A stretch of 64,000 nt of DNA from an uncultured Ignavibacteria bacterium (GCA_937873695.1 CALMYL010000006.1:186001-250000), one strand, 5' to 3'. Counted from the first letter of the stretch, positions 1 through 64,000 are shown. Program-made: numbers and translations. The notes: generated by a model not told the origin, from the letters alone.

Positions 1-1144
1 TCAGCGCAAACAGCATAGAAAGCGGAATTACTGAAGCCACTATCATTCCGGCTCTTAAATTACCGAGTAGAAGGAACAAAACAAAAATGACAATAACACC
101 CCCTTCAATCAGGTTTTTTTCAACTGTTGCTATAGTTTTATTTACGAGATTTTCCCTGTTATAGAACTCATCAATGGTAACACCCTTGGGTAATGAAGGT
201 TTAATTTCTTCTATCTTTTCATGCACCCGCTGAGCAACTTCCCTTGAATTTGCTCCTTTTAACATCATTACAATGCCTGTTACAACTTCACCTTTTCCAT
301 CCTGGGTAACTGCCCCAACTCTCAAACCTTCTCCATACTCAACAGTAGCCAATTGTTTCAGAAATATTGGAGTTCCATGATTAGTTTTAACAACAATATT
401 CTGCAGATCATCCATATCCTCGGCTAAACCGATACCTCTAATGGAATATTGATTTGATTGTTTTTCAATATAACCGCCGCCGACATTACTATTATTTTTA
501 GTAACAGCATCATAAACATCGGCTAATGTTAAGTCATAATTAGTTAATTCATTAGGGTTTATATGTACGTGATATTGTTTTTCAAAACCGCCGAAACTGT
601 TTATTTCGGCAACACCATCTGTTCCTAATAATTGTCTTTTAACTATCCAATCCTGAATTTCCCTCAACTCGGTAGAACTGAAAGTCGTATCATTTGGATC
701 TTCAGCCCTTACAACATACTGGTATATTTCTCCTAACCCGGTACTTACCGGACCCATTTCAGGTGTACCCAAACCTGGAGGAATATTTTCCTGTGCTTCC
801 TGAAGTTTCTGGAATACGAGGTTTCTTGCAAAGTAGATATCTACATTATCTTTGAATACTATTGTTACTAGTGAAATACCAAATTTAGAGATAGATCTTA
901 GTTCTACAACATCTGGTATGCTTTTCATCGAAATTTCTATAGGGTATGTTATAAATCTTTCAACTTCTGATGCAGATAGTGTTGGACTTGAAGTTATTAC
1001 CTGGATCTGATTATTGGTAATATCCGGAACAGCATCAATTGGTAAATTTAAAGCGGAAAATACTCCTGCAAGTATCAGCACAAAAGTTAAGAAACCAATT
1101 ACCAATTTTTGTTTTATTGAAAACGCAATAATTTTTTCAATCAT
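1..1144 (-). CDS. CusA/CzcA-family heavy-metal RND efflux permease (partial, C-terminus outside window)
   Basis: Reading leftward from an ATG at 1144 the frame stays open to the window edge. It begins MIEKIIAFSIKQKLVIG, followed by a first membrane helix and the PIDAVPDITNNQIQV segment typical of the heavy-metal-efflux branch of RND pumps (CusA/CzcA/CzcA-like), then the periplasmic porter domain and the start of the membrane helices after residue 330. These inner-membrane proton antiporters take metal ions from periplasm or cytosol and pass them through an adaptor and a TolC-type channel. About 380 of the usual 1000-1050 residues are visible. It is the last visible gene of a minus-strand metal-resistance block and is distinct from the second RND pump at 4755-7844. 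The metal cannot be told from the visible part. Confidence 0.9.
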   Translation of the reverse strand, partial: MIEKIIAFSIKQKLVIGFLTFVLILAGVFSALNLPIDAVPDITNNQIQVITSSPTLSASEVERFITYPIEISMKSIPDVVELRSISKFGISLVTIVFKDNVDIYFARNLVFQKLQEAQENIPPGLGTPEMGPVSTGLGEIYQYVVRAEDPNDTTFSSTELREIQDWIVKRQLLGTDGVAEINSFGGFEKQYHVHINPNELTNYDLTLADVYDAVTKNNSNVGGGYIEKQSNQYSIRGIGLAEDMDDLQNIVVKTNHGTPIFLKQLATVEYGEGLRVGAVTQDGKGEVVTGIVMMLKGANSREVAQRVHEKIEEIKPSLPKGVTIDEFYNRENLVNKTIATVEKNLIEGGVIVIFVLFLLLGNLRAGMIVASVIPLSMLFAL

Positions 1145-1205
1145 ATATTATATATCAATACCTTCAATTCTTAAATTTATTATTCATTGTATCTCAACTA
1201 AAACC

Positions 1206-1586
1206 TCAATCCTTAGTATGTTTTTGTTTTTGATCTTTCGGCAACTTACAGCAGTCATCTAAAAACTCATAAGCAACAGAATCTGCTTTTTTATCATTTG
1301 CGACATAACCTATGGAAGTAATTTTATTTTCAAGTGAAGAAATGTTTGTTTTACTGCTGTCAAAATTTATTTCAGCTATCTTATCCCTGATGGATACATG
1401 TACAAATTCTACTCCTTTAACTTTATATAAAGCTGATTCAATATTGATTTTGCACTTTTTGCACTGCATTGAAGGCAGTTTAATAACAACATCAGGAACT
1501 TTTTTACTGTTACAGGATAACAAAACGGTAATTAATACTGAACAAATTATGAATTTGCCCAGGTTAAATGAATAAAATTTGAACAT
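1206..1586 (-). CDS. Lipoprotein with heavy-metal-associated (HMA) domain
   Basis: 126 residues. The N-terminus has a hydrophobic signal ending in a lipobox (LLSC), so the protein is probably an envelope lipoprotein. Residues about 33-100 form an HMA fold: the metal-binding loop MQCKKC supplies the CxxC pair that chelates soft metals in copper and mercury chaperones, followed by GVEFVHVSIRDKIAEINFD and a second helix. Two further cysteines (DDCCKL) lie near the C-terminus. It sits between the partial RND pump and a small Cys-rich exported protein, so it probably scavenges or hands over metal in the periplasm for the neighbouring pumps. The specific metal is unknown. Confidence 0.85.
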   Translation of the reverse strand: MFKFYSFNLGKFIICSVLITVLLSCNSKKVPDVVIKLPSMQCKKCKINIESALYKVKGVEFVHVSIRDKIAEINFDSSKTNISSLENKITSIGYVANDKKADSVAYEFLDDCCKLPKDQKQKHTKD

Positions 1587-1674
1587 AACTTAATTGTTTA
1601 CGACAATTAAAAAAATAACAACTTATTCAGCCTTTTTATGGCTAATAATTAAATAACAAAAAAAAATTACTGGA

Positions 1675-1980
1675 TTATATTTTAGGAGGGGGTGAAGCCG
1701 GATTTTGATAAAACGGAGTTGAAAATGAACTGTAATTTAGGCAAAAGACGTCAGATTTATTAATTGAATGTATTTGATATGAACTTGTTATTGATACAAT
1801 AGTATTACAGCAAAGGCAATTACAAAGTGGTGAGCAGATATCATCATGATCAGAATGAGCGTTTTCAATATGTACTATCCCTTCAGTCTGGCAAAATTCT
1901 GTTGTACAATTATCAACACAAGGTAAAATTGCCAAAAAAAGCAGATAACTTACAAATAATATTTTAAGTGTATTGAGCAC
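1675..1980 (-). CDS. Small exported Cys/His-rich protein, DUF6660-like
   Basis: 101 residues with a hydrophobic N-terminal segment (FVSYLLFLAILPC) that looks like a signal peptide, then a region rich in Cys and His (CTTEFCQTEG, HSDHDDICSPLCNCLCC) suited to metal binding, and a proline-rich tail ending SPPPKI. This pattern resembles small Bacteroidota proteins (DUF6660) found next to heavy-metal RND systems. Its position between the HMA lipoprotein and an MFS exporter supports a metal-handling role, but no biochemical function is established. The family assignment is from memory of the pattern and could be wrong. Confidence 0.65.
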   Translation of the reverse strand: MLNTLKILFVSYLLFLAILPCVDNCTTEFCQTEGIVHIENAHSDHDDICSPLCNCLCCNTIVSITSSYQIHSINKSDVFCLNYSSFSTPFYQNPASPPPKI

Positions 1981-2365
1981 GTTGTAATTTGAGAATAATA
2001 ATTAACTATTACAATGATAATATTTAATTATTAGTTCCATTTTCTATAATTTTTTAGATTTATAAATAACAATTCAAATATTTCCTTTAATATTATTTAA
2101 ATCCTTTTCTGCTAATGGTTTACTGATTCTTGTTTTTATTCTTTAATGCAGCACAAAATTATACTTTATTGCCCAATAATCATGTTGAGGAACTTAAAGG
2201 TAATCAATTTGCCTACCACATCCCATAGTTCATTATTAAGTTTGTTACTTTTGGTAAATCCCAGTATGCTACTATTTCTTGATACACTTTCAAAGACCTT
2301 GAATTAAACTAAAATCAAACAGGACTATCGGTTTTGTTACAATAGTTTCATTAATGTGGCTATCT
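1981..2365. other. Intergenic region without a supported gene
   Basis: 385 bases between the DUF6660-like gene and the MFS exporter. I see only short open frames on both strands (the longest about 53 codons on the plus strand from near 2144), with no ribosome-binding site or recognisable motif. The segment is very AT-rich at 1981-2110 and probably holds the promoter of the 1675-1980 gene. Confidence 0.5.
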
Positions 2366-3556
2366 CTACATAAAGGTCTCTTTAGATTTAAGAGAAGTAA
2401 AAACAATAAGCAACATTATCGCTACAATGGACCCTATGAAAAAATTGTTTTCAGTAAAACTGCTTCCAATCCATCCTGCTATTGGATAAGCAATTACCCA
2501 CCATAAGTGAGACCATGCGAAGTGAGCCCCATAAACTCTGCCCTGCTCATGTTTAGGTATATTTTCGGCTATAAGTGTTTCTGTAGGTATATTAACAAGG
2601 CTTTCAGCAGCACCTGCTAAAAGCCATAATGGCAGTATATAAATAAATCCCAACTCATTTGCAGGCATTACAGAAAAAGATAATACTATTCCGCCGGCTA
2701 GAATAATGCTCGTGAGTCTATATTTCTTACTTAGATAAGCACACGATAACGCGCCAAGTGTAGCTCCTAATCCAAATACAGACATTATTAAGCCATACTC
2801 CTGGCTTCCAAGCATCAAATAACCCTTTATAAAAGTAATGGTGTTAACCAGGATTTGTGCACCAACAATTGAAGCAACAAGCTGCATCAATAATCCAAAA
2901 CGTATCTGCGTATTTTTGAAGAGCGGAAATGTCCCTGTTTTGAGATCACCCCATCCTTTATTAGACTGATTTTCTGACTTAACTTTAAGAGTCGAAGGGA
3001 TCATAAATATTAATACAGCAGCAATCAAAAAAGTAATACCATCAATAAAAAAGATCTGCCGTGTACCAAACCAAACTGCAAATGCACCGGCGATCCCGGG
3101 ACCTAATACCCCAAGAAGCTGGTATGTTGCTGAAGAAAGGGAAATTGCTTTTGAGTAAAATTTCTTATCATCAAAAACTAATGGAATTGTAGCTTTAAAA
3201 GTTGGAGTGAAAAAAGCGTAAAATACATTCAGAAGCAGAACAAGGATATAGAACTGCCAAACTTCCTGAACAAACGGTAGCAGCCCTACAATTAACATTC
3301 TGCATAAATGTGAAATAATGAGGATCAACTTTCTGTCTATTTTATCTGCAAGTATACCTGCAAATGGTGCAAAGATTACAAATGAGCTTACTCTCATTAA
3401 AAGCCCGAATGAAAGAACCTGTGAAGCTCCGTCAACTCCAGCCAAATCATAAGCAAGTAATGCAAGCCCAAGCCATGTTAAAGCATCACCAAAAAGGTTT
3501 ACAGTTTGAGCTATATATAACCTTGCGAATACTCTATTTTTGAGTACCTCAAACAA
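2366..3556 (-). CDS. Major facilitator superfamily exporter (EntS/MefE-like)
   Basis: 396 residues with about 11-12 hydrophobic segments and no soluble domain. It opens with FEVLKNRVFARLYIAQTVNLFGDALTWLGLA, a start typical of the EntS/macrolide-efflux branch of the MFS; the cytoplasmic loop between helices 2 and 3 carries GILADKIDRKLILI, the conserved MFS G-x-x-x-D-R-x-x-R-type motif. Such proteins sit in the inner membrane and export small molecules or siderophores by proton antiport. It lies 14 bases downstream of the TolC gene on the same strand, so it is probably co-transcribed with the RND system. The substrate is unknown; a metal chelate or drug are both possible. Confidence 0.85.
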   Translation of the reverse strand: MFEVLKNRVFARLYIAQTVNLFGDALTWLGLALLAYDLAGVDGASQVLSFGLLMRVSSFVIFAPFAGILADKIDRKLILIISHLCRMLIVGLLPFVQEVWQFYILVLLLNVFYAFFTPTFKATIPLVFDDKKFYSKAISLSSATYQLLGVLGPGIAGAFAVWFGTRQIFFIDGITFLIAAVLIFMIPSTLKVKSENQSNKGWGDLKTGTFPLFKNTQIRFGLLMQLVASIVGAQILVNTITFIKGYLMLGSQEYGLIMSVFGLGATLGALSCAYLSKKYRLTSIILAGGIVLSFSVMPANELGFIYILPLWLLAGAAESLVNIPTETLIAENIPKHEQGRVYGAHFAWSHLWWVIAYPIAGWIGSSFTENNFFIGSIVAIMLLIVFTSLKSKETFM

Positions 3557-3570
3557 TGATTTTTTGCATT

Positions 3571-4758
3571 CTATTGGTTAGTTAACCTGTTCCTGAATAA
3601 AGATGTATAAATTTTGTGATATTCCAATTCCATAGAACTTATTTTATCTTTTATGTTGTAATAATAAGTAATCTCCATAAGATATTCTATTGAAGAAATT
3701 TCTCCCAAGAGAAAAGCTTTTTCATATAATTCATAATTGCTTATTGAACTGAACAATTCTTTGGTCTCTGCAATAGTGCTGCCTAATGAAACACACTGCT
3801 CGTAAAGTTGTTTGATCTCATAATAATGTTCATTCTTATGCTCTTCAATAAGGCTTTTAGTATATTTTGCCTGCAATTCTTTTGAACTTACTGTATAATT
3901 CTTTTCCCATAGGGGTATTGAAATACCGGCATGGAAACCATTGAAATTTTGATCCAGTAAACCCTGGTACCTGTAACCAAGTTCAATTTTTGGTAGTCTA
4001 AGTTCTTTATGCAGATCAATTTCCTGCCTGGAAATTTTATATTGCAGGTTAAGCTTTTTCAGAACAGGGTCTGAAGATTCAATTTCTGTTTCAAGCGAAC
4101 TGAAATCCGGTAATTCATCCATAAAAGGATATGTTGTATCAGCAAAAAAAACAATTTTGCCGCCGTTAAATTCCGTTAGTTTACTGTTTAACTTGTTTAT
4201 TTCTGTTTTATTCAGTTCTAATTCACTTTTGAAATTAATTACCTGTAGTTTTGCTTTATTAACATCCATTATATTAACATCACCTTGCTGTAACCTGATT
4301 GAAAAGTAATCATATATTCTGTTTGCAGTAATATACCTTTCATTCAGTTCAGCATTTTTTTTATTAAGATAAACCAGATCAATAAGAGTTAATTTTGCCT
4401 CTAGCAAAACTAACTGCTTTAAAGAATGTTCATCATAATTAAGCTGAGTTGATCTCATATCTGCTAAATTGCTTTTTTTGCCATAAACAGTCGGGAAGTC
4501 AAATGAAAATATTACAGAAAATTCAGTTTGATTTCCAAATTTTTTAGGACTTCCGAATAAATAATCAAAATTAAAGAAGGGATCATTTGGTGCAAGCCCA
4601 ATATTAAATTCAGATCTTTTAGCCTTTACTAATTCAGAACCTGCTTTTATTTGCAGGTTGTTTACAGAAATTTCTTTGAGAATTTCCTCTATTCTGCTTT
4701 GTGCAAAACCGGATTGAATTAAACTCAAAAGAAATAATATTATCAATTTGATTTTCAT
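3571..4758 (-). CDS. TolC-family outer-membrane efflux channel
   Basis: 395 residues beginning with a signal peptide (IILFLLSLIQSGFAQS). The rest is long alpha-helical stretches with the repeat structure of outer-membrane efflux proteins, including LGYRYQGLLDQNF and GISIPLWEKN, which match the strand and turn that precede the second coiled-coil half in CusC/CzcC-type channels. Its ATG overlaps the stop codon of the RND pump by 4 bases, so the two are translationally coupled. With the adaptor and pump upstream it completes a tripartite envelope-spanning efflux complex. Confidence 0.85.
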   Translation of the reverse strand: MKIKLIILFLLSLIQSGFAQSRIEEILKEISVNNLQIKAGSELVKAKRSEFNIGLAPNDPFFNFDYLFGSPKKFGNQTEFSVIFSFDFPTVYGKKSNLADMRSTQLNYDEHSLKQLVLLEAKLTLIDLVYLNKKNAELNERYITANRIYDYFSIRLQQGDVNIMDVNKAKLQVINFKSELELNKTEINKLNSKLTEFNGGKIVFFADTTYPFMDELPDFSSLETEIESSDPVLKKLNLQYKISRQEIDLHKELRLPKIELGYRYQGLLDQNFNGFHAGISIPLWEKNYTVSSKELQAKYTKSLIEEHKNEHYYEIKQLYEQCVSLGSTIAETKELFSSISNYELYEKAFLLGEISSIEYLMEITYYYNIKDKISSMELEYHKIYTSLFRNRLTNQ

Positions 4759-7700
4759 GCTATTTCAGATTTTTTATTTGCTAAATAGTATACTACTGGA
4801 ACTACGATCAGGTTTAAAAATGTGCTTGTTAATAAACCACCCAAAATTACTTTCGCCATAGGACTTTGAATTTCATTACCGGGTAGATCTCCACTTATTG
4901 CCAGAGGAATTAACGCTAATCCAGCCGCAAGTGCTGTCATTAAAATTGGGTTAAGTCTGTCAATTGAACCCTGTATAATTCTGTCATACAATTTCATACC
5001 TTCACGCTTTAATGTATTATATCTTGATACAAGCAATATTCCATTCCTGGTTGCTATACCAAAGAGTGTAATAAATCCAATAATAGATGGGATACTGATT
5101 ATACCTGTTGTAAAGTATATTGCGAATATACCTCCAATTAACGCAAGAGGAAGATTAATAAGCACAATACTCGAAATTTTGAAATCTTTAAATTCCTGGT
5201 AAAGCAAAAGGAAAATTATTAAAAGAGAAAATAGTGACATTATGAATAAGGTTTTCGATGCTTCGGCTTCCGATTCAAATTGTCCGCCGTATTCTATTCT
5301 GTATTCATCTGGTAATTTGATATTCGTTTCAATTTTCTTCTTTATATCTTCAACAACACTCTTTTGATCTCTTCCGGAAACATTTGCTGAAATAACAATT
5401 TTCCTCTGAACATTTTCTCTGTTGATCGTATTTGGTCCGGTAGTGGAAACAATATCGGCTACATAATACAAAGGTACTTTCTGCCCTGTATATGTATCTA
5501 TCAAAGTATTTTTAATATTTTCGATGTTGTTATTAGCAGGATTTTCAAACCTTAAAAGAAGGTCATAGCTTCTGTTGCCTTCAAATACCTGGCTAACATC
5601 TTCACCTGCAAAGGCAACATCAATGAATTCAACATAATCAGAAATTGAAATCCCGTACTTAGTAAGCATTTCTCTTTTTGCTTTTATCTGGATCTGCGGA
5701 ATTTCTACCTGCTGTTCTACGCTTAGATCAACCAAACCTTCAATGGATGAAATCTGGCTTTTTATTTGATTGGCAATTGTGAACATTTTGTTTAAATCGC
5801 TGCCATACAGCTTAATAGCAATATTAGCTCTTGTGCCTGAGAGCATGTGATCTATTCTATGACCAATTGGCTGGCCTATAGTAATATTAACACCTGAAAT
5901 GCCTGCAAGTTTTTTCCTCACATCCTCCATAAATTCATCCCGTGAGCGGTCATCCAGAATAAATGGTGCGTCAATTTCAGATGCATTTACTCCCTGGGCA
6001 TGTTCATCTAATTCCGCCCTTCCTGTTCTTCGGGTAGTTGTTTGTATCTCAGGAATGGTCAAGAGCGCTTCTTCTATTGAAATACCCATTTTATTACTTT
6101 CCTCAAGTGAGGTACCGGGCAATGTAACAGCTCCTATAACCAGAGAACCCTCGTTAAACTCAGGTAAGAAACTCCTTCCAAGATTAAACATTGCGAATAA
6201 CGCAATTACCAATAATGCAATTGAGGAACCGACAACAACTTTTCTTATTTTTAATGCTTTCTCTACTGATGCTTTATAAATGTTGTTAAGATAATTTATG
6301 AACTTATTGCCATGAGCTTGTTTTTCCAATGCTTCATCGTTTGTCAAAAGGTAACTGCATAGAACGGGAGTTAAAGTTATTGCAACAATCAATGAAGCGA
6401 ATAATGAAACAATAAAAGCAATTCCAAGCGGCGCCAGCAGTCTGCCTTCCATCCCTGAGAGAAAAAACAGCGGAATAAATGCTGCAATAATTATAAAAGT
6501 AGCATTTATAACTGAAGGTCTTATCTCAATAGACGCGTTATAGACAACTTCTAATTTATTTTTCTGTTCTGATAGGGGTTTTAAAGAGTTTTCCTTTAGT
6601 CTTTTTAAAACGTTTTCAACATCAATTATTGCATCATCCACAAGTGCACCAATTGCAATAGCCATGCCACCAAGACTCATTGTATTTATTGTTAAACCAA
6701 GCCATTTGAGTGTTAAAACTGCCACAACAAGAGAGATCGGAATAGCTATCAAAGAAATAATTGTAGCTCTTACATTCATTAAAAAAATTATCAGAATAAT
6801 GACAACGAATATTGAGCCTTCAATTAAAGTTTTATTGATATTGCTTATAGACGCGTTAATAAAATCTGATTGCCTGAAAATATTAGTATTTATATGAATA
6901 TCATCAGGCAGATTTTTGGCAAGATCATCAATTGAAACATCTATTTTCTTTGTTAATTCTAAAGTATTGGTGCTTGGCTGCTTCATTACCGTCATTATTA
7001 CAGCGGGTTTACCCTTTAATGAACCATCACCTATTTTAACACTTGGCGCAATTTTAATTTCTGCTATATCTCCTATCTTTACAGGAAGACCATTAACAAC
7101 CTTTATTACCGAATTTCCAATATCATCCACATCACTTGTTCTGCCAATCCCCCTTATGATATATTCCTGGTAATATTGATTTAAAAAACCGCCTGATGCA
7201 TTTTGATTTATGTTTTTACTTGCTTCTATCAGTTCTTTAAGTGAAATATTATAATAACTCATTTTCTGAGGTGATGCCTGTATCTGGTATTTTTTATACT
7301 CACCTCCAATTACTACAACCTGTGAAACCCCGCCAATTGCAAGTAGTGCCGGCCTTAAACTCCAGTCTGCAATTGAACGAAGTTCCATTAAATCGGTTTT
7401 ATCAGAGGTTACGCTTATGAGCATAATTTCACCCATAATAGAAGATTGCGGAGCTAACGTTGGATTTCCAACTCCTTCAGGTAATTGCTCGGTTACGGCT
7501 GCTATCTTTTCTGCTACTATCTGTCTGGCCTGGTATATATCAGTACCCCATTCAAATTCAACCCAGACTATCGAAATGCCCGCTGATGATGAAGATCGAA
7601 CCCGTCTTACACTTGTTGAACCGTTCACTGCTGTTTCAACCTTAAATGTAACTAACTGTTCTACCTCTTCCGGAGCCATTCCGTGAGCTTCTGTTAATAC

Positions 7701-7844
7701 TACAACGGTTGGCGCGGTCAGATCAGGGAAAACATCAACTTCCATATTCACTGCAACGTAAGAACCATTTATGAATAACAGGCTTGAAGCAAGAATTACA
7801 ATAAGCCTGTTTTTGAGTGAAAAATTTACAATTTTATTTAGCAT
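4755..7844 (-). CDS. CusA/CzcA-family heavy-metal RND efflux permease
   Basis: About 1029 residues. The frame can be read further upstream to 7910, but that part overlaps the adaptor gene; the ATG at 7844 (MLNKIVNFSLKNRL) fits the family start and lies 20 bases after the adaptor stop. It shows the canonical RND layout: helix 1, a porter domain from EVDVFPDLTAPTVVV, helices 2-6 with the motif GALVDDAIIDVENV (the proton-relay aspartates of helix 4), a second porter domain (LPEFNEGSLVIGAVTLPGTS) and helices 7-12 (IATRNGILLVSRY). It exports metal cations, by family probably copper, silver, zinc, cobalt or cadmium. It is the second RND pump of this block. Confidence 0.93.
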   Translation of the reverse strand: MLNKIVNFSLKNRLIVILASSLLFINGSYVAVNMEVDVFPDLTAPTVVVLTEAHGMAPEEVEQLVTFKVETAVNGSTSVRRVRSSSSAGISIVWVEFEWGTDIYQARQIVAEKIAAVTEQLPEGVGNPTLAPQSSIMGEIMLISVTSDKTDLMELRSIADWSLRPALLAIGGVSQVVVIGGEYKKYQIQASPQKMSYYNISLKELIEASKNINQNASGGFLNQYYQEYIIRGIGRTSDVDDIGNSVIKVVNGLPVKIGDIAEIKIAPSVKIGDGSLKGKPAVIMTVMKQPSTNTLELTKKIDVSIDDLAKNLPDDIHINTNIFRQSDFINASISNINKTLIEGSIFVVIILIIFLMNVRATIISLIAIPISLVVAVLTLKWLGLTINTMSLGGMAIAIGALVDDAIIDVENVLKRLKENSLKPLSEQKNKLEVVYNASIEIRPSVINATFIIIAAFIPLFFLSGMEGRLLAPLGIAFIVSLFASLIVAITLTPVLCSYLLTNDEALEKQAHGNKFINYLNNIYKASVEKALKIRKVVVGSSIALLVIALFAMFNLGRSFLPEFNEGSLVIGAVTLPGTSLEESNKMGISIEEALLTIPEIQTTTRRTGRAELDEHAQGVNASEIDAPFILDDRSRDEFMEDVRKKLAGISGVNITIGQPIGHRIDHMLSGTRANIAIKLYGSDLNKMFTIANQIKSQISSIEGLVDLSVEQQVEIPQIQIKAKREMLTKYGISISDYVEFIDVAFAGEDVSQVFEGNRSYDLLLRFENPANNNIENIKNTLIDTYTGQKVPLYYVADIVSTTGPNTINRENVQRKIVISANVSGRDQKSVVEDIKKKIETNIKLPDEYRIEYGGQFESEAEASKTLFIMSLFSLLIIFLLLYQEFKDFKISSIVLINLPLALIGGIFAIYFTTGIISIPSIIGFITLFGIATRNGILLVSRYNTLKREGMKLYDRIIQGSIDRLNPILMTALAAGLALIPLAISGDLPGNEIQSPMAKVILGGLLTSTFLNLIVVPVVYYLANKKSEIA

Positions 7845-7863
7845 TGAAATCTCATTTTTAAAA

Positions 7864-9342
7864 TTAATGTTCGTGTCCATGTACAGGCATTGTACCTGAC
7901 ATAGATGCAAGTTTTATCTGGTAAGCGCCTTTTGTTACAACTCTTTCGCCTTCATTTATTCCGGATAGTACCTGTACAAGCATACCATCTGAGCCTGTAA
8001 TGTTTACTTCCCTTTTTTCAAATCCTTCACCGCTTGTTTGCACATAAACATAGAATACCCCCTGTTCTTCAATTAATGCTGAAACGGGTATGACTAAAGC
8101 ATCCGGGATTCTTGTTGTTTTTAAAAAGACCTCTATAAACGTGCCCGGGATCAAATCGTTTCTGTAATCTATTTCAAAATTTATTGGCAGTAAAAGGTTA
8201 TCTTGACCTGTCGATTTACCTGAAATGATATAACGCCCGTTCAGAGATTCAGTATCATATGTTTTACCATCAGGGGTCCTGAAGTTTGCAGACTGTATCT
8301 GGTTAATTATATCAAAATATTTTTGAGATAGATCCGCTTTGATCAAAAGCCTGCTATTTTTTGAAATTACAGCTAATGTTTGACCGGCTTCAACAAACTG
8401 ACCCTGCTGCACATTGATTGTTCTGATAAAACCGCTTATTGGTGAGAACACCTTTATACCAGAATTAGAATAATTTTGTGTTAACGATTTGTACAAGGTT
8501 CTGGATATATCATAAGTATTTTCGATAGCCAGGAATTCTTTTTCTGATATTATCTTATCTTTGACAAGTTCAACTGCTCTTTTGTACTCTGATTCCGCTT
8601 TTTCATACTCATATCTCGCTTCAAGTATTTTGGTATTAATATTCTGTTCATTCAGATTGCTGCCTGAAACAGAAAATAATCCTTCACCTTTAAATACATT
8701 CATTCCACTGATGTATGAATTACCATTAAAATTAACAATACCGCTTGATTTTGCGGATATAACTGCTTCGTCACTTGGAGGAATTAAGACTTGCCCGGTA
8801 GTTCTGATAGTATAAAAGTACATTTGTTTTTTCACTTCCTGATTTGCAAAATCCACTTTCCAAGCCTGTTCTTTGAGGTATGGTATTTCATTCCCTTCCG
8901 GTTCTTCAACCTGACTTTCAATTGCACTCTGTACATTCGGATATACGGTAATGTCATCAATTACTATTTGGTCAGTAAAGTCTTTTGTAACAATATCAAA
9001 TGTTACTTTAAAATTATTTCCGGCTTTAACAGGCTTTATTTCCGGTCTGAATATACCAGGCGGATTAGGAGCATCAACTGAAGCTGAACCATTTTCGGTT
9101 ATAGATACTGTAACCTTGCCTTCATCCAGTGATTTGAATGATTCACCCAATAAAGTTAAATGAGCTGCGAAGCGGGATACTTCACCTACAATAAGCGGCT
9201 TAAATTCAACAAATAGTTCAAGTTTGTTTGAATATATCGTATAGGCGAGCGGTTCAAGCTCACTTACCGGCTTTTCTTCATCTTTTTTATTGCAGTTAAA
9301 GATAATAACTGCAAAAAAAGATATAAGTAATATCTTTTTCAT
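7864..9342 (-). CDS. RND periplasmic adaptor (CusB-like) lipoprotein with extra N-terminal domain and His tail
   Basis: 492 residues. The N-terminal signal ends in a lipobox-like FNC, so it is probably lipid-anchored in the periplasm. Residues about 30-150 form a beta-rich domain preceding the adaptor proper, as seen in many Bacteroidota CusB-type proteins. Then come the membrane-fusion-protein parts: barrel-sandwich hybrid (VISAKSSGIVNF, VFSPISGFIRTI), a short helical hairpin (EARYEYEKAESEYKRAVEL), a beta-barrel and a membrane-proximal domain. The C-terminus GTMPVHGHEH is Met/His-rich, a likely metal-binding tail. It bridges the RND pump and the TolC channel encoded directly downstream. Confidence 0.9.
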   Translation of the reverse strand: MKKILLISFFAVIIFNCNKKDEEKPVSELEPLAYTIYSNKLELFVEFKPLIVGEVSRFAAHLTLLGESFKSLDEGKVTVSITENGSASVDAPNPPGIFRPEIKPVKAGNNFKVTFDIVTKDFTDQIVIDDITVYPNVQSAIESQVEEPEGNEIPYLKEQAWKVDFANQEVKKQMYFYTIRTTGQVLIPPSDEAVISAKSSGIVNFNGNSYISGMNVFKGEGLFSVSGSNLNEQNINTKILEARYEYEKAESEYKRAVELVKDKIISEKEFLAIENTYDISRTLYKSLTQNYSNSGIKVFSPISGFIRTINVQQGQFVEAGQTLAVISKNSRLLIKADLSQKYFDIINQIQSANFRTPDGKTYDTESLNGRYIISGKSTGQDNLLLPINFEIDYRNDLIPGTFIEVFLKTTRIPDALVIPVSALIEEQGVFYVYVQTSGEGFEKREVNITGSDGMLVQVLSGINEGERVVTKGAYQIKLASMSGTMPVHGHEH

Positions 9343-9392
9343 AAAGAAATTATAATTAGTTAATGATTATTTTAGAAAGAAATTAAAAGTTC

Positions 9393-9764
9393 TCAGGCAA
9401 TGAGAAATGGAGGAGCTCGAAGTGTATAGAAGAAGGCTGTTTCTGAATTATACAATCCATAGTTATCCCTGATGTGTAAATGGATTGGTTTAGAATCGGG
9501 TAATTGTTTTATATTTATGATACTAAATGCATATGCAATTTTAAAGTTAAAATTATTTTTAAATTCTTTTGTAAATTGAGCAAAAGTTACATTATAACCT
9601 GAAAGGTTGAAACGTGTAAATTCATCTGAAAATTCAAAATGAGAAGACTCATGCTCATTCTGCATTTCCTGAGAATTCTCGTCTTCATGACTATGAGGAA
9701 CAATATTATGAGATTGCGCAAAGGAAAGCGCAAACATCACTATTATTTGTATTAATATTTTCAA
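9393..9764 (-). CDS. Small exported His-rich protein, probable metal-handling
   Basis: 123 residues with a signal peptide (IIVMFALSFAQS) followed by a His/Glu-rich stretch (HNIVPHSHEDE, NEHESSHFEF) that could bind metal ions. The C-terminus ends RAPPFLIA. It is the first gene of the minus-strand efflux operon, 50 bases upstream of the adaptor. I do not recognise a named family. Its position and composition suggest a periplasmic metal sensor or buffer, which is inference. Confidence 0.65.
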   Translation of the reverse strand: MKILIQIIVMFALSFAQSHNIVPHSHEDENSQEMQNEHESSHFEFSDEFTRFNLSGYNVTFAQFTKEFKNNFNFKIAYAFSIINIKQLPDSKPIHLHIRDNYGLYNSETAFFYTLRAPPFLIA

Positions 9765-10030
9765 GTTAGAATATAATTAGCTCGCAACTTAATAATTTAT
9801 AATTATAATTAAAAGGCTTAACGAAAATAATTTATCATGTTAATAAACCGATAATATAGAAAATCAACAAAAAATTATTTTGATTGTCAAGTATAATTTT
9901 ATCCTTATTTTTAATCAAGAATATTTTCTTTTTAATAATCAGAAAATTTGATTAATTTATATCAAATAAACATAAGATCTACAGAAATAAAATAGAATAA
10001 AAATATCATAAGAGATTAGCGTCTCGTATT

Positions 10031-10136
10031 CTCCGCTCCAAAACAACCAAGTATATGATCACGGAAGAATAAGGGTCGCCTCACGCAATGCGTGGGCGGC
10101 TTCTTGTTTCCGTGATAGCCTTTGGTTGGGCTGGAG
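10031..10136 (+). ncRNA. Long imperfect hairpin, candidate structured RNA or element end
   Basis: Nested complementary arms: an outer CTCC..CC..CAACCAA pairing with TTTGGTTGGGCTGGAG, a perfect 9-bp middle stem ATCACGGAA (10058-10066) with TTCCGTGAT (10108-10116), and an inner GC-rich stem closing on the loop AAT (10087-10089). It lies between the divergent efflux operon and the TPR gene, just upstream of a strong promoter-like sequence. It is much more GC-rich than its AT-rich surroundings. It could be a small RNA, a bidirectional terminator or a recombination site. I recognise no RNA family. Confidence 0.4.
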
Positions 10137-10168
10137 AGGGATAAGTTGTCCGTTCCACGCTTTTTTTA

Positions 10169-10177
10169 TGGTATAAT
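10169..10177 (+). promoter_or_regulatory. Extended -10 promoter motif (TGGTATAAT)
   Basis: TGGTATAAT directly follows a run of seven T (10161-10167) and lies 38 bases before the start codon of the TPR gene, which has a good ribosome-binding site (AAAGGAGAAA at 10201-10210). The same TGGTATAAY after a T-tract recurs at 12037 and 38753. It fits an extended -10 element of the main sigma factor; the -35 region would overlap the T-tract. Confidence 0.55.
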
Positions 10178-10214
10178 CTCCATATATCAAAAAAACATCA
10201 AAAGGAGAAATTAT

Positions 10215-11441
10215 ATGAAAATAATAACATATATACTTTTTACTAATTTTTTACTTACAGTTAATGATTTTTCTCAATCACATGAAGAATATTTTAAACA
10301 AGCGGAAGTATTATTTGATAAAAATGATTATTATAATGCCATTACTTATTATACACTTGCAATAAAAGAAAAACCAAAAATAAGATATTATACGAGAAGA
10401 GGGTTAAGCTTTTATGCTACTGCACAATATCAAAAAGCTATAGAAGATTTTGATGAATCAATCAACAGATTCGACTACTCTGAACCTTCGGTTTGTTTTA
10501 TGTATTATTGGAGAGGTAAATGCTATTACAAGTTGGAAGATTATGAAAAAGCTTTACACGATATTTCGGGTTTAGGATTTCAATCTTGTGGCGAGGATGA
10601 TGATAGCTATCAAAAACTCGAGCTTTTATTAAAAGGGTGGATTTACTATAAACTTAATAAAATTGATGAAGCAAGTAGCAATTTCAGAAATTGTATACAA
10701 CAATTTCCTTCCTGTGGCGAAGCGTATACAGGAATGGGCTGGGTTAATTATCAGAATGGTAGTATTAATTTAGCTTGTTGGTGTTTTGCGAAAGGTAAAG
10801 CATTAGGATATAAAGACGCAGAAGTCCCTATTCAAGATTATTGTAACTACATTTCATACAATGATGCGGAATTAGTTATCCTCAAGAAAGCGGAGGATTT
10901 TGAGAATCAAAATTTGTACAGCAAAGCAATCGATGAATATTCTAATGTTATAGCATTGAATCCTTATGTGGATAAAGGGTATCTTCAAAGAGGAATGTGT
11001 TATCTGAAACTGGAATATTATGAATCAGCAATCTCAGATTTTACTAATTATATTGTGGTATCTGATAATCTTGATGAAAAAATATATTTAAAACGAAGTA
11101 TGTGCTATATTGAATTATCAAAATATTCCGAAGCATCTGAAGATTTAGATATCGCCTATAAAATTAATCCTTACAATTGCGAAATATATTATAGAAGAGG
11201 CAATATAATATACGCACAAACAGCAAAAGGCTGGATAAAAGAAAATAAGGGTTTCAAGGATGCAATTAAAGAATTTACCAAAGCAATTGAACTTAATTCG
11301 AATTATTCTGCTTTTTACTATAATCGTGGCCTATGCTATTATTATTTAAATGAATTTGATAAAGCATGTACGGATTTTAGAAAAGCAAAAGAGATGGGTA
11401 TGAACAAAGCAGATGAATTTATTAAAGAAACCTGCAAATGA
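10215..11441 (+). CDS. Exported tetratricopeptide-repeat (TPR) protein
   Basis: 408 residues from the ATG at 10215, chosen because it follows AAAGGAGAAA and begins a signal peptide (IITYILFTNFLLTVNDFSQS); an upstream in-frame ATG at 10122 would run through the hairpin region and the promoter motif. The mature part is a string of 34-residue TPR units, e.g. YFKQAEVLFDKNDYYNAITYY, YYWRGKCYYKLEDYEKAL and FYYNRGLCYYYLNEFDKACTDF. TPRs are protein-binding scaffolds. It overlaps the next lipoprotein gene by 4 bases, so the two are probably co-expressed in the periplasm. No partner or function can be assigned from sequence. Confidence 0.8.
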   Translation: MKIITYILFTNFLLTVNDFSQSHEEYFKQAEVLFDKNDYYNAITYYTLAIKEKPKIRYYTRRGLSFYATAQYQKAIEDFDESINRFDYSEPSVCFMYYWRGKCYYKLEDYEKALHDISGLGFQSCGEDDDSYQKLELLLKGWIYYKLNKIDEASSNFRNCIQQFPSCGEAYTGMGWVNYQNGSINLACWCFAKGKALGYKDAEVPIQDYCNYISYNDAELVILKKAEDFENQNLYSKAIDEYSNVIALNPYVDKGYLQRGMCYLKLEYYESAISDFTNYIVVSDNLDEKIYLKRSMCYIELSKYSEASEDLDIAYKINPYNCEIYYRRGNIIYAQTAKGWIKENKGFKDAIKEFTKAIELNSNYSAFYYNRGLCYYYLNEFDKACTDFRKAKEMGMNKADEFIKETCK

Positions 11442-11977
11442 ATAACATGCGGAAGATATTTTTGTTGGTATTTACAACTTTTTTAATTCTATTTATGATT
11501 TCTTTTCAATCGTGCAAGATTGATAATTCTGATAAGTTAGAAACAGAAAAACGGCATTTGGAAGATTCCTTGAGAAAACTAAATGAATTATTGATTAATA
11601 AAAATGTATCAGAGAAAGATACGACAAACAATACAAATGAGATTGATTCCGATACGATCAAAAAGGAGATTTCATTTAAGGATTTTGCAAAAGATTTTAT
11701 TACGAATGGCACAAAGGATTATAATTCATTTAAGAATTACTCAGAAGAATATCTACTTACTTTTGATTATGAAACGGAACGCAACATTGAAGAAAAGTCT
11801 TCGGAATCACATGAATTTCTGATATATTACTTCAAAAACGGAAAGTATTCTATTGGGAATTCAATAATTACTTACAAAGTCCCTTACATGCCCGATGTTG
11901 ATAAATGGGTAAAACTATATTTTAGAAAAAATTCAGATGGAGTTTATAAGTTATACAAATATGAAGCAATCTCATAA
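11438..11977 (+). CDS. Putative lipoprotein, unknown function
   Basis: 179 residues (an internal ATG at 11447 is an equally good start). A hydrophobic N-terminus (IFLLVFTTFLILFMISFQSC) ends in a lipobox-like cysteine, followed by a charged coiled-coil-like segment (KLETEKRHLEDSLRKLNELL) and a C-terminal domain of about 90 residues that I do not recognise. It overlaps the TPR gene by 4 bases and ends 28 bases before a terminator hairpin, so these two genes form a complete transcription unit from the promoter at 10169. Confidence 0.65.
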   Translation: MNNMRKIFLLVFTTFLILFMISFQSCKIDNSDKLETEKRHLEDSLRKLNELLINKNVSEKDTTNNTNEIDSDTIKKEISFKDFAKDFITNGTKDYNSFKNYSEEYLLTFDYETERNIEEKSSESHEFLIYYFKNGKYSIGNSIITYKVPYMPDVDKWVKLYFRKNSDGVYKLYKYEAIS

Positions 11978-12004
11978 TATATTGAATGGAATGAATTCAA
12001 TTTA

Positions 12005-12035
12005 GCTGGCTCACAACCAGCGTTTTTTATTTTTT
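12005..12035 (+). terminator. Rho-independent terminator after the TPR/lipoprotein operon
   Basis: GCTGG (12005-12009) pairs with CCAGC (12017-12021), followed by TTTTTTATTTTTTC. The T-tract runs directly into a TGGTATAAT promoter motif at 12037, so termination and re-initiation are only bases apart. Confidence 0.7.
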
Positions 12036-12036
12036 C

Positions 12037-12045
12037 TGGTATAAT
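12037..12045 (+). promoter_or_regulatory. Extended -10 promoter motif (TGGTATAAT) for the ubiquitin-like cassette
   Basis: TGGTATAAT directly after the terminator T-tract, 69 bases upstream of the ATG at 12114. It is identical to the motif at 10169 and nearly identical to that at 38753. Confidence 0.55.
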
Positions 12046-12113
12046 ATCTTTGGATTAATCCATATTTAAAGTATTAAATTCCCTTTACTAAGAACTTAAC
12101 AAATAAATTGTTT

Positions 12114-12416
12114 ATGTCAAACAGATACTCTTTTAGAGTGCCATACTCGTGCTCTAATTATGGAAGTATGTCCGGAATTGTTTATGCTGATAACCGGGAG
12201 GATGCAATGGAACTTATCGAAAACCGCGAAACCGAAGACGAATGCTACGATGATTCTGATTCTGATAATTATCATTATCATTTCGATGAAGCATCTATTG
12301 AACTCGAGGAAGGAAGCGAAGACAACGAAGATGATTATGAATATTATGGGAATGAAGATTCTCATATTCTATCTGAAATCCCGGCATATTTCCTTGAAAA
12401 CATTTTATTCATTTAA
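12114..12416 (+). CDS. Small highly acidic protein, first gene of the ubiquitin-like cassette
   Basis: 100 residues from the ATG at 12114 (an upstream TTG at 12108 is the only alternative). The N-terminal 40 residues (RYSFRVPYSCSNYGSMSG, IVYADNREDAMELIE) look like a small beta-alpha domain; the middle is very acidic (ECYDDSDSDNYHYHFDE, EEGSEDNEDDYEYYGNED). I recognise no family. It is transcribed from the 12037 promoter and followed 42 bases later by the Ub-like gene, with which it shares the local string GSMSG. A role as regulator, inhibitor or target of the cassette is conceivable but untested. Confidence 0.55.
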   Translation: MSNRYSFRVPYSCSNYGSMSGIVYADNREDAMELIENRETEDECYDDSDSDNYHYHFDEASIELEEGSEDNEDDYEYYGNEDSHILSEIPAYFLENILFI

Positions 12417-12458
12417 ACAAACATTTTTAACAATCCACTAAATAAAAAGGAGAAAAAC

Positions 12459-12719
12459 ATGTGGACAACAGAAACACAGAACGAAACAGAAACAACTAAT
12501 TCCTGTCTTCAGGTAAACTGTAACGGTAACAATTATAATCTCGGCTCAATGTCCGGATTTGAACTTGTTGAAAAGATCAGAAGCATTGCCAGAGAGAATG
12601 TCATAAACAAATACGACATTTTGGATTCGACCGGCACAAAGATTTCCCCCATAGATGTTGAAAATGGTAGATTTACGGGTCCGCTGACAATAATACGATT
12701 TAATGTAGCTGCACTCTAA
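12459..12719 (+). CDS. Ubiquitin-like (beta-grasp) protein candidate
   Basis: 86 residues preceded by AAAAGGAGAAA, a good ribosome-binding site. After a 15-residue polar tail the sequence follows a beta-grasp pattern: two strands (SCLQVNCNGNNYNLG), a helix (GFELVEKIRSIARENV), then strands around YDILDSTGTKISP and ending GPLTIIRFNVAAL. It lacks a C-terminal Gly-Gly, unlike eukaryotic ubiquitin. The main support is context: the next three genes encode E2-like, E1-like and JAB proteins, the set found in bacterial ubiquitin-like operons such as PRTRC. A terminator-like hairpin directly follows. The fold assignment is inference from pattern and needs structural comparison. Confidence 0.55.
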   Translation: MWTTETQNETETTNSCLQVNCNGNNYNLGSMSGFELVEKIRSIARENVINKYDILDSTGTKISPIDVENGRFTGPLTIIRFNVAAL

Positions 12720-12745
12720 ATCATATCTTTTCAACATGGCAAAAT

Positions 12746-12771
12746 AAGGGACATCTTAAAAGGTGTCCCTT
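12746..12771 (+). terminator. Terminator-like hairpin between the Ub-like and E2-like genes
   Basis: A 10-bp stem AAGGGACATC (12746-12755) / GGTGTCCCTT (12762-12771) with loop TTAAAA, followed by TCTTATTAATT. It lies 27 bases after the Ub-like stop and 35 before the E2-like start. The T-tract is imperfect, so it may terminate only part of the transcripts. Confidence 0.55.
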
Positions 12772-12806
12772 TCTTATTAATTGCAAATAATTCACACAAA
12801 ATAAAA

Positions 12807-13607
12807 ATGGAACAACAAATTGTTGAAAATGACCCAAAATCAGGGTTTTTGATATCAGTAAATGGAGAAACACCAAATTCTGAAACTACAGGGTATGAAA
12901 AGAACCATATTATTGAAATACTGGAATCTGAGGTAAATTCGCAGGAAATACTCACAAAGCTGTGGAATACTGAGCAGGAGAAGATCAAGGTTAAGACAAT
13001 AATCCTGGATTCAAGGCTGGATTTCATAAACTCGGCTAAGAAGCTTCAGGAGGTATTTCAATCTGAGTTAACGGCTACTGTAAATAAGCTGAATGAGAAG
13101 TTTAACTCTGAAGTATTGAAGATCAAGCAGCTATACAGAAAAGAATTAATTGGCACTGGTTTAATTGAATTGGTAAATGACATAAGTGAAGAAGGCTGGG
13201 TATTAGTTATGAAACAAAACTCAGTGAATCTCTATAAATGTTACAATCCTGCTTATCCAGTTAAGCTGGGTTATTATTCATCAGGAAGTATCAGAGAGTA
13301 CTCAGACCCAGTAACCTACCTCAGAGGTATATATGTAAACATACTACATCCAATGATCACAACCGGAACAATCTATCTGCAAACAGAAGGCGGAACCCAT
13401 CCTAATTGTGCCTCCAAAGGATTCGGAGCATCTTGCCCTGGAACACTGCAAGATCGAGAGATTTCAGTTACTGATACAAATGAACTAATCTGCTTATTGG
13501 AAGAGATTTCTAATACATATGAGAAAATGCATCTGGATTCAGCTTATTACATCCCATCAGAAAATTATATAGAAAGGAACGAAACACCTCAATGGACAAC
13601 ACAATAA
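12807..13607 (+). CDS. E2-like ubiquitin-conjugation protein candidate
   Basis: 266 residues. The first 115 are largely helical and charged. The C-terminal part carries THPNCASKGFGASCPGTL: the HPN triad (198-200) followed after 9 residues by Cys210 matches the E2 pattern in which HPN precedes the catalytic cysteine by a similar distance. PRTRC protein B and related bacterial E2-like proteins share this arrangement. The protein would accept an activated Ub-like protein from the E1 encoded downstream. It overlaps the E1 gene by 16 bases, so translation is coupled. Cys201, next to HPN, is an alternative nucleophile. The E2 call rests on this motif and on context. Confidence 0.6.
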   Translation: MEQQIVENDPKSGFLISVNGETPNSETTGYEKNHIIEILESEVNSQEILTKLWNTEQEKIKVKTIILDSRLDFINSAKKLQEVFQSELTATVNKLNEKFNSEVLKIKQLYRKELIGTGLIELVNDISEEGWVLVMKQNSVNLYKCYNPAYPVKLGYYSSGSIREYSDPVTYLRGIYVNILHPMITTGTIYLQTEGGTHPNCASKGFGASCPGTLQDREISVTDTNELICLLEEISNTYEKMHLDSAYYIPSENYIERNETPQWTTQ

Positions 13608-14245
13608 GCGACATATATACAAGACAGGAGGATCTGCTGCAAAAGGATTTTAAAGATGAATCGGCATTAGTTATAGGTTTAGGCGGAATAGGTTCCTGGG
13701 TAGCCTTAAATCTTGCGCTGTTAGGGGTAGGAACGCTTGTATTGGTAGATCCCGATACAATTGAAGCTTCAAATTTAAACAGGACTCTTTATAAGCTGAG
13801 TGATATTACCCGGAAGAAAACTGAAGCCATAAAAGACCTTATATCCGAAAGGCGGCAAGATACAATAGTTTTAGCTATTAATGATTATTTCTCACCGGAA
13901 ATGCTGGAAAAATATTCAGTGGATTACATTTTTGACTGCACTGATACTTTAAACACCAGGGATAAACTCAAAGATATAAGCTTTCATGTTAACTATGTTA
14001 AATGTGGTTATGACGGCTATTCAGCTACAATATCAATCAATGATTTTGAATCTGGCAGTTGGGGAGAAGGCGGTTCTTATACAACTGTACCAAGTTTCTT
14101 TGGAACTCCACAGGTAATATCTGCTCTGGTCATAACTGAAATGCTAATTAATGTTCAGATCGAAACCAGAACAATTAATTTCGAAGTAGACAAGGTTCTG
14201 GGAGAGCTTTCAGGAAAGGGGATAACTGAAAATGCAGAGAACTGA
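13592..14245 (+). CDS. ThiF/E1-family adenylyltransferase (E1-like)
   Basis: 217 residues forming a single Rossmann-type adenylation domain: nucleotide loop GLGGIG (29-34), LVDPDTIEASNLNR (51-64) with the aspartate and Asn-Arg that bind ATP in ThiF/MoeB/E1 enzymes, Lys75/76 and FDCTD (114-118). These enzymes adenylate the C-terminus of a Ub-like protein. There is no CxxC zinc pair; Cys138 (YVKCGY) is a possible thioester cysteine. It is shorter than MoeB, resembling PRTRC ThiF proteins. Overlaps of 16 and 14 bases with E2-like and JAB genes make a tight operon. Confidence 0.85.
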   Translation: MDNTISDIYTRQEDLLQKDFKDESALVIGLGGIGSWVALNLALLGVGTLVLVDPDTIEASNLNRTLYKLSDITRKKTEAIKDLISERRQDTIVLAINDYFSPEMLEKYSVDYIFDCTDTLNTRDKLKDISFHVNYVKCGYDGYSATISINDFESGSWGEGGSYTTVPSFFGTPQVISALVITEMLINVQIETRTINFEVDKVLGELSGKGITENAEN

Positions 14246-14861
14246 AAACCAATGGGAATCAGAATTGAATATAATTTCATGTATTCAGGTAGTAATCCCG
14301 GTAAAGCTGTATTTGGTATGTAATCAAATTGCAGGTAAAGTAGGCGGCAATGAATTTTCTATAGTGACAGATATCAAAGAAAAGGATAACCAAAATATTT
14401 TACTTACTGACGATTTCTATATTCCCAAGCAGAAGGTTTATCCAAGTAATATTGATTACCTGCCTGATGTATACAATCATTCAGTCTGTATTCATCGGCA
14501 TCCTGATGGTTGTAATGGCTTCAGTTCTACTGATAAAGTATACATCAATCAAAACTTTGTACTCTCGCTGCTATATACCCGAAGGGATGGTTTTGTAAAT
14601 GGCATATACAATATGCGGCTTGATGATAAAACAATGATCCAGTTACCGGTTGAAATTAAAGTTGACTATAACTTGGAAGAAATAAACATCGAAAACATCC
14701 TCGAGGAGAAAGATTTATTCACAGATGATGATTTGCCTGCAAGATACAAAGGTAAAAAGCATTTGAATAAGAAAGAAGAAGATCTGGACGAGATTGAAAG
14801 CAGAATTGATTTTCTGGAGGATGCAATGTATTACAGCCGGTATGATTTGGGAAATTTTTGA
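14232..14861 (+). CDS. JAB/JAMM-family metallopeptidase of the ubiquitin-like cassette
   Basis: 209 residues. The JAMM zinc signature is complete: Glu41 (GNEFSIV) and H88-x-H90-x7-S98-x2-D101 in HRHPDGCNGFSSTD. JAB enzymes remove Ub-like proteins from targets or process their C-termini. The C-terminal 50 residues are acidic and coiled-coil-like (KKEEDLDEIESRIDFLEDA). In PRTRC cassettes a JAB-type protein likewise accompanies ThiF and E2-like proteins. It overlaps the E1 gene by 14 bases. If the Ub-like protein here needs C-terminal trimming, this enzyme is the obvious candidate; that is inference. Confidence 0.8.
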   Translation: MQRTENQWESELNIISCIQVVIPVKLYLVCNQIAGKVGGNEFSIVTDIKEKDNQNILLTDDFYIPKQKVYPSNIDYLPDVYNHSVCIHRHPDGCNGFSSTDKVYINQNFVLSLLYTRRDGFVNGIYNMRLDDKTMIQLPVEIKVDYNLEEINIENILEEKDLFTDDDLPARYKGKKHLNKKEEDLDEIESRIDFLEDAMYYSRYDLGNF

Positions 14862-14881
14862 ATAACAGAAAGGACTAATAA

Positions 14882-14977
14882 ATGATATGGAAAACAGTTT
14901 TCGAAATACTGAAGAAAGGCGCAAAGGAGTTTATAAGACTAGTTATGGATGAAATATGCAAACGTAAAGAAGATTAA
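14882..14977 (+). CDS. Small 31-residue ORF downstream of JAB
   Basis: ATG at 14882 follows AAAGGACTAATAA, giving 31 residues that could form an amphipathic, basic helix (MIWKTVFEILKKGAKEFI, then RLVMDEICKRKED). It lies 20 bases after the JAB stop in the same direction. No family is recognised. The start and the ribosome-binding sequence are reasonable but a chance ORF of this length is possible. Confidence 0.35.
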   Translation: MIWKTVFEILKKGAKEFIRLVMDEICKRKED

Positions 14978-15006
14978 TTTAAACAGTAAAATTACAAAAA
15001 ACATAA

Positions 15007-15035
15007 TAGGGGGAGTCGTTAATCGGGTCCCCCTA
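15007..15035 (+). terminator. GC-rich hairpin upstream of the DUF2958 gene
   Basis: TAGGGGGA (15007-15014) pairs perfectly with TCCCCCTA (15028-15035) across a 13-base loop. There is no T-tract after it, so it may be a regulatory hairpin in the leader of the DUF2958 gene (start 15060) rather than a terminator. Confidence 0.4.
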
Positions 15036-15059
15036 GTATTTAACAAACTAAAAAAAACT

Positions 15060-15383
15060 ATGGAATTATTCACAAAAGAAATAATAGATAAAGCTAAGGC
15101 TCAATATCATTTAGGTTCCGATATGGAAAGCCAAATGATTATTGCTAAGTTCTTCAATCCTACGGGAGCCGGGACCTGGTATCTGATGAATATTGACCCG
15201 GAGGATGAGAATTACTGCTGGGGAATTGTTGACCTTTTCGAAGTAGAAGTAGGCAGCTTCTCGAAGTCAGAACTTGAAAACTTTAAAGGTCCTTTAGGAC
15301 TCGGCATTGAAAGAGATTTATATTTTGAGCCCATTAATACAAAAGAGCTGTGGAATAAGTTAATGACTAATGCTCAGGTATAA
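15060..15383 (+). CDS. DUF2958 domain protein
   Basis: 107 residues from the ATG at 15060; the frame is open back to 14949 but that part includes the hairpin and matches nothing. MELFTKEIIDKAKAQY, KFFNPTGAGTWYLMNIDPED, WGIVDLFEVEVGSFSKSEL and GLGIERDLYFEP match the DUF2958 pattern (KFF.P.g.wTWYv, ELG.FsL.EL, GL.IERDL.F). The family is common on plasmids and integrative elements and often near PRTRC genes; its biochemical role is unknown. Its presence supports a mobile origin for the ubiquitin-like cassette. Confidence 0.8.
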   Translation: MELFTKEIIDKAKAQYHLGSDMESQMIIAKFFNPTGAGTWYLMNIDPEDENYCWGIVDLFEVEVGSFSKSELENFKGPLGLGIERDLYFEPINTKELWNKLMTNAQV

Positions 15384-15514
15384 CTACAAAATTTTTATAA
15401 ATCTAGATTTTATTTTATATAAGTGAAAAGTGTTTAATGTAAAAGTATGAATTCCTTGCGAATAGAAAAATATAAAAAAACATTATATTTATAATACAAG
15501 CATATAGAGGGTTT

Positions 15515-15593
15515 AGCAGCAGGAGATAGCTAGGTAAGGGTGGCTATCGTTATTAGTAATAGATCTCTCAGATTTGTGAAAATACCTGCTGCT
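15515..15593 (+). ncRNA. Candidate structured RNA with three-stem junction
   Basis: An outer 9-bp stem AGCAGCAGG (15515-15523) / CCTGCTGCT (15585-15593) encloses two hairpins: GATAGC (15525-15530) / GCTATC (15543-15548) with a 13-base loop, and AGATCT (15561-15566) / AGATTT (15570-15575) with loop CTC. It sits in the 245-base gap between convergent genes and is followed by an AT-rich tail. No known RNA family is recognised; convergent terminator is the simple alternative, but the branched design is more than a terminator needs. Confidence 0.4.
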
Positions 15594-15628
15594 TATTTAT
15601 TATATATTTAAGATTGTATTTTTTCTGT

Positions 15629-16354
15629 TTAATTTGTCAAAGGGTTTATTCTATAATTGTTATTATATAATTCCTCTAAGGACACAGATACTCTGTTATT
15701 GGGATAAATTTCACTTATAGCTACAATAACATTGTTTGTATCTACTCTCAGGCAGAATAAAGGTATGTTATTTGAAGTACAAAAATTCCTTATATCCTGA
15801 ATTTGAAAATCATCCGGGAATATTCCCTGATGTACTAAAACAATCCCGAAATATTCAGGATTAACAATCAGTAGTTCATTATGCCCGTTTCTCGGTCCTG
15901 TTATCGGCTCTAAATCAGCAACTCGTTGCGGTTTTAGAATTCTGGGATCAGCTTCTAGATGGAACAAAATATTTGGAATATTGGGGTCATAACCAATGTC
16001 TCCGGAATCATCACATTTCGCATAACATATAATTCCATCTTTCAAAAGAAATCCGAAAGGCTGCGGAAATAAGTTTTCTAAACTATCCTGTCCTAAAATA
16101 ATTGTGCTCGTACTCAGCATATTGTTCATTGAATTATGAATCTCCAATTTCGCTCTAAGTATATCAATCAATTCTAAATTTCTTGTAAGCCCTAATGCCC
16201 CATATCTCGAAAAAAGATTTACTACAATTACGCCCTGCGTTCGTGATAATTCCGAAACCCGAATATTTTTTATTTTCAGCTTTATGTAAATTTTCTTTTT
16301 TAAAATTCTACAATTTATCTTTAATTTGTAATAAAGGATACGTAGTTTTTGCAT
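15629..16354 (-). CDS. Hypothetical protein, unknown function
   Basis: 241 residues with a basic N-terminus (MQKLRILYYKLKINCRILKK) and a globular remainder containing no motif I recognise. Notable segments are LFSRYGALGLTRNLELIDIL, FGFLLKDGIICYAKCDDSGD and PEYFGIVLVHQGIFPDDF. A start inside the basic N-terminal stretch is possible. It lies 13 bases downstream of the YD-repeat protein gene on the same strand, so the two probably form a transcription unit. Confidence 0.55.
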   Translation of the reverse strand: MQKLRILYYKLKINCRILKKKIYIKLKIKNIRVSELSRTQGVIVVNLFSRYGALGLTRNLELIDILRAKLEIHNSMNNMLSTSTIILGQDSLENLFPQPFGFLLKDGIICYAKCDDSGDIGYDPNIPNILFHLEADPRILKPQRVADLEPITGPRNGHNELLIVNPEYFGIVLVHQGIFPDDFQIQDIRNFCTSNNIPLFCLRVDTNNVIVAISEIYPNNRVSVSLEELYNNNYRINPLTN

Positions 16355-16367
16355 AGTATATAGATAG

Positions 16368-17171
16368 CTATAATTCTTTATATTCAGTCAATAATGCCGG
16401 CTCATCACCTTCGTCATATTCAATGGTTTTTAATTTGTTCCCTTCGGCATCATAATAATGAATAAATTTAATTTCTACCCTGCCTTCAGAATTATATATT
16501 ACTCGTTCTGTTTCATTTTCTTTTTCATCATATTTATATGTTTCTCTCTGCCTGAGCTTACCATCATACTCGTACCAGATTTCCTCAATCAAATTACTAT
16601 TATCATCATATGAAGATATAACTTTCGATGTACCATTCTCCGGATTATAAAAATGCATCTCAATTGCGTTCCCTTTGCTATCATTTACAAAAGATGCTTT
16701 TGATAACAACTGTCCCTTAGAATCGTATCTATTATGACTTATTGAATAACCTAAGTCATCGTATTTGAATATTTCTTTTTCCAAAAGTTTGCCTTCTGGA
16801 TCAAGAGTATTTGATTCAGTGATGTTTTTGCCATTATATGAATTTACGGTTTTTGAAACAAGTTTTTCATTTGAATCATACTTATATACTTCTATTTTAT
16901 TTTTACTTTTATCGTATTTATTTACTATCCTATTATCAAATTTTCCATCTTCATTATATTCGTCCCATTGTATATCATTACCTTTTTTGTCATATAAAGT
17001 TATGTATTGAACAACAGGTTTATTAGTGTGAATATAAAAATCAGTATGTTTAACAAGATTTCCTTCCTTGTCGTATTCACATTCAAAAATAACCTTTCCC
17101 TCTTTTTTTAGCCGGCCGAATTCATACTCGAAGATAATTTCCTGTGATTTATGTGATTTTTTTCCTTGCAT
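16368..17171 (-). CDS. YD/RHS-type repeat protein
   Basis: 267 residues built from about ten degenerate 20-25-residue repeats with the core Y-D-x-x-G-N (ECEYDKEGNLVKHTDFY, LYDKKGNDIQWDEYNEDG, YYDAEGNKLKTIEYDEGD). Such YD repeats form beta-strand arrays in RHS/toxin shells and in toxin-immunity-type proteins. There is no signal peptide and no toxin tip domain, and the length is far below that of RHS toxins. It is the upstream gene of a two-gene unit with the 241-residue protein, divergent from the restriction-modification operon. Function is unknown. Confidence 0.6.
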   Translation of the reverse strand: MQGKKSHKSQEIIFEYEFGRLKKEGKVIFECEYDKEGNLVKHTDFYIHTNKPVVQYITLYDKKGNDIQWDEYNEDGKFDNRIVNKYDKSKNKIEVYKYDSNEKLVSKTVNSYNGKNITESNTLDPEGKLLEKEIFKYDDLGYSISHNRYDSKGQLLSKASFVNDSKGNAIEMHFYNPENGTSKVISSYDDNSNLIEEIWYEYDGKLRQRETYKYDEKENETERVIYNSEGRVEIKFIHYYDAEGNKLKTIEYDEGDEPALLTEYKEL

Positions 17172-17379
17172 AATTTGTTTTTATTTGTTCGCAGTATCTT
17201 ATAGATCTAGATCCCTTCTCTTTACCTCAAATAGGGATAAAATTGCTACGATTGAATCTAAAAATAAAGTAGAGCTATATATTTAAATTAAACGTACATT
17301 TTATCCTTGACAGGAAGTTTCATTATCCGTAGTTTTGAGAAAGTTTTTAAGTAGAGTTAAAACTATCAATAAAAAAACA

Positions 17380-17952
17380 ATGCTTTTAGGCGAAATTGCT
17401 GAAATAACAACCGGACTCAATTACAAACAAAAGGATCTGACGGATAATCCGTTAGATATTCCATTAATTCAGGTCAAGGATATCCAAAACAATACTTTAC
17501 ACAAAAATACGGTAATTAATATAAATAAAGAATACATTGATAAGCGTTTAATGCTTAAGCCGCAAGATATTTTGTTTGCAGCTAAGGGAAACCGTAACTT
17601 TGCATATCATTACCAGGGAGAGCTTGGCGCTGCAACGCCATCATCTACTTTCTTTATCCTGCGCATTAAAGAAAACGATGTTCTGCCCGACTATTTAACA
17701 TGGTATCTAAATTCAAAACCGGCGCAGGATTTTTTTAGAGACGGTGTTCATGGAACATTCATTCCAAGTATCTCGAAAGCTGTAATTTCAAAAATGAATA
17801 TTCCTATACCGGATATTGAAACACAAGTAATGATAATCAAGCTTGGTAGCTGGCAGATAGTAGAGAAGAGCTTAGCAGAGCAAATAATTAATAAACGGGC
17901 AATTTTGATAAATGAAATTATTAATAGAAAATTAAGTAACAGTAATGAATAA
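17380..17952 (+). CDS. hsdS: Half-length type I restriction specificity subunit (single TRD)
   Basis: About 190 residues from the ATG at 17380 (a TTG at 17335 would add 15 residues). It begins MLLGEIAEITTGLNYKQK and continues IPLIQVKDIQ, LKPQDILFAAKGN and FIPSISKAVISKMNIPIP, the hallmarks of one HsdS target-recognition domain followed by its conserved helix region. Full HsdS proteins have two such halves; half-subunits can dimerise to recognise palindromic sites. It overlaps the HsdM start by 8 bases. A full two-TRD HsdS lies two genes downstream, so the system has a spare specificity unit. Confidence 0.75.
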   Translation: MLLGEIAEITTGLNYKQKDLTDNPLDIPLIQVKDIQNNTLHKNTVININKEYIDKRLMLKPQDILFAAKGNRNFAYHYQGELGAATPSSTFFILRIKENDVLPDYLTWYLNSKPAQDFFRDGVHGTFIPSISKAVISKMNIPIPDIETQVMIIKLGSWQIVEKSLAEQIINKRAILINEIINRKLSNSNE

Positions 17953-19450
17953 CGAAAGAAAAATACCAACACAGGAAGAAGTTAACAATGCAGCATGGAA
18001 AGCATGTGACACTTTCAGAGGAGTCGTAGATCCGGACCAGTATAAAAACTACATTCTCGTCTTCCTGTTTATTAAGTATATAAGCGATGTGTGGCAGGAT
18101 AAAAAGGAAGAGTTCATGGCCAAATACAAGAACGATGAAGAGAGAGCCAGCCGCGCATTAAAACGTGAACGATTTATTGTGCCGGAGGAAAGCACTTACT
18201 TGTATCTGTATGAACACAGGAATGATACTAATATAGGTGAGTTAATTAACATTGCTACTGCTCATCTAGAAGAAGCAAACAGCGGCAAGCTTGAAGATGT
18301 ATTCCGCGGGATTGATTTTAACTCTGAAATAAACCTTGGCGAGCCAAAGGATAAGAACCGAAGGCTTAAAACACTGATTGAAGATTTCTCAAACCCGGTG
18401 CTAGATTTTCGTCCATCGCATATTGGTGAGCGTGATGTAATTGGAAACACATATGAGTATCTGATATCAAATTTTGCTGGTGATGCAGGTAAAAAGGGTG
18501 GGGAATTTTTTACTCCTTCTGAAGTATCCGAGCTTCTTGCGAGGTTGTTAAATCCTAAAGAGAAAAACAGGATTTATGATCCTACGTGCGGTTCCGGTTC
18601 ATTGCTTGTTAAGGTAGCAAGCCAGGTTGGCTCTTCAAACTTTTCTCTTTATGGGCAGGAATCCAACGGGAACACTTACGCTTTATGCAAAATGAATATG
18701 TTCCTGCATAAGATAGATAATGCTAAAATTGAGTGGGGTGATACAATAAACAGCCCTAAGCATGTTGAAAAAGATAAACTAATGAAGTTTGATATTGTAG
18801 TAGCTAATCCGCCGTTCTCACTGGATAAATGGGGTGCTGAAGATGCTGCTAACGATAAGTTTAACCGCTTCTGGCGCGGAATACCGCCAAAGAGCAAAGG
18901 TGATTATGCATTTGTAACACATATGATCGAATCGATGAATGAAACAGGCAGGGCAGGCGTTATAGTGCCTCACGGTGTTTTATTCAGGGGAGCCGCTGAA
19001 GGAAGAATACGCCAGCAATTACTTGAAGAGAACCTGATTGAAGCTGTGATTGGTTTACCTGCTAACCTGTTCTTTGGCACCGGAATACCTGCAGCAATAC
19101 TCATTTTTAATAAACAGAAGAAGAATACCGATGTGCTATTTATTGATTCCAGCCGTGAATATGAAAGTGGAACTAACCAGAATAAACTTCGTAATGATGA
19201 TATTGAAAAGATTGTAAATACATACAAAGCTTGTGAGACTATTGATAAATACTCCACTAGAGTTACAATTGAAGAGATCCATGAAAATGAATATAACTTA
19301 AACATTCCCCGCTATGTAGATATTTTTGAGGAAGAGGAACCGGTTGATATAGATAAAACACGGCGTGAAATTACTGAGCTTGAAATAGAGCTTGCTGAGG
19401 TTAGAAATGAAATGGATAAATATCTTGAAGAATTGGGGTATAAGGCATGA
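17945..19450 (+). CDS. hsdM: Type I restriction-modification DNA methyltransferase subunit
   Basis: 501 residues. The N-terminal HsdM helical domain (ACDTFRGVVDPDQYKNYILV) is followed by the N6-adenine methyltransferase domain: S-adenosylmethionine motif DPTCGSGSLL (212-221) and catalytic NPPF (288-291). GKKGGEFFTPSEVSELLARL is the typical HsdM segment before motif I. It methylates adenine at sites chosen by HsdS. It overlaps the half-HsdS by 8 bases and the next gene by 4, placing it in one operon with both specificity genes and two unrecognised genes. Confidence 0.95.
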   Translation: MNNERKIPTQEEVNNAAWKACDTFRGVVDPDQYKNYILVFLFIKYISDVWQDKKEEFMAKYKNDEERASRALKRERFIVPEESTYLYLYEHRNDTNIGELINIATAHLEEANSGKLEDVFRGIDFNSEINLGEPKDKNRRLKTLIEDFSNPVLDFRPSHIGERDVIGNTYEYLISNFAGDAGKKGGEFFTPSEVSELLARLLNPKEKNRIYDPTCGSGSLLVKVASQVGSSNFSLYGQESNGNTYALCKMNMFLHKIDNAKIEWGDTINSPKHVEKDKLMKFDIVVANPPFSLDKWGAEDAANDKFNRFWRGIPPKSKGDYAFVTHMIESMNETGRAGVIVPHGVLFRGAAEGRIRQQLLEENLIEAVIGLPANLFFGTGIPAAILIFNKQKKNTDVLFIDSSREYESGTNQNKLRNDDIEKIVNTYKACETIDKYSTRVTIEEIHENEYNLNIPRYVDIFEEEEPVDIDKTRREITELEIELAEVRNEMDKYLEELGYKA

Positions 19451-20217
19451 AAGAAATTATTCACAGTATTAAGGATGGCTTTTGGAATGCTTATCGAGAG
19501 TATGAAACATTTAGACCTCCTGACAGTGATTTTCCAACTAAAATTACTGAATATTTATTTACGGTAAATGTTGCAAGAGCGCTTAATGAACAATTTCCAC
19601 GTAAGGGAAGTTGTGGAATTTTTGTGGAGTATCCCTATTTACAATTTTTACAATTGGCGAAATCAAAATATATTACTGAAAATATACTTAAAATGGAAAA
19701 AGATGTTACCCGAAAAGAAAGAAATAAATATAGGAATAAATCACGAATAGACATCGTATTTCAGGGTAGAGCAATAGGCCCGCAATATACTGAAGATGTA
19801 TCAAACTTTGCTATCGAACTAAAAGGTATTAACCCTCCATCAAATAAAGTTAAAGCCGATCTTGAAAGGTTAAAGTATGCATTATTAGTAAAAAACAAAG
19901 AAGGAAAAAATTATATATCTCAATGTTATTGCGCCTATTTAAAGCGAATTGATTCAATGAAAAAAGTTTATGACGGTAAAGATAAAACTAGAGAAGTTGA
20001 GAAATACAACAAGAAGCTTGATGAGATATTAAAAATATTATTTAAGGGATCAAAGATAGATTATAAAATTAAAATAAAAGATTTTGATGCAACTGAATTA
20101 AAAGATTATTTAAGTGGTTACCCGGAAGAAGATTTATCTGAAGAAGGAGCAAAAGGAAAAACTGGCTGCATTATGAGTGTAATAATTAGTTTAAAAAAAG
20201 CAGATGAAAGACCTTAA
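19447..20217 (+). CDS. Unrecognised protein embedded in the hsd operon, possible PD-(D/E)XK nuclease fold
   Basis: 256 residues. The central segment reads KSRIDIVFQ then NFAIELKGINPP: an aspartate on a strand followed about 30 residues later by E-x-K is the arrangement of PD-(D/E)XK nucleases. The N-terminus (FWNAYREYETFRPPDSDFPT) and the Lys-rich C-terminal half match nothing I know. It overlaps HsdM by 4 bases and HsdS by 14, so it is made in step with the methylase and specificity subunits. It is not a standard part of a type I system. The nuclease reading is from motif alone. Confidence 0.6.
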   Translation: MKEIIHSIKDGFWNAYREYETFRPPDSDFPTKITEYLFTVNVARALNEQFPRKGSCGIFVEYPYLQFLQLAKSKYITENILKMEKDVTRKERNKYRNKSRIDIVFQGRAIGPQYTEDVSNFAIELKGINPPSNKVKADLERLKYALLVKNKEGKNYISQCYCAYLKRIDSMKKVYDGKDKTREVEKYNKKLDEILKILFKGSKIDYKIKIKDFDATELKDYLSGYPEEDLSEEGAKGKTGCIMSVIISLKKADERP

Positions 20218-21412
20218 TAAAAATAAAATAGGTTACAAACATACGCCTGTTGGTTGGATACCGGAAGACTGGGAAGTAAAACCGTTAGGAAATTTTATCA
20301 GCATTAAGAGCGGTGATTCTCCAGCAAACTATACCATGGGCTCAACGGGATCCTTTCTATACTTAAAAGTTGAAGATTTAAATAATTCAAACAAATATCA
20401 ATACTTAAGCCGTTTTTATGTTGAAGAAGGCAGTAATAAAATTGAAAAAGGTAGTATCATTTTTCCCAAAAGAGGGGCAGCTATATTAAATAATAAAGTG
20501 AGAATTCTAAGCAAAGATTCATATATGGATTCTAATTTAATGAGTATTAAAGTAAACTCAGATGAGGTTTTTAATGAATTTCTTTATTATTATATAATTT
20601 TTGTAAATCTTTCAAAAATTGCAGATACATCAACAATACCTCAAATCAATAACAAACATATTGAACCTTATAAATTTAGAAAACCTTCATATACTGAACA
20701 AGTTAATATTGCTAACATACTGTGCAGTTGGGATAAAGCAATTGAAACCACCCAAAACCTTATTGCCGCAAAAGAGCGGCTTAAAAAAGGTTTAATGCAG
20801 CAATTACTTACCGGAAAGAAACGCCTGCCAGGATTTAATGGTGAGTGGATAAAATGCAGATTAGGAGACATCACAAAGAATTTCTCAAGAAGGAATAAAA
20901 GTGGAATTGAAGCAAAAGTTTATTCGGTAACAAATTATGATGGCTTTGTTTTGCAGTCAGAACATTTTGAAAGAGAAATTGCTGGAGATGATCTTTCAAA
21001 TTACAAAATTATCAAAAAAGGTGAGTTTGCTTATAATCCAGCCAGAATTAATGTTGGATCTATTGCTCAATTCAAAGAAGATATTGGAATCATAAGCTCT
21101 TTATATGTTTGTTTTTCAGTATGCAAGGAGTTAAACGATGTGTTTCTAAGAAATTTTTTAGAACTAGAACAAACTAAATATTATATTAATAGTCTTGGTG
21201 AGGGAGGGGTAAGAGTATATTTGTGGTATCCATTATTTTCAAAAATTAAAATTCAATTACCACCGATTGAGGAACAGTTAGCAATAGCAAATGTTTTGAC
21301 TGTAGCGGATAAAGAAATAGAATTACTAAAATCCCAACTTAAATTTTATAAGCAGCAGAAAAAAGGGCTTATGCAGGTTTTGCTTACCGGGGCAGTGAGG
21401 GTTAAAATTTAA
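20204..21412 (+). CDS. hsdS: Type I restriction specificity subunit, two TRDs
   Basis: 402 residues with the two-fold HsdS layout: TRD1 opening VGWIPEDWEVKPLGNFISIK, first conserved region EQVNIANILCSWDKAIETT with LKKGLMQQLLTGKKRLPGF, TRD2 from GEWIKCRLGDITKNF, and second conserved region EEQLAIANVLTVADKEIELL ending KKGLMQVLLTGAVRV. The paired LMQxLLTG segments mark the helical spacers that set the distance between the two half-sites. It lies 12 bases before the 1271-residue gene. Confidence 0.95.
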   Translation: MKDLNKNKIGYKHTPVGWIPEDWEVKPLGNFISIKSGDSPANYTMGSTGSFLYLKVEDLNNSNKYQYLSRFYVEEGSNKIEKGSIIFPKRGAAILNNKVRILSKDSYMDSNLMSIKVNSDEVFNEFLYYYIIFVNLSKIADTSTIPQINNKHIEPYKFRKPSYTEQVNIANILCSWDKAIETTQNLIAAKERLKKGLMQQLLTGKKRLPGFNGEWIKCRLGDITKNFSRRNKSGIEAKVYSVTNYDGFVLQSEHFEREIAGDDLSNYKIIKKGEFAYNPARINVGSIAQFKEDIGIISSLYVCFSVCKELNDVFLRNFLELEQTKYYINSLGEGGVRVYLWYPLFSKIKIQLPPIEEQLAIANVLTVADKEIELLKSQLKFYKQQKKGLMQVLLTGAVRVKI

Positions 21413-21424
21413 ACTTTTAATATT

Positions 21425-24400
21425 ATGGAACAAACAGAAGACTTTAAAAAAGAATTTGAAGAACATTTGAAAAAGCAACAAAGCAAATTTGATAAGAATT
21501 ATGTAAATTCTATTTCTGACCTGAAAGATTTATTTACCAAATATAGTATAAAAGATATCCTTGATTCATTATTTGCAACTTCCTTGTGGTTGAAAAATAT
21601 TTCTGCCCAAGTAAGGATACAATTGGCATATATGGTATTTACATCCCTTGATAAAAACAGTTTCAAGCAAGATGATAAAATAGCTGGATATAATGATTTC
21701 AAGCAATTCTGTAGTAAATTAATTAAAATATTACCTGATTTTCCAATGCTTGAAGATTACGTTCCTGAACCTGATTGGGGCGAGATTAAATATTATCATA
21801 ATAAAAAGATATACAAGATGTTTTATGGTAACAATTTCGATGGCATATATGAATATTTAGAAGCTTTTCAAATTCTTCATTGCACATTTGATGATACATA
21901 TCTTTCTGTGACTGGTAGATCACCCATTCATGAATTGGAAAATGTTTTATCATTACAGGAATCTATAATAGATGATATTGGAAAGAATTATGATACTTCT
22001 GTTGCAATGGATATTGAACCTGGTTATCTTGAAGTTCCGGAAGGTTGGTTCTGGGAAAATTGCACAACCTATCAACAAAGTAACCGAGCAAATAATTTCG
22101 CACCTGCGTTAAAGGATAATTTTACTTTAACCATAGGTGATACTAAACCTGAAGAATTAGATGTTAATAATTTCTTAAATGATTTTCATGAAGATAAGAA
22201 TTTCCGTTTTATGTTTATTGAATCTGAAGGTATACTATATCCTATACTCCCTCGCAGATATTTATCAATGCTAATTGAAGTATGGGGTGATATATTTCAA
22301 AACAATAAGAATGAAGTTTTAAAACAAGAACCGATCTATGAACTTAAGCTAAATCAAAAACTTTGCTCATACATTGAAAATAGAATACCGATGAAAGATG
22401 TTTATGAAATCGTTAGTCCTTTTGATAAAGCAATTAATAAGCCTTCTGATTCGATATATTCCTGTTCTATTCAAGTTAAAAATGATCTTTATTTAATATA
22501 TTTATTAAAGCCCTCCTATGGCGAGAAAGAAATTGAAACAAATTTAAATGATTTTGTAAATAAACTAAATGACGATGTTAAGATACTAGAGCAAGAACCT
22601 AGAACACTATTATTGAGAAAAGACAGCCAAGTAGTAGCATTTGTCCCAAAGCATGAACGGGCAATTAAGTTAAATACCCGTTTCTTAATTCTTATACCAA
22701 GAATTTCGTATTCTGTTGGATTTTTTCCAATACCAGAAGAACTTTATAAAAAGGTCTTTTTACTTGAAGACTTTCTTGGAATAATTGATGAAATTAATGG
22801 AATCGAAGAAATGAAAGATTTCCTTGAATTCATGTATGACGAAAAAAATGGTCGCGGTCCATTAAATACAGCTCTGGATATGTTTGGTGCGTTTAGGGAA
22901 TCACATGGTTTGCTTATACCCGGTGCAACTGAGCCCACAATGGTTATTCTAGATTCAGGTTGGGGATCAAATTTTCGTTATAAAAATCTTAAAGAATTTT
23001 GGTCTAAGTTTCCAGCAAACAATCTATTTAGTCATCCAAGATCATATGAAATAGACGATGTTGGACGTGGTTTAATAAGGTTAGTTTCCAGAAATGTTAA
23101 GATGAGTATACTGCATGCTCGGGTTGATAAGACTAATATTTTCATAAATGCTCCTTTTACAGAAATGGGTTTAGATGATGTTAGAATTTCCGACTTATTA
23201 ATGCAAATTTTGCAAGATGGATTTTTAACATATAATGATAATCTAACAAAATTCAAATTATTCCAAAATCATACATTGATGCATATTTTCATTTTTCCCT
23301 ATAGAATAACCAATAACGATAGTTTGAAGCACTTAGAACATCTGGATCCTGAAGAAGATTATTTCAAAATGGATTGGGATTTTGCAATCAAGGATATTCC
23401 TGCGATTAGAATTGGATATAATTATGATAAAGTATTCATAGCGTTAAAAGAATCGAACGATAGGAGCTTTGAACTTGAATTCTTTCGCAGCACAATAGAA
23501 TTTGCAAGCAGTATAAACGCTGACGATAGTTCGGGAGTTATAAAATTAATCGAAAGTGATACTACTAAGCTACCGCGTTTCACAATTAATTTATTTGATA
23601 AGCTGGCCGCATTTCCTGAACATGAAAAAGTTATTTTACCAGAACAGGGTGATTTTAAGGCTTCAAAGAAATTGATAGCTCAATTAGCATTGAAAAATGA
23701 TATCAAACCGGGGAAATATTCTGTTGATAGTGCTAAAATCAAATTAAATAAGTTAAAGTCATCATTAGTTGATCATATTAATAATAATGTTAATCAATTA
23801 GACTTTGAAAAATCCATCGGTTATTTAATATCTAAAACGGATGCTCTTAATCAACAGTATGAGTTAAAAAAAATAACTTATGAAAAATCGATAAGGCATG
23901 AAGTTGATTATGCAAGAGAAGAAAAATATGCTGAAAATCACACTGAATATATTAAAAGTCACAGGAATTTCAGATATCTAATTGAAAAATTGGTTCAGCT
24001 TTCTCCAAAAGGATCTGATTTACTTAATGAAACCAACCTCAAAGAATTGCTAGCAATAATAGATTGGTTACACGTTATTCAAATTGCCAGCGATATGATA
24101 CACTATTCTATAGCGCCAACTGGTATTAACGTAGAGGACGATTTTAGAGTGGATGTTGAATATAAAGAAGACGTTGAATCTATGGAAGACAGTTTTGGAA
24201 GAACGGAAGCTCTATTAGATTTAGAATTGATTGGAAAACCTAAAGATCGAGTTGATTCAACCCGAGATATTACTGTATACTTGGATAAAATGGAAAGGGC
24301 TTTCAGAAAAGACTTGGGTTTTGGCTTAAGAAATCTTGTTAATTGTATGGAAGTTTTAAAATTATGGCCAAGTCACTACAAGGCAGACAAAGAGAGTGTA

Positions 24401-25240
24401 TATTATCAAGCTAACTTTGATGAATTATTTGAAACAACTAATAACGCTTTATTAGATGTCAAGATTCCGAAGGGTGAGTATAAGAAAATCTTAGATTTTC
24501 TGACATTGGTTCCTGAAGAACTTCTAAAAATAATTGGCCAAAATGAACCAACTGAAGACCTGCCTATTTGGGAACATAATAAACGACCAGCAAGGTATAA
24601 TTTAAAACCATTGATCAAAATAAGTGAAACATATATTTGGGGTCCTTATTCTGTTAGGAAAGCGCAGGAAATATGGATGGGCAACACATCTTCAGCAATG
24701 TTTCCGTATGAAATTCAAAGTAAGCACATTCGGAGTTTATTAGAAGAAGAAAGAAGAAACATTAGCGAAGGGCTTAACATTAGAGCCGAAGAAATAATAA
24801 AGCGTTATACTCCTTATGTAAAAAAGAATTGTGAAGCTCATAAATTAAATGAGTCCTTTCCTGATAATCTAGGTGACTATGATGTTCTTTCTTATTTGGA
24901 AAGTAAGAATATAATACTGAATATTGAATGTAAGGATTTAGAGCCCCCCTTCTGTTTGAAGGATGCAAAACGTTTGAGGGAACGACTTTTTGGAAGAACT
25001 ACTTCCGACAGAGGATACTTTGAAAAAGTAATACGAAGAGAAGATTTTCTTAAGAACAAATATAACGAAGTTTTGAATGCACTAAAATGGCCTCTAGACA
25101 GTTCAAAACCAATCAAAGTGATATCAATATTTTTAATGCGCAGAAATTACTGGTGGACAAAATTCCCACCATTTGATACCGACATGGTTTTTCTTAGGAT
25201 TGATATGCTTGATGAATTTCTAAGTGAACTAATTAAATAA
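21425..25240 (+). CDS. 1271-residue protein with C-terminal PD-(D/E)XK nuclease signature in the hsd operon
   Basis: Most of the protein matches no family I recognise. No Walker A/B, helicase or HEPN motif is evident. Near the C-terminus GDYDVL (1150-1155) followed by NIECKDL (E1168, K1170) is a typical PD-(D/E)XK active-site pattern, with GRTTSDRGYFEKVIRR after it. Length, position 12 bases after HsdS and the 166-base gap before HsdR indicate a built-in addition to the restriction locus. It may be an alternative effector nuclease or a separate defence protein sharing HsdS/HsdM. Base composition is like its neighbours. Intact, no frameshift. Confidence 0.75.
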   Translation: MEQTEDFKKEFEEHLKKQQSKFDKNYVNSISDLKDLFTKYSIKDILDSLFATSLWLKNISAQVRIQLAYMVFTSLDKNSFKQDDKIAGYNDFKQFCSKLIKILPDFPMLEDYVPEPDWGEIKYYHNKKIYKMFYGNNFDGIYEYLEAFQILHCTFDDTYLSVTGRSPIHELENVLSLQESIIDDIGKNYDTSVAMDIEPGYLEVPEGWFWENCTTYQQSNRANNFAPALKDNFTLTIGDTKPEELDVNNFLNDFHEDKNFRFMFIESEGILYPILPRRYLSMLIEVWGDIFQNNKNEVLKQEPIYELKLNQKLCSYIENRIPMKDVYEIVSPFDKAINKPSDSIYSCSIQVKNDLYLIYLLKPSYGEKEIETNLNDFVNKLNDDVKILEQEPRTLLLRKDSQVVAFVPKHERAIKLNTRFLILIPRISYSVGFFPIPEELYKKVFLLEDFLGIIDEINGIEEMKDFLEFMYDEKNGRGPLNTALDMFGAFRESHGLLIPGATEPTMVILDSGWGSNFRYKNLKEFWSKFPANNLFSHPRSYEIDDVGRGLIRLVSRNVKMSILHARVDKTNIFINAPFTEMGLDDVRISDLLMQILQDGFLTYNDNLTKFKLFQNHTLMHIFIFPYRITNNDSLKHLEHLDPEEDYFKMDWDFAIKDIPAIRIGYNYDKVFIALKESNDRSFELEFFRSTIEFASSINADDSSGVIKLIESDTTKLPRFTINLFDKLAAFPEHEKVILPEQGDFKASKKLIAQLALKNDIKPGKYSVDSAKIKLNKLKSSLVDHINNNVNQLDFEKSIGYLISKTDALNQQYELKKITYEKSIRHEVDYAREEKYAENHTEYIKSHRNFRYLIEKLVQLSPKGSDLLNETNLKELLAIIDWLHVIQIASDMIHYSIAPTGINVEDDFRVDVEYKEDVESMEDSFGRTEALLDLELIGKPKDRVDSTRDITVYLDKMERAFRKDLGFGLRNLVNCMEVLKLWPSHYKADKESVYYQANFDELFETTNNALLDVKIPKGEYKKILDFLTLVPEELLKIIGQNEPTEDLPIWEHNKRPARYNLKPLIKISETYIWGPYSVRKAQEIWMGNTSSAMFPYEIQSKHIRSLLEEERRNISEGLNIRAEEIIKRYTPYVKKNCEAHKLNESFPDNLGDYDVLSYLESKNIILNIECKDLEPPFCLKDAKRLRERLFGRTTSDRGYFEKVIRREDFLKNKYNEVLNALKWPLDSSKPIKVISIFLMRRNYWWTKFPPFDTDMVFLRIDMLDEFLSELIK

Positions 25241-25259
25241 TATTCATATTTCCAAACAT

Positions 25260-25283
25260 CGTTTTCCTGACATCAGGAAAACG
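25260..25283. repeat. Perfect inverted repeat between the 1271-residue gene and hsdR
   Basis: Arms CGTTTTCCTG (25260-25269) and CAGGAAAACG (25274-25283) around ACAT. No T-tract follows. Its position 124 bases upstream of the hsdR start suggests an operator or a processing/attenuation hairpin separating hsdR from the rest of the operon. Confidence 0.5.
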
Positions 25284-25406
25284 TTAATAGGAAATTAACC
25301 ATAATTTTCACCAAAAAGCTTAATAAATCGTTTTATTATATATAACTATTTAATAATTAATGTTTTATGAAGAATGTCTAATTCCACATATATTTCACCA
25401 TAAATC

Positions 25407-28400
25407 ATGAATACACCATCATTTAAAGAAGACCATATTTCTCAAATACCAGCAATCCAGTTTCTTATAAAGCTGGGGTATAACTATATCACTCCTGACG
25501 AAGCATACCGGTTACGCTATAATAAAAGTTCAAATGTAATTTTAGATGAAATTCTAATTGAGCAGTTAAGAAAAATAAATCGTATAAATTACAAAGGCAA
25601 AGAATTTTTATTCAGCGAAAGTAATATATTGAGTGCTGTTGAAGCGTTAAAAAGCTTCACACTCAAAGACGGGCTTATTAGAACAAATGAAAATGTTTAT
25701 GACCTGTTAACACTTGGCAAAAGTTTTGAGCAGATAATTGAAGGAGACAGGAAAAGCTTTAACATTAAATACATTGATTGGGAAAACTTTGAAAATAACA
25801 TCCTGCATGTCTCTGAGGAGTTTGATGTCCAACGTGAAAAGAGTGACCAGACATACCGGCCCGATATAGTTCTCTTTGTAAATGGTATACCGCTTGTTGT
25901 TATTGAATGCAAAAGGCCTGACTTGAAAGACTCACTTCAGGAAGCTATTTCCCAGCAACTTCGCAATCAGCATGATGAGGGGATACAAAAGCTGTATATT
26001 TATTCTCAATTGCTGCTTAGTCTTTCAGAAAATGAAGCCAAATATGCTACAACCGGCACATCAATGGAGTTCTGGGCTAAGTGGAAAGAACATCTGAAGA
26101 CTGAAACAGAAAAAGCTGAATATGAAAGTGTTTTATCAGAGATAAAGAACAGGACTTTAGAAAATCAAGATAAAGATAAGTTATTCTCATCACGGTTTCG
26201 ATATGTCAGAGATTATTTTGAATCATTAGAAAATGAAAATATTCTAGTAAGTGAACAGGACAAGATTCTTTATGACCTTTGCAGACCGGAAAGACTGCTT
26301 GATTTGATCTATAAGTTCATAGTCTATGATGCGGGTGAGAAGAAGATTGCACGTTATCAGCAATTCTTTACAGTTAAGAATGCTCTTAACCGAATTCGCT
26401 TTAAAGATCAGGGAAAACGCCTGGGTGGTGTAGTTTGGCACACTCAGGGCAGCGGTAAATCAATAACTATGGTTATGCTTGCTAAAAGCATTGCACTTGA
26501 TAAAGCTATTAGGAATCCCAGGATAATTTTGGTTACGGATAGAATTGACCTGGACGACCAGATATACAGAACTTTCAGAAGCTGCGGAAAAGAAGTTACT
26601 CAGGCAAAATCAGGCAGACACTTAATGAAACTGGTTAATGATGATACTGAGGAAATCATTACTACACTAATTGATAAATTTGAAGCTGCTGTAAAGATAC
26701 GGGAATTTAGAAATGAATCTTCTGAAATATTTGTGCTGATAGATGAAGCTCACCGGAGCCAGTATGGTTTTGGGAATATCCAAATGTTAAAAGTATTGCC
26801 CAACGCTTGTTTCATTGGCTTTACCGGCACTCCTATAATGAAGAAAGATAAGAACACCATATATAAGTTTGGAGGCTTGATTGAACCTACATATACAATT
26901 AATACAGCAGTTGAAGATAAAGCCGTTGTGCCGTTATTATATGAAGGCAGACATGCTGTCCAGGTAGTTGATGAAACCCCTATTGATACTTATTTTGAGT
27001 TAGTATGTAAGACCTTGAATGAGCAGCAAAAGGCTGATCTGAAGAGAAAATACGCATCAGCAGACCATTTGAATGAAGCTGACCAAAAGATTTACCGGAT
27101 TGCCTGGGATATAAGCACTCATTTTAAAAATGAATGGCATGGAACAGGATTTAAAGCTCAGCTTGCAACTTCATCAAAGAATGCAGCGATGAAATATAAA
27201 GAATATCTTGATGAAATAGGTTTAGTTGATTCAGAGGTTTTGATTTCACCTCCTGATGACAGGGAAGGTTATGAAGATATAGATAATGAACCTAACGATA
27301 AGGTGCTGGTGTTCTGGAAAAATATGATGAAGCGTTTTGGTAATGATGAGACTTACAATAAACAGATAATCAATGCTTTCAAAAAAGACGAATCACCCGA
27401 AGTTATTATTGTTGTAGATAAATTGCTTACCGGCTTTGATGCCCCAAGAAATACAGTTTTATATATTGCCAAGAATTTGAAAGAACATAACCTTCTCCAA
27501 GCGATTGCACGAGTAAATAGGTTGTGCGAAGGTAAAGACTTTGGGTATATCATAGATTACTACGGTATTTTAGGAAATTTAGATCAGGCATTGACTTCCT
27601 ATGGTGCGTTAGCTGATTTTGATGAAAATGATCTTGAAAACACCTTGGAAAGTGTGAATACTGAAATTGAAAAACTGCCGGAGTTACACGCACAGCTTTG
27701 GGATATTTTTAAGACAATCCGGAACAGACAGGATGTAGAGGCTTATGAACAACTATTAGCTGATGACGCTGTAAGAGAAATCTTTTATAAAAGAGTATCC
27801 GATTTTGTAAGAACTCTAAAAGTAGCTCTATCAACTTTAACATTTGTTCAGGCAACACCAAATGAAACTATTGATCTATACAGAAATGATGCAAAGATGT
27901 TCCTGAGTTTAAGGGCATCCGTTCAGAAAAGGTATTCAGATAAAATTGAATATAAACAGTATGAAGCACAGATACAGAGGCTGATAGATACTCATATAAC
28001 CTCAAGTGAGATTATGAGAATTACTGATCCGGTAAATATCTTTGAAACTGAAAGATTCCAGGAGGAAGTTGAAAAAGCTGTTGGGACCGCTGCAAAAGCT
28101 GATATGATTGCAACCAGGACCCAAAAGGCAATTACAGCAAAGATGGATGAAGATCCGGCATTCTATAAGAGATTTTCTGAATTACTTGCACAAGTAATTG
28201 CTGATTTCAGGGCTAAGAGAATCAGTGATGCTGAGTATTTAACCAGGGTAAAGGATTTGATGCAATCTGTTGTGAATAGAACCGGTGATGAACTACCGGC
28301 AATATTGGAAGGTAAGGATATAGCAAAAGCCTATTATGGAATTTGCCTGGAGATATTGGATCAGTATAAAGATAATGGAATTGATCCGCTGCAGCTTGCT

Positions 28401-28607
28401 GCTGAATGCGGTATAAGGATAGACGAGATAATCAGCAGCAACATGGTTGTTGATTTTCATTCAAACAATGTGATACAAAATTTAATAAGACAGGAGATTG
28501 ATGATTATCTGTATTCAATTAATGATATGCACCAGTTGAGTTTAACAATAGATCAACAAGATACAATTATTGAGAGATCCATTGAAGTTGCTAAACACAG
28601 GTATTAG
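25407..28607 (+). CDS. hsdR: Type I restriction endonuclease subunit R
   Basis: 1066 residues. N-terminal nuclease domain with the PD-(D/E)XK motif RPDIVLF..PLVVIECKRPD (D153, E167, K169); superfamily 2 helicase motor with Walker A HTQGSGKSITM (about 344-352), DEAH box DEAHRSQYG (near 446), motif III GFTGTPI, and motif VI QAIARVNR; C-terminal HsdM-binding helical region. HsdR translocates DNA and cleaves unmodified DNA far from the recognition site. It is separated from the upstream gene by 166 bases with an inverted repeat, so it may have its own promoter. The length is normal for the family. Confidence 0.95.
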   Translation: MNTPSFKEDHISQIPAIQFLIKLGYNYITPDEAYRLRYNKSSNVILDEILIEQLRKINRINYKGKEFLFSESNILSAVEALKSFTLKDGLIRTNENVYDLLTLGKSFEQIIEGDRKSFNIKYIDWENFENNILHVSEEFDVQREKSDQTYRPDIVLFVNGIPLVVIECKRPDLKDSLQEAISQQLRNQHDEGIQKLYIYSQLLLSLSENEAKYATTGTSMEFWAKWKEHLKTETEKAEYESVLSEIKNRTLENQDKDKLFSSRFRYVRDYFESLENENILVSEQDKILYDLCRPERLLDLIYKFIVYDAGEKKIARYQQFFTVKNALNRIRFKDQGKRLGGVVWHTQGSGKSITMVMLAKSIALDKAIRNPRIILVTDRIDLDDQIYRTFRSCGKEVTQAKSGRHLMKLVNDDTEEIITTLIDKFEAAVKIREFRNESSEIFVLIDEAHRSQYGFGNIQMLKVLPNACFIGFTGTPIMKKDKNTIYKFGGLIEPTYTINTAVEDKAVVPLLYEGRHAVQVVDETPIDTYFELVCKTLNEQQKADLKRKYASADHLNEADQKIYRIAWDISTHFKNEWHGTGFKAQLATSSKNAAMKYKEYLDEIGLVDSEVLISPPDDREGYEDIDNEPNDKVLVFWKNMMKRFGNDETYNKQIINAFKKDESPEVIIVVDKLLTGFDAPRNTVLYIAKNLKEHNLLQAIARVNRLCEGKDFGYIIDYYGILGNLDQALTSYGALADFDENDLENTLESVNTEIEKLPELHAQLWDIFKTIRNRQDVEAYEQLLADDAVREIFYKRVSDFVRTLKVALSTLTFVQATPNETIDLYRNDAKMFLSLRASVQKRYSDKIEYKQYEAQIQRLIDTHITSSEIMRITDPVNIFETERFQEEVEKAVGTAAKADMIATRTQKAITAKMDEDPAFYKRFSELLAQVIADFRAKRISDAEYLTRVKDLMQSVVNRTGDELPAILEGKDIAKAYYGICLEILDQYKDNGIDPLQLAAECGIRIDEIISSNMVVDFHSNNVIQNLIRQEIDDYLYSINDMHQLSLTIDQQDTIIERSIEVAKHRY

Positions 28608-28608
28608 A

Positions 28609-29334
28609 ATGAGTGCTTCGGAACAGCTTATGACATTACACTTTGGCAGCAGGAAAATTGAATATTCAGTTCATTATTCAAACAGAACGACTCTTGGGAT
28701 AATTGTGAGGCCGGACCAATCTGTAAAAGTTCGTGTCCCGATGAAGGCAAATCCTGATAAGATTGAAAAAATCGTAAGGAAAAAAGCTCCTTGGATTATC
28801 AGAAGTATCGAATATTTTGAAGCTTTATTGCCTAAGCTGCCGCCTAAGAATTATGTAAGCGGAGAATCCTACTACTATCTTGGTAGACATTACAGGCTGA
28901 AGGTTCATAAATCGAACTTAGAAGATGTTCGTTTAAACAAAAGCAATATTGTGGTATTTACTAAACATAAATCTAATTCTCGTGTAGTTCAGGTTCTTTT
29001 AAACAATTGGTATCGTGATAGAGCAGAAAAGAAATTTAAAGAAAGACTTGATGTGTGCTTTGGTTCATTTAAGAGTTACTACTCTTTTTTGCCAAACTTA
29101 AGTATCAGGACCATGAAAACCAGATGGGGCAGCTGCAACACAAAGAATAAAATACTTCTAAACCAGGACTTAATAAAAACTCCAACCAGATGCATAGATT
29201 ACGTCATTATGCATGAGTTATGCCATTTGGTATATAGAAATCATGATCACCAGTTTTATTCATTGCTTTCAAAACTAATGCCAGACTGGAAGGAAAGGAA
29301 GATGGTTTTGGAGAGAAGCGTGGGGAAGCTGTAG
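28609..29334 (+). CDS. YgjP/M48-type zinc metallopeptidase next to hsdR
   Basis: 241 residues from the ATG at 28609, one base after the HsdR stop; the frame is open 13 codons further upstream inside hsdR. The zinc motif HELCHLVYRNHDHQFY (HExxH plus a downstream His) and TRWGSCNTKNKILLN are the conserved blocks of the YgjP-like family (DUF45). Members are often encoded beside type I restriction genes; their target is not established, possibly subunit turnover or control of the endonuclease. Start choice rests on family-like MSASEQLMTLHFGSRKIEYS. Confidence 0.85.
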   Translation: MSASEQLMTLHFGSRKIEYSVHYSNRTTLGIIVRPDQSVKVRVPMKANPDKIEKIVRKKAPWIIRSIEYFEALLPKLPPKNYVSGESYYYLGRHYRLKVHKSNLEDVRLNKSNIVVFTKHKSNSRVVQVLLNNWYRDRAEKKFKERLDVCFGSFKSYYSFLPNLSIRTMKTRWGSCNTKNKILLNQDLIKTPTRCIDYVIMHELCHLVYRNHDHQFYSLLSKLMPDWKERKMVLERSVGKL

Positions 29335-29618
29335 TAATTTTTTTAATCTTTTTGCCTTCAATTATTGATTTTTATATGTCAACGAATTTCAAGGATATTT
29401 AGCATTTTGATATTTTCGAATCATAGTTTTGTGAAATTTCTGACTGGTTTTAAATACTATAAACCAGAATTCCACAGCCCATATTTTAAATATCACTAAT
29501 ACAGTGATTTAAGCAATCAACTTTCAATAGCAGAATTATATCGGTTATTATTTGCATTTTGATTTTTCAAAATGTATTAGAGATGTATGTAAAATTTTAA
29601 ACCATATAGGAGAATAAT

Positions 29619-29882
29619 ATGCATCAACAATTCAAGATTAAAAACCACACAGCTTTCGCCCATTTTTGGAATTTAGCAAATACCATTCAGACATTTGCTT
29701 TCAATATAAAAGGGAAAGAAAATGAAAATGATGAAAAAAATCTGAAAAAAGCAAAAGATTATGTAGAATGCTTAAACGCACTCGGAAAAGTTGCTTTCGG
29801 CGAAAGTGAATACAGTGAATTTAAAAAAGGAAACAAAGATGTCCCAACTATACCTAAATCTGGAAGAGTCAAAAAAGGTTAA
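29619..29882 (+). CDS. Small hypothetical protein
   Basis: 87 residues preceded by TAGGAGAATAAT, a good ribosome-binding site. The sequence is Lys/Asn-rich and helical (FAHFWNLANTIQTFAFNIKG, KNLKKAKDYVECLNALGK). No family is recognised. It overlaps the next gene by 44 bases. The 284 bases upstream contain only short hairpins (e.g. CTGGTTT at 29444 with AAACCAG at 29461), so this gene probably opens a new transcription unit running through the replication-type genes. Confidence 0.55.
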   Translation: MHQQFKIKNHTAFAHFWNLANTIQTFAFNIKGKENENDEKNLKKAKDYVECLNALGKVAFGESEYSEFKKGNKDVPTIPKSGRVKKG

Positions 29883-30351
29883 GAAGATGAAGAAAAGAAA
29901 CATCAATAAACGAATTAGGTGGTTCAGCAGGAAAAAACTGAATCACCTGAATTCAGCAAGGTTTAGAAATTTCTGGGATAAATACTGCAGCAGGGTAGTA
30001 TTCTCGGATATTCTTTACGAGATCAATTTCAAATCCAGTTTTTCATTTTATCTCTATCTGTATTTGAAATCACAGGCGGTTGGGTATGATATAGAGGGAG
30101 GCTGTGATTTTACAGTCTCCCAACCACTTGATGTAAACTTTGGCAGAATAGTCAAGATCTCAGGTATGACAACTAATACAGTTAAAAAAGCTTTCCGTGA
30201 GCTAGTCAATAATGGTCTATTATTATATAGGGATGACTTCAAGCCTAAGTATCACAATAGCACGAAATCCGTCATGGTCCTAAATGATAAACAACTTGTT
30301 GGATACGACCGGGATAATAAACGTATCATTTATTCGATAAAAACACACTAA
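29839..30351 (+). CDS. Winged-helix protein of the putative replication module
   Basis: 170 residues from the ATG at 29839, chosen because it follows AAAAGGAAACAAAG; the frame extends upstream to 29791. A basic N-terminus (KKVKKMKKRNINKRIRWFSR) precedes a winged-helix domain: FSFYLYLYLKSQAV, FGRIVKISGMTTNTVKKAF and RELVNNGLLLYRDD. The helix order and the FYLYLYLK segment parallel the first winged helix of the next gene. Such DNA-binding proteins occur in plasmid replication or copy control. Function is inferred only from fold and neighbour. Confidence 0.6.
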   Translation: MSQLYLNLEESKKVKKMKKRNINKRIRWFSRKKLNHLNSARFRNFWDKYCSRVVFSDILYEINFKSSFSFYLYLYLKSQAVGYDIEGGCDFTVSQPLDVNFGRIVKISGMTTNTVKKAFRELVNNGLLLYRDDFKPKYHNSTKSVMVLNDKQLVGYDRDNKRIIYSIKTH

Positions 30352-30370
30352 ATAAATAATTGTTAAAAAT

Positions 30371-31273
30371 ATGAATTATAAAAATGCCAAATACCATATT
30401 CAAATTGATAGCTTGTTACTTTTCAACTTAAATGCTAAGTTAAAACAAACATTTCCTATATGGGTATACATTTATCTTAAGCTAAAATATAATATCTTTC
30501 TTCAAAGGAAAAAGGAAAAAGTTTTTAATATTGATGCGAATACAATTGCCATGTTTTTCGATATTAACCGTGCTACTGTTTTTGATTCTATAAATTTGCT
30601 TATTAACATTGGTCTATTAACAAATATTAAAAGAGGATATTACAAGTTAAATAGTGAAAGAGAAGTTATAGATACAATTAAAGAGTTAATGCAAAAAGAT
30701 GGTGTTGATGTACCAAATGATAGTTTTATTCCCATTTATCTAAATTTCTTTGTAAATTTCTTTAATGACGGGGGTTTCCCTAAAGAGCTTTGGATTTATT
30801 ACTATTTAATTAGTAAGAACAAACATTTTGCAATAGAAAAAGAATATTTAGAAATAAATGTAAACCAAAAACAGGTATGTCAAGATTTACGAATGGATCA
30901 CAGAACGTTTAAACAATGTATTACAAAATTGGTTGAGAGAGGACTTGTTAAAAAGGATGAATTTGGAGTTTTACTTACAAAATTTCATAAACCTTTGAAA
31001 AAAAAGAGAACAATTGAAGGAAACAAAGAATTTAATCAGCCACATAACTTATCCAATAACAACGATATATTAAGCAATGGTTTATTTCTCGGTTGGTACA
31101 AATCAAAAGATGGAAAAAGTAAAACTGAAATCCTAAAGAGTACAAAATTTGGAATTGTGCTTGGTTCATCAACTGTAGCTGATGGTGTACCGCCGACTAA
31201 TGAAGAAATTCTGATTCAAGAACACTTAAGAAAGTATGGAATGGTTCCGGAACGACCTGTATTTGAAGCATAA
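30371..31273 (+). CDS. Tandem winged-helix protein, putative Rep-type replication initiator
   Basis: 300 residues with two winged-helix domains: WH1 (FPIWVYIYLKLKYN, IDANTIAMFFDINRATVFDS, INLLINIGLLTNIKRGYYKL) and WH2 (FPKELWIYYYLISKNKHF, VNQKQVCQDLRMDHRTFKQC, ITKLVERGLVKKD). Two winged helices in about 300 residues is the architecture of iteron-binding plasmid initiators (Rep_3 type). In line with this, directly downstream lie two 15-base repeats spaced exactly 22 bp and AT-rich TATAGAT repeats. Sequence similarity to any named Rep is not obvious to me, so a transcriptional regulator remains possible. Confidence 0.55.
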   Translation: MNYKNAKYHIQIDSLLLFNLNAKLKQTFPIWVYIYLKLKYNIFLQRKKEKVFNIDANTIAMFFDINRATVFDSINLLINIGLLTNIKRGYYKLNSEREVIDTIKELMQKDGVDVPNDSFIPIYLNFFVNFFNDGGFPKELWIYYYLISKNKHFAIEKEYLEINVNQKQVCQDLRMDHRTFKQCITKLVERGLVKKDEFGVLLTKFHKPLKKKRTIEGNKEFNQPHNLSNNNDILSNGLFLGWYKSKDGKSKTEILKSTKFGIVLGSSTVADGVPPTNEEILIQEHLRKYGMVPERPVFEA

Positions 31274-31285
31274 TTGGTTTGTAGG

Positions 31286-31357
31286 CGATTATTCATTGGT
31301 ATTTGCACGATTATCTATTGGTTGGAGAGTAACTAAGATTAGGTGATAGGCGATTAC
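31286..31357. repeat. Iteron-like direct repeats, possible origin region
   Basis: CGATTATTCATTGGT (31286-31300) and CGATTATCTATTGGT (31308-31322) agree at 13 of 15 positions and start exactly 22 bp apart, the usual iteron spacing of two helical turns. A partial third copy, CGATTAC, starts at 31351. They begin 12 bases after the stop codon of the tandem winged-helix gene. Confidence 0.5.
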
Positions 31358-31431
31358 AAAGGAAAAACAAATAGGACAATTATGCTAAAAATGAAAAGAA
31401 ATCGCAAATAATGATAATTGCTGCGTCACCC

Positions 31432-31457
31432 TATAGATATTATAGATTAATATAGAT
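31432..31457. repeat. Three AT-rich TATAGAT repeats
   Basis: TATAGAT occurs at 31432, 31441 and 31451, i.e. every 9-10 bases, in a stretch of almost pure A/T apart from the G. Next to the iteron-like repeats this could be the easily melted part of an origin. A terminator hairpin begins 9 bases later. Confidence 0.4.
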
Positions 31458-31465
31458 AATAATAG

Positions 31466-31488
31466 ACCTGTTAGGAACAGGTTTTTTG
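31466..31488 (+). terminator. Rho-independent terminator of the replication-type genes
   Basis: ACCTGTT (31466-31472) pairs with AACAGGT (31476-31482) across AGG, followed by TTTTTGTTTTT. It is on the plus strand, about 190 bases after the tandem winged-helix gene. Confidence 0.7.
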
Positions 31489-31535
31489 TTTTTAAAAGAA
31501 AAAGATCGGTTTATGCTCGGCTTCGCCTCGCTCTT

Positions 31536-31553
31536 GCTCGCCCTTAGGCGAGC
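31536..31553. repeat. GC-rich inverted repeat in the gap before the beta-prime gene
   Basis: GCTCGCC (31536-31542) and GGCGAGC (31547-31553) around CTTA, within a short GC-rich patch (31517-31557) rich in GCTCG/GCCTCG strings that stands out from AT-rich surroundings. It lies downstream of the convergent beta-prime gene (stop at 31635) and may serve as its terminator, though no clear T-tract follows on the minus strand. Confidence 0.35.
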
Positions 31554-31634
31554 GCCCAACAAATCAGAAAATAGCGGACTTGATTTGAGAATATAGTATA
31601 TAAGTAAAAAATATATTGAATTAATAGATCTATC

Positions 31635-34600
31635 TTATTCAATATCATTATTTAAAGATGCTATGAAGCCGGTTCCGATCTTTGGTAATAGACCCAACAT
31701 TATTTCTTCAATGCTGTCAGTAATTGATAATTTCCGTCCCTTTATAGCTTCTTGTGACAATACTCTAGCGGTATCTTCAAAAGATGCATTAGTGAGAATT
31801 CCATCCTTTGATATTGCCGTCTCTCTAATTCCTTTAATACAAACAATATTTTCTTCATCTAAGATGGTTTCTTTATGATTGGATCCTTTAATAATTTTTT
31901 GAAACATTTGACGTATAATAATTTCAAAGTGTTTGTTTTTAATTGTAATGCCAGATTCTGAATATATTTTTTGTAAATTTGATATTAAAAAGTTGAATAC
32001 CTCGTAAACAGGTTTATTATTAAATTTATTTAAGATCTCAGATTTTATTTTCGGCATAAATTCTAATATATTTTCTACCATCGGTAAGCTCCCAGTAATA
32101 TCTTTTTTATTAGAATCTATTACTCCACCTGTATGAAAATTTCTTAAAGTTAACTGTGTCGCTGGTTCACCTATAGATTGTGCGGCAATTATTCCAACAG
32201 CTTCACCAATTGTTACATCTTTAGATGTAGAGATATTCCACCCATAACATTTTGAACATACTCCTCTTAAAGATTTGCAATATAATACGGACCTGACCTT
32301 AACTTTTGTAATTTTGGTTTTAATAATTTTAGCGGCTAATTTGTGATTTATTAACTCTCCAGAAATGACAATTTTATTTTTATTGTCATCCATTATGTCA
32401 TTCACAGAATACCTACCAATTATATCATCATAATCTGATTCAATTTCCAAGCCATTTTTTGTAAAACAGTCAGTTTCTGTTATGATTACATCTCTAGCTG
32501 CATGAACAAGTTTTCGAGTTAAGTATCCCGAATCTCTCACGTTTAATGATTTGTCTATCAGACTTTTCCTTGAACCATGACAGGATATAAAATATTCCTG
32601 AACGGAAAGTCCTTTCTTGAAATTAGATAATATGGGGTCTTCGATTACTTCTTCAATTCCTTTGGTTTTTGTAGGCTTCGACATTAAACCTCGTATTCCT
32701 AAAAGTTGATTCATTTGTTCCTTTGTTCCTCGAGCACCAGACTCAACCATGATGTTTATTGAATTAAATCCATTTTTGTGCTCTTTTAAGGATTCAGCTA
32801 CTTTATCTTTAACTTGTTCAATAAATACGGACCAAAACCTAAATTTGTTATAAATATCACCTTGTGATACACTGTCTGAATTTTCTTGAATTTTTTTTAC
32901 ATCTTCATTCATATTGTTATTTTTATCAAAAGGTGAAATTAGTTCGTCCATTGCAATTGTAATTCCACTTTCTGTAGCATATTTAAATCCTATTTCTTTT
33001 AAATTGTCTAGAAATTTCACAACTGATTTTGTGGGAACAATATCTATTATTCTTTTAATGAGTTTATTGATAGTACTTTTATTGAGATGCTCATTAACAA
33101 AACCAATTTCCTTGGGAATAATTTTATTAAAAATTATTCTGCCGGTAGAAGTTACAATTTCTTTCCCCCCTACTTCGAATTTAATTTTCGTATGCAATCC
33201 AATTATTTTTGTTTCATACAAATGGATAACTTCATCATTATTTTTGAAAAGCTTAGATTGACTAATACTATTATTAAACATTGTTAAATAATAACAGCCT
33301 AAAACTATATCTTGAGTTGGAGTAATTATTGGATTTCCATCCTTATGTGAAATTAGATTATTTGTCGGACTCATTAAGGTTTTAGTTTCTAACTGTGCCT
33401 CTACAGATAAAGGCAAATGTACTGACATTGTATCTCCGTCAATATCTGCATTAAACCCAGAAAAAACTAACGGATGTAGACCAATGGTGTTTTGATTGTT
33501 CAGAACAGCATAAAAAGATTGGAGATTGTATCTGTGTAGCGTAGGCTGTCTATTTAAAATTACGGGGTACAGTTTAACTAATCTATTCAAAATCTCAATA
33601 ACTTCTCTGGATTGTTCAATAACACATCTCTTAAATTTATCGACAAGAGTTTGATTTAGATTAGAAATCAGATCATCTTTATTAAATTCTAATTTCAATA
33701 TTTCCCTTATAATAAGTGGTTTATACAATTCAATAGCCATTTTAATAGGCAGGCTACACTCAAATAGTTTTATGGTAGGATCAACAACAATTACGCTTCT
33801 CCCCGAAAAATCTACCCTTTTGCCTAGTAGATTTTCTCTTAATCTACCTTTCTTTCCTGAGATCCTGTCGCACAATGATTTATAATATGTATCTTTTTTA
33901 TCCCTTGACTTGTAGTAATCTATTTTTTTGTATGGATTCTTAGATTTCGAATTATCAATTAAATTATCAAATGACTCCTGTATTTTAACCTTTGCCTCTG
34001 TAATTAATTTTTCATCCGCTTTATTTATTAACAGCTCTTTTAGAATATTATTTCTTCTAATAATTCTGGAATAAAGTTCATTTATATCCCCAATATATTC
34101 TATGCTCTTCTTTTTAGTAACATGTTTATTAGAGTTTAGTTTGTTCTTAATAAATTGTTGATTTTTGTTCTCTTCATCATCATATTCACTTACGTTCTTG
34201 AAATCATCCGTATTGATTAAATCAACAATTTTCCTTTCGGACTGTTCGTCAGCGGAACCTTTCCTAAGGTTCATTTTTCTATCATTTTTATTTTTAGTTA
34301 TTATTCTTAATCCTAGAGGAATTACAGGTAACGTCTCCACAACCATCCATTCCGGCTTGTTGATATTGTCTTTAGTGTTGATACGAAATAACTCAAGACA
34401 CTCTATGCGAAGTAATAATTCTTCAACTAATTTTTCTGATTTTGTTTTTTCTATACGTAGTTTCAGTTGTTTTATCTCCTTATTATAGTTTAGAGATAAT
34501 AGCAGATCCTGAATCACCTTGCCACCTGATTCACATTGGATGTTTTTCAGATTGAGACTCTTAATCTCCTTCAGATAATATTCCCGGGTTATAATATCCA

Positions 34601-35018
34601 TCTTTTTAAATTTCGAATTACCCGAAGAGGTTATTAAATATTTTTCATAATATGCTATAGATTCAAGTTCTTTTTGAGTTATTCCTATTAATAATGATAT
34701 TGTTTTATAAAACCATCTATGCACAACCGGAGATGAGAGAATAATGTGTCCGAATCTATTTCTTCTTTTAACGTCTTTTTCATTAATATTATTGCAAAAA
34801 GTGCACATTATGCCTCGATTTTCCCTGCCTTTTACATTTCCACATTTACATGACCATTCATTTTTCTTGCCGAATATATCTTCGCAGAAAAGTCCCCCTC
34901 TTTTAAATTTTTGAGTATATTTATCCCAAGTAGCCGATATGATGATTTCCCCCGAGGAATCCTTTAGAATATTCTCTGGATTGATAATCCTAATTGATAT
35001 TTGAGAATTCTTTTTAAT
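31635..35018 (-). CDS. Accessory RNA polymerase beta-prime (RpoC) subunit on the island; non-ATG start
   Basis: The first ATG (34808) lies inside a conserved region: in-frame codons upstream to 35033 encode PENILKDSSGE, GGLFCEDIFG and WSCKCGNVKG, the normal beta-prime N-terminus with zinc site 1 (CKC..CTFC). No ATG exists between the in-frame stop at 35034 and 34808; an ATT at 35018 is the earliest plausible start, giving about 1127 residues. Numbered from the 34808 Met: GKRVDFSGRSVIVV (329-342), LNRQPTLHRY (418-427), catalytic NADIDGD (453-459, canonical NADFDGD), SGARGTKEQM (690-699), bridge helix DSGYLTRKLVHAARD (759-773), zinc site 2 (C781, C844, C851, C854), trigger-loop region GEAVGIIAAQSIGEP (868-882) and the C-terminal clamp (SFEDTARVLSQEAIKG, GLLPKIGTG). 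It is about 280 residues shorter than E. coli RpoC (1407), with a compact jaw. No rpoB-like gene is in the window. Confidence 0.93.
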   Translation of the reverse strand: MKKNSQISIRIINPENILKDSSGEIIISATWDKYTQKFKRGGLFCEDIFGKKNEWSCKCGNVKGRENRGIMCTFCNNINEKDVKRRNRFGHIILSSPVVHRWFYKTISLLIGITQKELESIAYYEKYLITSSGNSKFKKMDIITREYYLKEIKSLNLKNIQCESGGKVIQDLLLSLNYNKEIKQLKLRIEKTKSEKLVEELLLRIECLELFRINTKDNINKPEWMVVETLPVIPLGLRIITKNKNDRKMNLRKGSADEQSERKIVDLINTDDFKNVSEYDDEENKNQQFIKNKLNSNKHVTKKKSIEYIGDINELYSRIIRRNNILKELLINKADEKLITEAKVKIQESFDNLIDNSKSKNPYKKIDYYKSRDKKDTYYKSLCDRISGKKGRLRENLLGKRVDFSGRSVIVVDPTIKLFECSLPIKMAIELYKPLIIREILKLEFNKDDLISNLNQTLVDKFKRCVIEQSREVIEILNRLVKLYPVILNRQPTLHRYNLQSFYAVLNNQNTIGLHPLVFSGFNADIDGDTMSVHLPLSVEAQLETKTLMSPTNNLISHKDGNPIITPTQDIVLGCYYLTMFNNSISQSKLFKNNDEVIHLYETKIIGLHTKIKFEVGGKEIVTSTGRIIFNKIIPKEIGFVNEHLNKSTINKLIKRIIDIVPTKSVVKFLDNLKEIGFKYATESGITIAMDELISPFDKNNNMNEDVKKIQENSDSVSQGDIYNKFRFWSVFIEQVKDKVAESLKEHKNGFNSINIMVESGARGTKEQMNQLLGIRGLMSKPTKTKGIEEVIEDPILSNFKKGLSVQEYFISCHGSRKSLIDKSLNVRDSGYLTRKLVHAARDVIITETDCFTKNGLEIESDYDDIIGRYSVNDIMDDNKNKIVISGELINHKLAAKIIKTKITKVKVRSVLYCKSLRGVCSKCYGWNISTSKDVTIGEAVGIIAAQSIGEPATQLTLRNFHTGGVIDSNKKDITGSLPMVENILEFMPKIKSEILNKFNNKPVYEVFNFLISNLQKIYSESGITIKNKHFEIIIRQMFQKIIKGSNHKETILDEENIVCIKGIRETAISKDGILTNASFEDTARVLSQEAIKGRKLSITDSIEEIMLGLLPKIGTGFIASLNNDIE

Positions 35019-35116
35019 GCTGAAATTTAATTTCTAATTAAATAACTTTGTATAATTAAAGCAAAATTAGTGATTTTTAATGGTTTATTCAGTTGAAAAA
35101 TTAAAAAATAAATAAA

Positions 35117-35629
35117 TTGTACTACGAGGATTTTGTAAAAATTTACCTTGAGACTGCTAAATTGAAAAATGCAATACCATCTACAGAAGATTTGACGACA
35201 AAAACTAGGTCTGTAGGTTGGTGGTCTTCACAGCTTAATGATATTGTATTCATCGTTATGCTTCTTCGAGAAGTAAAAAAGACGATTAATAGAAAATCCT
35301 CAAAAATCGAATCTGATGATCATAACGATAGATTGAGATTATACGTTGACATTAGGGATTTCTGCTATGCTCAGATATTAACATCATGCAAAGTAGAATT
35401 AGATGAAATCGTAATTAGGGATTTAAGAAATGAACTTCAACTTATAAAAGAAAATGGTTTTATGGATTTAAATGAAAATGACAGCTTACAAAATACAATA
35501 GATAGGAGCATTAAATTCTGTAGTATACTTCTTAAAAGGAAATATAAAAAAAGTATTAATAATAATAATAACAAAATTGATCAAGTATTTAAAAATAAAA
35601 GTTATTTTAAAACCAAAAACTCGTCATAA
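35117..35629 (+). CDS. Hypothetical protein divergent from the beta-prime gene, TTG start
   Basis: 170 residues. The frame has no ATG near its beginning; TTG at 35117 (followed by YYEDFVKIYLETAKLK) is the first likely start after an in-frame stop. Predicted mostly helical, with RSVGWWSSQLNDIVFIVMLL as its most distinctive segment and an Asn/Lys-rich tail. No family is recognised. It is separated by 80 AT-rich bases from the start of the beta-prime gene, so both are probably driven from the same divergent promoter region. Confidence 0.5.
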   Translation: MYYEDFVKIYLETAKLKNAIPSTEDLTTKTRSVGWWSSQLNDIVFIVMLLREVKKTINRKSSKIESDDHNDRLRLYVDIRDFCYAQILTSCKVELDEIVIRDLRNELQLIKENGFMDLNENDSLQNTIDRSIKFCSILLKRKYKKSINNNNNKIDQVFKNKSYFKTKNSS

Positions 35630-35915
35630 GTAATACTGAAAGTGTTTTAATTCATTAAATAATTGTTGTTACAATACATTAATTGTAGTTTTAGTTCTTT
35701 TTATACATAAGTAAATCTGAAGCTGGAACAATGTGTGAAAGGATTACTGATTTCCTATCTTCTAGCAATTGACAAACACTTCTAAAAACACACTCCGGAT
35801 TTAAATCAATCAAAAACTAAAAATCTTCGGTTCAAATAAAACCTGAATAAGGTAATTATATTTAAAAACACCTAAAAACCCTATTTTTTATTAATTAATT
35901 TTAAAGGAGCATATT

Positions 35916-36449
35916 ATGCTTAGAGAGATTTCACTCTCAAACCTTACCTCTCAAAAGACAGAGGTAATAAGAGCTATTGATGAATTAAATAGCTCAAACG
36001 ATACAGAAAACACTTTGAATATAAAATTACAGTCTACATCAGGTTCAATACCTGAAGCGTTGGAAGTAATCGAAAAGATACATACTTCCAAAGTAGATTT
36101 AGCAACCGAATCGTCCGGAGAAATAAGTCCTGCCGGTTTGTTAATTGCAGCAGCTGGTAAACCAAAAAACAGAAAAGCACATTTTTCAACAATCTTTAAA
36201 CTTTCCGATAATACTGAAGAAGGTAAGAAAGGAAAATCAAAAGATCCCTATGCAACCTGCTTAATTGAAACTTTGGGAGGTTTAAGAGCTAGAAAGAGTG
36301 AATTAATTGAGATTATGAACACTCAGAAATTCATTACGGCGATCGATGCTAAACGTCTTAAAATATTAGACGATAGTGGCCTAGTCAAAAACAAATATCA
36401 GCCAGAAAAAAAGAAATCTACTGAAAATGAAGTAGAATTGGCTAATTAA
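35916..36449 (+). CDS. ClpP/crotonase-fold-like protein with degenerate active site (tentative)
   Basis: 177 residues preceded by AAAGGAGCATATT, a strong ribosome-binding site. IKLQSTSGSIPEALEVIEKI followed by SSGEISPAGLLIAAAGKP resembles the ClpP blocks with the oxyanion strand (SPGGS..a....m) and the nucleophile elbow (GqAaSMGA.LLaAG). In this alignment the catalytic Ser position holds Pro with a Ser just before it, and no equivalent His is evident, so it would be inactive or the likeness is chance. The C-terminal third is Lys-rich. It ends at a strong terminator and precedes the GHKL gene. 286 AT-rich bases upstream hold no gene. Confidence 0.55.
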   Translation: MLREISLSNLTSQKTEVIRAIDELNSSNDTENTLNIKLQSTSGSIPEALEVIEKIHTSKVDLATESSGEISPAGLLIAAAGKPKNRKAHFSTIFKLSDNTEEGKKGKSKDPYATCLIETLGGLRARKSELIEIMNTQKFITAIDAKRLKILDDSGLVKNKYQPEKKKSTENEVELAN

Positions 36450-36467
36450 AAAAATACATTAATTAAA

Positions 36468-36511
36468 AAGGAGGAAGAGTCAGAAACTCTTCCTCCTTGT
36501 TTTTTTAATTT
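36468..36511 (+). terminator. Strong Rho-independent terminator just upstream of the GHKL gene
   Basis: A perfect 13-bp stem from AAGGAGGAAGAGT (36468-36480) with ACTCTTCCTCCTT (36486-36498), loop CAGAA, then GTTTTTTTAATTT. Only 26 bases separate the stem from the GHKL start codon at 36525, leaving little room for a promoter after it. Confidence 0.9.
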
Positions 36512-36524
36512 AACCAGAAAAGTA

Positions 36525-38252
36525 ATGACATTAGATATTTCGCCTAGGTTTATAGGCTCTGTGGCCACTATATATACAGACATAAATAGAGTTTTTATGG
36601 AATTTATTGATAATTCATTAGATGCTGCTGAAGAATTCTATGATAATAAATCCAACACATATTCTAAGGAGATAAATATTAATATTAAATTTAGTGGCAG
36701 ATCTTATGATGAATTCTTTGTTGAAATTAAAGATAACTGTAAGGGAATAGCAGATCTTGAAAGAGTAGTTAAAAAAATTGGCAATTCTAATAAAAAAGAT
36801 ATTCCCCAGGTAAATGGTCAATTCGGATTCGGAATGTATTCGTTCCTTAGTGTTTGCGAGAAGCTTATTATTATGACATGCTATAATGGTAATCAATCAA
36901 AAAGAATTGAAATTCATAGAGAAATATTTGAAAAAGACACTCTACAAGAAACTGAAGTAAGTATTTTCTCTGAAAATAACAGTGTATTTAGATTAGTTAA
37001 TGGTGCCCAATTATTTGAAATTGGAACAACCATAAGGCTTCAAAATTTCGATAAAGACAAATATAAACAGATTAATATCTATGAATTAAAAAGAGAAATT
37101 GAAAAACATTTTGAAATTCTACTCAAAAGGAATAATTTAAGAATTACACTCATATCTTCAAGCGGTCAAGAATCTATCTGCTTGCCTTTTGATTACGAAA
37201 AATATAAAGGAGAGACATATTATAATAAACTTGTAAAATTAGAATATATGGCAGTTAAGAAAACTGCTGAGATTGGAACATTAAAAATTGATGAATATCC
37301 TGTTGTTATTTTTATCAAAGTAACTAATGAAAAGGCTATTGATAGGCGACCGTTTTTTGTAATAAAAGGAAGAAGAATTACTGAAATCTCAGATGTTAAG
37401 GCTTTTAGAACAAACTCGAAAAGCCTAATCTGGTCTCACCCTAATATCACAGGTTATATTGATGTAACCGGTTGTTTGGAACCAACAATTGCCAGAAATG
37501 AGTTCAGGAACACAAAACTACAAAAAGCTTTATTTCATACTTTGCTGCAAGAGGAATCTAAAATAAAAGAATTCATAGATAAGCAGCTCAAATTAAACCT
37601 CAATAGTAAATTCAAAAAACTGGAATCAATCCTTGAAAACACACTTAACGATGTGGCAAATGAGTTATCACAGGCTAACAAACATAATACTATGTCTGAA
37701 AAAGACATGAGAAATTTAACACAGGATGAGAAAGACAATTTTCAAATATTTAAAATTGAAGACCGGAGTATAAAGAATGAAATAGCAGGTAAGGAATCAA
37801 TAAATAATCCAAACGGAAATCGTGATACTTCAAAGAAGTTCTTTGAAGTTCATCTTCCTTCCATTAATAACATAAAATCTTCAAAAGATCAAAAAAAAGA
37901 TATTGGACAAGGTCTTAATATTAAAATTGACTGCGAAAACGAACCGATTAGAAATGAACTAAACCAAAAGATTAGGTCCTCTTTAAACGGAAACGAGATA
38001 ATAGTATATCAAAAACATGCTGAATTTCTATCCAGATTAGATACTGCACGAGATGGAATACCAAGGCTTACAACTCAGCTTATAAATTATCTTAGCTCTG
38101 AAATACTATTACACTACAAGACGCTCGAATTTGATCGAAAAGATAAGCAAGAAGACGTTAAAGAAATCTTGTTAAACTTTTCAGACGCTTTATATAGCTT
38201 TGAGAAAAAGCTATATTGCATAGAGGGTAAAAAACTATCAGAATTTAAATAA
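36525..38252 (+). CDS. GHKL (Hsp90/MORC-like) ATPase
   Basis: 575 residues. The Bergerat ATP-binding fold is clear: N-box EFIDNSLDAAEE (26-37), G1 box DNCKGI (70-75) and G2 box GQFGFGMYS (98-106), in the spacing of Hsp90, MutL, gyrase B and MORC. Residues about 240-340 (PFFVIKGRRITEI, GCLEPTIARNEFRNT) look like the following S5-type transducer domain. The rest is helical and charged (LESILENTLNDVANELSQAN) and probably a dimerisation or effector part; no known effector is seen. It sits between a strong terminator and a small acidic protein gene. The subfamily cannot be fixed by eye. Confidence 0.85.
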   Translation: MTLDISPRFIGSVATIYTDINRVFMEFIDNSLDAAEEFYDNKSNTYSKEININIKFSGRSYDEFFVEIKDNCKGIADLERVVKKIGNSNKKDIPQVNGQFGFGMYSFLSVCEKLIIMTCYNGNQSKRIEIHREIFEKDTLQETEVSIFSENNSVFRLVNGAQLFEIGTTIRLQNFDKDKYKQINIYELKREIEKHFEILLKRNNLRITLISSSGQESICLPFDYEKYKGETYYNKLVKLEYMAVKKTAEIGTLKIDEYPVVIFIKVTNEKAIDRRPFFVIKGRRITEISDVKAFRTNSKSLIWSHPNITGYIDVTGCLEPTIARNEFRNTKLQKALFHTLLQEESKIKEFIDKQLKLNLNSKFKKLESILENTLNDVANELSQANKHNTMSEKDMRNLTQDEKDNFQIFKIEDRSIKNEIAGKESINNPNGNRDTSKKFFEVHLPSINNIKSSKDQKKDIGQGLNIKIDCENEPIRNELNQKIRSSLNGNEIIVYQKHAEFLSRLDTARDGIPRLTTQLINYLSSEILLHYKTLEFDRKDKQEDVKEILLNFSDALYSFEKKLYCIEGKKLSEFK

Positions 38253-38279
38253 TATTTATCAATGTTACTTTTTTTATTT

Positions 38280-38702
38280 ATGAAATTAATTGAAATTTAT
38301 TCAATAGAAGATAAAAGAAACTCAACAACATGTTTTGAAATTGATAAAAACGATAAAATGTATCCAAAAATTTATGAGATGGATTTTAAGAGCTTAATAC
38401 TTAAGCCAAAGTTAAGAGATATTAACATTATGAATTATTATTTTTTTGATGATGCTATCGTTAATGAATGCTCTGAATGTGAAGAACGGGAAGAAGAAAT
38501 TTCAATTTCATTTTATTCAAGATTTGATGAATCAGAAATTGAAATAGTTTGGAATTCTAAATTAGATGAAGGAGATCCATTAATAACATTAAATTGGAAT
38601 ATTTGGTACTGTTACACAAGTGAAAAATGGTATAAATCGACATTAGCCCTGATCAAAAATGAAGTAATGCCGGATTTAATCAATAAGCTCCTTGCAATAT
38701 AA
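38280..38702 (+). CDS. Small acidic hypothetical protein
   Basis: 140 residues from the ATG at 38280 (an in-frame ATG at 38262 adds six hydrophobic residues). It is acidic, with ECSECEEREEEISISFYSRF containing a CxxC pair, and ends with a helix (TLALIKNEVMPDLINKLLAI). No family is recognised. It follows the GHKL gene by 27 bases and probably belongs to the same transcript, ending at the hairpin at 38717. Confidence 0.5.
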   Translation: MKLIEIYSIEDKRNSTTCFEIDKNDKMYPKIYEMDFKSLILKPKLRDINIMNYYFFDDAIVNECSECEEREEEISISFYSRFDESEIEIVWNSKLDEGDPLITLNWNIWYCYTSEKWYKSTLALIKNEVMPDLINKLLAI

Positions 38703-38716
38703 AAACTAATTATTAT

Positions 38717-38748
38717 GGGGAGGAATTAAAAAACCTCCTTTTATTTAT
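38717..38748 (+). terminator. Terminator-like hairpin before the excisionase gene
   Basis: GGGGAGG (38717-38723) pairs with CCTCCTT (38734-38740), including two G-T pairs, followed by TTATTTATTTT. The T-rich tail leads directly into the promoter motif at 38753. Confidence 0.6.
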
Positions 38749-38752
38749 TTTG

Positions 38753-38761
38753 TGGTATAAC
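38753..38761 (+). promoter_or_regulatory. Extended -10 promoter motif (TGGTATAAC) for xis/int
   Basis: TGGTATAAC after a T-rich tract, 20 bases upstream of the excisionase-like start codon; GGAGG at 38768-38772 is its ribosome-binding site. The transcript leader would be very short. Same design as at 10169 and 12037. Confidence 0.5.
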
Positions 38762-38781
38762 ATCCATGGAGGATATTTTTC

Positions 38782-39144
38782 ATGGACAATTTATGTTTAA
38801 TAAAGAATAAAGTGTATGATATTGAAGATTCAAAGCAGCTTCTAAACCTAAATGAGGCAATAAATACACAAAACATTGGTTTATCAAGTATACCTGAATT
38901 TAAGCTTCTCTCAATCAATAAAGTAAGTAAGATGCTTGGCATTCGATATGAGACTGCTAAAAAGCTGGTCAGAACTGGAAAAATCAAAGGAGTCGTAACT
39001 ACTAATAACAGAATTAAAGTTCCTTACAAAAATTTAATTAAATATTTAGATGTTAACTGTGCAGAACCAGAAGCATATTTAAATGCAATTCCAGTTGAAG
39101 AAACACAAAATAAAATTGATGAATTATTAAAGGAGTATGTATAA
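38782..39144 (+). CDS. Excisionase-like MerR/HTH_17 DNA-binding protein
   Basis: 120 residues. LLSINKVSKMLGIRYETAKKLVR.GKIKGV followed by a short wing and KVPYKNLIKYL is the helix-turn-helix of the excisionase/HTH_17 family, which bends DNA at att sites or regulates the element. The first 40 residues are unique. It lies 3 bases upstream of the integrase gene with its own promoter and ribosome-binding site, the standard xis-int arrangement. A purely regulatory role is the alternative. Confidence 0.75.
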   Translation: MDNLCLIKNKVYDIEDSKQLLNLNEAINTQNIGLSSIPEFKLLSINKVSKMLGIRYETAKKLVRTGKIKGVVTTNNRIKVPYKNLIKYLDVNCAEPEAYLNAIPVEETQNKIDELLKEYV

Positions 39145-39147
39145 TTT

Positions 39148-40203
39148 ATGGCTTCATTATATAAAAAAAGAAATACGTGGTATATAGATTACTTTCTTGG
39201 GAAAAAGAAAATCTCAAAAAACACTCACTTAATTGCTTCAGAAGAAAATAGATCTAAAGCTGAAAAACTAAGGAAGGAAATCGAAAATTTATTGAAAGAG
39301 CAACATGAATCAGAAAAAGATCTTGGCAATATAATATCTAAAGAAACAACTTTGAATAAAGCTATAACAATGTTTGCTGATACTTATGTTGTTGGAAGAT
39401 CCCAATCTCATGTTGAAAACTTTGATTATGTTATGAGACGATTTAAATCAATAGTTTCTGGAAATACAAATGTTAAAGATTTAAAACCAGAACATGTAAC
39501 ACAGTTCGTTTTACAAATGAAAAGAGAATTATCCCAGGCTACACAGGTGACATATTTTCAGTATTTGGCTAGCTTCTTAACATATCTTAAGGAAAATGAA
39601 TTTATTACTGATGTCCCAATAGGCAAGGGAATAAGACCTAAAAAAGCAATTAAGAACATTATTAGCTTTGATCCAAACGATTTAAGTCGGATATTAGATG
39701 AAGCTAAGAAACGGGATATTAGATATTTTCATGCATTTATGATGTTCTTATTAACTGGTCAACGGCCTGGTGATGTATTAAGGTTACAGGTTCGTGACAT
39801 AGATTTTCATCGAAAAATTATGTATTTTCGTGTTTCTAAGACAGCAAGCGAGTTCAAATTTCCTATTTATGGTAATTTTGAGGGATTTTTGAGAGAGGAA
39901 TTGAAATTATCGGAAAACTCTGAAAAAGATGCTTATCTGTTTCCAGGTTTAACTGTAGGAGCTGTTGGAAAGGCCTTTAGGAAGATTAAGAAGGTATTAG
40001 GGCTCAGTAGAAAGCATTATTATACTCTCAAAACATTCCGCAAAAACTTTGCTACGGATATGAGTAAGATGGGAATGACGATTCAGGAAGTTCAAGCTTT
40101 GCTGGACCATAAAAGTCCATCTACAACTTTAAGGTATTATGCTGATGTCAGAGCAGAGGAGCTTTTGAAGAAAATTGACAAGCTCCAGTCAGATAATTGC
40201 TGA
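39148..40203 (+). CDS. Tyrosine recombinase (phage/ICE integrase)
   Basis: 351 residues with an N-terminal AP2-like/arm-binding part (MASLYKKRNTWYIDYFLGKK), a SAM-like core-binding domain and the catalytic domain: Arg206 (TGQRPGDVLRL), Lys231, K295-T-F-R298 in place of the usual HxxR, His321 (LLDHKSPSTT) and Tyr330 or Tyr331 (LRYYAD). It catalyses site-specific integration and excision of the island. The gene points towards the tRNA-Pro, which starts 89 bases after its stop. Three 12-bp-phased TTGCTGACA repeats overlap its 3' end. Length is normal, so it is probably active. Confidence 0.92.
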   Translation: MASLYKKRNTWYIDYFLGKKKISKNTHLIASEENRSKAEKLRKEIENLLKEQHESEKDLGNIISKETTLNKAITMFADTYVVGRSQSHVENFDYVMRRFKSIVSGNTNVKDLKPEHVTQFVLQMKRELSQATQVTYFQYLASFLTYLKENEFITDVPIGKGIRPKKAIKNIISFDPNDLSRILDEAKKRDIRYFHAFMMFLLTGQRPGDVLRLQVRDIDFHRKIMYFRVSKTASEFKFPIYGNFEGFLREELKLSENSEKDAYLFPGLTVGAVGKAFRKIKKVLGLSRKHYYTLKTFRKNFATDMSKMGMTIQEVQALLDHKSPSTTLRYYADVRAEELLKKIDKLQSDNC

Positions 40204-40229
40204 CATTTTTGCTGACAAATTTGCTGACA
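40197..40229. repeat. Three 12-bp-phased direct repeats at the integrase 3' end
   Basis: TTGCTGACA occurs at 40197, 40209 and 40221, exactly 12 bases apart, the first copy overlapping the integrase stop codon. The location beside the integration target makes them candidates for integrase arm-type or excisionase binding sites. Confidence 0.6.
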
Positions 40230-40245
40230 CTTTTTTAGTAAATAA

Positions 40246-40274
40246 TAGCCCGGAAAAACCGAGATTCCGGGCTA
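40246..40274. repeat. Perfect 10-bp inverted repeat between int and tRNA-Pro
   Basis: TAGCCCGGAA (40246-40255) and TTCCGGGCTA (40265-40274) with a 9-base loop. No T-tract follows on either strand, so termination is doubtful; it may be part of the recombination site or protect the tRNA from read-through. Confidence 0.5.
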
Positions 40275-40292
40275 AAATCAAAAGAAATTTTT

Positions 40293-40366
40293 CGGGGTGT
40301 GGCTCAGCCCGGTAGAGCGCCTGGTTCGGGACTAGGAGGCCGGAGGTTCGAATCCTCTCACCCCGA
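40293..40366 (+). tRNA. tRNA-Pro, anticodon CGG
   Basis: 74 bases with a full cloverleaf: acceptor CGGGGTG / CACCCCG, D-stem GCTC/GAGC, anticodon stem CCTGG/CTAGG around loop TTCGGGA (anticodon CGG), 5-base variable loop, and T-arm GGAGG TTCGAAT CCTCT. C1-G72 pairing and discriminator A fit proline. The 3' CCA is not encoded. The integrated island lies on its 5' side, which is unusual since most elements replace the 3' end of a tRNA. Confidence 0.95.
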
Positions 40367-40380
40367 CTTAAGTAACAATA

Positions 40381-40417
40381 ATGGCTCAGAAGTAGCATTT
40401 TTCTGAGCCATTTTTTT
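40381..40417 (+). terminator. Terminator of tRNA-Pro
   Basis: ATGGCTCAGAA (40381-40391) pairs perfectly with TTCTGAGCCAT (40401-40411), with the T-run continuing to 40417. Confidence 0.9.
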
Positions 40418-40430
40418 AATTTTTTGAGAA

Positions 40431-40482
40431 CCGGAGGTTCTCCCGAAGGGACTCCCTTGGAGGAATCCTCTCACCCCGACTT
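40431..40482 (+). repeat. Partial duplicate of the tRNA-Pro 3' end, interrupted by 22 bases
   Basis: CCGGAGGTTC (40431-40440) repeats tRNA positions 40340-40349, and GAATCCTCTCACCCCGACTT (40463-40482) repeats 40350-40369. Between the two parts is a 22-base insert (40441-40462) containing TCCCGAAGGGA and GGGACTCCC palindromes. A second terminator resembling the first follows. This is a scar of tandem duplication or of an integration/excision event using the tRNA 3' end. Confidence 0.85.
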
Positions 40483-40489
40483 TTTTCTT

Positions 40490-40522
40490 AAGCTCAGAAG
40501 TTATTTCTTCTGAGCTTTTTTT
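40490..40522 (+). terminator. Second terminator after the duplicated tRNA end
   Basis: AAGCTCAGAAG (40490-40500) pairs with CTTCTGAGCTT (40507-40517), followed by a T-run to 40522. The stem shares GCTCAGAA with the first tRNA terminator, so terminator and tRNA end seem to have been duplicated together. Confidence 0.85.
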
Positions 40523-40582
40523 ATGAAATGCGGATAAATTACTTAATGAATGTTTAGGCATAAAGGTCAGTATTGCAGTGAT

Positions 40583-40614
40583 AAAAAAAGCTTTGTCCGT
40601 CAGACAAAGCTTTT
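40583..40614 (-). terminator. Terminator of the 44-residue membrane protein gene
   Basis: AAAAGCTTTGTC (40586-40597) pairs with GACAAAGCTTTT (40603-40614); on the minus strand the stem is followed by a run of T. It lies 28 bases after the gene that ends at 40642. Confidence 0.85.
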
Positions 40615-40641
40615 AGTGAAAAAAAGTATGTTAAAACACTC

Positions 40642-40776
40642 TTAACCGAAAACCATTCCGATTACGATAATGGCAAGCATTAAAAATATCGTTGTTCCAA
40701 TATATATATTACTGCTTTTTTTTACCAGTGTCATTTGGTGATCTGTCTGCTGCCTGTTGATTTGTTCTGTGTTCAT
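40642..40776 (-). CDS. Small single-pass membrane protein, paralogue of the 40994-41098 gene
   Basis: The frame is open from 40854, but the ATG at 40776 (MNTEQINRQQ) is preferred: it follows an AGGA-containing ribosome-binding site and gives the same MNTE/MNTD start as the neighbouring paralogue. 44 residues: a polar N-terminus, then KKSSNIYIGTTIFLMLAIIV and the end IGMVFG, a single transmembrane helix. Function unknown; such pairs of tiny membrane proteins may modulate membrane complexes. Confidence 0.65.
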   Translation of the reverse strand: MNTEQINRQQTDHQMTLVKKSSNIYIGTTIFLMLAIIVIGMVFG

Positions 40777-40928
40777 TTCCTGAAATCTCCCTGGAGTTTT
40801 AATATTTTTATTTTCTTTCATGAACAAATTACTACTCATGCCCGTTAAGGACAATCACCTTAACCCGTTATATTCTTTTTATTTGCTTTAATTGAAGTAT
40901 GATAGGGCGTTTGTTCTTCTGGTTTAAT

Positions 40929-40962
40929 GAATTCTGCTGCCCTGTTTCAGACAGCAGAATTC
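40929..40962. terminator. Perfect 11-bp hairpin between the two small membrane protein genes
   Basis: GAATTCTGCTG (40929-40939) pairs with CAGCAGAATTC (40952-40962). The T-run (GTTTTTG) is on the plus-strand side, so as a terminator it would best stop plus-strand read-through; it lies 32 bases past the end of the minus-strand gene at 40994. Confidence 0.65.
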
Positions 40963-40993
40963 GTTTTTGCCGGATACATGCTTTCACAATTTC

Positions 40994-41098
40994 TCAGCCG
41001 AAGATCATGCCGATAATTATGATCACAAGAAAAATTGTCAATGTTCCGGCGATGAAGACATTGCTTCTTTTTTTGAATGCTGTAATGTCAGTGTTCAT
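40994..41098 (-). CDS. 34-residue single-pass membrane protein
   Basis: Start ATG at 41098 preceded by AGAGGTGAAATT. The product, MNTDITAFKKRSNVFIAGT followed by LTIFLVIIIIGMIFG, has a short polar N-terminus and one hydrophobic helix, and is clearly similar to the C-terminal 30 residues of the 40642-40776 product (KKSSNIYIG.., IIVIGMVFG). Conservation between the two copies, the ribosome-binding site and the separate terminator-like hairpin argue that it is real despite its size. Function unknown. Confidence 0.65.
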   Translation of the reverse strand: MNTDITAFKKRSNVFIAGTLTIFLVIIIIGMIFG

Positions 41099-41290
41099 AA
41101 TTTCACCTCTATGGAAGTAAAGGTTGTCAAGTTTTATTTCAAATACAATACTAAAATACTGCAAAAGTTAGCGGATGTAAATAACGATACGGGTTATACT
41201 TTTTTATGTTTTACTAAACCACAGAGTTAACAGTTCTCTCCACTTTCAAAAGATATTCGTCAGCAAAATTTATGATAACTCGCCCGGGAA

Positions 41291-41319
41291 TAAAACAAAG
41301 GAGAACATTTTGTTCTCCT
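41291..41319 (-). terminator. Terminator of the Kgd-type gene
   Basis: AGGAGAACA (41299-41307) pairs with TGTTCTCCT (41311-41319) with loop TTT; on the minus strand it is followed by TTGTTTTA. Confidence 0.8.
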
Positions 41320-41344
41320 CTGAAAAGTAATGATCTGATAAAAA

Positions 41345-44300
41345 TTACTTTATATCTACTATCTTCTTTATTTCAGAAAAGGCTTCATCCAGCAGCCTTT
41401 TTTGTGTTTGATTGAATATTGAGTGCGATCCGGGCGCAGGAGCCGGACTTTCATCCCTGCTTACGCCGTAAAGTATCATTTTGCTGCCAAGCTCCCGCAA
41501 ATCCCGCTTTAGCCTGTATGACATGAATATCAATGCTCCCATATTGTGTGGCTCTTCCTGAGTCCATAATACTTCAGTGGCATTTTCGTAAGTCTTAAGT
41601 ACTGCTTTTATTTCTGCAGAAGGATAGGGGTAGTATCTTTCTATTCTGATTATTGCCGTATCTGTAATATCGTTTTCTTTTCTGTGTTTAGCCAGGTCAT
41701 AATAGAACTTGCCGCTAGTTAAAATAATTCTTTTTACTTCAGATTTGTTTATAACGTGTTCATCGTCTATAACAAGCTCATACTTTCCTCCGGCAAATGC
41801 GCTCTTCGGAGATCTTGCCTCCGGCAGACGCAGCAGACTCTTGGGCGTCATTACTATAAGCGGCCTCCGGTTATTGTATTTGCCCTGCGATCTCAGCAGG
41901 TAGTAATATTGAGCGGGTGTTGAGGGGTTACAAATGGTCATATTATCGTCAGCGCAAAGCGTCAAAAATCTCTCAAGTCTTGCGCTGGAGTGTTCAGGAC
42001 CCTGACCTTCCTGGCCGTGCGGAAGCAAAAGTACCATATTGCTTGGCAAATTCCATTTATCATGTGATGCCGCGATGAAGTTATCTATTATCACCTGTCC
42101 CGCATTTGCAAAATCACCAAACTGTGCTTCCCACAATACAAGCGAAAGAGGGTCAGCGGTGCTGTAACCGAACTCAAATCCCAAAACCGCCGCTTCAGAA
42201 AGCAAACTGTCCAGCGGCTCGATCTGTGCATAATCAGGGGCTATATTGTTATGAGGAATGATTTCTTTTTCAGTTTCCATATCAGTAAGCACAATGTGTC
42301 TCTGCGAAAACGTGCCTCTTGCGCTGTCCTGTCCGCTCAATCTGACTGGAATGCCTTCCAAAAGCAGAGTACCAAACGCCAAAGCTTCGGCAAAAGACCA
42401 GTCAACAAGCACATCTCCGGTCAGAAATTCCCGACGGTTTTCTATGAATTTCTTCAGCTTTGGGTGAAGATGAAAATCTTCAGGAAGTGTAGTTATAATA
42501 TCCACTACCTTATTCAGCTCTTCCATTGTGATCTTAGGAAGCTGGTTTGATCTAAGAACACTAACCTGTTCATCTGTAAGTCTTATTGGCGTATCTGATT
42601 TGAATACCATCTCGCGTTCGTGTGCCTTGGTATATCCTTTATCCATGATCTCATAGATCTTCTCTTCCATACCCTTAACATCATCGGCAGTTACTATCTT
42701 TTCATTCAGAAGTTTATTCTGGTATATATTTTTCACCGTGGGGTGATTCCTGATTGCTTTATATAATACAGGCTGGGTAAATGCCGGTTCATCTGACTCA
42801 TTGTGGCCCAGTCGCCTGAAACTATAAACATCAATTACTACATCTTTATGGAACATCATCCTGTAATCGTATGCAAGTTTTGTAACAAGCATAGTGGCCT
42901 CAGGGTCATCACCGTTTACATGAAAAATCGGAGCCTGAACCATTTTTGCCACATCCGATGCGTAAACAGTCGAGCGGGCGTCTACCGGGGCTGTTGTAAA
43001 ACCTATCTGGTTATTTATTATCACATGAATAGTACCACCGGTGCTGTAACCTCTCAGCTGCGATAGATTCAGCGTTTCGGCCACAATTCCCTCACCGGCT
43101 ATAGCCGCATCACCATGTATAAGAACCGAAATATATTTATCCCGTTCTGTATCATTCATCATGGTTTGTTTTGCGCGCACTATCCCTTCAACTACCGGAT
43201 TAACAAACTCAAGATGACTGGGGTTTGATGCGACAGAAACATTGATATCATCACCGTAAATTGTTTCGTAAACACCTGAAGCGCCCAAATGGTACTTTAC
43301 ATCTCCGGAGCCTTCAACGGAATCAGCGTCTGTAATATCTTCAAATTCTGAAAATATTTCCTGCAGATTTTTGCCGATAATATTAGCAAGTACATTAAGT
43401 CTTCCGCGGTGAGCCATGCCAAGAACCAGCTCATCAACCTTATCAGCCCCCGCGAGCCCAAGAAGGTAATCTAGTACCGGAATTATCGTTTCTGATCCTT
43501 CCAGAGAGAACCGTTTATGACCGATGTATTTCTTATCTACAAACTTCTCAAAATTTTCTGCCTGTATAAGTTTATACAGTATATGTTTTTTCTCATCGTT
43601 GGTAAATGAAGGCTGGTTCTTAATTGGCTCCATTCTGTCCTGAAGCCAGATCCTTTCCTGCGGGTCCTGTATATGCATATACTCTACGCCTATATTCTCA
43701 CAGTAGGTCTTCTGCACTATATCAAGTATATCCCGAAGTGTTGCCGTTCTTAGACCGGCGAGTCTTGGTGTGATAAACTGCCTGTCATAATCCCACACCG
43801 TAAAACCGTAAGTATTAGGGTCAAGCTCCGGGTGATATTTGGCTATAGGTTTCAAAGGATCAAGGTTCGCAAGCAAGTGTCCGCGTACCCTGTACATATT
43901 TATCAATTGGATAGCTTTTGCCTGTTTTTCTATCTCCTCCAGGTTATCTATGCCGTCAAAATTTTCGGGGTTGTTATCAAGTTTCCATACAACAGGCTTC
44001 ACCGGCATCTTTAGATCGCTGAAAATATTCTCATAAAAGGATTCTTCGCCGATGAGAAGTTTGTGCATTTTCTGCAGGAACATCCCGGATTCTGCGCCCT
44101 GGATTATTCTGTGGTCATATGTACTGGTTATGTTCATTACCTTGCTTATGCCAAGCATTGTAATGATATCTTTTGTAACAGCCTGGTACTCTGCGGGATA
44201 GTCAAGCGCTCCGGTAGCAATTATGGCTCCCTGACCGACCATCAGTCTTGGCTGAGATGCCGCAGTACCTATTGTTCCGGGGTTTGTTAATGTAATGGTC

Positions 44301-45046
44301 GTGCCCTGGAAATCTGAGATCTCAATTTTGCCGCTTCTTGAACGGTTAATGATATCATTGTATGAATCAAAGAATTGACGGAAATTCATCCTGTCAGCTC
44401 CCTTTATATTGGGCACTATCAATGAACGAGAACCGTCTTTCTTTTCAAGATCTACTGCAAGACCCAAATTAACATTGTACTTTTTTATTATATGAGGATT
44501 ACCCTCAATTACAGTATATGCATTGTTAAGCGCAGGTATAGATGCGATAGCTTTTATTATTGCCCAGCCTATAATATGAGTAAATGATATCTTACCGCTG
44601 TTTGTCTTTTTGAGGTAGTTATTAATTATAAGCCTGTTCTCTTCAAGAACTTTAACGGGAATAGAACGGAACGATGTTGCGATTGGAATTGAAAGACTTG
44701 AAGTCATGTTTTCAATTATTCTTTCGCCTACACCCTTTATCTGGATTGCTTCTTCGCCTTCCTGCGGCTCAGGCATGTTGGCCGGTACTGGAGTGCTTCC
44801 GCCAGCGACGTTCCGGTCAGTTATTCCGGGGTGATCTGTACGGGATTCGCCGTTAGATAACTTGTTCTGAATAAATATTCTTCCGTTCGAAGAAATATTC
44901 AAACCAGAAAACAAGTTCTGCCAATCTTTGCCAACTGAATTCGGGTTGTTTAAATAACTTTCAAGTAACTCCATGACAAACCATGTGTTTACGCCGAATT
45001 CAGCCAGTTTTTCACGCTGCTCTTGTGATAAATCTTCTAATTTCAT
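41345..45046 (-). CDS. kgd: Fused multifunctional 2-oxoglutarate dehydrogenase (Kgd type: E2-like domain plus E1)
   Basis: 1233 residues, almost the length of mycobacterial Kgd (about 1231). Three parts: a SucA-type N-terminal hook (FVMELLESYLNNPNSVGKDW), a linker, a succinyltransferase (E2) catalytic domain from about 100 to 345 with the active-site motif TYDHRIIQG near 315, and the thiamine-diphosphate E1 domain (LGMAHRGRLNVLANI, GDAAIAGEG, GHNESDEPAFTQP, VLLLPHGQEGQGPEHSSARL). There is no lipoyl domain in the fusion. It oxidatively decarboxylates 2-oxoglutarate in the citric acid cycle. It is transcribed alone, bounded by a terminator and a 148-base upstream gap. This fusion is best known from Actinobacteria. 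Confidence 0.93.
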   Translation of the reverse strand: MKLEDLSQEQREKLAEFGVNTWFVMELLESYLNNPNSVGKDWQNLFSGLNISSNGRIFIQNKLSNGESRTDHPGITDRNVAGGSTPVPANMPEPQEGEEAIQIKGVGERIIENMTSSLSIPIATSFRSIPVKVLEENRLIINNYLKKTNSGKISFTHIIGWAIIKAIASIPALNNAYTVIEGNPHIIKKYNVNLGLAVDLEKKDGSRSLIVPNIKGADRMNFRQFFDSYNDIINRSRSGKIEISDFQGTTITLTNPGTIGTAASQPRLMVGQGAIIATGALDYPAEYQAVTKDIITMLGISKVMNITSTYDHRIIQGAESGMFLQKMHKLLIGEESFYENIFSDLKMPVKPVVWKLDNNPENFDGIDNLEEIEKQAKAIQLINMYRVRGHLLANLDPLKPIAKYHPELDPNTYGFTVWDYDRQFITPRLAGLRTATLRDILDIVQKTYCENIGVEYMHIQDPQERIWLQDRMEPIKNQPSFTNDEKKHILYKLIQAENFEKFVDKKYIGHKRFSLEGSETIIPVLDYLLGLAGADKVDELVLGMAHRGRLNVLANIIGKNLQEIFSEFEDITDADSVEGSGDVKYHLGASGVYETIYGDDINVSVASNPSHLEFVNPVVEGIVRAKQTMMNDTERDKYISVLIHGDAAIAGEGIVAETLNLSQLRGYSTGGTIHVIINNQIGFTTAPVDARSTVYASDVAKMVQAPIFHVNGDDPEATMLVTKLAYDYRMMFHKDVVIDVYSFRRLGHNESDEPAFTQPVLYKAIRNHPTVKNIYQNKLLNEKIVTADDVKGMEEKIYEIMDKGYTKAHEREMVFKSDTPIRLTDEQVSVLRSNQLPKITMEELNKVVDIITTLPEDFHLHPKLKKFIENRREFLTGDVLVDWSFAEALAFGTLLLEGIPVRLSGQDSARGTFSQRHIVLTDMETEKEIIPHNNIAPDYAQIEPLDSLLSEAAVLGFEFGYSTADPLSLVLWEAQFGDFANAGQVIIDNFIAASHDKWNLPSNMVLLLPHGQEGQGPEHSSARLERFLTLCADDNMTICNPSTPAQYYYLLRSQGKYNNRRPLIVMTPKSLLRLPEARSPKSAFAGGKYELVIDDEHVINKSEVKRIILTSGKFYYDLAKHRKENDITDTAIIRIERYYPYPSAEIKAVLKTYENATEVLWTQEEPHNMGALIFMSYRLKRDLRELGSKMILYGVSRDESPAPAPGSHSIFNQTQKRLLDEAFSEIKKIVDIK

Positions 45047-45194
45047 CTTGATCTAATTATGATAACTGCAAATTTAATTAAAATTAAAACCAAGTTCACT
45101 TCATTATTTATAACCCGAACTGGACCGGAAAATTCCATATTTTCAGGAAATTTGAGGTCAGAAAGAAGCAGAATCTGAAGAATTCCTTACGGAA

Positions 45195-46664
45195 TTAATT
45201 AAGGGGTACCTTTATTTGGACTGTAGTACCGATGTTTTCTTCGCCTTTGATAGCCCAGATACCTCCCAGTATGAGAACTCTTTCTTTCATACCAAGTATC
45301 CCAAGCGAGGTTCCTTTTTCTATCTCAGCGGGTGTAATACCTCTGCCGTTATCAGAGATGGTAAGTATCATCCATCCGTGAACTACAGTCATTTCTATCT
45401 GAACTTCTGTAGCGCCGGAGTGTCTTGCTGTGTTTGTAAGTGTTTCCTGGAATATCCTGAAAACGGAAATTGATTTTTCAGGGTTAAGGATTATTTCATC
45501 TTCGCAAAGCTTAGTACTGCACTTTATGCCCATTCGCTTTTCAAATTCGCCGGAATGCCATTCTATAGCTTCAGTCAGGCCAAGTTTATCGAGTATATCG
45601 GGTCTTAGTTCAGTGGCAATTTTACGTACTTTGTTGATTATATCATCAATATATAATGTTATCCTTTTAAGTTCAATTATTAACTCATCAAGTTTCTTTG
45701 GCCGTTTTCCATCTTCGGGCTTGGATGCGTTTTTCCCCAGCATAGTAAGATCCATTTTCAGGACTGTAAGGTCCTGCCCAAGCTGGTCATGTATTTCCCG
45801 CGATATGTAGAGCCTTTCTTCTTCTCTTACTTTCTGCTGGTAGTTGGAAAGCGCTCGCAGTTTCTGGGTGGTTTCTTCCAGTTTCTGCTCGTAATTTTTT
45901 CTTTCTGTTATATCAGTGAGGATTGCCTCAATAGATACAGCTTCATTGTGCTGGTTCTTAAGAACAACACTCCTCTGGTTGATCCATATCTTCTTACCGT
46001 TTTTATGAACTATCATATACTCAAATGGTATAGGTGTCTTGGCATCCTGTATCATCTTCAGTGTAAAGATATACTGCTCTTTCCATTCAGGGTCAACTAT
46101 ACTTTCAAGCAGTCCGGGTTTTTCATAATACTCCTTGGGTGAATAGCCGGTAAGCTTAACAGCCGAACTATTCACATAATTGTATGTCCGGGTCCCCAGG
46201 TCCTGGCTGAATATCATATCAGGGGCATTTTCGGAAAGACGAAAATATTTTTCTTCAGCATCTTTAAGTCTTATTTCTACATCGCGTCTGTACATGGCCG
46301 AATTGATTGCGGTACCCAGATCCCTGTCATCCAGAGGTTTTGTTATGTATCCATAAGGATTGGTGCCTTTTGTCTTTTCTATGGTGTCTTCATCCTGGTG
46401 CGCAGTAATATAAACTACCGGTATGCTGAAACGGTCATTGATTATTTTGGCTGCTTCTATTCCGTCCATTTCACCTTTCAGGGTAATATCCATCAAAACC
46501 ATATCCGGCTTCTCTTTTTCAGCCGCAATTAACGCATCTTCACCTTTGGCTACGCTGCCAATTGACTCATGTCCTATCCTTTTCAGGGTTGATTCTATAT
46601 CTTTTGCGATGATCTTCTCATCTTCAACAACTAATACCCTGGCTTTTTTAAAAATTAAATTCAT
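45195..46664 (-). CDS. Hybrid response regulator-PAS-histidine kinase (HisKA_3/NarX type)
   Basis: 489 residues: an N-terminal receiver domain (VLVVEDEKIIAKDIE, phosphoacceptor Asp in PDMVLMDITLKG, Lys in GYITKPLDD), a PAS domain at about 140-255, a short coiled coil, a HisKA_3 dimerisation domain with the phosphorylatable His in REIHDQLGQDLTVLKMDL, and a HATPase_c domain (NTARHSGATEVQIEM, DNGRGI, LGILGMKERVLILGG). It lies 20 bases downstream of the 1586-residue kinase on the same strand, so the large kinase probably phosphorylates its receiver. No output DNA-binding domain is present. Confidence 0.92.
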   Translation of the reverse strand: MNLIFKKARVLVVEDEKIIAKDIESTLKRIGHESIGSVAKGEDALIAAEKEKPDMVLMDITLKGEMDGIEAAKIINDRFSIPVVYITAHQDEDTIEKTKGTNPYGYITKPLDDRDLGTAINSAMYRRDVEIRLKDAEEKYFRLSENAPDMIFSQDLGTRTYNYVNSSAVKLTGYSPKEYYEKPGLLESIVDPEWKEQYIFTLKMIQDAKTPIPFEYMIVHKNGKKIWINQRSVVLKNQHNEAVSIEAILTDITERKNYEQKLEETTQKLRALSNYQQKVREEERLYISREIHDQLGQDLTVLKMDLTMLGKNASKPEDGKRPKKLDELIIELKRITLYIDDIINKVRKIATELRPDILDKLGLTEAIEWHSGEFEKRMGIKCSTKLCEDEIILNPEKSISVFRIFQETLTNTARHSGATEVQIEMTVVHGWMILTISDNGRGITPAEIEKGTSLGILGMKERVLILGGIWAIKGEENIGTTVQIKVPLN

Positions 46665-46684
46665 AATGTTGATCTTTAGATTAT

Positions 46685-49600
46685 TTATTGATCTGCATTC
46701 TGGTCGAAAAATGTTATTGTTATCTTTGTACCGTTATTTGATTCTGCTGAAATGTCGCCTTCCAATTGTTCTGTCAGTGTTTTTACAAGCTCCATTCCAA
46801 GAGTTGTGTTATTTTCAAAACTGATAACATCAGCGCCTTTCCCGTCATCCTCTATTACCAGTGTGTACTTACCGGTAACCTCCCGGAAAAGTTTTACCGT
46901 CAATGTGCCGATGCTGTAATCAGGGAAGGCATGTTTGATTGAGTTTGTTACTAGCTCGTTCACTATCAGTCCGCAGGGCAGCGCTGTATCAATCCCGAAA
47001 TAGATGTCTTCAACTTCTACTTTTAGAGCAACTCTCGAAAAGCTTATATCGTAGGCAAAGAAAAGATAGTTGCAGAGATCTTCCAGGTACTCCCTGAAAT
47101 CTATGCGGGAAAGGTCTTTTGTTCTGTAAAGCTGCTGGTGGATAAGTGCCATTGATTTTACTCTTTGTTCACTCATCTTCAGATAACCAATGGCGGCCTT
47201 ATCTGTAATGCTGTCAGATTGAAGTCTAAGCAAACTTGATACTACCTGCAGATTATTTTTTACCCTGTGATGTATTTCTTTGAGAATAAGTTCTTTTTCA
47301 TTCAGCGATTTCAGGAGTTCATTATTTATCCTCTTTATATCAGTAATATCCTGCAATGTACCCTGCAGACCCGTTAGGTTCCCTTCTTTATCAAAAACAG
47401 GTTCACCTACGATCTTTACATTCCTTATTTCACCTTCCGGAGTAATAATTCTGTCTTCGTTTTCATAGGAGGTCTTATTTTCTATCGCGTATTTTATTTT
47501 GGTTATTGCAGTTTCTTTGTCATCCGGGTGGATGTGCGACATACCTTCATCAAAATAGAAGAATTCAGGCTCATTTTTAAGCCCGAGTATTCTGTATAAT
47601 TCACTGGAGTTATAGAGTTTGTTCTCTTTAACATTGTACATCCAGCTTCCTAAGCGGGCTATTCTTTGGGCATTTTCAAGGTGACCCCTTATCTGCCTCA
47701 ATTCTTCTTCCTTCTTGATCCTCTCTGATATTTCTTTCTGCGCCCTGTTGTATAATTCTGCATTCGCAGCAGCTACAGAAAGATGAACTGATATTGATTC
47801 CAGTATCTTGAGGTCGTATTCTGTGTATGCATTCTTTCTGAAGCTGAATACGGATATTACGCCAATTACGTTCTTCCCGATCTTCATGGGAATATACATA
47901 GCTGAATTTACAACCGGGTCTTTGGGGTCAATTTCTCTTTTTGATTCCATGTAACTGATAACTTTACCGTTCTCATCAATATAGTACTTATCTTCACGGT
48001 TTTCTATCACTTCATTAAAATTATTAACTATCAATGAACTGCCGCTCATAATTACTTCTGCCTGGGTGCCTTTATAGTTTTTACCAATTTGAAGCGGCGG
48101 AAAGTTCTTCGGATCATGCTTGGCGTTTTCTACCCAGGCTGCCTTACAGATGATCTTTTCTGATTGCCTGTTATACTCTGATATTATCATTGAATCGCAG
48201 TTGATCACTTCGGCTACTTTTCTGTATAATATATCGTAAATTTCCTGAAGGTCCAGGGTGCTGAGAAGCTCTCTGCCGGCGCTGTAAAGAAGGGTGATCT
48301 CTTTGTTCCTCAGAGCCAGTTCTTCCCTGGCTTTTTGTTTCTCGGCAATTTCCGTCTGCGCCTGCTTGTACAATGATGCATTAAACGTCGCCGCTGAGAT
48401 CGGGCTGGCAAGTGATTCAAGCAGTTTAAGGTTAGAGGAATTGTAAGCATTTTTTGTATAACTAAGAAGCTGGATAACCCCGATAGTTTTGCCAACATGC
48501 CTCATCGGAACAACTATTGCAGATCTGTACTTTGGTTTTCTTTCTTTAATGAGTTTGTCATCTGTATATCTTAAAGCAGTTACTGTTTTGTTATAGTATT
48601 CAGCGTAATTTTCTATCAAAAGTGAATTACCCGTTCTGATAACTTCACTCTGAATACCGCGTCCTTCCGGCGCCAGCGGGATAAGCGGGAATATATTGAT
48701 ATCCGGTTTTACACCGTCTGCCCAAACAGAAAGTATTTTTATGTTTTTGGCCTGTTCGTTATAAGCCGAAATTATCATAGAATCGCAGGGGATCTTGGCA
48801 GATATTATCTTATAGGTATTATCGTAAACGCTTTCAATTTCAAGCGATCCTGAAAGAACCTGCTGGGCATCATATAGTATCTGAAGCTCTTCGGTTTTTG
48901 CCTGCAGCTCTTTTTCAGCCACTTGTTTTTCATTCAGTTCGTTCTGCAGTTTGTTATGCAGCTGCGCGTTGATAATTGATACTGCAATATGCGATGCCAG
49001 CGATTCCATTACTTTTAAAGCGTTCTCCGAAAATCCGCTTTTGCTGTAATTAAGAAGCTGAAGCGTCCCTATCGCTCTTTTTTCATAGATCAAAGGTATT
49101 ATCATTGCGGCTTCAGCTACATCAAAGGAATCATCCTTTTCATAAGCTACTTTTCCGTTATCTTTAACATAAAACCTGGCGCCGTTACTTTTGATGTAAT
49201 CTCTGTAATTATCAATTATTCTGGTTTTGTTTGAAATAAGCACGCTGCTTTGCAGCCCTTTTCCCGAGCGGTCAAATTTTATGGAAGGCAGCTCTTTGGT
49301 ATCTATCTCTTTTCCATTTGTGAAAAGTCCGGTTAGGATTATGTTTTCTTTCTTTTCATCCAGAACAGATATCCCGATATCGCATTCAGGAAATGAGCTG
49401 CTTATTATTCTGAATATTTTCCCGTTAAGTTCATCAGCGGTCAGCGCCCCGGTTATATCTTTAGAAATTTCATAAATGTTTGAAATTTCGATCGACGTCT
49501 TCAGTAATTCAGATTCTGTTTGTTTTCTGAATTTTATTTCATTATGTGCCTGTTGGTAAAGCACGGCATTGGATGCTGAAACCGCTATTTGCGCGGCCAA

Positions 49601-51445
49601 TGATTCGATAATTTTTACGTCACTTTCTGTATAAACGTTCTCTTTAAGGCTCTTTACCTGCAATACGCCAATAACTTTGTTTTTAAGTTTCAGCGGGGCT
49701 ACTATCGCTGATCTTTCGGATAGGTTCTTATTATTTGGTTCATCATTTACTGTACCATCCGGTTTGTAATAGAACTTCACTTTTGAGCGGGAAACATCTT
49801 TCTGAAATTCAGGAAGTAATTCCGGTTTGCCGGTTTTTATGACCCTGCTTTGTATGCCTTTTCCTGAAAAATTTGCGGGCACAGGAGGAAAAGCTGATAC
49901 ATTAAGCCGTTTTCTTCCTATCCAGGCTGCCTGGCAGGTTATCAAGTTGCTTTGTTTGTCGTATCCCGATATTACCATAGAGTCACACGGCATTATCTTC
50001 CTGATGATGCTGTATATACTATTATAGATCTTATCCGGATCAAGGGTTTTTGAAAGTTCCCGGCCGGCACGGTACAGCTCACTGATCTCACGGTTACGTT
50101 TTATTAATGCAGCTTCAGATCTTAACCTCTCCGTAATATCGTTGGAAAGGATCAATACAGCTTCATGTCCTGCAAAATTCAATGGAGTCCGTGTGATCTC
50201 TACATCTATCAATTCACCTGATTTCTTTTTGTGTTTCCATACACCCGCAAAAAATGCTCTTTTCTGTTTGTTCTCTTTTATGATCTCCTTTCGGTATCTC
50301 AAATACCTTCTGATCTCTTTTTCAGGGCGGAAATCCGTGAGTTTCAGGTTCAAAAATTCAGATTCTGAATACCCGTAATGCTTTATTGCTGAGTTGTTTA
50401 CCGCAAGAATCTTCATGCTTTCAAAATCAAAGATCCACATAGGAAGGGGATTGCTGTAGAAAAGCACTCTGTACTGCTCCTCACTTTTTTTAAGCAGTAT
50501 TTCATTGGTTTTTCTCGCCGTGATATCAGAGATGTTACCTATTATGCATTCAGCTTTTCCTGACTTTCCGTACATGACCGCCTGGTCATCTGCAACCCAT
50601 ATTTGATCTTTGCCGTTTTTTGTGAAGGGATACTCAAACCTGAAGTTTTTTTTCTTTTTGCCGGTTGAATTTTTGAGCAGTTTGTAATGTGCGCGTATTT
50701 TTTTACGGTATTCTTTTTCCAGCAAAGGTGTAATTACATTATAGCGGTGCTTTATAAATGTTTCCGGCGATATTCCCAGTATCCTCTTAATTGAGGGGCT
50801 GATATAATTGTATCTCCGGTTCCTGAAATCGTACTCATATATTGCGTTCTGATTGTTGTTAAGAAGTATACTGTATTTATGTTCACTTTCTTTCAGCAGC
50901 TTTTCATAAAGGTGAATCTCAGTGTTATCTATCAGGTATCCAAGAAGATATTCATTATTAAGTAATTCTACCTTTTCTGTTGAAATGATCAGGTTCTTTA
51001 AATTTCCCTTATGCGAAATAATATCAAGGCTGAAAGAACCGAACTTATTTTTTCTGTATTTCTTAAGGATTTTCTTTTTCTGCAATTCATCTGCCCAAAA
51101 ACCAAGTTTAACAGGATCATTACCAATTACTTCTTCTTTTTTGCATTCAAACAGTTTCAAAAATGCGCGGTTAACTTCAATGTATTTGCTGGTGTTCAGG
51201 TCAAGAAGAGCTTTTGCTACGGGGCTGGAATGAAAGGACTTAAAGAAGGCTTTATGCTTTTTCCGGGCAAGCCCCGGTAATCTCTTTTTCAATTCCGTTT
51301 TAACATGAGGAACATTATTCTCAAAAGACTTAACACGAACATTCTTTACCTCGACATTCTTTTTACGAACATTTTTAACCGGAGAGTTTCTGGTTTTGGT
51401 CCTGCTGTCGGTCTGCTTTTCTTCTTCGGATAACTCTTTTCTCAT
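46685..51445 (-). CDS. Large multi-PAS/multi-GAF sensor histidine kinase (HisKA_2)
   Basis: 1586 residues with no transmembrane helix, so it is a cytosolic sensor. After a charged N-terminus come three PAS domains (about 60-440), four GAF domains (about 450-1230) that are visible tandem copies (PCDSMVISGYDKQ, PCDSMIISAYNEQ, NCDSMIISEYNRQ, ECDIGISVLDEKK), a further PAS (about 1240-1360), the HisKA_2 box with LKEIHHRVKNNLQVVSSLLR, and HATPase_c (LPCGLIVNELVTNSIKHAF, DDGKGAD). It starts the two-gene unit with the receiver-kinase. The ligands of the GAF/PAS domains are unknown. A 190-base gap separates it from the divergent rpiB. Confidence 0.92.
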   Translation of the reverse strand: MRKELSEEEKQTDSRTKTRNSPVKNVRKKNVEVKNVRVKSFENNVPHVKTELKKRLPGLARKKHKAFFKSFHSSPVAKALLDLNTSKYIEVNRAFLKLFECKKEEVIGNDPVKLGFWADELQKKKILKKYRKNKFGSFSLDIISHKGNLKNLIISTEKVELLNNEYLLGYLIDNTEIHLYEKLLKESEHKYSILLNNNQNAIYEYDFRNRRYNYISPSIKRILGISPETFIKHRYNVITPLLEKEYRKKIRAHYKLLKNSTGKKKKNFRFEYPFTKNGKDQIWVADDQAVMYGKSGKAECIIGNISDITARKTNEILLKKSEEQYRVLFYSNPLPMWIFDFESMKILAVNNSAIKHYGYSESEFLNLKLTDFRPEKEIRRYLRYRKEIIKENKQKRAFFAGVWKHKKKSGELIDVEITRTPLNFAGHEAVLILSNDITERLRSEAALIKRNREISELYRAGRELSKTLDPDKIYNSIYSIIRKIMPCDSMVISGYDKQSNLITCQAAWIGRKRLNVSAFPPVPANFSGKGIQSRVIKTGKPELLPEFQKDVSRSKVKFYYKPDGTVNDEPNNKNLSERSAIVAPLKLKNKVIGVLQVKSLKENVYTESDVKIIESLAAQIAVSASNAVLYQQAHNEIKFRKQTESELLKTSIEISNIYEISKDITGALTADELNGKIFRIISSSFPECDIGISVLDEKKENIILTGLFTNGKEIDTKELPSIKFDRSGKGLQSSVLISNKTRIIDNYRDYIKSNGARFYVKDNGKVAYEKDDSFDVAEAAMIIPLIYEKRAIGTLQLLNYSKSGFSENALKVMESLASHIAVSIINAQLHNKLQNELNEKQVAEKELQAKTEELQILYDAQQVLSGSLEIESVYDNTYKIISAKIPCDSMIISAYNEQAKNIKILSVWADGVKPDINIFPLIPLAPEGRGIQSEVIRTGNSLLIENYAEYYNKTVTALRYTDDKLIKERKPKYRSAIVVPMRHVGKTIGVIQLLSYTKNAYNSSNLKLLESLASPISAATFNASLYKQAQTEIAEKQKAREELALRNKEITLLYSAGRELLSTLDLQEIYDILYRKVAEVINCDSMIISEYNRQSEKIICKAAWVENAKHDPKNFPPLQIGKNYKGTQAEVIMSGSSLIVNNFNEVIENREDKYYIDENGKVISYMESKREIDPKDPVVNSAMYIPMKIGKNVIGVISVFSFRKNAYTEYDLKILESISVHLSVAAANAELYNRAQKEISERIKKEEELRQIRGHLENAQRIARLGSWMYNVKENKLYNSSELYRILGLKNEPEFFYFDEGMSHIHPDDKETAITKIKYAIENKTSYENEDRIITPEGEIRNVKIVGEPVFDKEGNLTGLQGTLQDITDIKRINNELLKSLNEKELILKEIHHRVKNNLQVVSSLLRLQSDSITDKAAIGYLKMSEQRVKSMALIHQQLYRTKDLSRIDFREYLEDLCNYLFFAYDISFSRVALKVEVEDIYFGIDTALPCGLIVNELVTNSIKHAFPDYSIGTLTVKLFREVTGKYTLVIEDDGKGADVISFENNTTLGMELVKTLTEQLEGDISAESNNGTKITITFFDQNADQ

Positions 51446-51635
51446 TAAAAAATGGAAATAAAATTATTGCATGTATGTACTAGTGCTTGCTCTTTTTTAT
51501 CAGGATGGAATTGCAGCATTACAATATCTATATGTTAATATAGCGGTTTGAAAGCAAATTTCATATAATTAAATTAACTACAAACTAACCTGCTTATTTT
51601 ATTGATAGTTAGTAGTTTATTGATTAATTTGCACC

Positions 51636-52088
51636 ATGGAAAATATAATAATCGGCGCTGATCACAGAGGTTTTAACCTTAAGGAAAAACTCAAAGTATT
51701 GCTTTCAAAAAAATACAATGTTATTGATGTTGGCACTAGTTCAGAAGACCCCGCTGACTATCCTGATATTGCTGAGGCTTTGGCAAAAGCAATTCAGGGC
51801 GGAGCGGGGTCCAAAGGAATAATAATTTGCGGAAGCGGTGTTGGCGCTTGTGTTGCCGCCAACAAGTTCAGGGGTATCCGCGCAGGTATCTGCCACGACG
51901 CGTTTTCGGCGCACCAGGGTGTTGAAGATGATGACATGAATGTTATTTGCCTCGGAGGCGGAATAGTAGGTGAGTCGCTTGCCGTTGAAGTTATTAACAC
52001 TTTTCTTAACGCGAAATTTAAGCCGGAAGAAAGATATGTAAGAAGGCTTGAAAAAGTGAAGAAGATAGAAGACAGCCAGCGGAATTGA
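51636..52088 (+). CDS. rpiB: Ribose-5-phosphate isomerase B
   Basis: 150 residues, the normal RpiB/LacAB length. IIIGADHRGFNLK, DYPDIAEALAKAI, the GIIICGSGVGACVAANKF loop with the nucleophilic Cys region, and SAHQGVEDDDMNVICLGGG are the family blocks. It interconverts ribose 5-phosphate and ribulose 5-phosphate in the pentose phosphate pathway. It is divergent from the large kinase gene and converges on aat. Confidence 0.93.
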   Translation: MENIIIGADHRGFNLKEKLKVLLSKKYNVIDVGTSSEDPADYPDIAEALAKAIQGGAGSKGIIICGSGVGACVAANKFRGIRAGICHDAFSAHQGVEDDDMNVICLGGGIVGESLAVEVINTFLNAKFKPEERYVRRLEKVKKIEDSQRN

Positions 52089-52103
52089 AATAGTTTTTTG
52101 AAC

Positions 52104-52715
52104 TCAAAACTTAAATTCGCGTTTTACGTTCATTGCCCTTTCAAGTATTTCAAGATATGCCCTCCGGGATATTTCTATGGCCCCGAATTTTTCGAAGTGA
52201 GAGGTCATCATCTGTATATCAAACAAAATGTATTTATTGCTTCTAAGCAGTTCATATAACTTCACAACGCATACCTTAGAAGCATTATTTTCTTTGTAGA
52301 ACATCGACTCCCCGAAAAACGCGCCCTTATAAGCAACACCGTACAATCCGCCTGCAAGTTTACCATCCTTCCATGCTTCCACTGAATGAGCATATCCCCT
52401 GTAGTGCAGTTCTGTATATGCTGTCATTATCAGCCTGTTTATCCATGTGCTGTCCCTTCTTGAGCATTCATAGATAACTTTTTCAAATGCAGTATCAATT
52501 CTCAGCTCAAACGTATTTTTGTTAATCACCTGCTTCAGTGATCTCGAAATCTTAATTGAGCTTGAACTCAGCTCAATTGGCATAATTGCGCGCGGCGAAG
52601 CTTCAAACCAGGCAATGGAGTTTTCATCTTCTCCCATAGGGAAAATGCCCATGGCGTAACCGTTTATTACCTGGTGCCAGTGCAAAGTGTCGTATCTGTT
52701 CTTAATGGAGCGCAA
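52104..52715 (-). CDS. aat: Leucyl/phenylalanyl-tRNA-protein transferase
   Basis: 203 residues. YAMGIFPMGEDENSIAWFEA and SPRAIMPIE match the Aat signature (GiFPM....i.WwsP.pRaii), followed by FEKVIYECSRR.STWI, YTELHYRGYAHSVEAW, GGLYGVAYKGAFFGESMFYK, and a C-terminal FDIQMMTSHFEKFGA. The enzyme adds Leu or Phe to N-terminal Lys/Arg, making N-degrons. It lies 5 bases downstream of clpS on the same strand, linking degron production with degron delivery. Confidence 0.95.
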   Translation of the reverse strand: MRSIKNRYDTLHWHQVINGYAMGIFPMGEDENSIAWFEASPRAIMPIELSSSSIKISRSLKQVINKNTFELRIDTAFEKVIYECSRRDSTWINRLIMTAYTELHYRGYAHSVEAWKDGKLAGGLYGVAYKGAFFGESMFYKENNASKVCVVKLYELLRSNKYILFDIQMMTSHFEKFGAIEISRRAYLEILERAMNVKREFKF

Positions 52716-52720
52716 GGTTA

Positions 52721-53002
52721 TTAGGCGTTTACTTCAATAGATGTCCGCAGGGCTATCTCTTCCAGTACAGATTGCACCGACAGGCACTTTTCCAATTCGC
52801 CGGAAATAACAGCGGCCCTGCCTTTGTTATGCGCTTCAAGTGTGATTGATTCAGCCCTGTCATATCCATAACCTGTTGCCAGCATCAGCTGGTTTATAAC
52901 TTCGTCAAAATCATGATGCGCGTCATTGAACAATATCAGTGTAAAACCCTGCGTTGTTGTATCAATATCTGTTGGAGATGTTATTTCTTCTGTTTGCTGC
53001 AT
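52721..53002 (-). CDS. clpS: ClpS, ClpA/C protease adaptor for N-degrons
   Basis: 93 residues. A flexible N-terminus is followed by the ClpS core: FTLILFNDAHHDFDEVINQL, GYDRAESITLEAHNKGRAAV, ISGELEKCLSVQSVLEE. The Asn-Asp pair of the FND segment and the His of AHNKG correspond to the N-degron pocket. ClpS hands proteins with Leu/Phe/Tyr/Trp N-termini to the Clp protease. Co-transcription with aat (5-base spacing) is functionally fitting. Confidence 0.93.
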   Translation of the reverse strand: MQQTEEITSPTDIDTTTQGFTLILFNDAHHDFDEVINQLMLATGYGYDRAESITLEAHNKGRAAVISGELEKCLSVQSVLEEIALRTSIEVNA

Positions 53003-53139
53003 TGATTTATTATTGTTGAATGTTGAGGATCAAATTCTTCCCCGAATTCCGAAGTTTCCCATTATTGATTATTCAGCTGATTCTTTGAAGCTGCCGCTGC
53101 TTTTAAATCCGCAATTCAAAAATCCGCATTCCGCAATAT

Positions 53140-54741
53140 TTATGAATTCCACTCTTCGTTCTCATAATCATATGACGAAGAGGAATCTCTGCGGGTTGCT
53201 TTATTGAAAAGCATAGCTCCCACCATATCTTTGTACGATACACCGTCATCCAGCTCATCTTTAGCTATTTTTGAATTGTTATGCAGCCCGTCCAGCATAA
53301 ATTCCATCAGTGAGGCAAGTTCATATTCATTTTCAATGGTTTTTATGTGATTTCTTACTGCTTTTTCCAGCCCTTCAACTCTCATTAAGGTATTAAAATA
53401 TTCTTCAAATTTCATATCATCATTAAGCTCTATATAATTCCCGTCTTCAAACCAACCTATCACATCCTGGTAAGGTTCCGCGGCAGTATTTCCCTGGTCT
53501 GCCTTTGGAATATCTTTCCTGGACTGCTCGCTTTTCTGGAATGCATTTGATGCCGGCGTTTTTGTTTTTCTCTTAAGCGGGTCAGGGAAATACTTCCTGA
53601 AAACTTCCCTGATGCTTTTGCCCAGCAGGGCTTTGCTGACTTTCACGGGACCTTCCTGCTCGCCTTCAAATACAAGCTCAATTTTTCCCGTCATTCCCGG
53701 AAGTACTGCACCAAGATCTGTAATGCGCGGGAAGATTATCTTCTCGTCGTTTATTATTGATCTTCTTTCGGCATTGCTCACAAGATTTTCCATCGCAGAA
53801 ATTGTCATTCTTGCGCTTACCCCAGATTTCTGCTCAACAAACTCACTTCTCCGGGCTTCATGAGCCGCTGATTCAATTATTTCTTTCATGTAATAAGGTA
53901 TTATTACATCTTTATCATGATGTCTTTTTATCCAGCTCTGTGATTCAGTAATTTTAATACCATCTTCAACGCTTTTGGGGTAGTGGGTTATTATCTGTGA
54001 ATCAATTCTGTCTTTAAGCGGAGTGATAATATTTCCGCGGTTTGTGTAATCTTCAGGGTTAGCGGTATATACAATAAATACATCCAACGGGAATCGTATA
54101 TTAAAACCGCGTATCTGTATATCGCGCTCCTGCATTATATTAAGCAATCCAACCTGTATCCTTGGCTGCAGGTCAGGTAATTCGTTTATTGCAAAGATCC
54201 CCCTGTTGGTCCTTGGTACAATTCCAAAATGGATCGCTCCTTCATGTGAATAATGCAGCCGCTGCGTAGCGGCTTTGATGGGATCAATATCACCAATCAA
54301 ATCAGCTATTGTAACATCCGGAGTCGCCAGTTTCTCTCCAAAACGGCGCTCTCTGCCTATCCACTCAATTTCAGTTTTATCGCCGTTTGCTTCAACAGTA
54401 TCCACCGCAAACTTCGAAATAGGGAAGTATGGATTGTCATTAATTTCAGACCCTTTAATTATCGGGATAAACTCATCAAGCAGGTCAACCAGCATTCTTG
54501 CCATTTTGGTCTTTGCCTGTCCCCTTAAACCCAGAAATATAACATCATGCTTTGCAAGAATGGCATTTATCACCTGCGGAATTACAGTTTTTTCATAACC
54601 GATTATTCCGGGAAATATCTCTTCTTTATTGCGGAGTTTTTTAACCAGATTTTTTCTTAATTCATCTTTAACTGCAAGTACTTCATAACCGGCATTCTTT
54701 AGCTCGCCAACTGTTTTCGGCAGATCAACTGTCTTCGTCAT
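53140..54741 (-). CDS. MoxR/ChlI-type AAA+ ATPase (magnesium chelatase-like)
   Basis: 533 residues. Walker A GLRGQAKTKMA (71-81), Walker B-like GIFAINELPDLQP, and sensor-type VYTANPEDYTNRG with PLKDRIDSQI are typical of MoxR/magnesium-chelatase I subunits. The first 50 residues and the last 150, which include a low-complexity linker after KYFPDPLKRK, are family-specific extensions. Such AAA+ proteins act as chaperones or remodelers with a von Willebrand A partner; none is adjacent here. It stands alone, 137 bases upstream of clpS, in a single transcript at most. Confidence 0.8.
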   Translation of the reverse strand: MTKTVDLPKTVGELKNAGYEVLAVKDELRKNLVKKLRNKEEIFPGIIGYEKTVIPQVINAILAKHDVIFLGLRGQAKTKMARMLVDLLDEFIPIIKGSEINDNPYFPISKFAVDTVEANGDKTEIEWIGRERRFGEKLATPDVTIADLIGDIDPIKAATQRLHYSHEGAIHFGIVPRTNRGIFAINELPDLQPRIQVGLLNIMQERDIQIRGFNIRFPLDVFIVYTANPEDYTNRGNIITPLKDRIDSQIITHYPKSVEDGIKITESQSWIKRHHDKDVIIPYYMKEIIESAAHEARRSEFVEQKSGVSARMTISAMENLVSNAERRSIINDEKIIFPRITDLGAVLPGMTGKIELVFEGEQEGPVKVSKALLGKSIREVFRKYFPDPLKRKTKTPASNAFQKSEQSRKDIPKADQGNTAAEPYQDVIGWFEDGNYIELNDDMKFEEYFNTLMRVEGLEKAVRNHIKTIENEYELASLMEFMLDGLHNNSKIAKDELDDGVSYKDMVGAMLFNKATRRDSSSSYDYENEEWNS

Positions 54742-54936
54742 TAAATAGTTTTCTTTCTTTGTGTAATTTTCAAAAATTAGCTAAATAAATAATGTAAATC
54801 AATTTCATAAAAATTAACAGAATTGACAAATATTGATTTTAATTGCCATTGCAGGGTATTCGGTTTATGGCGCATATCAATAACAAAAGAGGAAGATGTA
54901 ATCTTCCCCTTTTTGGTACCTGTTTTGAGAAATTGT

Positions 54937-55368
54937 TTATTTATAATAATAAATATATGAATTCAGGTTTTCTATTTCCTGTTTCTTTTCTTCAGCGTCT
55001 TCTGCCATCAGGTCACGCATTGATACTACACCTATAAGCTTCTCTCCATCCCTGACGGGCATATGCCTGATATTTTCCTGCTTCATTATGTTCATGCAGT
55101 CGTTATAAGAGTCATGAGCTTCCATAAGTATAACACCCCGGGTCATTACATCATCAACCTTAGTGTTTTCCATATCAAGCCGTTTGGCGGCGCACCTTAC
55201 CATCAGGTCCCTTTCGGAAAAAATACCCTTAAGTTTTCCTCCGTCATCCAGTACAGGAACGGCACCAATGTTGTTTTTTGCCATCTCTCCAACAACTTCA
55301 TAAACTGTCATTCCAGTATTTACATAGAACATTTCCTTTTGCGAGCAAATATCACGAAGTGATTTCAT
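54937..55368 (-). CDS. CBS-domain-pair protein
   Basis: 143 residues with two CBS motifs: YVNTGMTVYEVVGEMAKNNI / GAVPVLDDGGKLKGIFSERD and VILMEAHDSYNDCMNIMKQE / RHMPVRDGEKLIGVVSMRDL. Stand-alone CBS pairs bind adenosine nucleotides and sense energy charge. No other domain is fused. It is monocistronic, with over 150 bases on either side. Confidence 0.9.
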   Translation of the reverse strand: MKSLRDICSQKEMFYVNTGMTVYEVVGEMAKNNIGAVPVLDDGGKLKGIFSERDLMVRCAAKRLDMENTKVDDVMTRGVILMEAHDSYNDCMNIMKQENIRHMPVRDGEKLIGVVSMRDLMAEDAEEKKQEIENLNSYIYYYK

Positions 55369-55576
55369 ATGTTACTCCTTTCCGGCCGGTTTGTAATATA
55401 GACCCTGAAAAAAAGTTTGACTTACCTGATTTGGATTGTACTAAAGATAACAATTATTGTGGCGTAATGCAACTTTAAATATTTAACATTCAGGAGGTGT
55501 CAAAGTTCTGTTTATCAAAAAAACGTGATTTTTACAGTTTTCTTAAAGGTCAGGTGGCGTTGATTTATGGCGCTTT

Positions 55577-55792
55577 TCAGTCTTCAAGTTCTTCACAGTA
55601 GAAGTTCATTCCGGCAAGTGTCTTTTCAATTGAGCGCGGTGATATCCCGGCTGCTTCAATTCTCAGAATGTTTTCGTTGTCCTCAAGGTCAAAGCTCCAT
55701 CTGTATATTCCCTTAATGCTGTTTAAATGCGGTGCTATATTTTCAATATGCTCTGTACTTTCTACACCTGTTCTGAATACAAGAATTTCCAT
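55577..55792 (-). CDS. Small HMA-fold-like protein without metal cysteines
   Basis: 71 residues with a beta-alpha-beta-beta-alpha-beta pattern like copper chaperones (MEILVFRTGVESTEHIENI, GIYRWSFDLEDNENILRIEA, ISPRSIEKTLAGMNFYCEEL), but the metal-binding CxxC is replaced by GVEST. It is probably a protein-interaction variant of the ferredoxin-like fold. It is the third gene of the sigma-factor unit, 17 bases after the membrane protein gene. Confidence 0.6.
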   Translation of the reverse strand: MEILVFRTGVESTEHIENIAPHLNSIKGIYRWSFDLEDNENILRIEAAGISPRSIEKTLAGMNFYCEELED

Positions 55793-55809
55793 TTGTGCGA
55801 AGTTAAATA

Positions 55810-56199
55810 TTATTTCTTTTCTTCTTTTGGTTCTGCCTTAGCGGCACTGCTTTCGCAGTTATCGTCGGTAAATGTGAATACGAACCGGCTGTTGCATTTG
55901 TTTTTAAATTTTTCTTTCTCTTCCGGAGTCATAGCGTCATATTTTGCCCGAAGCTTTTTCTTCCACATTTCATCCGGGTAGCTGTGGGGCCTTCTGCCTA
56001 AACCTCTGCCCATTGAACCGAAGAGTATTTTTGCCAGAAGGAGAAGTCCGGCAGATTGCCAGTAATTCAGCAATGGTCCGTTAAAAATTGACGGAATAAG
56101 TGCATTCCATAAAAGCATTACTACAACACTGGTGATTGCCAGTATAAGTATCATTTTAAGTAAAAACAGGGGACCCCTGATAAATTTTCTGTGTTTCAT
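55810..56199 (-). CDS. Small membrane protein downstream of the sigma factor
   Basis: 129 residues with two hydrophobic segments (LKMILILAITSVVVMLLWNA and WQSAGLLLLAKILFGSM), then a cytosolic charged tail with DEMWKKKLRAKYDAMTPEEK, a motif common in small envelope-stress proteins beside ECF-type sigma genes in Bacteroidota. It starts 38 bases after the sigma factor gene and could act in its control; it has no recognisable anti-sigma zinc motif. Confidence 0.6.
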   Translation of the reverse strand: MKHRKFIRGPLFLLKMILILAITSVVVMLLWNALIPSIFNGPLLNYWQSAGLLLLAKILFGSMGRGLGRRPHSYPDEMWKKKLRAKYDAMTPEEKEKFKNKCNSRFVFTFTDDNCESSAAKAEPKEEKK

Positions 56200-56237
56200 A
56201 ATGTTACCTGTATAATATTCTTTTTAAATTCTTTAAC

Positions 56238-56855
56238 TTAAGCCTGTGATGTTATCTCATCATAAAGCTCTTTTAATTCTTCCCGCAGGTATAGCTCTGC
56301 GTAACGCTTTCTTGAAAGCAAAGTGTTAATTCCAACACCGGTTAACTCAGATATCTCCCTGAAGCCTTTTCCTTCAAACTCATGCATAATAAATACTTCT
56401 CGCTGCTTTTCGGGTAAGTTATTAAGCAGCTCTTCAAGCATTGGCCAGAACTCCTGCCTGTTGAACTCAACATCCTGGTTCTGTGTATCTTCAAAGCTCA
56501 GGTCTTCAATTCTGTAGGAATTGTTCATCTCATCATCAAAAACAGATTCATTCATCTTATCAAGCGATACGGGTTTTATTTTCCTGTACCAGTCTATTAT
56601 TTTATTTGATGCAGCTTTAAAAAGCCAGGAAGCTGTTTTTTCTATCGGGTCCTCACGCATCGTCTTTGTAAACTGATAGAAAACATCCTGAAGAATATCT
56701 TCCGCGTCAGACTCTGCTGCGACTCTGCGTCTAATGAACCCAAGCAGTCTTGGGCTCTCTTTTTCGATAACTTCCTTCAGACGGGAGTTTTGTTGTTCAA
56801 GCTTCTCTTTCAAATTAAGATCTTTACCTGTCTCCCGTGCAACTGCAATTTCCAT
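56238..56855 (-). CDS. ECF-type sigma-70 family RNA polymerase sigma factor
   Basis: 205 residues. Region 2 is visible in LLGFIRRRVAAESDAEDILQ, DVFYQFTKTM and TASWLFKAASNKIIDWYRK; region 4 in LNNLPEKQREVFIMHEFEGK, GFREISELTGVGINTLLSRK and RYAELYLREEL. The 30-residue N-terminal extension and the long spacer (about 45 residues) are beyond the usual ECF size. It starts a three-gene unit with a small membrane protein and an HMA-like protein, which may report envelope state. Confidence 0.92.
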   Translation of the reverse strand: MEIAVARETGKDLNLKEKLEQQNSRLKEVIEKESPRLLGFIRRRVAAESDAEDILQDVFYQFTKTMREDPIEKTASWLFKAASNKIIDWYRKIKPVSLDKMNESVFDDEMNNSYRIEDLSFEDTQNQDVEFNRQEFWPMLEELLNNLPEKQREVFIMHEFEGKGFREISELTGVGINTLLSRKRYAELYLREELKELYDEITSQA

Positions 56856-57041
56856 TTAAGACTTCTGAATTTAAAATAAACATTCCTGCTTTATGATTGT
56901 TCAGACGGTTATTGTTTAGTTATATTTTATAATATAGAATATTAAATATCACCGAAAAATTCAATATTTTATTGAATAATTATTTCCTTTTTAATGATAG
57001 TGAACTGCAATTAAATTTGTACCAATTTAAAATTACTTTTT

Positions 57042-58049
57042 TTGCAGGAAAACTCACAATATTACAGGTTTGAAACCCCTCAAATGGAACCCGCCCGGCA
57101 GGTAAAAAAGAAAAAGAAATTCGGTCCATGGCTTTACATTGTAATGTTTGCTGCAACTTGTATTACTACAGTTATGGGCGGCGTTTACTGGATGGGGAGA
57201 GATCCTTATGATATAAGCAATTTTCAGCTGGGCATAACTTATGCATCGTTGGTAATTCTGTTTTTGACCTTTCATGAATTCGGGCACTATTTCGCGGCTA
57301 AGTTTCATAAAATTGATACAACTTTGCCTTTGTACATTCCCATGCCAATGCCCGACATGCTGAACCCGTTCGGGACAATGGGCGCGGTCATTAAGATCAG
57401 AGAGCCGATCAAAACCAGGAAAGCGCTTTTTGATATTGGCATTGCCGGACCCATTGCCGGATTTGTTGTTGCCGTGTCTTCTCTGGTATATGGTTTAATG
57501 ACACTCCCTTCGATCGATTACCTGTATTCAATACACCCCGAGTATGTTTCAGGCGGCCTGCCGCCGGTAAACGGGATCACTTTTGCCAATACTCTGCTCT
57601 ATTCTGTGTTAACAAAAATTCTGCCATTGCCTCAAAACGCTTTTCTGCCGCCAATGAATGAAATATATCATTACCCGTTTTTATGCGCAGGATGGTTCGG
57701 ATTGTTTGTAACATCACTTAACCTAATGCCTATTGGACAGCTTGACGGGGGGCATATTTCTTATGCTCTGCTGGGAAACAAACACAAACTTGTCGCCCGG
57801 TTCTTCTTCGGGCTGCTGATTTTGATGTCTGCAATAGGCGGCCTAAATGAATTGGGCTGGCTGAACTGGTATGATTATGGTTCGCTAATGTGGGTAATTT
57901 GGGTTGTGCTGCTTATATTCCTGATCAAGATAGATCACCCGCCGTTCTATGACACCACGCCACTTGGAGCCGGCAGGAAACTGCTTGGAGGTTTTGCATT
58001 CATAATGTTCATTTGTTCTTTTACTCCTGCGCCTATTAATGTATTCTGA
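57042..58049 (+). CDS. Site-2 protease family (M50) membrane metalloprotease
   Basis: 335 residues from a TTG at 57042; an ATG at 57084 is a safer alternative giving 321 residues. Multiple transmembrane segments carry the zinc motif HEFGHYFAAKF (HExxH at 78-82 from TTG) and the downstream LMPIGQLDGGHISYAL (third zinc ligand in the DG motif). The loop LPLYIPMPMPDMLNPFGTMG and the FDIGIAGPIAGF segment are typical of the S2P-like bacterial subfamily without PDZ. Such enzymes cleave substrates inside the membrane, often anti-sigma factors; the divergent sigma operon is a tempting but unproven partner. Confidence 0.88.
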   Translation: MQENSQYYRFETPQMEPARQVKKKKKFGPWLYIVMFAATCITTVMGGVYWMGRDPYDISNFQLGITYASLVILFLTFHEFGHYFAAKFHKIDTTLPLYIPMPMPDMLNPFGTMGAVIKIREPIKTRKALFDIGIAGPIAGFVVAVSSLVYGLMTLPSIDYLYSIHPEYVSGGLPPVNGITFANTLLYSVLTKILPLPQNAFLPPMNEIYHYPFLCAGWFGLFVTSLNLMPIGQLDGGHISYALLGNKHKLVARFFFGLLILMSAIGGLNELGWLNWYDYGSLMWVIWVVLLIFLIKIDHPPFYDTTPLGAGRKLLGGFAFIMFICSFTPAPINVF

Positions 58050-58087
58050 TCGATCCGAAAGGGATTGTTATCTGTGCAGCATTTGTA

Positions 58088-58591
58088 TTATGGGGCTTCT
58101 ACCAGCTTCATGTTTTCTGAATTCAGGAACCAGCCAAACTTTCCTTTCCCAGAAGCAGGATCATATTTTATCTTGCATACACTTGCGTTCTTAAAGTTGA
58201 GCTGAAGGTCCTTTACCGGGTTATCTTTGATAAGGTTAAGCGAAAATGAATTTACATCTGGGGCGTGGCCAAATACCGCTATGCTGTTATGATGCGAGTG
58301 TCTTTTTATCAGCTGCGCGAACCGGCTGAATGTATTGCCTCCAATAAGCTCTATGGCTGTTTTAATCTCATCATCATACTTCAGCACTGATGCAAACACT
58401 TCAGCCGTTTGCACAGCCCGTACCAGGGGACTGGAAAGTATACTATCAAACCGTATCTTCATATCCTTAAGCCGCTGCGCTACTATTCTGCAGTGGTTTC
58501 TGCCATGAATTGTCAGATACCTGTAACTTTCCTCAACAATTTCATTGTCAAGATCTGCTGCTACACCGTGCCGTATTATATAAATATCCAT
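58088..58591 (-). CDS. SixA-type histidine phosphatase
   Basis: 167 residues with the phosphohistidine motif RHG at 7-9 (DIYIIRHGVA), LTIHGRNHCRIVAQRLKDM, the second Arg block ILSSPLVRAVQTAEVF and VFGHAPDVNSF with the second catalytic His. SixA dephosphorylates phosphohistidine on Hpt domains; substrate here is unknown. It abuts mtaB (the mtaB stop codon is the base next to its start), so they are co-transcribed. Confidence 0.88.
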   Translation of the reverse strand: MDIYIIRHGVAADLDNEIVEESYRYLTIHGRNHCRIVAQRLKDMKIRFDSILSSPLVRAVQTAEVFASVLKYDDEIKTAIELIGGNTFSRFAQLIKRHSHHNSIAVFGHAPDVNSFSLNLIKDNPVKDLQLNFKNASVCKIKYDPASGKGKFGWFLNSENMKLVEAP

Positions 58592-59899
58592 CTACAGTAT
58601 TTTTCCTTCAGCAAACAAATAATTATCAGCTGTTTCAATCTCAAAATCCTTAATAGTGTTCTCCAGTGAAATGCTGTGCTTTGTTCTTACTTTAATATAA
58701 TTATCAGTAAAACCATATATATATTCATCCGGTTTAGCTGTTTCAAAAAGCACTTTGTGTTTATTTCCCGCATTTTTTCTGTAAAACAATAAACGCTTTT
58801 TGTTAGAAAGCTCCCGTAAGATCCCGCTTCGTTCCTTTCTGGCGCTCATATCAACCCTTCCCGGGAGTGTTACCGCGAAAGTATTTCTGCGTTCCGAATA
58901 AGTAAAAACATGCAGGTAGCTTACCTGCAGTTCTTCAAGAAAATCAAACGTGTTTTCAAACCTGTCATCTGTTTCTCCCGGGAAGCCAATTATTACATCA
59001 ACCCCTATTCCAACACCGGGAATGCTGCGGTTGAGTTTTTCTATGAGGTTTTCGTAAAAATCTCTGTTATATCTTCGTCTCATTAATTTCAGTGTTTCCG
59101 GGTCGCCGCTTTGAAGAGGAATATGAAAATGGCTGCATAATTTGACCGATGAGCCTGCAAGTTGGATGATATCATCGTTCAAAAGGTTTGGTTCAATTGA
59201 ACTTATCCTTATTCTTGGTATATCCAGTTTTTCAAGTTCGCAAAGCACATCATACAGATTGTTTACCCCGGGAGTACCGTTTTGGTAATTATAGTCCCCG
59301 GTATTCACGCCTGTAAGCACTATCTCTTTATAACCTGCGTCAATCAGTTTTTCAGCGTTTTCAATTACCCTGTTCATTGCAAGACTTCTCGATTTTCCGC
59401 GCGCCAGCGGTATGGTACAGAATGAACAATTGTAATCGCAGCCGTCCTGTATTTTCAGGAATGCGCGCGTTCTTGATTCAACATCGCTTGAATAAGCGTA
59501 ATCAAGATTCGTAATTTCCTCAGTCGGTGAAGTAAATACGCATGAAAGCTCTTTCTTTTCAAAACCGTTAACATAATCAAACAGTTTGAATTTTTCATTT
59601 GAGCCAAGGACAAGATCAACCCCGTGGATTTCTGCAATTTCATTTGGCTGCAATTGCGCGTAACACCCTGTTACTATTATGTAAGTATCAGGATTCTTAT
59701 TTAGCACACTCCTTATTATCTGCCTGCATTCTTTATCAGCATTATCCGTAACGCTGCACGTATTCAGCACAAAAATATCGGATTTTTCACCGTAATCCTT
59801 CAATTCAAATCCATTACTGTTGAATTTGCCTGCCAGAGTCGATGTTTCGGAGTAATTGAGTTTACAGCCCAATGTATGTAATGATACAGATTTACCCAT
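58592..59899 (-). CDS. mtaB: tRNA t6A37 methylthiotransferase MtaB
   Basis: 435 residues: UPF0004 domain (LHTLGCKLNYSETSTLAG with its cluster-binding cysteines), radical SAM cluster motif CDYNCSFCTIPLARGKSRS (CxxxCxxC), HIPLQSGDPETLKLMRRRYN, and a C-terminal TRAM-like region. LGCKLNYSET identifies the MtaB rather than the MiaB branch. It adds the 2-methylthio group to t6A37 in ANN-decoding tRNAs. It precedes the SixA-type gene in one transcript. Confidence 0.94.
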   Translation of the reverse strand: MGKSVSLHTLGCKLNYSETSTLAGKFNSNGFELKDYGEKSDIFVLNTCSVTDNADKECRQIIRSVLNKNPDTYIIVTGCYAQLQPNEIAEIHGVDLVLGSNEKFKLFDYVNGFEKKELSCVFTSPTEEITNLDYAYSSDVESRTRAFLKIQDGCDYNCSFCTIPLARGKSRSLAMNRVIENAEKLIDAGYKEIVLTGVNTGDYNYQNGTPGVNNLYDVLCELEKLDIPRIRISSIEPNLLNDDIIQLAGSSVKLCSHFHIPLQSGDPETLKLMRRRYNRDFYENLIEKLNRSIPGVGIGVDVIIGFPGETDDRFENTFDFLEELQVSYLHVFTYSERRNTFAVTLPGRVDMSARKERSGILRELSNKKRLLFYRKNAGNKHKVLFETAKPDEYIYGFTDNYIKVRTKHSISLENTIKDFEIETADNYLFAEGKIL

Positions 59900-60015
59900 T
59901 ATACAAAGTTACTAACAAATTGGTACATATTTAATGGAATTTTATTGTCAGGATTTACAATTATAGTGTATATTGTTTAAATTTATTGCAGTTTTACTGT
60001 AATTTAGCTGATTAA

Positions 60016-60217
60016 ATGAAAGAAATTTCAACATTTTTACTGGTTTTTGTACTGAATTTTTCTGCCCTCTCTGAAGAGATAAAAACCATTTGCTTCAGAT
60101 GGTGATACAAACCCCGGGAAGGTCATCATTTCTAATATAATCGTCGGCTCAGGAAATAAAATTGCTTTAAAAATGGCAAGAGGCGGGGGTTTTGCAATAA
60201 TGATGAAAAGGAAGTAA
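60016..60217 (+). pseudogene. Remnant of a GH97-type glycoside hydrolase (N-terminal signal plus C-terminal end)
   Basis: An ATG at 60016 opens a signal-peptide-like stretch (MKEISTFLLVFVLNFSALSE) that stops after 29 codons. In another frame, ending with TAA at 60215-60217, the residues ASDGDTNPGKVIISNIIV and IALKMARGGGFAIMMK resemble the C-terminal end of GH97 alpha-glucosidases (NP.s..I......lklkmApGGGfAi). Start and end of a secreted glycosidase seem joined by a large internal deletion with a frameshift. The family call is from remembered C-terminal pattern. The rest of the 59900-60263 gap holds no other gene. Confidence 0.5.
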
Positions 60218-60263
60218 CCGGCTTGACCCATCTGTATAAACCAGGCAGAATATACACTTCGGG

Positions 60264-61742
60264 TTAATCATGCCTTAGCTTGCTTACCACCCACTTATGC
60301 AGATCGAAATATTCAAATGCGTTCTTTTCATATTTTTCGTTTTTAAGCCTGGCAAGTTTAGTTTCCAGTTTACTGAAGTTATAATTCAGGTCATCATCAT
60401 TTTTAACATTCTGCAGCTTCAGAATAAAATCAATTATCAGCTGTTCCGTTTTAAATAGTTTTTCATGTTTGAACAAATAGCGGTATATCCTTACAAGCAG
60501 GTATTTCAGAAGTTCGTAATTCTTCAGTTCAAAATGTATTACCAGGTTCAGTATCCTGCTGTAAGTTTCATAATCTGCTCTTTTTGCCAGCAGCGGATGT
60601 GACATCAGTCTGTTACATGCATCAAGAGCTTTCAGGTAATTTTTTTCTTCGATCCGGCAGACTAATATATAATACAGAATTGAAAGTTCAGTATCTATCT
60701 GCAGTTTATCCTTATATGTCACTAGCAAATTTTCCAGTGAAGGAATAAGTTTTGATGCTTTCTGAATTTCACCTTTCTTCAGGAATATTCTGAAATTAAG
60801 GTACCCTTTGTAAATATCAAAATCTTCAAGGTTATATTTATCCTTTAGCAGCATATTTTCTATTTCATTAAGGTATTTTACCGCTTCATCAGTCCTGTTC
60901 AGGTTTATACAGCATTCCGCAAGCGAGAACAATATATCAGTGGGATAGTGCAGAAGAAAGTTTTTAAACGGATGTGGATTATTAATAACTATGCTGTACC
61001 TGTTTAATAATGCTTCATAAGTTGCTTCACTATCCGCTTTTATTCCGGATGAAATTTCCTTGACACGGTAATATGCTTCCAAAGCGCGTATGCTTTGCGG
61101 TTTTTCGGGCGAGCTCATTATGCCCCCGGAAGATAGCTTATCAAGTATTGCTGTTTGTGCGGAATCCCTCGTTAGCCCGAAATACCTGTAATTGTTCAGA
61201 AGTGTGCCGGCAAGCCTGCTGTATTCAAATACTTCGGTGATCTTCTTTGCTGCTTTTTTTACTTCTTTCATTATTTCATCTGATTTCTGCTTATGGATCA
61301 TTTCTTTCGGGATAATTATTTTTTCCATATCCAGTATCTGGATCAGGTATCCGTATCTTTCATGTGTATGTGCGAACTGCTTAGCTTTTACAATTGCCCT
61401 GAAGTATTTCTTGTACAGCGCCTTGTTAAATAGTATCCTGCATTCTGCTATCATTGCGTGCAGTTTCCCGTCAACTGTGGATGAATATCCATACGCTGTG
61501 AGTGCTTTCATCAGCAGGTTATACAGGTTCTTTTTGTTGAATGCAAAATTATTTATGAACTTTTCATTTTTATACCTGCTTTTAAATTTTTTCTCATCGT
61601 ATTCATTTTGTTTTTCCAGCGCTTTAAAAAGGGAAACATATATTTTACTGCCGCTTTGCAGCTTAGAGCTTATGATGAAATATCTTTTCTCACTTTTGCT
61701 CATTGAGCTTATCAGCTCAAACAGGTCATTTGATAGCCTCAT
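60264..61742 (-). CDS. Helical-repeat (TPR-like) hypothetical protein
   Basis: 492 residues, almost entirely alpha-helical with no signal peptide. It begins RLSNDLFELISSMSKSEKRY and KKNLYNLLMKALTAYG; the middle and C-terminal parts look like degenerate TPR helices (LAECCINLNRTDEAVKYLNE, YLKALDACNRLMSHPLLAKR). Proteins of this type recur in Bacteroidota/Ignavibacteria genomes, but I know no function. It is monocistronic and divergent from the secreted FG-GAP protein; a 168-base AT-rich gap holds both promoters. Confidence 0.7.
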   Translation of the reverse strand: MRLSNDLFELISSMSKSEKRYFIISSKLQSGSKIYVSLFKALEKQNEYDEKKFKSRYKNEKFINNFAFNKKNLYNLLMKALTAYGYSSTVDGKLHAMIAECRILFNKALYKKYFRAIVKAKQFAHTHERYGYLIQILDMEKIIIPKEMIHKQKSDEIMKEVKKAAKKITEVFEYSRLAGTLLNNYRYFGLTRDSAQTAILDKLSSGGIMSSPEKPQSIRALEAYYRVKEISSGIKADSEATYEALLNRYSIVINNPHPFKNFLLHYPTDILFSLAECCINLNRTDEAVKYLNEIENMLLKDKYNLEDFDIYKGYLNFRIFLKKGEIQKASKLIPSLENLLVTYKDKLQIDTELSILYYILVCRIEEKNYLKALDACNRLMSHPLLAKRADYETYSRILNLVIHFELKNYELLKYLLVRIYRYLFKHEKLFKTEQLIIDFILKLQNVKNDDDLNYNFSKLETKLARLKNEKYEKNAFEYFDLHKWVVSKLRHD

Positions 61743-61910
61743 AGAAATCTAATATAGTGTGATAATATTATTTAATATCAGCAAAATATGAAATAAAATA
61801 TGCAATACAAGTGCAAATAGGACTCTAATATATATGCCATTTTCGGTTTTGAGAGTTTTATGCCCTATATATATATTAAATGATATTATTAATTAATCAA
61901 AATTCAATTT

Positions 61911-63734
61911 ATGAAAATATTCAATAGTGTAAATGCCCTTCGGCTCATATTTTTTGTTTTAATGCCGGTTTTACTTTGTTTTGCCGGTGAAAAATTATTT
62001 ACGCAAACGTTTACTAAAATTACATCAGGATCATTTGTTAATGATGGCGGCGCATCCAGAAGCGTGAATTTTATAGATTATGATAACGATGGCGATCTTG
62101 ACCTGTACGTTAGCAACGGCAAAAGATTTGGACAGCGAAGCTTCCTGTATCAAAATAACGGCGGAAACTTCACAAGAGTATACAACACCGGACCCGTGAA
62201 CGACAGTCTGCCGTTTGACGGCTCCAGCTGGGGTGATTTTAACAACGACGGGCTGCTGGATTTCTGTACCGTAACATGGTATGATTCCGTAAGCGTGCTT
62301 TACAAAAATGAGGGCGGCGGTAATTTTACTTTCATGGCAAACTCTCCCGTTATATCCAACCGCGGATTTTCTGAAACCTGCAGCTGGGGAGATTACGATA
62401 GTGACGGTCTGTTGGATCTTATTGTTACCAACAGCAGGTCAAGCAACTCACGCAACAGGCTGTATAAAAATACAGGTAACGGAAATTTTATAAGCGTTGA
62501 TTCAGGTGCAATTTATAACAGCATCGGACTGCTTTCCAGGGGTGCGAACTGGGTAGATATTGATAATGACCGTGATATTGATCTTTTTATTGCAAATGAA
62601 TCAGGCGCCGTTGATTACATGTACAAAAATAACGGCGGGGGATATTTCACAAGTGTTACCGGTATTGCGCCAACAACAAGCGGCGGAATTTCATGGAGCT
62701 CAAGCTGGGGAGATTATGATAATGATGGAGATCTTGACCTGTTTGTAACCAACTCAGAAAATCAAAAGAATTTTCTTTTCCGGAATGACGGCAATTTTAC
62801 ATTTACACGGATACTCAATGACCCTATAGTAAATGAAAACGGATACTTTGCATGCTCAGGCTGGGGTGACTATGATAATGACGGCGATCTTGATATGTAT
62901 GTTACACAGGCTTACGGGCCGCCGAACGTTCCGCTGGTTAATCACTTATACAAAAATCTTCTGGTTGAAACCGGTAACCCGGCATTTGAAAAGATCACCG
63001 ATGGTGAAGTCGTTAATGACCTGGGATATTCCTACGGATTTGCATGGGCTGACTGGGATGCTGATGGCGATCTGGATCTGTTTACAGCCAATACCTATGG
63101 AGAAAATCAGAATAATTATGCCTATTTAAATAATGGAAACACAAATAAATGGATCATCATAAAACTATCCGGGGCAAGTGCAACTAATTTCTCTCCTATT
63201 GCGTCTAAAGTTAAAGTAAGGGCAGTTCTGAACGGGAATCCCGTGTGGCTGGTAAGAACAGTTGATGGACAATCCGGTTATTGCGGGCAGAATATGGACC
63301 TGCACTTTGGCTTGGGCAACACTGCCGTTATTGACAGCATCATTGTAGAGTGGTCTTCAGGCAGCACAGAAGTTTACGCAGGTGTGCAGGTAAATCAGAT
63401 AATCCGTATTGTGCAGGGTTCCGGTATTATTGGAATTGAAAACAACGGAACTGAACTCCCTGAAGGTTTTAAACTGGAACAAAATTATCCCAATCCTTTC
63501 AATCCTGCAACAAATATCAGATTCTCAATCCCTAATATGCTGAGTAACAGGGATATAAGTTTAACAATTTATAATATACTTGGCATCAAGGTTGCCCTGC
63601 TAGCCTCAGGAAAATACCCCGCCGGCGTTCATGAAGCTGTCTGGGATGCTTCGGAAAGTCCAAGCGGAATATATTTTTATAAATTGCTAAGTGAGAATTT
63701 ATCAATAACTAAGAAAATGGTGCTTGTAAAATGA
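61911..63734 (+). CDS. Secreted FG-GAP/VCBS repeat protein with ASPIC/UnbV domain and T9SS sorting tail
   Basis: 607 residues. A signal peptide (LRLIFFVLMPVLLCFAGE) leads into about seven FG-GAP repeats, each with a calcium-binding D-x-D-x-D-G core (DYDNDGDLDLYVSNG, DFNNDGLLDFCTV, DWDADGDLDLFTAN), together a beta-propeller. An ASPIC/UnbV domain follows (VRTVDGQSGYCGQNMDLHFG) and then the type IX secretion sorting domain with the NPFNPATNIRFSIP motif and C-terminal lysine. It is therefore exported across the outer membrane and possibly surface-attached. Similar to CRTAC1-like proteins; ligand unknown. Confidence 0.92.
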   Translation: MKIFNSVNALRLIFFVLMPVLLCFAGEKLFTQTFTKITSGSFVNDGGASRSVNFIDYDNDGDLDLYVSNGKRFGQRSFLYQNNGGNFTRVYNTGPVNDSLPFDGSSWGDFNNDGLLDFCTVTWYDSVSVLYKNEGGGNFTFMANSPVISNRGFSETCSWGDYDSDGLLDLIVTNSRSSNSRNRLYKNTGNGNFISVDSGAIYNSIGLLSRGANWVDIDNDRDIDLFIANESGAVDYMYKNNGGGYFTSVTGIAPTTSGGISWSSSWGDYDNDGDLDLFVTNSENQKNFLFRNDGNFTFTRILNDPIVNENGYFACSGWGDYDNDGDLDMYVTQAYGPPNVPLVNHLYKNLLVETGNPAFEKITDGEVVNDLGYSYGFAWADWDADGDLDLFTANTYGENQNNYAYLNNGNTNKWIIIKLSGASATNFSPIASKVKVRAVLNGNPVWLVRTVDGQSGYCGQNMDLHFGLGNTAVIDSIIVEWSSGSTEVYAGVQVNQIIRIVQGSGIIGIENNGTELPEGFKLEQNYPNPFNPATNIRFSIPNMLSNRDISLTIYNILGIKVALLASGKYPAGVHEAVWDASESPSGIYFYKLLSENLSITKKMVLVK

Positions 63735-64000
63735 TTAAAAAATGTGCAGAATTTGGAAGGAATCGCAATTAAACCATTCCGAAACTACTATCATCATAAA
63801 TATACATAAGCAGTTATATTGTTTATTATATAAAAATTTATATCTTTGTAACAGCGATAATTGAAAAATTGATAAGTACAGATATTTCTATAAATCAGCT
63901 GAGATTTTTATGATTCCCGGAAGTCACAACCTCAAAACAGTAGTGTCAAAGGGTTTATTCTGTGAGAATGAAGGTACCGGGGCATCAATGATTAAAAAAC
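63735..64000 (+). other. Window end: AT-rich gap and possible start of a gene
   Basis: After the FG-GAP gene the sequence holds no complete gene. An open frame from an ATG at 63910 (MIPGSHNLKTVVSKGLF) runs to the window edge; it has no clear ribosome-binding site and is too short to judge. An ATG at 63988 in the same frame is an alternative. Confidence 0.3.

Follow-up and report, generated by a model that had tools for sequence, protein, structure and literature searches.

The principal question raised by this locus is whether a short run of genes in an uncultured Ignavibacteria bacterium encodes a complete ubiquitin-like conjugation and deconjugation pathway and, if so, whether this pathway belongs to one of the systems already described in bacteria. 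The window, i.e. the whole stretch of 64,000 nucleotides that was analysed (GCA_937873695.1 CALMYL010000006.1:186001-250000), was proposed in a first-pass annotation to harbour such a cassette at positions 12459-14861, with four open reading frames of which the last three overlap by 14 to 16 bases. All four were found at these positions, in the order ubiquitin-like protein (Ubl), E2, E1 and JAB, and the overlaps amount to 16 bp between E2 and E1 and 14 bp between E1 and JAB. The features of the cassette and its immediate surroundings are the following (coordinates, strand, description):

12114..12416, +, acidic protein that opens the cassette, 100 aa when counted from the ATG at 12114, the most likely start
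12459..12719, +, Ubl, 86 aa, ending in RFNVAA followed by L (AlphaFold2 beta-grasp model, Foldseek, alignment, hhalign)
12462..12470, +, N-terminal Trp motif of the Ubl, W-T-T (W2 invariant in 13 Ubls)
12708..12716, +, C-terminal Ala-Ala of the Ubl (codons of A84 and A85) plus the trailing Leu (Ala-Ala invariant)
12746..12771, +, terminator-like hairpin in the Ubl-E2 gap, an 11-bp stem followed by a T-rich tail (z=-5.0)
12807..13607, +, E2-like conjugating enzyme, 266 aa, with HPN198-200, Cys210 and a long N-terminal helix
13590..13604, +, C-terminal Trp motif of the E2, Q-W-T-T-Q, overlapping the E1 start (W263 invariant)
13592..14245, +, minimal E1, a ThiF/MoeB-type adenylation domain of 217 aa with GLGGIG and a KxGYDG signature (Pfam ThiF 1.7e-29)
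14232..14861, +, JAB/JAMM metalloprotease, 209 aa (invariant motif; matches to phage JABs)
15007..15035, +, strong hairpin between JAB and DUF2958 (z=-4.3)
15060..15383, +, DUF2958 protein, downstream neighbour (PF11171 1.1e-18); the ORF opens at 14949 and 15060 is the most likely true start

The motifs on which the annotation had relied, namely HPN and Cys210 in the E2, GLGGIG in the E1 and an intact HxHx7SxxD in the JAB (HRHPDGCNGFSSTD), were confirmed, the catalytic residues being invariant among relatives, and the adenylation motifs of the E1, the HPN and Cys of the E2 and the JAMM motif of the JAB are all intact. The E1 is the sole cassette protein recognised by the family libraries, and PADLOC and NCBIfam returned no defence family for the cassette beyond generic E1 matches.

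The 99 genomes around the window's own were searched for relatives of the E2. Such relatives were identified in eight further genomes, all from one other family of the order and with one to three copies each, which brings the bacterial set, with the window counted in, to 15 loci in nine genomes (14 loci in the eight other genomes). They were absent from all 12 same-genus genomes examined, and of 296 genomes sampled evenly across the phylum the window genome alone matched. A scan of genome contigs with single sequences produced one match, L003 (Pseudomonas), which proved to be an unrelated E1 gene, and the plasmid collection yielded no E2 or JAB match and two weak generic E1 matches. The order acidic-Ubl-E2-E1-JAB is kept at the 14 other loci as far as the contigs reach; at L022 no Ubl could be located in the interval from the acidic genes to the E2. 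The window proteins are 36-56% identical to 13-15 diverged relatives, and since the catalytic and motif residues are invariant across these, their presence reflects selection rather than chance.

The acidic protein had been described as unrecognised, which holds to the extent that Pfam offers only a weak Imm32 match below the cut-off (E=0.011). It is nevertheless a conserved family, present at 12 of the 14 other bacterial loci (the remaining two are cut by contig ends), duplicated in L021 and L022, sharing the N-terminus MNKYxVxIPYxYxxYGxLxxxVYA..EEA, and absent from the PRTRC and viral loci compared. DUF2958 adjoins the cassette at six other loci (L020, L021, L023, L025, L028 and L029, one frame being truncated), while another, overlapping set of six loci encodes a Mu Gam-like protein (Pfam 4.9e-13, L027) together with an unnamed protein of ~181 aa downstream; DUF932 is also present in five of these six Gam-like loci (4.4e-57, L027).

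The cassette is not confined to bacteria. Retrieval of viral contigs with the E1 alignment, followed by profiles built from phage E1s and JABs, revealed at least 15 distinct uncultured phage contigs that carry Ubl-E2-E1-JAB in the same order (IMG/VR loci L034-L039, L066, L068, L073, L076, L087, L145, L149 and L154 among the cassette loci); tblastn of viral contigs with the E2 alignment found nothing. Neighbouring genes include a terminase large subunit (L068), a clamp loader (L145) and an RNA polymerase beta subunit (L035), as well as SbcD/SbcC-like genes, assigned by PHROGs in L154 and by position and sequence in L034-L037 and L066. In the isolate phage collection the window E1 was unmatched and no such cassette was present, and when E1s from the phage cassettes served as queries, all matches were of MoeB/ThiF type or unannotated. 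The phage cassettes share with the bacterial ones the gene order, KxGYDG in most E1s, Ubl ends of the type xA[A/G], the hairpin after the Ubl gene and, in several cases, the Trp motif. They differ from them in a large N-terminal E2 region (one group) and in the adjoining SbcD/SbcC or replication genes, and they lack the acidic protein and DUF2958. The bacterial E1s cluster as a single group in the tree (86/94), adjoining the more diverse phage E1s. Judging from these sequence comparisons, bacterial islands and uncultured phages share one cassette branch that is not recognised in the libraries searched, although, our coverage of the literature being partial, some of the phage members may already have been described.

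Concerning the modifier itself, the AlphaFold2 model displays a beta-beta-alpha-beta-alpha-beta arrangement (core pLDDT about 81-86), and most Foldseek matches were to ubiquitin-like proteins (ubiquitin, UFM1, SUMO and, from bacteria, the Bil Ubl), with probabilities mostly of 0.9-1.0 and E values of only about 0.01-0.05. A sequence profile search of the PDB gave no real match, and one phage Ubl has a weak Pfam match to ThiS. The prediction of a beta-grasp modifier is therefore supported by the model and by the structural matches, as the annotation had supposed for the 86-residue protein.

Beta-grasp Ubls are expected to end in glycine. The NVAAL end had accordingly been singled out as odd; Gly-Gly is indeed absent, but the end is not degenerate, as a conserved Ala-Ala is present in all 13 Ubls. 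Alignment of these sequences identified W2, R80, N82, A84 and A85 as invariant, and all 13 end in RFN(V/A)AA (RYN in two) plus 0-4 residues, the tail being none, A, L, EVNI or SIAV. Phage Ubls follow the pattern xA[A/G] or GG plus tail (NKAA, NEAA, NKAAM, NKAA with a longer tail, EKAA, NKAG, DVAG, EVAGA, EEAGRANR, DKGA and NAGGC). Because the ends are regular across relatives, and because the hhalign alignment of bacterial with phage Ubls (96%, E=2e-9) runs through the C-terminal ends, Ala-Ala stands at the Gly-Gly site, and the variability of what follows it points to trimming by the JAB. By analogy, alanine is chemically plausible as the end of a Ubl, since either Gly or Ala forms the natural end of the conjugated cGAS in type II CBASS, and since a Gly-to-Ala exchange in cGAS increases the Cap2-cGAS thioester and reduces conjugation without abolishing it (PMC10097602). 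Isopeptide bonds of ubiquitin G76A are, moreover, more resistant to DUBs (PMC5298413).

The alignment of E2 relatives revealed H198, P199, N200, C210 and W263 as invariant. AlphaFold2 predicts a confident core (pLDDT about 90) after the long helix, yet the structure matches are all weak, with human UBE2S as the best (PDB E=0.14) and Citrobacter BubB and UBCH7 lower, while a PDB sequence profile search gave no match to any solved E2. The assignment of the E2 fold, which rests on the motif and these weak structural matches, is supported. A stronger case than that of the structures may be made through a chain of homology, whereby the bacterial E2 aligns with phage E2s (hhalign 94%, E=1.6e-7), these align with a second phage E2 group (97%, 6.7e-10), and two members of the latter match UQ_con below the cut-off (E=0.004 and 0.02) and bear textbook HPNx7CxG motifs, e.g. 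HPNISGEGEVCLG. An E2 core in the 266-residue protein, as originally suggested, is supported by the invariant HPN and Cys, by this chain and by the weak matches. Neither finding that had been named as fatal to the annotation, an 86-residue protein with another fold or a 266-residue protein devoid of an E2 core, was obtained.

In the E1, the residues R11-Q12, GxGGxG, D53 and D55 (DxD), SNLNR, K76, D118, K137 and GYDG are invariant, which is the motif set of MoeB/ThiF adenylating enzymes, and the PDB matches comprise ThiF, MccB, MoeB and others including BubCD. No cysteine is fully conserved in the alignment of 15 E1 sequences, and the 217-aa protein leaves little room for a Cys domain, for which reasons the Ubl is probably passed from the E1 adenylate straight to Cys210 of the E2. 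The missing conserved cysteine is no proof of direct transfer, as the best column (C116 of the window protein) has a cysteine in 12 of 15 sequences. The invariant residues of the JAB are E41, H88, H90, S98 and D101; it matches Pfam Prok-JAB below the cut-off (0.013) and phage JABs strongly (down to E=5e-35), and a PDB sequence profile search gave no match to any solved JAB.

Two further features recur outside the catalytic cores. Each of the 13 bacterial loci that could be tested, among them the window, has a hairpin in its Ubl-E2 gap in spite of unrelated sequences, with z ranging from -1.7 to -4.6 across loci (mean about -3.2) as compared to a mean of about 0 in the control acidic-Ubl gaps, and such a hairpin is also found in 9 of 12 phage loci. 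That a terminator-like structure is conserved at this place suggests production of the Ubl in excess over the enzymes, on the premise that transcription would terminate there.

The second feature is a tryptophan motif, with the Ubl starting M-x0-1-W-(N/T/D), the E2 ending in W plus 2-4 residues and the JAB possessing W-(E/D)-S ahead of its core. All 15 E2s end in this manner, whereas among the 226 other ORFs at the bacterial loci only 1 does, an enrichment that is descriptive since the regular expression was composed after the sequences had been seen. Several phage E2s also end with the motif (VWTNG, LWTT, VWRT, VWST, VWMT, VWTI and LWKPT), and the Ubl-type Trp start recurs in some phage Ubls. 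Since the Ubl start and the E2 end are of low confidence in the structure models, it is plausible that the motif acts as a docking peptide; the JAB copy may be structural. An AAA ATPase at 53140 with a W-N-S end lies outside the island and was regarded as a chance occurrence. A phage neighbour protein (L145:3853-4482) also has a Trp tail.

The window cassette lies on a ~60-kb mobile island in tRNA-Pro. A phage-type tyrosine integrase (39148..40203, +; PF00589 2.3e-24) marks the right end of the island and adjoins tRNA-Pro, the first part of which forms the right attachment repeat (40289..40331, +). This is an exact 43-bp direct repeat whose left copy is situated about 60.1 kb upstream, outside the window (G000:C6:166206-166248). 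In G005, of the same genus, the left flank directly abuts the tRNA and right flank, i.e. an empty site, and the island is therefore absent from that genome. Besides the Ubl cassette, the island harbours metal-efflux genes and a type I restriction system.

With regard to known systems, the earlier guess of a divergent branch was right, while the motifs, endings and gene fusions examined set the cassette apart from the PRTRC, Bil and Bub systems; it works like these and like CBASS, and belongs to none of them. PRTRC (TIGR03736-03738; row 6d of Iyer et al. 2006, PMC1779556) likewise has separate Ubl, E2 and E1 genes and, in row 6d, a JAB gene on mobile elements. That the present genes are a divergent PRTRC cassette would be in keeping with the four like enzyme types, with the relatedness of the E1 to PRTRC ThiF (hhalign 96%, E=4e-9) and with DUF932, which neighbours 8 of 10 PRTRC loci and also lies near this cassette, suggesting a common mobile-DNA niche. 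However, hhalign against five PRTRC families showed no profile similarity of the E2, Ubl or acidic protein to PRTRC-B, -C, -E or -F, the acidic protein thus matching neither of the extra PRTRC proteins E and F. PRTRC-B lacks an upstream HPN and has a downstream His (PMC1779556), whereas the cassette E2 has an invariant HPN upstream of its Cys, and PRTRC-C ends in GTKG (10/10) in contrast to the AA(x) end described here. The PRTRC_ThiF model (TIGR03736) scores 21 bits against a cut-off of 144.75, and the bacterial and phage E1s form a separate clade far from PRTRC on a long branch (100/100). A PRTRC origin is consequently very unlikely. No ParB match was found among the window proteins scanned.

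Bil (BilABCD) also comprises an operon of separate Ubl, E1, E2 and JAB genes, but in that system BilA contains a pair of Ubl domains, BilB carries a CEHH motif and BilD combines an inactive domain with a Cys domain (PMC11354881), unlike the single 86-aa Ubl domain, the HPN...C E2 and the 217-aa E1 without Cys domain of this cassette. Bub (BubABCD) is likewise a bacterial Ubl-E1-E2-JAB pathway, with BubB and BubCD among the weak structural and E1 matches, respectively, and is of the 6e type. Row 6e features a JAB-E1 fusion, a poly-Ubl and an inactive E2 (PMC1779556), whereas here the genes are separate, the Ubl is single and the E2 retains HPN and Cys. Type II CBASS (Cap2/Cap3) shares E1/E2 conjugation via a C-terminal Gly or Ala that is reversed by a JAB (PMC10097602), yet it conjugates cGAS rather than a beta-grasp protein and its E1-E2 is one polypeptide, in contrast to the separate E1 and E2 of the cassette; no CD-NTase was identified among the conserved cassette neighbours.

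Taken together, we consider it likely that these genes constitute a mobile cassette that is complete for the conjugation and deconjugation of a single Ubl. In such a pathway the JAB would remove the short tail after Ala-Ala, and the E1, probably a MoeB-like homodimer whose adenylation residues are present, would adenylate the Ala-terminated Ubl. Handed over to Cys210 without a conserved catalytic E1 cysteine, the Ubl would then be attached by the E2 to a target, from which the JAB could remove it. The hairpin between the Ubl and enzyme genes would uncouple the dose of modifier from that of the enzymes, while the flexible termini of the Ubl, the E2 and possibly the JAB may dock through their Trp motif on a common partner, for which the E1 is a candidate since it is without the motif.

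Alternatively, instead of being conjugated, the Ubl could serve as a non-covalent partner or carry sulfur in the manner of ThiS/MoaD pathways. A short MoeB/ThiF-like E1 lacking a Cys domain would fit this, as would the weak ThiS match, but a dedicated E2 with invariant HPN and Cys and a JAB are always present and no rhodanese or biosynthetic enzymes are conserved at the cassette loci, so that we regard this reading as improbable. Antiphage defence of the Bil/Bub kind, in which the Ubl would be conjugated to phage or host proteins upon infection, is possible though doubtful. The mobile island, the sporadic distribution with several copies per genome and the type I restriction-modification genes in the fetched flanks of 5 of 15 loci (type ISP at a sixth) argue in its favour; however, the cassette also occurs in uncultured phages, where phage-borne SbcCD genes often adjoin it, the defence libraries give generic E1 matches only, no effector gene is co-conserved and the Bil hallmarks are lacking. 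For the conjugation cassette favoured here, a likely, if weakly supported, role would be the tuning of a DNA-end or replication-metabolism protein on behalf of the mobile element or phage. This is in line with the Mu Gam-like protein and DUF932 at bacterial loci, SbcD/SbcC beside phage cassettes and DUF932 beside PRTRC, a context that is circumstantial as restriction systems are equally often nearby.

The conserved branch of naturally Ala-ended Ubls would allow the chemistry of the last residue to be tested in a natural system, alanine being already used by CBASS. Cassettes in phages, some by SbcCD, and in bacteria, by Gam-like, DUF932 and DUF2958 genes, also raise the question whether mobile DNA, and not host defence alone, makes use of Ubl tagging. 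Simple experimental handles are offered by the hairpin at its fixed place and by the Trp motif common to several of the proteins. More tentatively, these features may be read jointly as one phage and island pathway in which an Ala-Ala Ubl reaches the E2 with no intervening E1 thioester, the modifier:enzyme ratio is set by a fixed terminator and a common W-x-T/S peptide on the Ubl, E2 and JAB ends docks into one pocket. Were this so, phage proteins with a Trp tail, such as that of L145, would be candidate partners or substrates.

Concerning the form of the cassette found on an uncultured phage contig (L145), one neighbouring gene, together with three features of the island and of a related bacterial locus (L030), is described as follows.

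L145:3853-4482, phage ORF directly upstream of the Ubl gene
window 31635-34808, minus strand, island gene for an additional RNA polymerase beta' that is short, at about 1056 aa
window 17335-28607, Type I restriction-modification locus
L030:2-2740, type ISP restriction-modification protein, close to the L030 cassette

The product of the phage ORF ends in three Trp motifs (LWNAS, VWTVDD and KWTTESS) and is possibly a partner or substrate. In the related bacterial loci L021 and L022 a tandem duplicate of the acidic gene precedes the cassette; a Ubl was not found between the acidic genes and the E2 gene of L022.

The Type I locus comprises a short specificity-like gene, HsdM, a protein resembling Tin (PADLOC match, 6e-21), HsdS, a 1271-aa protein without a Pfam match, and HsdR. 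The short beta' carries NADIDGD in place of NADFDGD and shares 47% identity over the core with the rpoC of normal length (open frame of 1429 aa) that is also present in the same genome.

The 3' end of the tRNA-Pro is partially copied immediately past the tRNA (window 40368-40560), and a third attachment-like repeat lies 17 kb to the left of the island (G000:C6:149311-149352, contig coordinates), which together hint at insertions at this site before the present island. RND-type metal-efflux operons were also observed as island cargo (window 2366-9342 and L166).
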